Below are positions 1 to 27,884 of a DNA stretch of 27,884 nt, piece after piece. Position numbers and translations under genes: made by a program. Source of the DNA: a virus. How positions within the stretch are numbered: the first letter of the stretch is position 1; each line of letters starts with the position of its first letter. The DNA is taken from the IMG/VR virus record IMGVR_UViG_3300006027_000046, positions 1 to 27,884 of that record. The stretch is one strand, 5' to 3'. The notes under the pieces were generated by a model, which had not been told where the DNA came from, searched no databases, and was given only the letters and a program-made list of their open reading frames with translations.

Positions 1-68
1 GGGTGGGGATTCCAACATAGTGGCGTGGGTTGTTGGCGTTTGCGTGAAGCACTTTGAGCGTGATGCTG

Positions 69-85
69 TTGTTGGAGCGTTGTTG
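69..85 (+). repeat. 17-bp direct repeat, copy 1
   Basis: TTGTTGGAGCGTTGTTG occurs here and again, identical, at 322-338. A 17-base exact repeat 250 bases apart in a noncoding region is iteron-like. Confidence 0.6.
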
Positions 86-167
86 TTGGGGGATTATGAT
101 AGCCCCCTTTACTTTCGGGGGAGTGCGAGCAACCCCAACCCACACAACAACAAAACCCCAACAACAA
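80..167. repeat. 12-bp inverted repeat enclosing a G5/C5 hairpin
   Basis: TTGTTGTTGGGG at 80-91 is perfectly complementary to CCCCAACAACAA at 156-167. Inside, CCCCC at 103-107 can pair either with GGGGG at 88-92 or with GGGGG at 117-121. The stems exclude each other, which gives an attenuator-like or cruciform-capable layout. Confidence 0.6.
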
Positions 168-321
168 AAACCCCCAAAACAACGTAGCCCAAGCCCTACG
201 TAGCGTCACCTGTTAGCCGGAGAGATACACGTAGCGTTGCGACGTAGTGCTCTTTTAACCACACACAACGCTGTGAAAAAATTTGGATGAAGCCGATTTT
301 TGGGCTAAAAACAAGGTTTTT

Positions 322-338
322 TTGTTGGAGCGTTGTTG
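322..338 (+). repeat. 17-bp direct repeat, copy 2
   Basis: Second exact copy of the repeat at 69-85. It follows a run of T and lies 130 bases upstream of the first rightward gene. Confidence 0.6.
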
Positions 339-467
339 GAGTTTGCGACCCCGATTGCTACATAGCCTCAGCCTGTCGAAACAAGTTAGTACCCCCTGAA
401 AAAAAATTTTTTAGAAAAAAGGGTTATAGGCCATAGCAGCGTCCGAAGTGGCAAGGGGTTAGTACTA

Positions 468-1007
468 GTGGCTGATAAAAAGGGCAAGAAAGGTATGGCT
501 TTGGTGATTGCGGTTGGGCCGAAGATGCCCAAGAGTCCTACGGATACAGCGACACCTGAAAAAATGAAAAAATATGGGTCAATGCCGATGAAAAAGGCGT
601 TTGAGTTGCTAAAAAGGTACGGAGCACCTGATAAAAGAGATTTGATGGCTGCTTTGGGCAGAACTGGATACAAAAACCCTAGTTTAGTTGAAGACCCTGA
701 AGATTACAGGCGAGAAATGGCTATGCGAGAAGCAAAAGAAGGTTTGAGAGGAGATAAACCTGACGAGCAAAACCCATTAACAATGGAAGAAATGATGGAA
801 GCCGATAGACGTTTTAATCAAATGAGAGAAATGGAAGGTGCTCCACCTGATGTTAGAACTGGCGAGCCTATGGATTTGGCATTTAGATTACTCAAAGAGT
901 CTATTGACCCTAAAAAGTTAGCAGAGATGAGAGCAGCGAGAGATGCTGCAAGAGCACAATTAGGACAAAGAAACCCCAATAGGGGTGGCGATGTAGACCC
1001 TATGTGA
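468..1007 (+). CDS. Hypothetical charged protein with two copies of the AFxLLK tag
   Basis: No family recognised. The 179-residue product is very rich in Lys, Arg, Glu and Met and looks largely helical or disordered. It carries two copies of the peptide that recurs in this window: residues 41-48 (MKKAFELLK, preceded by SMP) and residues 133-142 (EPMDLAFRLLK). The second copy begins at an in-frame ATG at 870, so a 45-residue tagged tail could exist by internal initiation or cleavage. The start is GTG at 468 with a weak AAGGGG nine bases upstream; ATG at 495 is an alternative. It is the first gene of the rightward set and is followed after 40 bases by another tagged gene. A head-interior or assembly role is inferred only from the tag and the context. 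Confidence 0.75.
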   Translation: MADKKGKKGMALVIAVGPKMPKSPTDTATPEKMKKYGSMPMKKAFELLKRYGAPDKRDLMAALGRTGYKNPSLVEDPEDYRREMAMREAKEGLRGDKPDEQNPLTMEEMMEADRRFNQMREMEGAPPDVRTGEPMDLAFRLLKESIDPKKLAEMRAARDAARAQLGQRNPNRGGDVDPM

Positions 1008-1019
1008 AAATCACAACTG

Positions 1020-1047
1020 TTTTAGAATAACACCCTGTGCGACTAGC
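1020..1047 (+). promoter_or_regulatory. Probable TATA-type promoter for a leaderless GTG gene
   Basis: TTTTAGAA at 1020-1027 is centred about 24 bases before the GTG start at 1048, and no Shine-Dalgarno sequence is visible before that GTG. The spacing matches archaeal TATA boxes of leaderless transcripts. Confidence 0.35.
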
Positions 1048-2310
1048 GTGGATATTTTCAATTCTGCTTGGGTTTTTCTAAAAGCCACTAGAGAAAGTAG
1101 GAAAAATAGTCCTGCAAGAAAGAGAAAACAAGCAGCAGGTATGACTGACCGTTCACAAGCAACTTCTAATTTAATGTCTGATGCAGACAGAGCAGCAGTT
1201 CGTGCTCAGAAAAGAAGAAAAGTTGACCCTAAAAAGACAGATATGCTTTTAGACAGACAAAATCGTGGTGTAATTGCTAGAGAAGCCATGAGAAGAAAGA
1301 AACATTCAGAAAGAGAGAAAAGAAGAGAAGCAGCAGCGAGAGCAAAAGGGGAAACTTACGAAATGAAACCTTATATTTCTCCTGATGAAAAAAGAGGTAG
1401 AGGTCTAATTCTTCCAGAATCCGATAAAACTTTCAATATAAGAGAGGGTGGACGACAATTTACTATAAATGAGGCCGGAATGAAACGTTCAATTGATGCT
1501 GCTAAAAATAAAGCGTTAAGAACTAGGAATAAATTAGCCCAAAGAGAGTATCAAGCACCTTTTAATAATAATTGTGAAAATAAAACGTGTCCTGATGGCA
1601 ACCCGCCGTTTCAAAGTCGTTGGGAAAGAATATTTGGATTATGCGGTCAATGTTTGGAAGATGAAGGGATACATGGTTCAGAAATTGATTATGATAGAGA
1701 TAAATTATTACATATGCAAGAATATTTTGGTGGTCCTGAAGCCACGTTCACTGGATTAGACCAAGAAGAAAGAAAGAAATTAGGCGGTGTATTTTCTGCC
1801 GATGGAAGTCTTGCATTTAGAAATCAACAAGAAATGGACGATTTCATTACTTCTAATTATCCTGAAGTGTCTGAAAAAGAAAAACAAGGGTTAGTTGCAG
1901 AACTAGGAAGACAAGCACAAATTAAAGAACAAGAGGGTAAAAAACTATACCCGTCACTATATGATGATAAAAAGATGAATACTTTCTTTGATAGACAAGA
2001 GTTAGAACGTTCAGGACGACAAGCAGCAGCCGATAGAGCCGCTTTAGAGCAACAACAACAATTCCAACAGAATATATTAGCAACTGGAGATAACAAAGTA
2101 GGTGTTATGGAAAGAGATAATCTACGAGTTGCTGCTCAAAACTCGAATGTAAATCCAAACTACGCAGGTTTGAGTCAAGATGCAATTAATAGACAAAATG
2201 CACAAAGAGCAGCACAACAACAAAGAGCACAATTAATGGCACAACTTGGAAATTTAACAGATGAGCAAAAACAAGCAATACTAGACCAAATGCCGGATGA
2301 ACAAGTTTAG
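1048..2310 (+). CDS. Hypothetical basic protein with N-terminal tag and a four-Cys cluster
   Basis: No family recognised. The 420-residue product begins with the tag (MDIFNSAWVFLK, residues 1-12). A strongly basic helical stretch follows (about 20-100). Next is a likely Zn-binding cluster with Cys176, Cys181, Cys199 and Cys202, in a CxxxxC...CxxC arrangement. The C-terminal third is Gln/Ala-rich (about 330-415) and is probably coiled coil or disordered. The start is GTG, with a TATA-like box about 24 bases upstream and no Shine-Dalgarno sequence, which suggests a leaderless message. Function is unknown; nucleic-acid binding in the head is plausible from the charge and the Cys cluster. Confidence 0.8.
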   Translation: MDIFNSAWVFLKATRESRKNSPARKRKQAAGMTDRSQATSNLMSDADRAAVRAQKRRKVDPKKTDMLLDRQNRGVIAREAMRRKKHSEREKRREAAARAKGETYEMKPYISPDEKRGRGLILPESDKTFNIREGGRQFTINEAGMKRSIDAAKNKALRTRNKLAQREYQAPFNNNCENKTCPDGNPPFQSRWERIFGLCGQCLEDEGIHGSEIDYDRDKLLHMQEYFGGPEATFTGLDQEERKKLGGVFSADGSLAFRNQQEMDDFITSNYPEVSEKEKQGLVAELGRQAQIKEQEGKKLYPSLYDDKKMNTFFDRQELERSGRQAAADRAALEQQQQFQQNILATGDNKVGVMERDNLRVAAQNSNVNPNYAGLSQDAINRQNAQRAAQQQRAQLMAQLGNLTDEQKQAILDQMPDEQV

Positions 2311-2313
2311 TAT

Positions 2314-2331
2314 ATAAAACGCAAGTTTTAT
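2314..2331 (+). terminator. Perfect 7-bp AT-rich hairpin with GCAA loop
   Basis: ATAAAAC-GCAA-GTTTTAT directly follows the stop codon at 2310 and continues into TTTAC. It may be a weak terminator. Its right arm also supplies a TATA-like TTTTATTT about 30 bases before the ATG at 2360, so it may instead belong to a promoter. Confidence 0.3.
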
Positions 2332-2359
2332 TTACACACTACGTGTAGCATATATACAG

Positions 2360-2563
2360 ATGAGTGCGAGCCAAAGAGCGTTTGATGATGCTTGGTTGAT
2401 GTTAAAGTCTCAGCCTGTAGGAATGTCATTTACTAAATCTCAAAGAGACAAAATTGTTCATACAATTGTTAAGATGATGCAAAGTGATAATCCTGAAATG
2501 ATAGAAAAAGCCACAGAATTGTACAGTCTTTACAATAATTCTTTCGATATTACACTCAATTAA
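2360..2563 (+). CDS. Small tagged protein, unknown function
   Basis: The 67-residue product has the tag near its N-terminus (residues 7-17, AFDDAWLMLK). A short helical region with basic and Met-rich residues follows (about 25-60). No domain is recognised. A TATA-like TTTTATTT lies about 30 bases upstream of the ATG, and an imperfect palindrome around CTACGTGTAG lies between. The 3' end overlaps the converging leftward gene by eight bases. The tag plus little else suggests a small adaptor or head-interior peptide, but this is inference. Confidence 0.7.
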   Translation: MSASQRAFDDAWLMLKSQPVGMSFTKSQRDKIVHTIVKMMQSDNPEMIEKATELYSLYNNSFDITLN

Positions 2564-2882
2564 AACCAGTCGTTGTGCCAGCGTTTTCTCTAGCGTCTGT
2601 AGCGGCTTCTTGTATTTTATTACCTATATCACCTAGTTTAGCACCAACTTTCTTCCCTGCTTTTCGACCAGCCATTCCACCAAGTAGTGAACCAACTCTT
2701 GCACCAATTGCTGTTCCAACTATAGGAACTGCACTTCCAATCGCAGCACCACCAGCAGCACCAAGTGCAGCACCTGCCGCAGTTCCACCAGCAGCACCTC
2801 CAACAGCACCTAATTGCCCTTCATTTGTTTGAGCACCACCATATTTCAAAACAGACCATGCTTCTTCAAATGGGTCGGCCAT
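2556..2882 (-). CDS. Glycine-zipper membrane protein with N-terminal tag
   Basis: This is the only leftward gene in the window. The 108-residue product opens with the tag (MADPFEEAWSVLK). It continues with a long Gly/Ala-rich hydrophobic stretch (about 24-72) with repeated GxxxG/AxxxG spacing typical of glycine-zipper helices that pack in membranes, broken by a PIVG turn, so two helices are likely. The C-terminal ~30 residues are basic and polar. The ATG at 2882 is chosen because it places the tag at residue 1; a longer frame upstream would read into the promoter of the neighbour. The opposite strand is also open here, but its translation is a proline/alanine shadow without the tag. Possible roles are membrane penetration, internal-membrane association or host lysis; none is shown. 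Confidence 0.75.
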   Translation of the reverse strand: MADPFEEAWSVLKYGGAQTNEGQLGAVGGAAGGTAAGAALGAAGGAAIGSAVPIVGTAIGARVGSLLGGMAGRKAGKKVGAKLGDIGNKIQEAATDARENAGTTTGFN

Positions 2883-2911
2883 AATAAGCGGAGGAAGGGG
2901 AAGGTAAAAAT
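2879..2911. promoter_or_regulatory. Short divergent promoter region
   Basis: Only 27 bases separate the two divergent start codons. CATAATAAG at 2879-2887 lies about 27 bases before the rightward ATG at 2910. On the other strand, a T-rich box opposite 2903-2911 lies about 25 bases before the leftward ATG. Each promoter therefore overlaps the start of the other gene. A GGAGG at 2890-2894 can also serve the rightward gene as a ribosome binding site. Confidence 0.3.
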
Positions 2912-3827
2912 GCTGTCGCCTTTCGTAAGACCTATCATGTACGTGGGTGTTATCCAGAAAGCACCCGTAGATTTTTCTACTTATCGGCAAGAACAAGATA
3001 ATGGAAGAACAATTCATACTGCTGATGCTTTTGAAGATGCAAGTGAAGCAAACGAATACACTTCTCCTGATTATAAACTAAGAGCAGTAACAGAAGGTTT
3101 AGGTGGTAGAAAACCGTTTGCACAAGTTGTTGCAGGACAAGTAGGTAAAACACCAATAGGCACAGATACAGTAGACCAAAGTTTTGGAGAGCCTACTAAT
3201 ATTAGAGGTAAGGCCACTTTTAGTAGAGTACCTGCAAGAAAGGATTTTAAATTGGACGATGAAGAAGCAGGGAATTTAGCAGCAGACAGTCTTTATGTTG
3301 ATGAAGAAGATAGAAGACGAGGTGTTGGTTCTGATATGTATGATTTAATGACACATATAGGAGAACAAAAAAATATGAATTTAGTTGAATCTGAAAATCA
3401 AACTCCTGATGGAAAGAAATTTTGGAGTGGAAGTGGTCAAGAGGGTCAATGGAGAATTAATAGAAGTGAACCTATGAATATAACTTTTCAATTGTTAAAA
3501 CGTCAAACTAAACTTCCTGAGTCAGTAACACAGGGTGCATCGGTTGCTACACGGCCAATTGGGGAGTGGTTCAAACCCCCAACACCAACAAAACCTGTTG
3601 ATAATACGCAAGGTACAAGTCAAACTTCACTAGATGATTTTGGTAAAGCCAAAAGTTACATTCAAGATAGACCAAAACGACTCGCACAAGCCAAAGTACA
3701 ACGTCTTAGCCGAAAAGTTAAGAACGCACGTACACAACACAAGTACAAACGTAATTTGGCTCGTGGAGCAATTAGACCAAAAATGAGGACACAAACCGGA
3801 TTAATTAGAGTAACAAGGAGTAGATAA
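2910..3827 (+). CDS. GNAT-like acetyltransferase domain protein with internal tag
   Basis: The 305-residue product has a GNAT-type core in its middle. Residues 127-150 read SLYVDEEDRRRGVGSDMYDL, matching motif A (beta strand, then R/Q-x-x-G-x-G/A for acetyl-CoA pyrophosphate). Residues 150-175 resemble the motif B segment with the usual 'DGKKFW' ending. The N-terminal part of the fold is short, so substrate and activity are uncertain. A tag copy follows at 187-197 (EPMNITFQLLK). The last ~60 residues are very basic. Residues 238-244 (QTSLDDF) resemble a sliding-clamp-binding motif. The ATG at 2910 has GGAGGAAGG upstream. The architecture looks like an enzyme domain joined to an assembly tag and a DNA-binding tail. 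Confidence 0.65.
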   Translation: MLSPFVRPIMYVGVIQKAPVDFSTYRQEQDNGRTIHTADAFEDASEANEYTSPDYKLRAVTEGLGGRKPFAQVVAGQVGKTPIGTDTVDQSFGEPTNIRGKATFSRVPARKDFKLDDEEAGNLAADSLYVDEEDRRRGVGSDMYDLMTHIGEQKNMNLVESENQTPDGKKFWSGSGQEGQWRINRSEPMNITFQLLKRQTKLPESVTQGASVATRPIGEWFKPPTPTKPVDNTQGTSQTSLDDFGKAKSYIQDRPKRLAQAKVQRLSRKVKNARTQHKYKRNLARGAIRPKMRTQTGLIRVTRSR

Positions 3828-3828
3828 G

Positions 3829-4125
3829 ATGAACCCAATAGATGCAGCATTTTCTTTTTTGAAAGCAGAATCAGGACCAATGAGACAATTGATGAATAAT
3901 CCAGCCGACCCACAGAGCGAGTTAGTCGCTGGTGATGATGAAAAATTACAACAAGCATATGAAGAAGCACATAAAGAAATAGATGAGCATCATAAGAAAA
4001 AACAATTAGCACAAAAGAAGAGACATGAAATGCAACACAGAGATGCAAAGAAAGATGTTGATAAATTTTATGAAGACAATCATCCTGAATTTTATGAAAA
4101 ATTAACTAAACCTGAATTTGACTAA
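3829..4125 (+). CDS. Small helical protein with N-terminal tag
   Basis: The 98-residue product begins exactly with the tag (MNPIDAAFSFLK, residues 1-12). A highly charged helix or coiled coil rich in Glu, Lys and His follows (about 35-85). No family recognised. AAGGAG upstream of the ATG is a good ribosome binding site. The gene starts one base after the GNAT-like gene and is followed after eight bases by the next gene, so the three are probably cotranscribed. The tag plus coiled coil suggests an adaptor or scaffold accessory, by inference. Confidence 0.75.
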   Translation: MNPIDAAFSFLKAESGPMRQLMNNPADPQSELVAGDDEKLQQAYEEAHKEIDEHHKKKQLAQKKRHEMQHRDAKKDVDKFYEDNHPEFYEKLTKPEFD

Positions 4126-4133
4126 GTGATTAT

Positions 4134-5072
4134 ATGACAATGTATCGTAAACTGATAGAAGATTACGATAGAAAACGTGCTCTTTATCCTGAAAAAATTG
4201 GTAAGTTATCTTCTAAACAATTTTTAAATATGTTAAATGCAGGTGTTTCATCACGAGATAGAAAGTTACTAAATAGAGAATTAAAATATGGACAAAGAAA
4301 TCTTAGGCAACAAGACATTTTTGATTCTATTAATAGACATAATAAAAGAAGTTTATACCGACAGTTGAAAAGACCTAGATATACAACAGAAGAAAAATAT
4401 GGAAGAGAACAAAAGTGGCCTGATGAAAAATCTTACCAAGATTGGATGTTTGCTAATTTCAGATTTGAAACAGATAAAAGAAGAAAATTGAATGATTTAG
4501 GAATAAAGACTGGTTTACCGCACACGCCTAGAGAACACGATGGAATGCCTAGTGATTATGCAGCGACAGAAAAACAACAAGAACAATACAAAAAATGGCT
4601 CGATGAACATCCTTTCATTAATGAGATGTACAGACAACAAACTAGTGACCCTAAAACTATAGATTTACTAGACACTTCAGATGAATACAATCAGTGGTTA
4701 CAAAGTCACAAGGATGATGTACCTGACATATATCAGAACTATCAGACTGACATGATGGACTCTGCTAATTTAAACGCTGGTTTTGGGTTTAGAAGAAGTG
4801 AACCAATGAACATAGCCTTCCAATTACTGAAAGAACGTAAGTCACCTCAAGCGTTTGCTAACAAAAAGAAATATGATAGCGAATATCAAAAAGACCCAAA
4901 ACGTGTAAAATATCGTGAGCAACTAAATGCAGAACGTAGAAGAAGAGGAATATACGGTAAAGGTGGGAAAGATGTCAGTCATACACAAGGTGGAAAATTA
5001 ACATTAGAAAGTGTACACTCTAATAGAGCAAGACACTTTAAGAATAAGGGAACGCTTAGGAGAGTGAAATGA
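4134..5072 (+). CDS. Basic protein with internal tag and HNH-like C-terminal segment
   Basis: The 312-residue product has an unrecognised, charged N-terminal two thirds. A tag copy follows at 223-233 (EPMNIAFQLLK, Met225). The basic C-terminal segment (about 245-312) contains GKDVSHTQGGK...SNRAR. This resembles the HNH-like tail of many phage proteins, where a 'DV-H..GG' strand-turn is followed by 'NR.R'. Only one of the expected metal/catalytic His is evident, so nuclease activity is doubtful. The ATG at 4134 is preceded by AAGTGATT; ATG at 4140 is possible. The stop overlaps the start of a 24-codon gene. Internal initiation at 4806 would yield the tail alone with the tag at its N-terminus. 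Confidence 0.7.
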   Translation: MTMYRKLIEDYDRKRALYPEKIGKLSSKQFLNMLNAGVSSRDRKLLNRELKYGQRNLRQQDIFDSINRHNKRSLYRQLKRPRYTTEEKYGREQKWPDEKSYQDWMFANFRFETDKRRKLNDLGIKTGLPHTPREHDGMPSDYAATEKQQEQYKKWLDEHPFINEMYRQQTSDPKTIDLLDTSDEYNQWLQSHKDDVPDIYQNYQTDMMDSANLNAGFGFRRSEPMNIAFQLLKERKSPQAFANKKKYDSEYQKDPKRVKYREQLNAERRRRGIYGKGGKDVSHTQGGKLTLESVHSNRARHFKNKGTLRRVK

Positions 5073-5143
5073 AACAAAGTTTACCTTTGAAGAAAGTGAA
5101 AACGTGCAAGAGATTTAATTGGTGGAAGTGTGAATTAATATGA
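5069..5143 (+). CDS. 24-residue basic micro-ORF bridging two genes
   Basis: The frame starts at an ATG that overlaps the previous stop (ATGA) and ends in a TGA that overlaps the next ATG (ATGA). A strong AGGAG lies upstream at about 5058. The peptide is basic with two Cys and two adjacent Trp (CKRFNWWKC near residues 13-21). The perfect double overlap and the ribosome binding site argue for real translation, either as a peptide or for translational coupling. No family is known to me. Confidence 0.5.
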   Translation: MKQSLPLKKVKTCKRFNWWKCELI

Positions 5144-5322
5144 ATTGTGAATGTGGTCATTGTGTAGGTATGGATGGAGCATGGGATATGCTTGAAAAGA
5201 AATTATGTCCTGCTGGTAAAGCGGCAGCAAAAAGAAAGTTCAAAGTTTATCCATCTGCTTATGCTAATGGTTGGGCTGTACAATATTGTCGTGGCAAGTT
5301 TAGGGGGAAGAAAAAGAAATGA
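5140..5322 (+). CDS. Small Cys-rich protein with tag and 'YPSAYAN' domain
   Basis: The 60-residue product begins with a Cys cluster (Cys3, Cys5, Cys8), then a tag variant (GAWDMLEKK, residues 13-21). A small basic domain with the sequence AAAKRKFKVYPSAYANGWA follows. That last segment is widespread in virion-type proteins of marine phages and giant viruses (a DUF5872-like family, name uncertain). The function of the family is unknown; charge and size suggest a head-interior DNA-associated protein. It overlaps its neighbours by four bases on both sides, indicating coupled translation in the 5069-6189 group. Confidence 0.75.
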   Translation: MNCECGHCVGMDGAWDMLEKKLCPAGKAAAKRKFKVYPSAYANGWAVQYCRGKFRGKKKK

Positions 5323-5531
5323 ATCATATTGCTAATGTGAAAGCATGGAATCTTCTCAAAGGGAAAGAGGATGCACCAAATTACAGGAAAGCCACAGGAC
5401 CAAAAAAATGTGGTAATTGTAAAGCATGGGATTCTTCAAAAACAAATGACCCAATGACAGGGTATTGTGAAATGTATGATTTTACTTGTAGAGCAGACCA
5501 TACTTGTGATGCATGGGTGAGTAGAAAATGA
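5319..5531 (+). CDS. Small tagged protein with HiPIP-like five-Cys pattern
   Basis: The 70-residue product carries the tag at residues 4-14 (IANVKAWNLLK), then NYRKATGPKKCGNC. The Cys pattern is C31-x2-C34-x15-C50-x6-C57-x5-C63, ending in CDAW. The 'Y.....G...CG.C......C......CD.W' layout recalls the high-potential iron-sulfur-like small proteins common in phage genomes, which bind Fe-S or Zn. I cannot tell which metal. Start and stop overlap both neighbours by four bases. Confidence 0.7.
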   Translation: MNHIANVKAWNLLKGKEDAPNYRKATGPKKCGNCKAWDSSKTNDPMTGYCEMYDFTCRADHTCDAWVSRK

Positions 5532-5836
5532 CACGTTGCACTTGCCATGATACTTTGATTGTTAAAAATTTAAATCGTTGGTTTAAAGAAAAATGGGTAG
5601 ATGTTTCAAGAAAAGACAAAGACGGTAAACATCCACCATGTGGAAGAAGTAAAGCAAAACTTTCAGGGAAGGGTTATCCTAAGTGTAGACCTTCTGTAAA
5701 AGTTTCAAGTGATACACCAAAAACATCTGGTTCTATGAGTAGTGGACAAAAACAAGCAGCAACAAAAAGAAAAAGAGCCAAAAAACAAGGTGTTGGTGGA
5801 AAACCTACTATAGTGAAAATGGTTGGGGTGATATAA
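5528..5836 (+). CDS. Small basic protein with 'WVDVSRKDKDGKHPPCGR' domain
   Basis: The 102-residue product begins with a short Cys/His cluster (Cys4, Cys6, His7) and a helical segment around NLNRWFKEK that may be a degenerate tag. A conserved small domain follows: WVDVSRKDKDGKHPPCGR then YPKCRPS. It recurs in marine phage and giant-virus proteins of unknown function. The C-terminal half is Lys-rich and disordered. It overlaps the previous gene by four bases and the next by one (TAATG). A role as a basic internal virion protein is inferred. Confidence 0.75.
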   Translation: MTRCTCHDTLIVKNLNRWFKEKWVDVSRKDKDGKHPPCGRSKAKLSGKGYPKCRPSVKVSSDTPKTSGSMSSGQKQAATKRKRAKKQGVGGKPTIVKMVGVI

Positions 5837-6189
5837 TGGAGCACGAGCCTTGTAGTTGTTGCACTCCTTTTCAACAAGCAACAGTTGCTTTGATGGACAG
5901 TGTTTTTGAAAAGGCTAAGAAAAAATCAAAACCGTTTCATGGTTATAATCCAAAAAGGCATCATAGAAAAGGTGGACTTAATCAAGCAGGACGAGACAAA
6001 TTTAAAAGAGAAACTGGGGCAAATCTCAAACCCCCGGTAACTACAAAACCATCTAAATTAAAACCCGGCTCTAAAAAAGCAAAAAGAAGAAAGTCTTTCT
6101 GTGCAAGAATGGGTGGAAGTAAAGGACCAACTAGCAAAGATGGTAAATTAACACCAAAAGGTGCAGCATTGAAAAGATGGAATTGTTGA
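5836..6189 (+). CDS. Small basic protein with 'RRKSFCARMGG' domain
   Basis: The 117-residue product has an N-terminal Cys cluster (Cys6, Cys8, Cys9), a tag-like helix (VALMDSVFEKAKKK, about 17-30), and then the segment GGLNQAGRDKF...LKPPV...RRKSFCARMGG...KRWNC. This C-terminal module matches a small domain (DUF6321-like, name uncertain) found in marine phages and large eukaryotic viruses. Its function is unknown. It ends the tightly overlapping cluster begun at 5069. The same N-terminal plan of Cys cluster plus tag helix occurs in three of these small genes with different C-terminal modules. Confidence 0.8.
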   Translation: MEHEPCSCCTPFQQATVALMDSVFEKAKKKSKPFHGYNPKRHHRKGGLNQAGRDKFKRETGANLKPPVTTKPSKLKPGSKKAKRRKSFCARMGGSKGPTSKDGKLTPKGAALKRWNC

Positions 6190-6227
6190 TTATTCCAATT
6201 ATTCATTATTCCATCTATAATAAAGAA

Positions 6228-6257
6228 TAATAATATATATTGTGTATAGAAAGAATA
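6228..6257 (+). promoter_or_regulatory. TATA-rich promoter for the membrane/GTPase operon
   Basis: The 68-base gap after 6189 is almost pure A/T and contains TAATATATATT at 6231-6241, centred about 23 bases before the ATG at 6258. No Shine-Dalgarno sequence precedes that ATG, consistent with a leaderless archaeal transcript. Confidence 0.4.
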
Positions 6258-6971
6258 ATGAAACATTGGAAACATTTATCGCCAATTTTCAAAACCCTTA
6301 TTATGTCAACCTCTGTGGCCTTTAACAAGGTCATTAGTATGGTAGGAACGAACCACGATAATCATGAGATGAGATTGACAGGACTTATTCTTGCACAATC
6401 TGCACTAATTGGTGCGGCAGTAGGAATATTTGATGCAGGTATTTGGTTGCCAGCAGGAACAACAGAAAACCATTGGGTAAATGGAATGACATATTCAATG
6501 GGTGCTTTAGCAGTACAAATCTTAGCATACTATTTGTTTAAGATGTTCTTTGAGCAGCAAATGCAAGAAAAAGTTAGAATCTCTGAAATGCAAAGACAAA
6601 GAGATAACAGATATAGAGAAATGCAATACAGTCATGACCAGCGTAGACAGGATATGGAATTAAGAATGCAAGAAATGCAGTTGGAAAAAGAAATCATGTG
6701 GATGCAACAAAATCCCGGTAAAGCGTTTCCACAGTTTATGGATAAAACATCAAAATATAATTCTAGTAATGTTAGTGGTTTAGGTGTTGACTATAGTAGT
6801 TCTGCAAAACCACCACAACATACAGCAGATGTAAGTAATTCTGCTTTAACTTTAGGTATGTCAGGTAACAATCTAAAAAGCGATGTTACACCACCAAGAA
6901 ATATGGATAAAGATGGATATAGATTAAAAGCCGATGGAACTATAGACAAAAGATTCAAGAAAAAAAGGTGA
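6258..6971 (+). CDS. Membrane protein with two TM helices and a cytoplasmic coiled coil
   Basis: The 237-residue product has two predicted membrane helices. The first runs about 44-64 (GLILAQSALIGAAVGIFDAG) and the second about 84-102 (GALAVQILAYYLFKMFF). A ~55-residue Gln/Met/Arg-rich coiled coil follows, then a polar, basic tail. ATG at 6258 is preferred over an in-frame TTG at 6240 because of the promoter spacing. No family recognised. It heads a likely operon with a single-TM protein and a small GTPase, so it may form the membrane platform for that GTPase or act at an internal membrane or in host takeover. Confidence 0.75.
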   Translation: MKHWKHLSPIFKTLIMSTSVAFNKVISMVGTNHDNHEMRLTGLILAQSALIGAAVGIFDAGIWLPAGTTENHWVNGMTYSMGALAVQILAYYLFKMFFEQQMQEKVRISEMQRQRDNRYREMQYSHDQRRQDMELRMQEMQLEKEIMWMQQNPGKAFPQFMDKTSKYNSSNVSGLGVDYSSSAKPPQHTADVSNSALTLGMSGNNLKSDVTPPRNMDKDGYRLKADGTIDKRFKKKR

Positions 6972-6974
6972 TGT

Positions 6975-7241
6975 GTGAAACCTATGGGGCGTATCTTCAA
7001 GACACCTAAAGACGATTCAGTCGAAGAAACATTGAGAGCCATGCATTTGGCTAACACTGTAGATAATACTTATGAATGGGGTGTTGGGTGGTTACGAACT
7101 GTTATTTTCTCAGGAATAACTGCTCTCATTATTAGTTACGTTGAATCTGTTTCTGATTTTAGATTATGGGGTTGGACTGTTGAATGGTCTTACGAACAGG
7201 CTAGAGATTTAGCAGACTGGCTTTATGCTAAAATTGATTGA
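6975..7241 (+). CDS. Small single-pass membrane protein
   Basis: The 88-residue product has one predicted membrane helix (about 40-58, LRTVIFSGITALIISYVESV), flanked by a charged N-terminus and a Trp-rich amphipathic C-terminus. The start is uncertain: GTG at 6975 lies only two bases after a GGTGAT, while ATG at 6984 has a spacing of 11. The gene sits between the coiled-coil membrane protein and the GTPase with gaps of 3 and 12 bases, which suggests the three act together. Confidence 0.7.
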   Translation: MKPMGRIFKTPKDDSVEETLRAMHLANTVDNTYEWGVGWLRTVIFSGITALIISYVESVSDFRLWGWTVEWSYEQARDLADWLYAKID

Positions 7242-7253
7242 GGTGTATAAATT

Positions 7254-7967
7254 ATGATGACAGGTGGCAGCGTATTAGTAGGTGCTGCCTTATACGGTCA
7301 AGCGTTATATAATTCTTGGAAACCTAGGAGAGTAGGAATATATGGTACTAGTATGGTTGGTAAAACTACCTTAGATAGATATATGACAACACCGGGTGAA
7401 ATGGAAGAAATTCCTATAGATGAAAGAACTGACCATTTTAAATTAATAACTAGATATATATTACCTAAACCTACACGAAAACGAATTAGTTATTCCGGTG
7501 AAAAAAGAGTTGTTTATTCCTCTGATGTAGGAGGACATGATAGATTTTGGAATCTTTGGATAGATGATATGGTTGCAAGACAAGTTGAATGCGTTGTATA
7601 TATGTTTGACGATAGGGCTTTTGCAGGTGGTCCTGATGGTATAGACCAATTAGCCGGATTCAAGTTTTTAGTTGATGCTTTGATAAATCGTAATTATAGG
7701 TATAGAACTCTTAAAAGTAGATGGAAGGGTAAAAAGTATGCTCCTAGATTACTTATGTTAGTAGCAAATAAGGCTGATAGATTCTTTGATAAAAGTGCAG
7801 CAGATTTATGGTCACAAGGAAGAATAGGTGAACATAAAATTTTTGACCCGTTTAGAGATGAGTTGATTAGATTGCAAAAAGCAAACCTACCAACAAAACG
7901 TGCTTTCATGGCAACTAGGGTAGGTTGGAACGTAGAACCAACAATGGTAGATTTATTGACTACATGA
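7254..7967 (+). CDS. Small Ras/Arf/SRbeta-like GTPase
   Basis: The 237-residue product shows the GTPase motifs in order: P-loop GTSMVGKT (31-38), switch II DVGGHD (91-96), base-recognition NKAD (172-175) and a G5-like ATRVG (220-224). A hydrophobic N-terminal stretch (about 4-20) may anchor it in the membrane. The length and the DxGG switch fit the extended Ras superfamily. The position of the Ras catalytic Gln is His, as in the signal recognition particle receptor beta subunit (DLPGHE), which also has an N-terminal anchor. GAGGTG precedes tandem ATGs at 7254 and 7257. It follows two membrane protein genes. A role in targeting or remodelling at a membrane is inferred; the partner is unknown. 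Confidence 0.8.
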   Translation: MMTGGSVLVGAALYGQALYNSWKPRRVGIYGTSMVGKTTLDRYMTTPGEMEEIPIDERTDHFKLITRYILPKPTRKRISYSGEKRVVYSSDVGGHDRFWNLWIDDMVARQVECVVYMFDDRAFAGGPDGIDQLAGFKFLVDALINRNYRYRTLKSRWKGKKYAPRLLMLVANKADRFFDKSAADLWSQGRIGEHKIFDPFRDELIRLQKANLPTKRAFMATRVGWNVEPTMVDLLTT

Positions 7968-7973
7968 GTGACC

Positions 7974-8002
7974 TTTTTTATGTGTAACGGTGTCGGATGT
8001 AT
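7974..8002 (+). promoter_or_regulatory. Probable promoter for the AbrB-like gene
   Basis: TTTTTTATG at 7974-7982 is centred about 25 bases before ATG 8003 and about 19 before ATG 7997. This favours a leaderless start at 8003. The T run could also end the upstream transcript. Confidence 0.3.
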
Positions 8003-8185
8003 ATGGCGAGAGGTGCGACGAGTACTGTTTTAGTTCCAATTGGTGGAGCGAGTAAGTCACTTAGGACTACTGTGCCTATGTGGATTATTAAACAATTTAA
8101 CCTCGATGCTGGCAGTAAACTTAATTGGAGAATAGACATCGAAGGCGACGAGATGCTCATCAAAGTGTCTCCTGTGGAGAAGTGA
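8003..8185 (+). CDS. AbrB/SpoVT-like swapped-hairpin DNA-binding protein
   Basis: The 60-residue product has the hallmarks of the AbrB fold: a 'SLRTTVPMWIIKQFNLDAGS' strand-helix segment, followed by LNWRIDIEGDEMLIKV, which supplies the swapped beta hairpin. Proteins of this family bind DNA as dimers, usually as transcription regulators, and are common in archaea and their viruses. ATG at 7997 would add two residues. The gene is followed after four bases by a putative virion gene, so it may regulate the late genes. Target sites are unknown. Confidence 0.75.
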   Translation: MARGATSTVLVPIGGASKSLRTTVPMWIIKQFNLDAGSKLNWRIDIEGDEMLIKVSPVEK

Positions 8186-8189
8186 AAAA

Positions 8190-9221
8190 ATGGTTTTAGA
8201 TATACCGGATAACATGTATCGAACACTTACAAACACACCATTACAAACACATTCTTTGTCATCTTTGAATGAGGCTGCCATGATAGCAATGGCACAACAA
8301 GGTAATCCTCAATTTAATCAAGGAGCAATCATGGAACAAGCCACTGCACAACAACACATGCAGCAATACGGCACACAATTAAATCTTCAAGTTCCTAAAG
8401 TTAATTTTTATCCTTCTAATCATCCTGACCCACGAAAAGCAAGAAGAAAGGATATTAAACAAGCATATAAATTATTATCTCCGACAAAACGGTCTATATT
8501 AGACCCTAGAAGATGGGTAGGTAGTAAATATAGATATAATAAAGATACAGGAGTTTGTTGTATTGATGGTTGTAATGTTAAAGAATTAATACAACATGAC
8601 AATCTGTATGCTAGAATTAGTGATGAAGAAACAGGTGTAAGTCTGTGGGAACTTTACTGGACAAACCCTATCACTTCACAACCTGAAGCATTTATTGCAA
8701 GAACCGGGGTTACTAGTGGTCGTAGATTACAAGCAACTTATTGTCCTGAACATCTACATCTTTATCATTTACTTTGTAAATGGGAAACAGAACAAGATAA
8801 AGAAGATGAATTAAAACCATCTTATTTTAAAGATAAAGTAAACAAGGGTGTAAGTTTAGTTACTGTGCCTGTTACTGCCATGCAAAGTAAAGAAACACAA
8901 ATGCCTGAGTTAGTACAAAAATATGAAAACTTCTTTAAAGAAATAGAAAAAGACTCTAATAGAACTAAAGGGATTAATGTTTGGCACGTACCAAATCCAG
9001 AAACTGGATTAAATGATATTACTATGATACAGTTTGACATGAGAATGTTCCAAAAAGAAGAAGTGCAACAACAAATTGCTGCTCAACAAGCATTTCAAAC
9101 AGTTTTAAACCAACAGGCTCAAGTTCTTAACCCCGCCACGGTAGTGCAACCGCCACCTGTGACACCAGCACCGGCGGTAATACCAGTAACAGAAATACAA
9201 CAAAATGAGGTGACACAATAA
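8190..9221 (+). CDS. Putative Zn-binding structural protein
   Basis: The 343-residue product is unrecognised. Residues 120-200 contain a Cys/His-rich core (Cys123, Cys124, Cys128, then Cys185, His188, His190, His193, Cys196) likely to bind Zn. The first 60 residues are Gln-rich. The C-terminal ~50 are a Pro/Gln/Val low-complexity tail. GGAGAAGTG precedes the ATG. The stop overlaps the next ATG by one base (TAATG), suggesting coupling with the Gln-rich protein that follows. It is a likely virion or assembly protein from its context. Confidence 0.7.
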   Translation: MVLDIPDNMYRTLTNTPLQTHSLSSLNEAAMIAMAQQGNPQFNQGAIMEQATAQQHMQQYGTQLNLQVPKVNFYPSNHPDPRKARRKDIKQAYKLLSPTKRSILDPRRWVGSKYRYNKDTGVCCIDGCNVKELIQHDNLYARISDEETGVSLWELYWTNPITSQPEAFIARTGVTSGRRLQATYCPEHLHLYHLLCKWETEQDKEDELKPSYFKDKVNKGVSLVTVPVTAMQSKETQMPELVQKYENFFKEIEKDSNRTKGINVWHVPNPETGLNDITMIQFDMRMFQKEEVQQQIAAQQAFQTVLNQQAQVLNPATVVQPPPVTPAPAVIPVTEIQQNEVTQ

Positions 9222-9844
9222 TGGGATTATTTTCTACAACACCAGCAAGCAACAATTCATCATTTAGTTTAGGAGCACCTGCAATGAATACTGCACCTCC
9301 TACACAACAAGGTTATCAGAATTCTTACGGTGCATCACCATTGACTGCTGGCATATTAGGTGGTGCTGGTATAACTCCGCAACAGTATGGGATGCCCGTT
9401 GCCCCACCTTCTGAAACAGATGTTTTAGCAGCCATGTTAACAACTTTACAACCGATAGATAGATTTATTGTCAGTCAAAATATGCCTGTCTTTATAGAAA
9501 TGCTTTCTAACATAACCACATTTTCTCTTTTGAATGTGTTAAAAAATGCTACTTTTAAACTAGATGAAGAGGGTAACATGTCATTAGACGTTATGTCTTT
9601 ACCCAGTGATTTACAAACATTAAGTGCAGAAAACATTGTTGCACAGTTAAACAGTTTACAAAACACATCTATGCAATCCATTCAATCTGCCGAACAACAA
9701 AGGATGCAAATAAAAGCAATGGCTGACCAATCGTTATTACAAGGTGCTCTTGGTGCAGCAATGCAACCCGGCGTTATGGAAAATGTTGGACAGGCTGCTG
9801 GTGGATTTTTCAATAGAGCATTATTTGGAGGTACAATGAAATGA
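9221..9844 (+). CDS. Gln/Met-rich hypothetical protein
   Basis: The 207-residue product has a Ser/Pro/Gln-rich N-terminus (1-65), a helical core (about 68-130, with hydrophobic FIVSQNMPVFIEML) and a Gln-rich helical region (about 135-175). It ends in a Gly/Ala/Phe-rich segment that could contact a membrane. No family recognised. It overlaps both neighbours (TAATG upstream, ATGA downstream), so the three genes 8190-10086 are probably translated as a unit. Confidence 0.65.
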   Translation: MGLFSTTPASNNSSFSLGAPAMNTAPPTQQGYQNSYGASPLTAGILGGAGITPQQYGMPVAPPSETDVLAAMLTTLQPIDRFIVSQNMPVFIEMLSNITTFSLLNVLKNATFKLDEEGNMSLDVMSLPSDLQTLSAENIVAQLNSLQNTSMQSIQSAEQQRMQIKAMADQSLLQGALGAAMQPGVMENVGQAAGGFFNRALFGGTMK

Positions 9845-10086
9845 TAAATGGAGGAAGTATAACACCTAAGCCAGTTGCCGATATGACGTTACAATTTTTT
9901 AATCCTAGACATAGCACAATTGTCGATATGATTATGATACAATTAATTGCAGCCATCATTACTAGTTTGATTATTTTAATATACAAAGGGAATGAAATTT
10001 CACAAAATGATGCTACACTTTTCTTAGTTGGAATCTTTGCATCTTTCATTTTATTGACTACAGTGTATTCACGTATAACGAGATGA
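9841..10086 (+). CDS. Small two-helix membrane protein, possibly holin-like
   Basis: The 81-residue product has two predicted membrane helices, about 27-46 (MIMIQLIAAIITSLIILIY) and about 58-75 (TLFLVGIFASFILLTTVY), separated by a short charged loop, with a basic C-terminus. GGAGGT seven bases before the ATG is a strong ribosome binding site, and the start overlaps the previous stop. The size and topology fit holins, but many small viral membrane proteins look alike and no lysin is seen nearby. Confidence 0.65.
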   Translation: MINGGSITPKPVADMTLQFFNPRHSTIVDMIMIQLIAAIITSLIILIYKGNEISQNDATLFLVGIFASFILLTTVYSRITR

Positions 10087-10110
10087 TGATAGTCTCTTTT
10101 TCTAACAAAC

Positions 10111-10140
10111 TTAATTTGCTTCGCATGTAGTCGACACGTC
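10111..10140 (+). promoter_or_regulatory. Probable promoter upstream of the packaging genes
   Basis: TTAATTT at 10111-10117 is centred 27 bases before GTG 10141. No Shine-Dalgarno sequence is present. The region near the start contains the partly symmetric TAGTCGACACGTCG. The 54-base gap interrupts a run of overlapping genes, so a new transcript probably starts here. Confidence 0.4.
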
Positions 10141-10827
10141 GTGGCCGAGCGTGAGCAAGTAACAAAAAGGTCTTGTGCCTTTTGCCAACATCCTCAAAGA
10201 GATGAGTTGGAAGAGATGATAACCAATGGTGAAGTCTCTGTAAAATCACTCGATAAAGACATGGGTTGGAGAGCAAATACTGCCGATAGACATTTTCGTA
10301 ATCATATGGGGGAATATCATATGGCTTCTAATCCTACTTGTGTACTTTGTACTCATCCACAAAGAGCAGAATTTGAAAACAGATATTTTGAAGACGGTTC
10401 TCAATCTGATGCAATTGCCACAGAATTAGATGTATCTGAGAATACTGTTTATCATCATATGAAACATCATTTTCAACCACTGGTACAAAGGTCTGCTGCT
10501 ACTGAAGTTGTAGTAAAAGTAGGTCATGAAGTAAATGTGTTGAGGAACAATGTAGAAAAATTAAATGGCAGACTACATGAATTATTAGATGAGTCTACAG
10601 GTCATGAAGATGGTTTTGTAAGAGATGCAGTTACTTTACACAAAGAAGTTAGAGAAAGCATAAAAGATTTAGTTAAATTTAATGAAGCATGGGGTACTAC
10701 AGCGGAAGGTACACAAGTTAATCAAACAATCAACATATTGAAAGTCGAACTAGCAAAAGAAAGTCCAGATACTTGGAAACGTATCAAGGCTGAATTATTA
10801 CAAAATGGGGAGATTGAAATTGAATAA
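10141..10827 (+). CDS. terS: Putative terminase small subunit with duplicated Zn-HTH
   Basis: The 228-residue product contains two tandem copies of a Cys/His-bound helix-turn-helix unit. Copy 1 spans about 10-58 (Cys12, Cys15, His17, then His51, His55). Copy 2 spans about 65-112 (Cys67, Cys70, His72, then His105-His110). Each reads CxxCxHPQR...HTH...HxxxH. A long helical region (about 120-225) likely forms a coiled coil for oligomerisation. Sequence-specific DNA binding plus oligomerisation fits a terminase small subunit, and the neighbourhood is the packaging region. TerL lies 5 kb downstream, which is unusual, so a transcription regulator remains possible. The GTG start probably lacks a leader. 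Confidence 0.6.
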   Translation: MAEREQVTKRSCAFCQHPQRDELEEMITNGEVSVKSLDKDMGWRANTADRHFRNHMGEYHMASNPTCVLCTHPQRAEFENRYFEDGSQSDAIATELDVSENTVYHHMKHHFQPLVQRSAATEVVVKVGHEVNVLRNNVEKLNGRLHELLDESTGHEDGFVRDAVTLHKEVRESIKDLVKFNEAWGTTAEGTQVNQTINILKVELAKESPDTWKRIKAELLQNGEIEIE

Positions 10828-11236
10828 TCAATTAGTTTCTGTAAGTGATTTGATGCAAATTACCCATCCCGGTCATAGATTTTTAATTTCTGATTATGAT
10901 ATTAAAGAAAACGATTTACCCATGTTTTTGGATTATTGTGTTGTTGTCTATGGGCGTTTTAAACACTACGCTGAAAATAATAATAATCTACAAATTTCAG
11001 ATAAAAGTTTGTATGACATTATGCAAGACTTGAAAAAAATGAGGGAAACCGATGAACCTTCTGAAATACATATACTCAGACAATCATTAAAAGGAGGTTT
11101 AATGGAATTTAGAAAAATTTGTAAATCGATGAGTGCTTGTTTTTCCTCTCCTTTAGTTGTTAAATCGTTCTATGATGCTTTAGGTGATAGACTAACAGAA
11201 CAAATTGTAATTTATGCGGGGATTGAATATGAGTAA
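10805..11236 (+). CDS. Hypothetical helical protein between TerS and structural genes
   Basis: The 143-residue product is mostly helical with no recognised domain, membrane segment or tag. The start is ambiguous. ATG at 10805 overlaps the TerS frame by 23 bases, but GGGGAG at 10807-10812 sits seven bases before an in-frame TTG at 10820, which may be the true start. The end overlaps the next gene's start by a few bases. The tight overlap suggests functional linkage with the putative TerS. Confidence 0.6.
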   Translation: MGRLKLNNQLVSVSDLMQITHPGHRFLISDYDIKENDLPMFLDYCVVVYGRFKHYAENNNNLQISDKSLYDIMQDLKKMRETDEPSEIHILRQSLKGGLMEFRKICKSMSACFSSPLVVKSFYDALGDRLTEQIVIYAGIEYE

Positions 11237-12494
11237 AATACTTGTAAAATCTAGTAGCGGTATCATGGGTGGTAGTGATACTAGAATTTACAACCCTAGA
11301 AGCGAATCATCACATATGTATCGTAATAATCATGAAGAAGAAGATAAGTATGGTAGAGAATCTTCAGAAGCAAGAGATGAAAGATACGATAGAAAATTAC
11401 GTATCAAAGAGAAAAAAGATAAAGAAAAAAATAAAATTAAACATATAAAAATGTCTGCTAAAGATTTAGTGGGAATAGAAGATGAAAAAGAAGAAGCAGA
11501 AGAAGGCGACAAGTTTGACACTGACCGTGAATTAAGTGCTCAAACTGGACCTGCTGGTAATATGGGCTTCTTGACAAGTTTAGCAGCCCAAGCAAAAGGA
11601 CCGGGTGCTGCGGGAGGAAGTGCTTTTGCTATGGGTGAACCGATGGAAATAGCATATCAATTATTAAAATCAAAAGAACTTAGTGAAAAAACTAAAAAGA
11701 AGAAAAGAGAAAGAAGAAAAACAAAAGAGAAAAGACAACAATGGAGACCTTCTACTGGACAATTTAAAACACCACCGGGTGGTTCTTTAGGACCAAAAGG
11801 TGCTACTGGCAGAAGGGCGAAAGGTCAAATGCGTTCTGTGAAAAGAGGCAAGTTGAGAGGTTTGATGCATGCACCATTATCTGTTGAAATGGAACATCGT
11901 GGTGTTGCAACTAAACAACCAAAATCAAAAGATGTTGGAGCATATAAAGAATTTTTAGGCCAACAAGAAGGTCGTAAAAGAATGGGGAATGTACGCTCCC
12001 CCACATCTCAACAATCAAGAAGTGGTGCTCGTAGTTATTATGCTGGAAAAACAGGTGGAGGTAGATTACAGGGGATGGCAGGTTTTCCTAAACCTCGTTT
12101 AAAACCACATCGTTTACCACCAATTACACCACCTAGAAATTTAGCAGTTCCTCATTTGAACCAACCACAAATGTCAGGTCCGGGTGCTACTGGTTACATG
12201 CCGATGCAAACTCCGTTACCATCATCTATGCCGATAGATGCAACATCGCAACCCTCAATGGTAGTAGCAAAAGGTGCTTTTGGTTTAACAACAATAGAAT
12301 TAGGTAAGATATTAAGAATTGCCGAAAGAACATTAAGGGCTAAAGAAAAGAAAAAGAAAAGTACAGGTAATAGAGAAACAGTCGATGCTGACCAAACACC
12401 AACAGGTCAGACAACAAAACCTCAAGGTGGTACTGAAGACCATCGAATGGAAAACATAGGAGGGGTGAAAGGTCTTAGGGGTAATACACAATGA
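11229..12494 (+). CDS. Basic low-complexity protein with internal tag
   Basis: The 421-residue product is rich in Lys, Arg, Gly and Pro. After an acidic/basic helical N-terminus (about 25-85) and a Gly/Ala linker, a tag copy stands at 137-147 (EPMEIAYQLLK, Met139). A strongly basic stretch follows immediately (about 150-215). Near the C-terminus a tag-like helix TTIELGKILRIAERTLRAKE is followed by KKKK. GGGTGA lies four bases before Met139's ATG at 11643, so internal initiation is possible. ATG 11229 with GGGGAT upstream is preferred over 11214. It overlaps the next start (ATGA). It is a likely head or assembly protein. Confidence 0.7.
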   Translation: MSKILVKSSSGIMGGSDTRIYNPRSESSHMYRNNHEEEDKYGRESSEARDERYDRKLRIKEKKDKEKNKIKHIKMSAKDLVGIEDEKEEAEEGDKFDTDRELSAQTGPAGNMGFLTSLAAQAKGPGAAGGSAFAMGEPMEIAYQLLKSKELSEKTKKKKRERRKTKEKRQQWRPSTGQFKTPPGGSLGPKGATGRRAKGQMRSVKRGKLRGLMHAPLSVEMEHRGVATKQPKSKDVGAYKEFLGQQEGRKRMGNVRSPTSQQSRSGARSYYAGKTGGGRLQGMAGFPKPRLKPHRLPPITPPRNLAVPHLNQPQMSGPGATGYMPMQTPLPSSMPIDATSQPSMVVAKGAFGLTTIELGKILRIAERTLRAKEKKKKSTGNRETVDADQTPTGQTTKPQGGTEDHRMENIGGVKGLRGNTQ

Positions 12495-15190
12495 GACCTG
12501 TATATTCACCTGCTGTTTATCATTCTTTACAAGACATACTTTCTTCAGGCTTAATTAAGAAAGGTGATGGAGTTGCTATGTTTCATGACGGACAATTAAC
12601 ATGGCATAGATGGCCCGCTAAAGAAGGATTCAGAAAATATGGTTATGAAGATAATTTAGGTCTAGGTATTGAAGGTGCTCCATTTGCACACACTGGAGAT
12701 GCACATTCTGAAATGTCGCCGGAAGAAGGTGGTACTGAACATGGCGTTAGAGGTAGCGGTCATAAGATAGAAGGAAAATGGGAACAGGGTAAATTTGGAG
12801 AATTGTTGGAACGTGATGGTAGCGGCGGTTTTCATATGCATGGTATAGATGGTGTTATACATGGAATTGGTAATCTTCTTGAAGATATTAAAAAACAATA
12901 TCCACAAATAAGATTACCGGACGACCCTACGTTGGCTAAACAAATAGTACAGATGGGAATCAATAATTGGAATGAAAGTAATCCTAGCAACATACACCCT
13001 GACATAGATTCATCGGAACTTAGACAAAAAGTTATTTCTTCTTTCGATAAAGGTAATAATTCGTTAAGGTCTGATGATGGTAGGTTCATTACATTACATA
13101 CTAATGCGAATGCACAAGGTCATCATTTAGGAATGAATGTAGAATCTGCGGCATTCAAACCTTTTCAACAAGTGAGTAATGTGTTAACTCAACTTCTTAC
13201 TCCTATGATGAAACCATTTGTTCCAGAAGCACAAAACAACCCTAATTGGAAATGGAGTCCTTCTACTTCAGGTTTAAATTTTTTACAAATGCCATATGTA
13301 TATGCTGACCATTTAACATATAGTATGAATCCTGCTACTGGAGAAGTTTCTTCTAGGGCTAAACATACAAAAATGGGTGAAATTACTTCTGATGCTAACT
13401 TTAGAATTCCTAGAGGTATGAAAGAACATTTTTCAGGTGCTGGATTTAATATCGACTCGGCTTTTAATGACAATACTGCTGAATCTATGATAGCAGGAGG
13501 ATTGTTACATCCCGAATACATGAAAGAAAAACCTACAACTAGGTCAGTTCAAAATTATCAAAACCCAAATAGAATGCATGGTATTTTTAAACCCGGAGGG
13601 TTACATGGTGGTCTTTTTGAAAGAATTAATAGAATGTTACCACCAGAATTTCAAGCAATATCTGACGAAAGACATCATACATCGGGCATAGAACATGCTC
13701 CTATTGACATGGAAGACCCTATTTTAGATGAATTAACATGGGTTAATACTACACCTGAAACAAAATATGATAGTTTACAAAATAAATATGTCTATGGTAC
13801 AAAACAAAAAAATACAACACATACTTTAAGAGAAGCATTAGAAAGTTGGAAAGACGCAAGAATACCAGAACAATCAACAGACCCAAAACATAGTTTAGCG
13901 AATGATTTTATAGAAACTATGAGTTCTTTAATAGGCTTTGAAACTTTAGCAGGAAACAATTCACGCAATAATAAGACTAGAAGAAATGAAGATGGTTCGG
14001 TGAAAAAGTTCGGTAGTTACCATTTACGCATAGATGACGCAATTGAAGATATGGTAGGTGCAGAAGGCAGAGAAGGCGTACCACATCTAACAACGGCTGA
14101 TTTAGTAAATCATTCTTCAAAATTTGCCGAAGGTGTTGGTTATGCGGGTCAAAAACTTTCTGATGGTAAAATAAAAATGGGAAGGGGTATGAATACTCAT
14201 GGGGCGGCAGCAAAAAGATTTGCACATGCACAAGTTAATCCTAATCTTATTAATGAAGAGTTACCACAGGAAATAAAAGAAAAACACGGTTTAACTTCAA
14301 CAATAACAACACCATATACAGAAAGTAAAGTTAACATATTAAATCATTTATCAAAATTGTTAGTAGAATCTAAAGGTTTAGAACCTGCTAGACATTTAAC
14401 AAATGAAGAATTACTTGAGGTACAACCTATGGGTAATGCTCAAATGACTAACATAAGAGGTGGTTTTCCTGATGCCGATTTAGGTATACCTGAACACGTA
14501 CAACACGCTATGGTTAGTCCTGCTATGAATACAAGAGGAGGGCAAACACCACCTGTTGCTACACCACCTGTTGCTACACCACCTGTTGTTGATACATCTA
14601 CTACATCTACTGGAGCACCTTTGAAACCTACAATCACTTCACGAGGACAAGTACAAGTGAGACCTAGTGGACAAATGACTTTGGGTGATTTTCCTAGTAC
14701 TCCATCTCAATTACCTACACCCCCTCCACCTAATTTCCAGTCTTTACTTCCAAGTGCTGTAGCGGCAAGACAACGAGCATCTCAAACACCCGAAGGTACA
14801 GAACAAGCCATGAGAGATTTATCAGATAATCAAAGATTAAGAATTACTGAAGAACAAAGGCGGAGAGCACAAAGTGCTTTTGCAGACCCGCAACAATCTT
14901 TACTTAGTGACTTTCAAAAAGCGGAGAAATTAATTAAAATGATGGAAAAATTACAATTAACTGATGCTTTTGCTGATGAAAGTGTGTTGAAACATGTGCC
15001 TAATAATAACTTGAATAAATCTTCAAGTATTGATGTTAACTTTATGGCTAAAAGATTAAATGTAACATCTCAAGATATTAGAACTATTTTACATACAAAA
15101 GGAGATTGGGAAAGAATTCATAAGACATATGGGTACAGTGATACAATTATCAAAGCGGTCAAAGTATCTTTTAGTGGGGGATTAAAATGA
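12491..15190 (+). CDS. Large hypothetical protein with clamp-binding-like motifs
   Basis: The 899-residue product is unrecognised. The first ~620 residues look globular and are rich in His, Asn and Gly, with a HMHGIDGVIHGIG segment near 115-128. Residues ~680-800 are a Pro/Thr/Gln-rich linker with a TPPVA repeat. The linker carries QMTLGDF (728-734) and, at its end, QSLLSDF (802-808), the latter followed at once by a tag-like helix KAEKLIKMMEKLQ. Both motifs resemble archaeal sliding-clamp-binding peptides. The last ~60 residues may form a small helical domain. It overlaps both neighbours by four bases. In style it resembles the 1744-residue protein at 21609, suggesting a related class of giant virion or injected proteins. 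Confidence 0.65.
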   Translation: MRPVYSPAVYHSLQDILSSGLIKKGDGVAMFHDGQLTWHRWPAKEGFRKYGYEDNLGLGIEGAPFAHTGDAHSEMSPEEGGTEHGVRGSGHKIEGKWEQGKFGELLERDGSGGFHMHGIDGVIHGIGNLLEDIKKQYPQIRLPDDPTLAKQIVQMGINNWNESNPSNIHPDIDSSELRQKVISSFDKGNNSLRSDDGRFITLHTNANAQGHHLGMNVESAAFKPFQQVSNVLTQLLTPMMKPFVPEAQNNPNWKWSPSTSGLNFLQMPYVYADHLTYSMNPATGEVSSRAKHTKMGEITSDANFRIPRGMKEHFSGAGFNIDSAFNDNTAESMIAGGLLHPEYMKEKPTTRSVQNYQNPNRMHGIFKPGGLHGGLFERINRMLPPEFQAISDERHHTSGIEHAPIDMEDPILDELTWVNTTPETKYDSLQNKYVYGTKQKNTTHTLREALESWKDARIPEQSTDPKHSLANDFIETMSSLIGFETLAGNNSRNNKTRRNEDGSVKKFGSYHLRIDDAIEDMVGAEGREGVPHLTTADLVNHSSKFAEGVGYAGQKLSDGKIKMGRGMNTHGAAAKRFAHAQVNPNLINEELPQEIKEKHGLTSTITTPYTESKVNILNHLSKLLVESKGLEPARHLTNEELLEVQPMGNAQMTNIRGGFPDADLGIPEHVQHAMVSPAMNTRGGQTPPVATPPVATPPVVDTSTTSTGAPLKPTITSRGQVQVRPSGQMTLGDFPSTPSQLPTPPPPNFQSLLPSAVAARQRASQTPEGTEQAMRDLSDNQRLRITEEQRRRAQSAFADPQQSLLSDFQKAEKLIKMMEKLQLTDAFADESVLKHVPNNNLNKSSSIDVNFMAKRLNVTSQDIRTILHTKGDWERIHKTYGYSDTIIKAVKVSFSGGLK
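14546..14590 (+). repeat. Three tandem 15-bp units (TPPVA) inside the 899-residue gene
   Basis: ACACCACCTGTTGCT is present twice exactly and a third time with one change. It encodes TPPVA repeats in the proline-rich linker. In-frame units can vary in number without breaking the frame. Confidence 0.8.
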
Positions 15191-15858
15191 GTTATGTTGG
15201 AATAAAAAAATCATACGTTGGTATAATTAAGCAACAGAGTAATGCTGCACCAGTAGCCGCCGTCAATACTATGACACCTGCTCCTGAAAGTAGTGGAGGT
15301 GGAGGTACACAAATCGGTGTAGGTAACGTTTTCACTACTGTAGATGGTAAAAAAAGAAATCTTTTTGGATTAGATGAAGAAGGAAAAAGAATGTATAGTC
15401 CTGCACAAATAGGTATAGGTCTTGCTGGTAGAGTAGCAGGTGCAGGGTTAGGTGCTTGGAATGCAGCACGAACTTTATCTGAAAGTCAAGGTGGTGATAT
15501 GATTTCTGATTTAGGAAGGGCTGGTATTGCTGGACAACAAACTATGAATCTTGGTACGGCTGCTACTAATGTAGCAATGGATGCACCGGGTAAAATTGCA
15601 GGTATGCCAAAAACAATTGGAGATTATACAACCGCAGGTACGACAAGTGGTTTTGAAAAACCAGCATTAATGCCCGATGAACAGATGTCATATCCTTCCA
15701 CTGAGGGTTTTGTAAGCACGTTAACAAAGCCGGAATCTATGCACATAGCAAGTCCAGCAACAGCATCAAATCCAGTCAAGGTTGTCGATAGCAATAAACT
15801 TCTTGATAGTATTGACCCGGAAGCAATGAAACGAGCGAAAACACTTAGAGGCCAATAG
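15187..15858 (+). CDS. Gly/Ala-rich hypothetical protein upstream of TerL
   Basis: The 223-residue product starts with a duplicated short element (SYVGIKK then SYVGIIK, residues 2-16). A Gly/Ala-rich helical segment with GxxxG spacing (about 78-100) may associate with a membrane or pack tightly. The tail is disordered and contains KPESMHIA (about 182-189), a possible decayed tag. No family recognised. The ATG is preceded by GTGGGGG and overlaps the previous stop; the stop lies eight bases before the preferred TerL start. Confidence 0.65.
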   Translation: MSYVGIKKSYVGIIKQQSNAAPVAAVNTMTPAPESSGGGGTQIGVGNVFTTVDGKKRNLFGLDEEGKRMYSPAQIGIGLAGRVAGAGLGAWNAARTLSESQGGDMISDLGRAGIAGQQTMNLGTAATNVAMDAPGKIAGMPKTIGDYTTAGTTSGFEKPALMPDEQMSYPSTEGFVSTLTKPESMHIASPATASNPVKVVDSNKLLDSIDPEAMKRAKTLRGQ

Positions 15859-15866
15859 TGATTAAT

Positions 15867-17351
15867 ATGATTGAAGATAATGAAGACATGAAATCATTCA
15901 TTATTGAAATGGATAGAAAAATGGCTAAAAAGTCATTTCATTATTTTTTTACAGAATGCTTAGAGTTTCTTTACAATCATCATCATAAATCATGGGAAAC
16001 AGGTTTAACTGAACATTCTTATTATTGTGTGAAAGCGTCAAGAGACCACGGTAAGTCTGTATTTTTTATGTCATATGCTTTATGGTTAGCAGCATTTAAC
16101 AAGAAAACACACATTATGATATTTTCTCACTCTCTTGAACAGACACTCGAACATATGAGATTTATCAGAAATTTAATAGATAATACTCCAGTACTCCATC
16201 ATTTGAAGCCAGCCGGAAAACAACCGTGGGCAAAGTCTTACTTCGAGTTTACAAACGGTAGTCGTTTGATGGCTAAATCGGTTGGTGGGGCTACTCGTGG
16301 TTTCCACCCTGATGTTGTTGTGTGTGACGATATTCTTTGGGGTACTAGTGGAACTGAACTTCAAAGAACTGCTGATTGGTTTTACGGTGTACTTCTTCCA
16401 GTTCTTCACCATAGTAGTAAATTAATGATGGTTGGCACACCATTTAGTTACAATGACTTATATGCGGAATTAGAACAAAAAGAAACATTTAGAGTTGAAA
16501 CTTATCCTGCAATTGATTCTGAAGGAGTTGCATTATGGCCTGAACGTTGGGATATGGCGGCTTTAGAACAAAGAAGACTTTCAATGCCCGCTATCCAATT
16601 TTCTCGTGAATATCTTTGTGAGCCAATTCACGATGTTGCAAGTATGTTTCCTATGGACATATTAGAGGCTGCTAGAGATACAAATTTAGTTTTATTAGAT
16701 AGAGCAGAAACAAATTACAATGAGGAAGGTGAACCGGATGGTGTTTTTGGTCAACACTTCATAGGTCATGACCCTGCTATATCTTCTGATAAAAATGCTG
16801 ACTTTACTGCGATGACTGTAATGAGACAAAAACCAAATGAACCTTTCAAAGAAATAATCCATGTTGTACATGAAAGAGGGATGAGCACAATGGCTCAGAA
16901 AAGAATGATGGTTATGTTAAATAGTCGTTTTAGCCCTGATTTGATTGAACTTGAAGGTAACAATTTCCAAAGAATGCTAGAAGCAGAAATGAGAGAAATG
17001 GCAGCAGATATGCCTATTCGAGTGTTTATGACTACAAGAACTAAAAAAGAATCTCTATTTATGAGCCTTCTTCTTGCTTTTGAACAAGGACACATTAAAT
17101 TACCATACGGAGATGAAAGAAGTAGAACATATACACATAAACTAGAACAAGAATTAAATCGTTTTGGTATGCAGAAAAATGGTAAATTAGAAAGTGTGGG
17201 AGTACACGATGACTTAGCAATGAGCCTTGCTTTGGCTAATTGGGCCACAAAAGAATTTAAGGGAAGTGTTATGCTACTCGATGATGTCATGCCCGCGTTT
17301 GATTCGTGGTTTGACAGCGGAAAAAGAAATAACGATTGGGTGATACCTTGA
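15867..17351 (+). CDS. terL: Terminase large subunit (packaging ATPase-nuclease)
   Basis: The 494-residue product has all expected motifs. Walker A is ASRDHGKS (57-64), Walker B VVVCDD (150-155) and the coupling motif GTP (190-192). An RNase H-type nuclease follows with Asp302 in GHDPA, the acidic pair in IELEGNN (about 360-366) and HDD (447-449). It powers DNA translocation into the prohead through the portal and cuts the concatemer. Length is normal for the gp17-like family. Walker B ends in DD rather than the more common DE. ATG 15867 is preferred because AGTGATT lies just upstream; GTG 15858 overlapping the previous stop is the alternative. Placement before the portal is typical, although a LAGLIDADG gene intervenes. 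Confidence 0.95.
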   Translation: MIEDNEDMKSFIIEMDRKMAKKSFHYFFTECLEFLYNHHHKSWETGLTEHSYYCVKASRDHGKSVFFMSYALWLAAFNKKTHIMIFSHSLEQTLEHMRFIRNLIDNTPVLHHLKPAGKQPWAKSYFEFTNGSRLMAKSVGGATRGFHPDVVVCDDILWGTSGTELQRTADWFYGVLLPVLHHSSKLMMVGTPFSYNDLYAELEQKETFRVETYPAIDSEGVALWPERWDMAALEQRRLSMPAIQFSREYLCEPIHDVASMFPMDILEAARDTNLVLLDRAETNYNEEGEPDGVFGQHFIGHDPAISSDKNADFTAMTVMRQKPNEPFKEIIHVVHERGMSTMAQKRMMVMLNSRFSPDLIELEGNNFQRMLEAEMREMAADMPIRVFMTTRTKKESLFMSLLLAFEQGHIKLPYGDERSRTYTHKLEQELNRFGMQKNGKLESVGVHDDLAMSLALANWATKEFKGSVMLLDDVMPAFDSWFDSGKRNNDWVIP

Positions 17352-17375
17352 ATGATACGATAATAAAAGAAGAAA

Positions 17376-18545
17376 ATGAAAATAGAAGTAGGTGGTCTTA
17401 GTATGCAGATGTTTGCAGATAACGGTGAAGGGTGGTTTGAAACTCATTTAGGTTGTACAGCATCCGACTTTGTTGGTAGACTACGAAAAGCAAGAAGACA
17501 TAATAAACATTCAAAAGAAGAAATTGATGGTATGATAGAAGATGTCAGAATGTTGAAAGCATTAGAAGTGAGAGGTACATTACAATCTGTTTCATGGTGT
17601 GGAGATTATGAAGGGGTTATACACAAATTTGGATTAAGTGATAGAGATTTAAAATCGCTTAGAAAATTTGGCGATACGAGAAAAGCCAATTTAATTCGTG
17701 CATGTAATCAATGGCAAGAAGCAGATGAACTACTTTCTAAACTTGATGAACATGTGGATGTTTGGGGTAAAGAAGAGGAAAAGGCTTGGGTACAAGCAAT
17801 GAATATAAGAAAAGATGCTAAAAAATTGTGGAAAACTACACTTCATCAAATAGATAAATTAACTGAAAAAGAAACTGATGCTTTGATAAAAAGTGCTGAA
17901 TTACTTGCAGAAAGAGGTTCAATGTCAGGTAGAGGACTTTTTGAAAATTTATCTGATGCTAAAATTTTACATAAAAGCATGACACCAATGAAATTATCAA
18001 AATTAATCAGTGTTTACGGTGAAGAAGTGGATATTATTGCAGGAGGTAAAAGAGGAACTTTTGTTAAAATGGATAAGTCCGGTTTGATATTAAAAGACCC
18101 ATATGCATATGCAGCAGGATTTTTAGATGCAGATGGTTATATTTCTATAACTAAAAGAGGAGAGCCAAGAGCAGGTTTTGTTGCTACAGGTTCAAGAGGT
18201 AAAATTCATTGTGAGCAATTACAGAAAACATTAGGTTGTGGTGTTTTACAACTAGACCAAAAAATATACAAAGATAGTCAAAGGAGTCAACATCGTTTGC
18301 AATTTTATTCTAAAGGAGATATTCGTAAGTTATTGACTCAAATACTTCCTCATTTGAAAATGAAAGACATACAAGCAAAAGCAGTGCTTGCTTTTATAGA
18401 TGAAACTGATAGTGTGAGAAAAGATGAGTTACAAAAACTAGTCAAATATAGTAATTGGAGTGATGATACTACTAAAGCAAGTGGTCTTTTAACGGAATGG
18501 GGTGTCGCTTCTGATGACATCGCCAAGTGGAAGGAGGGATTATAG
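17376..18545 (+). CDS. LAGLIDADG-domain protein with unknown N-terminal region
   Basis: The 389-residue product has a single LAGLIDADG motif (AAGFLDADG, 246-254, followed by YISI). The C-terminal ~145 residues fit one homing-endonuclease subunit, which would act as a homodimer cutting DNA. The N-terminal ~240 residues are unrecognised, largely helical and charged. They include SAELLAERGSMSGRGL (about 173-188), similar to LDVLEKGHSNMAGRGL in the 1744-residue protein. Possibilities are a selfish endonuclease between TerL and portal or a LAGLIDADG fold recruited for packaging. The start is uncertain: ATG 17376 has weak AAGAAG, while ATG 17403 has AGGTGG seven bases upstream. The stop overlaps the portal start by one base. 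Confidence 0.75.
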   Translation: MKIEVGGLSMQMFADNGEGWFETHLGCTASDFVGRLRKARRHNKHSKEEIDGMIEDVRMLKALEVRGTLQSVSWCGDYEGVIHKFGLSDRDLKSLRKFGDTRKANLIRACNQWQEADELLSKLDEHVDVWGKEEEKAWVQAMNIRKDAKKLWKTTLHQIDKLTEKETDALIKSAELLAERGSMSGRGLFENLSDAKILHKSMTPMKLSKLISVYGEEVDIIAGGKRGTFVKMDKSGLILKDPYAYAAGFLDADGYISITKRGEPRAGFVATGSRGKIHCEQLQKTLGCGVLQLDQKIYKDSQRSQHRLQFYSKGDIRKLLTQILPHLKMKDIQAKAVLAFIDETDSVRKDELQKLVKYSNWSDDTTKASGLLTEWGVASDDIAKWKEGL

Positions 18546-20275
18546 TGGCCGAAGAAGAAAAAGGTGTGATTGGTAGATTCATTGAAAGGTTAACTGGTAG
18601 TAACCGTAGAAGAACTACTCCTCAACCACAAATGCCACTTTATACGACTGGTATACAAGAACCTGTATTAGCACAAGGTATTACTATACCTGCACTTTTT
18701 GCGGTTTCTCACGAAAATTTAATTCTTCGCACAGTCATATCTAAATTAGGTCAAGAAATTTTTAGAAGAGGATATTATTGGGAAAAGAATTTTCAATTTA
18801 AATGTACACAATGTCAAGAAGAATATACACAAGAAGTAGATGTGTGTGTTCAATGTGGTGGAGAAGTAGCACCGCCGAATGTAGATGAGGTAATTTATGC
18901 TAAATGGTTGTTAAAACAACAAAATTCTATGGAACAATCTTTCATACAAGTTTTACATGAAATTGAAAGAGATTTGAATATAGTAGATGATGCTTTCTTA
19001 ATACTAATTAAAGAATATTATGTTGACCCTGAAACCTCCGAGATAGGATTCTATAGAGTGAAAGAAGTTTTACGAGGCGACCCTATTTTTATGAGAATTG
19101 TTGCCGATAAAAGGGGTGTAAGAGGCGGTAGATACAAAGTCTGTCCAATTCACCGTGACCAAATATCTTATCCGGGTGAAGATGAACCGTGTTCCGTTTG
19201 TGGAAATACTAAACAAGATGCTCATTATGTTAATATGGCTGGAAGCGGTAAAACTCAATATTACTTAGAAGGAGAAGTTATCCATATTAGTAAATATAAT
19301 CCAAGTAAGTTGTATGGTAGAAGTCCGGTGAACACTTTGTGGAGACAGGCGATGACTCTTACTGCAATGGATAATTACATGTATACAGCATACCAAAAAA
19401 GAAGAAGCCCAAAAGGTATAATTTCTGTCACTACCGATAATTTAGAATCAATGAAATCTTTTTGGAAAACAGTTGACGAGAAAATGGAAAGAGACCCACA
19501 TTATATTCCTAAAGTTGGTATCGAAAGTCAGACTGGTAGAGGTGGAGTTCAATGGATTAAGTTCATGGATACTCTTGAAGAAATGCAGTATATTGCTGTG
19601 AGAGATGAAATAAGAAATCGTATTGCTGCATATTTTGGAGTTAGTAGTATCTTCATGATAGATAATGGTAAAAGTGGTGGTTTGAATAATGAAGGTATGC
19701 AAATACTTGTTACTAATAGAGCAGTTGAATTTGGTCAGAAAGTCTACACAGATGTTTTATTTCCACGCATGTTAAAACAAATGAATGTTCATGATTGGAA
19801 ACTAACATTATATCCGAATGAAGAAGAAGATGAAATTACTAGACTTAGAAGAGATGAGATGGAAGTCAATCTTGCACAAAGAATGGTTATGCTTGGTTAT
19901 CAACCTGAATTAATGGAAGATGGGGATAGGGATATTAGATTTACATACAAGAAGATACCAGCACCTGAAGGTGGAAATCCAGCAATGCCACCTGCACCGG
20001 GAGGAGCAATGCCACCGGGAGTACCGCCGGGAGGAGGAATGCCACCGGGAGTACCACCGGGAGGAGGAATGGCAGGTATGATAGTCCCTCCATCACAACC
20101 CGGAGGTGAAGGTGTCGGATTGAGAACTCCAAGTAGTCCAGCAAGGCCACAAGCAAGAACTAGTGGAGGTATCGGCTCTCCAATTTCTAGTGTTCAACAA
20201 AGAGGTCCACAACCTACTCTTGCTGAAAAGAATCAGAAGGGTTTACAAGATTCTAGGCGGATTAAAGGGGCTTAG
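18545..20275 (+). CDS. Portal protein with two Zn-ribbon inserts
   Basis: The 576-residue product matches the HK97/SPP1-type portal plan. An N-terminal arm is followed by the wing, a stem/clip region with 'GRSPVNTLWRQAMTL' (around 255-270), and helices near 'RDEIRNRIAAYFGVSS'. It forms the dodecameric ring through which DNA enters the head. Two Cys-rich inserts are evident: Cys87/Cys90/Cys101/Cys104 and Cys200/His203/Cys216/Cys219, each a probable Zn ribbon. The C-terminus (about 480-576) is a Pro/Gly-rich disordered tail with a 10-residue tandem repeat. GTG 18545 is chosen because AAGGAGG stands seven bases upstream; it overlaps the previous stop by one base. Confidence 0.9.
   Translation: MAEEEKGVIGRFIERLTGSNRRRTTPQPQMPLYTTGIQEPVLAQGITIPALFAVSHENLILRTVISKLGQEIFRRGYYWEKNFQFKCTQCQEEYTQEVDVCVQCGGEVAPPNVDEVIYAKWLLKQQNSMEQSFIQVLHEIERDLNIVDDAFLILIKEYYVDPETSEIGFYRVKEVLRGDPIFMRIVADKRGVRGGRYKVCPIHRDQISYPGEDEPCSVCGNTKQDAHYVNMAGSGKTQYYLEGEVIHISKYNPSKLYGRSPVNTLWRQAMTLTAMDNYMYTAYQKRRSPKGIISVTTDNLESMKSFWKTVDEKMERDPHYIPKVGIESQTGRGGVQWIKFMDTLEEMQYIAVRDEIRNRIAAYFGVSSIFMIDNGKSGGLNNEGMQILVTNRAVEFGQKVYTDVLFPRMLKQMNVHDWKLTLYPNEEEDEITRLRRDEMEVNLAQRMVMLGYQPELMEDGDRDIRFTYKKIPAPEGGNPAMPPAPGGAMPPGVPPGGGMPPGVPPGGGMAGMIVPPSQPGGEGVGLRTPSSPARPQARTSGGIGSPISSVQQRGPQPTLAEKNQKGLQDSRRIKGA
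20009..20068 (+). repeat. Two tandem 30-bp units in the portal tail
   Basis: Two 30-base units (20009-20038 and 20039-20068) differ at one base and encode MPPGVPPGGG twice. It is a recent in-frame duplication in a disordered tail. Confidence 0.85.
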
Positions 20276-20308
20276 TTAAAATAACAGGTATACACTCGAC
20301 GTGCATAG
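20276..20308 (+). promoter_or_regulatory. Probable promoter downstream of the portal
   Basis: TTAAAATA at 20276-20283 is centred about 29 bases before GTG 20309. The message would begin at or a few bases before AGGTGA, leaving either a leaderless GTG 20309 or a very short leader to GTG 20318. Confidence 0.4.
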
Positions 20309-20674
20309 GTGAGACAAGTGGACTTACAAAAAATGGATTCAATGGTTAGAAAAATGGGAGTGCATCAGCAAGCATTCACCAGTGCGGTAGAAGAAGGTGA
20401 TGAGGTACAAGCAAGAGCACATTTATCCGAAATCATCAAGTTTGCAAATTATTTAGATAACGATTTGACAGATATAGTCAGAAAGAGCGAAAACCTAATC
20501 GATTTAACTGGCACTGCACAATATGTTGGCGGTGTTCCACTTGCTAAATTTAATGAAACTGGTAGTAAATTTGACGCTTCACAACGTGGTGATGTTTTGA
20601 AGGGTTACATGCCTCCTGCACGAACACATGGTGCAATAAAAAGAGTTACAGGAACATTTGGTCGCCGAGTATAG
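20309..20674 (+). CDS. Small helical hypothetical protein
   Basis: The 121-residue product is mainly helical (about 1-70, with acidic residues), then more extended with a basic C-terminus ending RRV. No family recognised. The start may be GTG 20309 (leaderless) or GTG 20318, which has AGGTGA five bases upstream. It lies between the portal and the protease, where head accessory or portal-associated proteins are common. Confidence 0.65.
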   Translation: MRQVDLQKMDSMVRKMGVHQQAFTSAVEEGDEVQARAHLSEIIKFANYLDNDLTDIVRKSENLIDLTGTAQYVGGVPLAKFNETGSKFDASQRGDVLKGYMPPARTHGAIKRVTGTFGRRV

Positions 20675-20686
20675 ATAGGTGATTAA

Positions 20687-21007
20687 ATGACAGATAACGA
20701 TGTTACTGAAAAATTGATGAATACTTTGATTACAAAAATGGAATCAATGGACAATGAAATTATAAATTTAAGAAAAATGATTAATTCTCCACAAGCAATA
20801 CTGAAAAAAGCAGGGTTTGTACCAGTACGTACACCTTTTTCTGAAGATGTTGAAGTTGATGCTTTTAGAGCAGATACTTTTACTAAGTCTCAAATACCTA
20901 ATTCTGCTAATCCTGATTCTTATTCAAATGAAGAAATTCACGACATGACATGGGCCGATATACATGAAATGGCCGACCAACATAGAGAAGTAAAGGAGTT
21001 GTATTAA
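20687..21007 (+). CDS. Small acidic protein with N-terminal coiled coil
   Basis: The 106-residue product has a short coiled coil (about 8-36, LMNTLITKMESMDNEIINLRKM in outline) and an acidic, mostly extended remainder. ATAGGTGATT immediately precedes the ATG, a textbook archaeal-type ribosome binding site. The stop overlaps the next ATG by one base (TAATG). No family recognised. The position suggests a head-assembly accessory. Confidence 0.65.
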   Translation: MTDNDVTEKLMNTLITKMESMDNEIINLRKMINSPQAILKKAGFVPVRTPFSEDVEVDAFRADTFTKSQIPNSANPDSYSNEEIHDMTWADIHEMADQHREVKELY

Positions 21008-21450
21008 TGAAGCCTCGATATGAACCAGTAGCAAAAGAAGTAAAAGACATGATGACTAAAGCAGAACTCTTGGTTAAAAGATTAGATGTTTTAGAAAAAG
21101 CAGAAGAATGTCCTACGTGCGGTTTGAAGAAGGCACATTGCATGGTACAAAAAAATGGTTGTGGGATGAAAAAATACGGTGATATGAAAAAAGGTGTTGT
21201 TCATTTAGAAACAACTCATTCTACTCAACCTGCGGGTCAAGAATTTCACATAGTATCCGGTGAATCTGCAAGAAATGCATTCTATGGAACTAACAATGCT
21301 CTTTTAGATTCTGAAGTTGTAAAAAACTCAGGTGCAATAAATGAAACACCTAATCTTGAAACTTTGAATAAAAAACTTAATCCTCACGACTTAAACATCA
21401 AATTAGATGACATGGGTGGAAAATCTCCTACTGGTTCTGATTTGGAGTGA
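21007..21450 (+). CDS. Cys-rich protein with LDVLEK tag variant
   Basis: The 147-residue product starts with the second form of the recurring helix (AELLVKRLDVLEKAEE, about 19-34). A probable Zn-binding knuckle follows immediately (Cys35, Cys38, Cys45, Cys52). The rest is polar and probably extended. No family recognised. A closely similar helix lies near the C-terminus of the 1744-residue protein and in the scaffold region after the protease, which links the three products. Confidence 0.7.
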   Translation: MKPRYEPVAKEVKDMMTKAELLVKRLDVLEKAEECPTCGLKKAHCMVQKNGCGMKKYGDMKKGVVHLETTHSTQPAGQEFHIVSGESARNAFYGTNNALLDSEVVKNSGAINETPNLETLNKKLNPHDLNIKLDDMGGKSPTGSDLE

Positions 21451-21455
21451 GAGAG

Positions 21456-21596
21456 ATGACTAAGATAAAAGTCATAAAAAAAGGAACTCTAAGTTTGGAG
21501 GCTTGTTCAACTTGTGGTGGTACTTCAGTCACAGGTTGTAAATTACATGAAGGTATGTCTTTTTACGGCTGCCCTAATAAACAAACAATGAGGTGA
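21456..21596 (+). CDS. 46-residue Cys-rich micro-protein
   Basis: The short frame begins five bases after the preceding stop, with GGAGTGAGAG upstream, and ends just before the ribosome binding site of the giant gene. The peptide has CSTC near residues 17-20, then Cys28, His31 and Cys39, a plausible Zn-binding set. Its Cys spacing echoes the knuckle in the preceding gene. Tight packing between two genes supports its being real. Confidence 0.6.
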   Translation: MTKIKVIKKGTLSLEACSTCGGTSVTGCKLHEGMSFYGCPNKQTMR

Positions 21597-21608
21597 GGGG
21601 ATGATAAC

Positions 21609-24600
21609 ATGCAGGAAGATGCCTTTCAAATCTATAAAAGAAGTAGAGATGATTTAATAAAATCGTACATGGCATTTGACGATGTTTCTGAAGAGTTAAC
21701 AGAATTTGTTAATTCATTAACTAATTTACATCACCATAACTTAGAAATCAATAAAAGTTGGATTGATGATATTGCTTATGATATCATGAAAGCGTCTGAT
21801 AAACTTCAAGCCGTAGAAGAAGGTGGAAGAATAATAGGTTATAAAGATAGAGATGGTAGAATATATTACACTGACCCAAATTTAGGTGTTGGTGTTACAA
21901 GACCGAAACCACCAGTATTAGAAGATAGAAAAGAATTTCGTAGACCGAAGATATCTGATAAGGATGAAAAGAGATTCAAAAGAGTTTTATTAGGTGAACC
22001 TGCAAAACATATGCATCATGGTGAAATACCCATGAATGTGAAAATGGCACATGAAATGACAGGATGGCCGGAGGTTAGTGAAAAAAATGCTACTTTACCC
22101 AATTTTTTCAAACGTGGTATACACCCTGATAGAAATGTACATCCTATATATGGAGGTGCTATGTATTTACATAAAAACACAAACTATGTTGCTAAAGATT
22201 TTACTGATAGTGAATCAAAAAGTGAATCTGAAAAAGATGGTGAAGCCATAGATAGACATGAGAAAACACATTCCAGTAATCCAATAATATCCGGTTATAA
22301 AAATAAACAACATTTTCTTGGAAAATTAGGGTCTGATAATAGGCATTTTCATCACTTTTATGAAAAGAATTATCAAAAATGGAAAGATAGTAAGTATCAA
22401 GAAAATAGTCAAGCATTTTCAGATTTAGATGAAAATCAGATAAGAGAGTTACATGCGAAAGATGCTATGGCTGAATGGACTAGTACAAGTCATTATGAAG
22501 AACCTGTATCTAATTTAGAATATCAAATGAGAAAAACAGGTAAGTCTGAAAAAGAAATAATAGATGACATAATCGCCGATATAAAGAATCGTTCTTTACG
22601 ATATGATGAAGAGGATGATTTAATACGTAATGCTAAGAAAGAATTAAAAAAATCTACTGTTATAAAACATCCATATAAATTAGGATGGTTAGATAATGCT
22701 CTTGGTTTGGCTTGGCTATCTCCTATAGATAGAAGTAAAGTTAAACAACATTTGATTGATAATCAATATAATGATAAAAACAAACAATTCATTACTTTGA
22801 GTGATGGTAGTAAGTTACCTGTAGGTTATCTAAAAAGACAATTTAGAATGCGTACTAAACATGAATATAATCAGGCTATGAGAAATATAAATCAAAAACC
22901 ACCGAGTGTACAAAGTGATATTGAAAGGGCTGATGTTGAAGGCGGTGAATATGGTACAACGCAAGAAAGTTTAGATGAACTAGATTTATATGAACATGTT
23001 GAAAATGAGGTTAACGAATATATACATGGTAACAAATTAAAACCTTTACCACTTTTTAATATAGATGCAAAAAATAAAAGATTGATAAATAATTTAACTA
23101 AATATTTCAAAAAAGAAAAATCAGCAAATCCTTTGTATGATGCTTACAAACATGTATTAGAAGGTGGTGATTTTAAAAATGGTGAATTACAAGATGTTAA
23201 TGAAAAGATAAAAGATAAAAGAAATTTCAATCAAATGAAATTTAATGATTTTTTAGATTTAATACATATGGAATCTGATGGAGTTGGTGGTTATAAAAAT
23301 AAAAATGGTAAACATAAGATGTTTGGAAAGAATATAGAAATACTATCAAATAATGATATGAAAGAACTAAAAAAACTATTTGATAATAAATTAGGTCTTT
23401 CTCGTCAACAAAAAGATATAAGAAGGGCGTTTACTCCTTTTGATAGAATTAGTTCAGTAGGTAAAGGTCTTCTTTCTAAAGATGAAATGTCAGGATTTAG
23501 AGAAGGAGAATTTGGAGAACATGTACCTGTTGGTAATTTTTTTGGAAAAGGGTTTGAAATAGGCGGCTATCCAATAAGTCCTGACCATTTTATGGAATTC
23601 TTACATAATCATACTATTCATAAAGAAGAGGATGGAAAACTTACTTCTTTATTCGGTACATCTATGCCCTATGAAAATGTGTTAGACCCTGTTACTAATG
23701 AATATAAGCGATTAGAAGGTATGAAGTTTGTACCCCATGAACATGGTATAGGTTTGTCAGGTTTCATGAATCATTCTAATTTAGGAGCAGGTGAAACTAG
23801 TGGTGGTCTTATTGATGCGTATAGCCATCATGATTCTTCTACTGCAAAAGACGAAACTGCAAAACGTGTTGCTAGAAATTATAAAAACCACACTGACCAT
23901 CAATCTAGTTTACAAAAAGATATGCACGATATGCAATCACCTAAAATGAAAGGTACTATTGATGATTATACTAAGATGGGTCAAGAAAACTCTAAAGATA
24001 TACATAGAGAAGCAATACAAAGGGGTTATACTTTCAGACCTAACATCAATGAAATGGGGGAAGTTATACTTGAACAACCACTACTTAGACATAAAGATAT
24101 AGAAGGGTTGAACGCTGACCATGATGATTACATAAGACCTGTTAGACTAAAAGAAAGTGACAAACCTGTACAATATGAGTACACAAGAATTGAAGATGGT
24201 AATCCTGTGAAACAATTAGGTTCATATGGCGATATTCAAAGTTATGCACAAAAACAAGAAATAGAACTTGCAAGAATTGAACAAATGCTATTAGAAAACC
24301 CTGAAGACCCTAAATTATTACAGTCGAAAAAAGATTTAGAGTCTACTATAGAATCATTAGTTCCTGAATTACGTACAGCATATAATGAAGAAATAAAAAG
24401 AACTAGTGGTAGTTTGGCTAGTTTTGACTTAGATAGATATAAACATAAAGAAAATCAAATGTTAGCAGATAATGATGCTATTACACAATATGCAAAGCAG
24501 TATATTATGCCCCAAATACAAGAAGCGGTTGAAAAAGGTGAAATTGCTAATCCTTTTGATACTTCTAATCCTGAGCAGTTTTACATTAACACAGCGTATT

Positions 24601-26843
24601 TACGTAAATTAGCAATTAATGCGTTAGGTGTAGATGAAACTAATCATGGAATTACATCATTAGGTTATTCACCTCAAGATGTTTCAGCGACTGTTACTAC
24701 TGATTTAGGTTCTAAGAGAGGTGCTGTCGGTATACCTGAACATGAAACTATACACAATCTCATGCATGAAGATAATTTTGGTGTTATGGTTACTGAACAA
24801 GATTCACCTGAACAAATATTGAATAAATTAAATTTACCTAATAATAAAGAAACTGAGGCTATGGTTAAAAATGTGCAACAAGAAATATTCCGAACTGGAC
24901 CTTTGAAACTTTCAACAATCGGTCAAATGATAACCACTGGTTTTCATCCTGCTGGTCAAGAAATAGATGATAGGTGGATTAGTAATTTAGGAGAAGATGA
25001 ACACGGACATGATGTTTATGATGAAATGTGGAATAATTTAGAAATACCTCAAGGTGTAAATTCAAATCAAAGAAAGAAATTGAAAAGTTCTTTTGTTCAA
25101 AATTCAGATATTTTTGGTGGCGTTGAAGAAATTAGAAGAAGGATGGGTCGTGCAAGTGAAGAAGGTAATAAGAAATATGGATTAACTATGTTTGATATGG
25201 GTGTTAAAAGACCACAAAGGGGTTGGAAAAAACATAGTGATTCTGATTGGAAAAAATATCAAAAAAATACATTACATTCTATAATATCGTTAGACCCATC
25301 TAAAGAAGTAACACCTGATGAAGATATTGAATTTGAGAAGAAAACTGGATTAGTTCCGGGCAATGTACCGATAACTCATCTTGGTAATCCAAATGGAAGA
25401 AACATACATGCTAGTGAGCATAGTGCTTTAGCACATTACGCTGGTTTTAGAGGAACGCCTAGTTTTGGTGCTATACCTCAACCTGATGGTACAATGATAT
25501 TAGGTTCAAACAATGTTGAAAGTAACTTTTTACCTCCGAATGGTTTTACAGATATACATGGGGAAGATACAGTAAATCAATTAAAACAACAAATATCACA
25601 AAATGGTGGCATTAATTTAGAAGGTGGGAGTGATGTAATAGGTAGTTCTGTACAAAGTGGAGAATACATGATAAAAGCGAAATTACCTACAGAAATGCCA
25701 TTGATAGAACCTTTACATAAAATATTTGAAATAGAAGATTTAGAACAACTTAGAGGTTTTACAGGAGAATGGGTTGCATCTCATCATGTTGAAGGTAAAA
25801 GATTGAAAATTGCTAGGTCGGGTAATCACATAAAATCTACTACTATAGACAATGAAACATATGGTCTTTCAAATGAAATACTTTCCTCTTTAAGAAAACT
25901 AACAAAAAAGAATTATACAATAGACGCTACAAGAACCGATGATGGTTTATACATTAATGATGTTATGCATTATGATAATACAGATGTTACTGATTTGAAT
26001 ACAAGAGAAAGAGTCAAATTATTAAGAGGACAATTTGATAGTCATGAAAATGTACATGTGCCTAGTCCTTCAACATTAAAGGTTACAGATGAAGAAGGTT
26101 TGGAAAATGCAGTAAAAGACTTATTAGAACATAATGAAAACGGTAAAATTCTACTTCGAGATGCAAAGTCTTCTTACATGAAGGGTGAAGAAAAACATCC
26201 TAAGTGGGTACTTATGACGAAATCTGATGATATTTATCATGTTCCTTTCGGTATGGAGATAGATGATGAACATTTCATATTACACTTTGTTGATGATATT
26301 GTGAAGTATGACATACTAGAAGATGATGTATCTAACCCAAGAAGTATGCTTGCTGAATTATCTAATTCACAATACCCTATAACATTAGCAAAAAGTTTGG
26401 AAACTTATTGGCGACCTGCATTTTATGAGATGTGGAAAGCCGAAAAAGAAAAACGTATGTTACCTGAACAAAAACCTGATGATGAAAAAATAGAAGAAGA
26501 AAGTGCAGGTATTATTGATGTTGATGATGAATCCAGAATTATGAAACCAAAAAGAAAGCAGATGTTGAAAACGTTAGAATTGATAGCAAGAGCATTAGAC
26601 GTTTTGGAAAAAGGACACAGTAACATGGCTGGTAGAGGTTTAGGAATTGATGTAGGAGCACAGATAGAAAGCCCTCGTGGTCCTACCCGTTTAACGTCTG
26701 AAGAAAGTATGCCTGACTGGGATATGAAGGAAAGACCCACTGAAGATATGGAAAAACCTGAAAAATATCCCGGTAGACATAAAAAAATGAAGATTTCTCA
26801 AGAAAATCATGAAGAAATTGAAGAAGACTTAGACACTTATTGA
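21609..26843 (+). CDS. Giant virion-type protein with ligase-like domain and HExxH
   Basis: At 1744 residues this is the longest gene. The N-terminus has a tag-like helix (EDAFQIYKRSRDDL). Most of the chain is unrecognised, charged and Asn/His-rich. HETIH at 1045-1049 in IPEHETIHNLMHE resembles a zinc metalloprotease site; HEKTH at 217-221 is a weaker one. Residues ~1370-1540 resemble the adenylation domain of ATP-dependent DNA ligases. They include a motif I position reading HVEGKR (1393-1398, Lys replaced by His), a 'Y-D-N-T-D...L-x-x-R-E-R' segment, NGKILLRD as motif IV and SSYMKGEEKHPKW as motif V. The lost lysine predicts no ligation. LELIARALDVLEKG lies near 1660. GGTGAGGGG upstream supports the ATG. 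An injected or structural protein is inferred. Confidence 0.75.
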   Translation: MQEDAFQIYKRSRDDLIKSYMAFDDVSEELTEFVNSLTNLHHHNLEINKSWIDDIAYDIMKASDKLQAVEEGGRIIGYKDRDGRIYYTDPNLGVGVTRPKPPVLEDRKEFRRPKISDKDEKRFKRVLLGEPAKHMHHGEIPMNVKMAHEMTGWPEVSEKNATLPNFFKRGIHPDRNVHPIYGGAMYLHKNTNYVAKDFTDSESKSESEKDGEAIDRHEKTHSSNPIISGYKNKQHFLGKLGSDNRHFHHFYEKNYQKWKDSKYQENSQAFSDLDENQIRELHAKDAMAEWTSTSHYEEPVSNLEYQMRKTGKSEKEIIDDIIADIKNRSLRYDEEDDLIRNAKKELKKSTVIKHPYKLGWLDNALGLAWLSPIDRSKVKQHLIDNQYNDKNKQFITLSDGSKLPVGYLKRQFRMRTKHEYNQAMRNINQKPPSVQSDIERADVEGGEYGTTQESLDELDLYEHVENEVNEYIHGNKLKPLPLFNIDAKNKRLINNLTKYFKKEKSANPLYDAYKHVLEGGDFKNGELQDVNEKIKDKRNFNQMKFNDFLDLIHMESDGVGGYKNKNGKHKMFGKNIEILSNNDMKELKKLFDNKLGLSRQQKDIRRAFTPFDRISSVGKGLLSKDEMSGFREGEFGEHVPVGNFFGKGFEIGGYPISPDHFMEFLHNHTIHKEEDGKLTSLFGTSMPYENVLDPVTNEYKRLEGMKFVPHEHGIGLSGFMNHSNLGAGETSGGLIDAYSHHDSSTAKDETAKRVARNYKNHTDHQSSLQKDMHDMQSPKMKGTIDDYTKMGQENSKDIHREAIQRGYTFRPNINEMGEVILEQPLLRHKDIEGLNADHDDYIRPVRLKESDKPVQYEYTRIEDGNPVKQLGSYGDIQSYAQKQEIELARIEQMLLENPEDPKLLQSKKDLESTIESLVPELRTAYNEEIKRTSGSLASFDLDRYKHKENQMLADNDAITQYAKQYIMPQIQEAVEKGEIANPFDTSNPEQFYINTAYLRKLAINALGVDETNHGITSLGYSPQDVSATVTTDLGSKRGAVGIPEHETIHNLMHEDNFGVMVTEQDSPEQILNKLNLPNNKETEAMVKNVQQEIFRTGPLKLSTIGQMITTGFHPAGQEIDDRWISNLGEDEHGHDVYDEMWNNLEIPQGVNSNQRKKLKSSFVQNSDIFGGVEEIRRRMGRASEEGNKKYGLTMFDMGVKRPQRGWKKHSDSDWKKYQKNTLHSIISLDPSKEVTPDEDIEFEKKTGLVPGNVPITHLGNPNGRNIHASEHSALAHYAGFRGTPSFGAIPQPDGTMILGSNNVESNFLPPNGFTDIHGEDTVNQLKQQISQNGGINLEGGSDVIGSSVQSGEYMIKAKLPTEMPLIEPLHKIFEIEDLEQLRGFTGEWVASHHVEGKRLKIARSGNHIKSTTIDNETYGLSNEILSSLRKLTKKNYTIDATRTDDGLYINDVMHYDNTDVTDLNTRERVKLLRGQFDSHENVHVPSPSTLKVTDEEGLENAVKDLLEHNENGKILLRDAKSSYMKGEEKHPKWVLMTKSDDIYHVPFGMEIDDEHFILHFVDDIVKYDILEDDVSNPRSMLAELSNSQYPITLAKSLETYWRPAFYEMWKAEKEKRMLPEQKPDDEKIEEESAGIIDVDDESRIMKPKRKQMLKTLELIARALDVLEKGHSNMAGRGLGIDVGAQIESPRGPTRLTSEESMPDWDMKERPTEDMEKPEKYPGRHKKMKISQENHEEIEEDLDTY

Positions 26844-26851
26844 ACCGTTTC

Positions 26852-26886
26852 ATATAAGTATCATAACAAACCAAACAGGAATTAGT
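26852..26886 (+). promoter_or_regulatory. Probable promoter and ribosome site for protease-scaffold
   Basis: ATATAAG at 26852-26858 is centred about 32 bases before GTG 26887. AGGA at 26877-26880 is a modest ribosome binding site six bases from the GTG. The 43-base gap suggests a separate, strong transcript for head proteins. Confidence 0.35.
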
Positions 26887-27884
26887 GTGCAGCCGAGACT
26901 CCAGTACAAACCTTCTGATGAACCTATCAGTTTGCTTAAAGCAGGGAATGAACTCATTGTTGCAGGATATGCCAGTGTTGAACTGGTAGACAAGCAAGGG
27001 GACTTAATAACACAGGGAGCGTTAAAAGACGGATTTACAAAATTCATGCAAAATCCATCATATAGAAACGTACAGTTAGCACATTCAAATATACAAGTAG
27101 GAGATGTCATTCCAAATTATACGGATAGCGAAGGGAGGTTGTGGAAAAGCGAAGTTGACGATGTCGGAATGTTTGTTGTAATAAAACTACGTGACGACAT
27201 TGAAAAAGCCAAAGAAGTCGCTGCCGAAATACGAAAAGGTGCTTTACGTGGCTTTAGTATAGGTGGACAGGCATTCAAGAGAGTCAGAAAATCAGACCCT
27301 AAACATGGCGATTATCAAGAAATTAGTAAACTCGAACTCCATGAAATCACAATTTGTGAAAAAGGAATAAACCCAGAAGCAACATTCAGAATATTAAAGG
27401 AAGATAAACAAGAAGAAAAAAATAAGGTGAATAAAATGACAGAAGATGACACAATGAACCAGATGACCGACGTGCTCACACGATTAGAGTCACGTCTTGA
27501 CTCAATGGAAAAAGGTGAAAAACCTGCTTTCCTTGAAGATAAAAAAGATGAAAGTAAGGATAAGGAATCCATGAAAGATGACAAGAAAAAAGAGGAAACT
27601 GTCGAAAAATCACAAGAATTCTCTGATGTTATCTCTTCAGATTACCTAAACTGGATGGAAGACACTCTAAAGAGTGCAGGAGTAGACACAATGGCTGCTC
27701 GTGCTCACTTTGATGGCGATTCAGTTGCAAAACAAAACATGGGTTCAACCCCTGAAGAATTGCAAGGTAGTGACGCAACTATGGGTGGTCAAGCACCGGG
27801 TCGTGTTCAAGAAGGAGGAAACCCATCCACAGGAGCAGTTGGTAAAATCAACAGCGGTGGAGATGTAAAGAAATCTGATTTCTT
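26887..27884 (+). CDS. Prohead protease fused to scaffold-like region (partial)
   Basis: The frame is open for 332 codons to the right edge. Residues 22-160 match the HK97-type (U35) prohead protease: IVAGYASVELVDKQGD, His66 in LAHSN, Ser124 in RGFSIGG and the LHEITICEKGINPEA ending. It would process scaffold and capsid protein during maturation. From ~180 the chain becomes a charged coiled-coil scaffold-like region with RLDSMEKGEK, then continues, perhaps into the major capsid protein beyond the window. A tag-like EPISLLK is at residues 12-18. AAGGTGA five bases before an in-frame ATG at 27436 suggests a nested start for scaffold/capsid alone. GTG 26887 is the likely start; no in-frame ATG lies before the protease core. 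Confidence 0.9.
   Translation, partial: MQPRLQYKPSDEPISLLKAGNELIVAGYASVELVDKQGDLITQGALKDGFTKFMQNPSYRNVQLAHSNIQVGDVIPNYTDSEGRLWKSEVDDVGMFVVIKLRDDIEKAKEVAAEIRKGALRGFSIGGQAFKRVRKSDPKHGDYQEISKLELHEITICEKGINPEATFRILKEDKQEEKNKVNKMTEDDTMNQMTDVLTRLESRLDSMEKGEKPAFLEDKKDESKDKESMKDDKKKEETVEKSQEFSDVISSDYLNWMEDTLKSAGVDTMAARAHFDGDSVAKQNMGSTPEELQGSDATMGGQAPGRVQEGGNPSTGAVGKINSGGDVKKSDF

Follow-up and report, generated by a model that had tools for sequence, protein, structure and literature searches.

A 12-residue peptide shared by unrelated proteins of one viral capsid lineage: a candidate virion-loading label

Results

The window, the whole 27,884-nucleotide stretch of viral DNA analyzed here, encodes dissimilar proteins marked by one recurring peptide of 12 residues, hereafter the tag (consensus [M/S/G]-[T/E/N]-[P/A]-[F/M]-[D/E]-x-A-[W/F]-x-[L/V]-L-K), which forms a short amphipathic helix. 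Gene 468-1007 carries two copies, SMPMKKAFELLK (579..614, plus strand, profile score 20.9) and GEPMDLAFRLLK (861..896, plus strand, 30.6). N-terminal copies were found in gene 1048-2310 (MDIFNSAWVFLK, 1048..1083, plus strand, 18.3), gene 2360-2563 (QRAFDDAWLMLK, 2372..2407, plus strand, 20.9) and gene 3829-4125 (MNPIDAAFSFLK, 3829..3864, plus strand, 29.8). In gene 2910-3827 (also 2814/2910) the tag is internal (SEPMNITFQLLK, 3465..3500, plus strand, 25.7) and follows a GNAT-like domain, as a preliminary description of this DNA had stated; the GNAT assignment was supported without the AlphaFold model for this window protein, which was set aside as poor (mean pLDDT 63). The highest score in the window (32.4) belongs to the internal copy of gene 4134-5072 (SEPMNIAFQLLK, 4797..4832, plus strand), which does precede an HNH-like tail, as had been proposed. 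This tail matches phrog_6437, and the HNH-like tagged protein returned no match among annotated phages. The internal copy of gene 11214/11229-12494 (GEPMEIAYQLLK, 11634..11669, plus strand, 28.9) is kept in 63 loci.

Three further copies from the preliminary description were amended. The minus-strand tag of the glycine-zipper gene (about 2556-2882; ADPFEEAWSVLK, 2844..2879, minus strand, 23.6) was recovered, and is N-terminal, as claimed, only given an internal ATG start (about 2882); the homolog in L233 begins MVDPFEEAWSVLKYG at the same Met, supporting that start. The copy in gene 5319-5531 (HIANVKAWNLLK, 5325..5360, plus strand) is borderline, its score of 11.7 barely exceeding the shuffled maximum of 11.5, and the one listed for gene 5140-5322 (DGAWDMLEKK, 5161..5196, plus strand) is unsupported, as it scored under the profile reporting threshold. 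Apparent decayed tag copies were also seen near the N-termini of the window GNAT and of gene 5836-6189.

The tag profile was trained with the window and its near-identical relatives left out, and its ceiling was set at 11.5, the top score among 200 shuffled window proteomes. Nine tag copies across eight window proteins each scored above this ceiling, and the recurrence reported earlier is therefore real. As a regular expression, the core [AT][FWY]x[LVFM]LK was found 9 times in the window proteins vs. 0.086 times in shuffles (maximum 2, 500 shuffles), with 0 occurrences in the reversed window proteins. The longer motif string first put forward matched only four copies exactly, and this shorter core matched nine. 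A count against shuffles and a de novo motif search, both suggested in the preliminary description, gave 822 tag matches vs. 4 in shuffles across 270 related loci (4,257 proteins), and returned the tag, as AW..LK, as the top-ranked gapped pattern in an unsupervised search of 12 related viruses (53 of 1,037 non-redundant proteins). Chance and compositional bias are ruled out as the source of the tag by the shuffles, the reversed proteins and the leave-window-out profile. No earlier description of the motif was found in the searchable literature.

The tag is confined almost wholly to one capsid lineage. Among 50 tag-bearing records, the same major capsid protein (MCP) was found in 44 and the same prohead protease in 45; five lacked both, and four of these five match other genes of the lineage. 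The terminase and portal of the window were assigned by Pfam. The lineage MCP is 27-34% identical to those of the HVTV-1, HCTV-5 and HCTV-1 group and of vir519, and its clade takes in magroviruses (PMC8651126), which are viruses of Marine Group II / Poseidoniales. With the HK97-fold head-tailed lineage (the Druskaviridae and marine archaeal virus clade), homologous MCP, prohead protease, portal and terminase are shared, as is their order, and the gene order of HVTV-1 parallels that of the window. The tag-bearing viruses form a marine, probably archaeal lineage of HK97-fold tailed viruses, with Druskaviridae and archaeal viruses of the sea as relatives. No tag was found in HVTV-1, the closest isolate that shares this capsid, and a comparison of the viral chaperonin with prokaryote genomes returned no host relative.

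The tagged cargo is a large and fast-changing collection of proteins that are not otherwise related; many resemble enzymes. Strict tags lie on ~182 BLAST-level families, so that the earlier claim of one tag on dissimilar cargo is firmly supported, and are N-terminal in 346 cases, internal in 234 and C-terminal in 31. Up to four occur per protein (four internal copies in G009:51813-54695); some tagged proteins, such as this one, may hold several domains, but most are small. The cargo includes GNATs, ADP-ribosyltransferase (ART)-fold enzymes, a YspA-type SLOG domain and HExxH proteins, the HExxH motif being present in 16 of 182 tagged families vs. 1.7 in shuffles. Single-sequence Pfam searches with cargo proteins were mostly empty, and in many tagged proteins no enzymatic domain could be recognised. 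For the ART-like cargo, profile matches were exclusively to ART-fold enzymes, and Foldseek returned KptA/Tpt1 (probability 1.00). Across 24 ART-like paralogs, most of which share 19-31% identity with the first, no part is better conserved than the tag: its residues F, A, W and K never vary, and outside it the same holds only for H16, I26, G30 and A61. The tag is not always essential, because it can be lost between closely homologous cargo genes; gene 5836-6189 has lost the copy that its G016 homolog retains.

Tagged genes lie mostly on the late strand, 10-19 kb upstream of the terminase; one kinase-like tagged gene in relatives is on the opposite strand, outside the late cluster. This arrangement bears on whether the tag docks proteins somewhere other than the head, at an intracellular viral hub where the products of late genes act; the replication or late-transcription machinery, with its sliding clamp and partners, would be one example. 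PIP-box-like Q[ST][TS]L is enriched in tagged proteins (8 vs. 0.03 in shuffles for the strict form), often immediately behind the tag, and also occurs close to the terminase, in a conserved protein. The tag itself, however, is unlike a PIP box, the majority of tagged proteins have no PIP-like motif, and tags are scarce on replication genes but concentrated on genes of the late strand close to the packaging module. Such a hub is thus an unlikely target.

Recruitment or inhibition of a host factor, with the tag as a short linear motif for a host protein, is more improbable still. Mimicry of host motifs is common among short viral motifs, and a short amphipathic helix would suit this role, but the motif would be required on ~180 different protein families and is restricted to a single capsid lineage. 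Its exact N-terminal form, present in 68 stretches in IMG/VR, had 0 matches in 84,980 prokaryote genomes, so no host ligand of this form is visible there, and a host origin of the motif in this exact form was rejected on the same result.

At the DNA level, a sister genome (G001), whose terminase is 99.8% identical to that of the window, has unrelated cargo swapped in with tags retained. Gene 1048-2310 is missing from it, and in gene 4134-5072, where similarity to G001 begins at residue 221, one swap boundary coincides with the tag. The repeat might then be mainly a recombination joint copied between genes, encoding a peptide of no function, and tag codons at the same locus are in fact identical more often (0.496) than predicted from local codon usage (0.387). 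Against this, about half of the synonymous codons differ while the residues are kept, and between genes usually just 16-31 of the 36 bases of tag DNA match. The reading frame is constant throughout, and reversed and shuffled controls yield almost nothing. Since residues are kept despite codon divergence, in a constant frame and with near-empty controls, selection acts on the peptide. The DNA-element reading is mostly refuted by codon divergence and we regard it as very improbable, although limited DNA copying of the tag between genes is possible. Simple gene duplication, against which the preliminary description had argued, is likewise ruled out as the main cause: with the tag masked, the cargos fall into many unrelated families, and the tag codons diverge.

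The last conserved position of the tag is a lysine, and an [LIVM]xK context is common to the tag end and the MCP N-arms. If the prohead protease cuts LLK after Lys, the tag could primarily be its substrate, marking processing points or polyprotein joints, with targeting secondary. Proline directly after the Lys was found once vs. 25.7 expected, and one residue further on 101 times vs. 25.7 expected, but a helix C-cap would yield an identical proline pattern. Every MCP homolog has one N-arm [DE][IL]LK[AS]D site, and HK97 is cleaved at K103/S104. In the HVTV-1 MCP, residues 1-104 hold four [LIVMF]xK[ASG] matches vs. 0.53 in shuffles (P = 0.0014) and the remaining 353 residues hold zero; for the single site in the window's own MCP, P = 0.11 (not significant). 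S78 peptidases often carry hydrophobic-x-Lys at the leader and at the protease-scaffold junction, so the matching sites at these places in the protease were down-weighted as evidence of cleavage. Lys is often followed by M, E, Q, N or R, and not just by A, S or G; C-terminal copies stop 2-4 residues past Lys, where a cut would remove almost nothing; and the conserved PF/PM-D-x-A-W part is unneeded for a cut after LLK. A primarily proteolytic role is thus rather unlikely, while the prohead protease might remove the tag by cutting behind its invariant lysine.

Discussion

The tag probably acts as a virion-targeting label, which would load cargo into the head for delivery to the next cell; since the cargo resembles known injected phage proteins, no other available reading fits better than such T4-like capsid targeting. 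The tag helix would bind a conserved part of the assembling head, candidate partners being the scaffold part of the protease-scaffold protein, the MCP or the portal. Any protein fused to the tag would then be enclosed alongside the genome and delivered into the next cell, where cargo resembling ADP-ribosyltransferases, acetyltransferases, peptidases and nucleases could counteract the host or reprogramme it. As a weaker addition to this hypothesis, the prohead protease may cleave behind the invariant Lys ([LIVM]xK|x) and so release the cargo within the head. More tentatively, and with some doubt, the tag may be a plug-in peptide constituting a lineage-wide loading code, by which any gene joined to it would become a packaged, injected effector, freed in the head by a lysine-specific prohead-protease cut and drawn from a pool of ~180 families exchanged by recombination at the tag.

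A virion-loading label would extend the capsid-targeting principle of T4 and P1 to archaeal viruses, and would flag, with sequence as the only input, hundreds of putative injected effectors in ocean viruses for which metagenomes are the sole source. For uncultured viruses, the tag makes it directly testable which proteins accompany the genome into the cell, and the peptide is a possible candidate for protein encapsulation trials.

Among known systems, the PIP box is likewise a short linear motif scattered over unrelated proteins, and PIP-like motifs co-occur with the tag as separate neighbours; the tag consensus itself does not contain Qxx[LIM]xx[FYW], or the more general Qxx[hydrophobic]xx[aromatic], and identity with a PIP box was rejected. 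Polyvalent proteins, found in phages and in conjugative elements, are multidomain proteins (ART, peptidase, ParB-like and others) whose genes lie close to virion genes and for which injection is predicted (PMC5512222). Tagged ART, peptidase and nuclease-like domains are also encoded near virion genes; polyvalent proteins, however, combine 2-15 domains per polypeptide, with no recurring short tag described in PMC5512222, whereas the tagged set is mostly small and single-domain with a common peptide. The antirestriction protein DarB of phage P1 is packaged in the capsid, and its capsid-localisation signal can carry a foreign protein into the head (PMC9024508); that signal was described for one bacteriophage protein, whereas the tag recurs on many cargos. 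The T4 capsid targeting sequence (CTS) of the internal proteins IPI, IPII, IPIII and Alt is a short peptide (~10 residues in IPIII) on differing head-internal proteins, with separate targeting and processing residues and an ADP-ribosyltransferase among its cargo (PMC9026906). A short peptide common to otherwise different proteins, ART included, is found in both systems, but the tag sequence is unrelated. Packaging is demonstrated for T4 and predicted for the proteins tagged here, which span ~180 families. As an N-terminal propeptide, the T4 CTS is cleaved by gp21; the tag is also internal (234) or C-terminal (31), in up to four copies; because of these internal and C-terminal copies, it is classed not as a T4 CTS but as a peptide that would work like one.

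Recurrence of the tag

The preliminary description had claimed that one peptide recurs on dissimilar window proteins, and this was confirmed with minor corrections. The relaxed core occurred nine times in the window (0.086 in shuffles, 0 in reversed proteins), and nine copies scored 18-32 with a profile whose training set left out the window and its closest relatives, against a best score of 11.5 in 200 shuffled proteomes. Those nine copies were retained from the earlier list; gene 5319 was borderline (11.7, same shuffled best), and gene 5140 failed the profile. Enrichment over shuffles and a motif search on relatives' proteins, both proposed earlier as checks, were run and bore out the claim. 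Each of 12 related genome records gave 4-20 matches (shuffles, 0.4-0.9); the conserved prohead protease site GINPEATF[RS]ILK, matched once in most of these genomes, was not counted as tag. An unsupervised gapped-pattern count in the related genomes ranked AW..LK first (53 of 1,037 non-redundant proteins); in shuffles no pattern occurred in more than 23 proteins. Across 270 loci, 822 profile matches were obtained vs. 4 in shuffles; as a few families were weak, a stricter set of 495 proteins in 182 BLAST-level families, with distant members of one fold counted apart, was used for family and position counts.

Viral lineage and tag distribution

An IMG/VR scan gave 220 stretches related to the window, a virus record of 27,884 bases in which the terminase large subunit lies at 15858-17351 and the portal protein at 18527-20275. 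Head genes of the 96 kb sister genome, G001, were nearly identical to those of the window, and its order (several names assigned by eye) was chaperonin, replication genes (minus strand), tag cluster (53.8-58.8 kb), terminase, portal, protease-scaffold, major capsid protein (MCP) and tail genes. The MCP shared 27-34% identity with its counterparts in haloarchaeal Druskaviridae (HVTV-1, HCTV-5, HCTV-1) and in a Methanofastidiosa-associated virus, the head-gene order of HVTV-1 parallels that of the window lineage, and Druskaviridae fall among marine archaeal viruses, magroviruses included, in a published MCP tree (PMC8651126). Together these make it very probable that the window virus is a marine archaeal tailed virus.

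The tag was restricted to this lineage. Window-type MCP and protease were found in 44/50 and 45/50 tag-bearing IMG/VR records, respectively. Five records carried neither: the portal was found in one, three further records matched other lineage genes (G052 through chaperonin only), and no lineage gene was seen in the small amount of DNA examined from the G028 fragment. The exact N-terminal form had 0 matches in 84,980 prokaryote genomes. Because HVTV-1 shares the capsid yet is without the tag, the tag either arose after this capsid clade did or has disappeared from part of it. Most tag genes lay 10-19 kb upstream of terminase on the same strand; a conserved tagged gene was also located near -4.5 kb.

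Several other window genes were recorded. A LAGLIDADG/HNH-like homing endonuclease-type gene (17376-18545) lies between terminase and portal. A giant 1744-aa protein (21609-26843), 3' of portal, matches G001 over its last ~390 residues only and has a weak, sub-threshold ATP-dependent DNA-ligase-like region at residues 1408-1533. A 106-aa protein (20687-21007) ends in MTWADIHEMA; MSWDEVHxLA, the C-terminal motif of the relatives' protease-scaffold protein (e.g. 4711-6066 of related locus L105), recurs there (short matches, model positions 417-467), possibly as a common capsid- or scaffold-binding end. A conserved 237-aa protein (7254-7967) carries a P-loop-like GTSMVGKTTLDRYM and by eye resembles a small GTPase; a Pfam search of it gave no match. 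A small ORF (7997-8185), of AbrB-type DNA-binding appearance by eye, lies opposite a longer minus-strand ORF.

Tag form and putative cleavage

The consensus was [MSG]-[TE]-[PA]-[FM]-[DE]-x-A-[WF]-x-[LV]-L-K, with an N-terminal flavour (M[NT][PA]F[DN]xAWxLLK) and an internal/C-terminal flavour ([SG]EPM[DE]IAFQLLK). Strict-set copies were N-terminal (346), internal (234) or C-terminal (31), up to four in a single protein. In an AlphaFold model of one tagged ADP-ribosyltransferase (ART)-like protein (mean pLDDT 85.8, tag confidence below that of the domain core), the tag was a helix at residues 3-11 adjoining the first domain strand. Proline was nearly absent directly after the tag lysine and four-fold enriched one residue further, a pattern compatible with the end of a helix as well as with a protease site. 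The tag may be cleaved after this lysine: HK97 processing takes place at K103/S104 (PMC10275583), lineage MCPs carry an N-arm LLK-A-D site, and all four [LIVMF]xK[ASG] sites of the HVTV-1 MCP lie within residues 1-104 (p 0.0014). As the primary role of the tag, however, cleavage is improbable. Residues other than small ones also followed the tag lysine, a cut at C-terminal copies would free no cargo, and the matches in the protease domain can be explained in an ordinary way.

Cargo and module exchange

The cargo was exchangeable. Between the window and G001 terminase was 99.8% identical and its neighbours mostly 90-100%, whereas the tagged region differed. Gene 1048 had no homolog in G001, its place (54433) being taken by an unrelated protein that is itself tagged N-terminally. 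Gene 4134 matched G001 over residues 221-312 only (94.6%). This segment comprises the tag, which starts at residue 222, and the HNH-like tail; the preceding part is replaced. Tag codons were identical between genes of one locus more often than expected (0.496 vs. 0.387) but tag DNA was mostly divergent, which shows selection on the peptide, with some copying.

Part of the cargo could be characterized. The YHGT-type family profile matched exclusively ART-fold enzymes in the PDB, and the model matched KptA/Tpt1 with probability 1.00 and TM-scores of only ~0.34-0.41. Across 24 ART-like paralogs tag F, A, W and K were invariant, with just four invariant residues in the rest of the protein. A second set, including window gene 2910-3827, matched GNATs only, weakly; one tagged protein had a YspA-type SLOG domain just below the curated cut-off; HExxH occurred in 16/182 families (shuffles, 1.7); ParB-like and kinase-like assignments were by eye only. 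Kinase-like genes with a tag-like N-terminus (G009:19748-20416, G018:81154-81822 and G002:19452-20129, in related records) lie outside the late cluster, on the strand opposite terminase. A tagged glycine-zipper protein with GAAGGTAAG repeats (2556-2882, minus strand), antisense to its neighbours, could be membrane-inserting. The DUF6321 protein (PF19846) at 5836-6189 has an apparently decayed tag; its homolog in the related record G016 (60557-60895) has an intact one, CTPMENAFALMK.

Putative function

A second motif bears on function. A strict PIP-box-like form was present 8 times among 85 tagged proteins and 7 times among 952 untagged ones, where shuffles gave 0.03 and 0.41, respectively, and the class was enriched across the lineage. 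Window examples are QTSLDDF (3621-3641), in the GNAT gene, and QMTLGDF (14672-14692), in an 899-aa protein (12491-15190). This enrichment in tagged proteins, often directly after the tag, would suit an alternative in which they are linked to the sliding clamp.

The dissimilar cargo described earlier held across the 182 families; the accompanying proposal of capsid targeting, unproven, is the best available reading of the peptide, and we consider it fairly likely that the tag is a virion-loading label. Its helix would bind a conserved head component during assembly, and tagged cargo would be enclosed in the head and then delivered with the genome. Docking, packaging and injection are proposed here by analogy with the T4 capsid targeting sequence (PMC9026906) and P1 DarB (PMC9024508), as well as with the polyvalent proteins that have been suggested to be injected (PMC5512222). 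Among capsid-targeting peptides, the tag would stand out by its position, its copy number and the breadth of its cargo.
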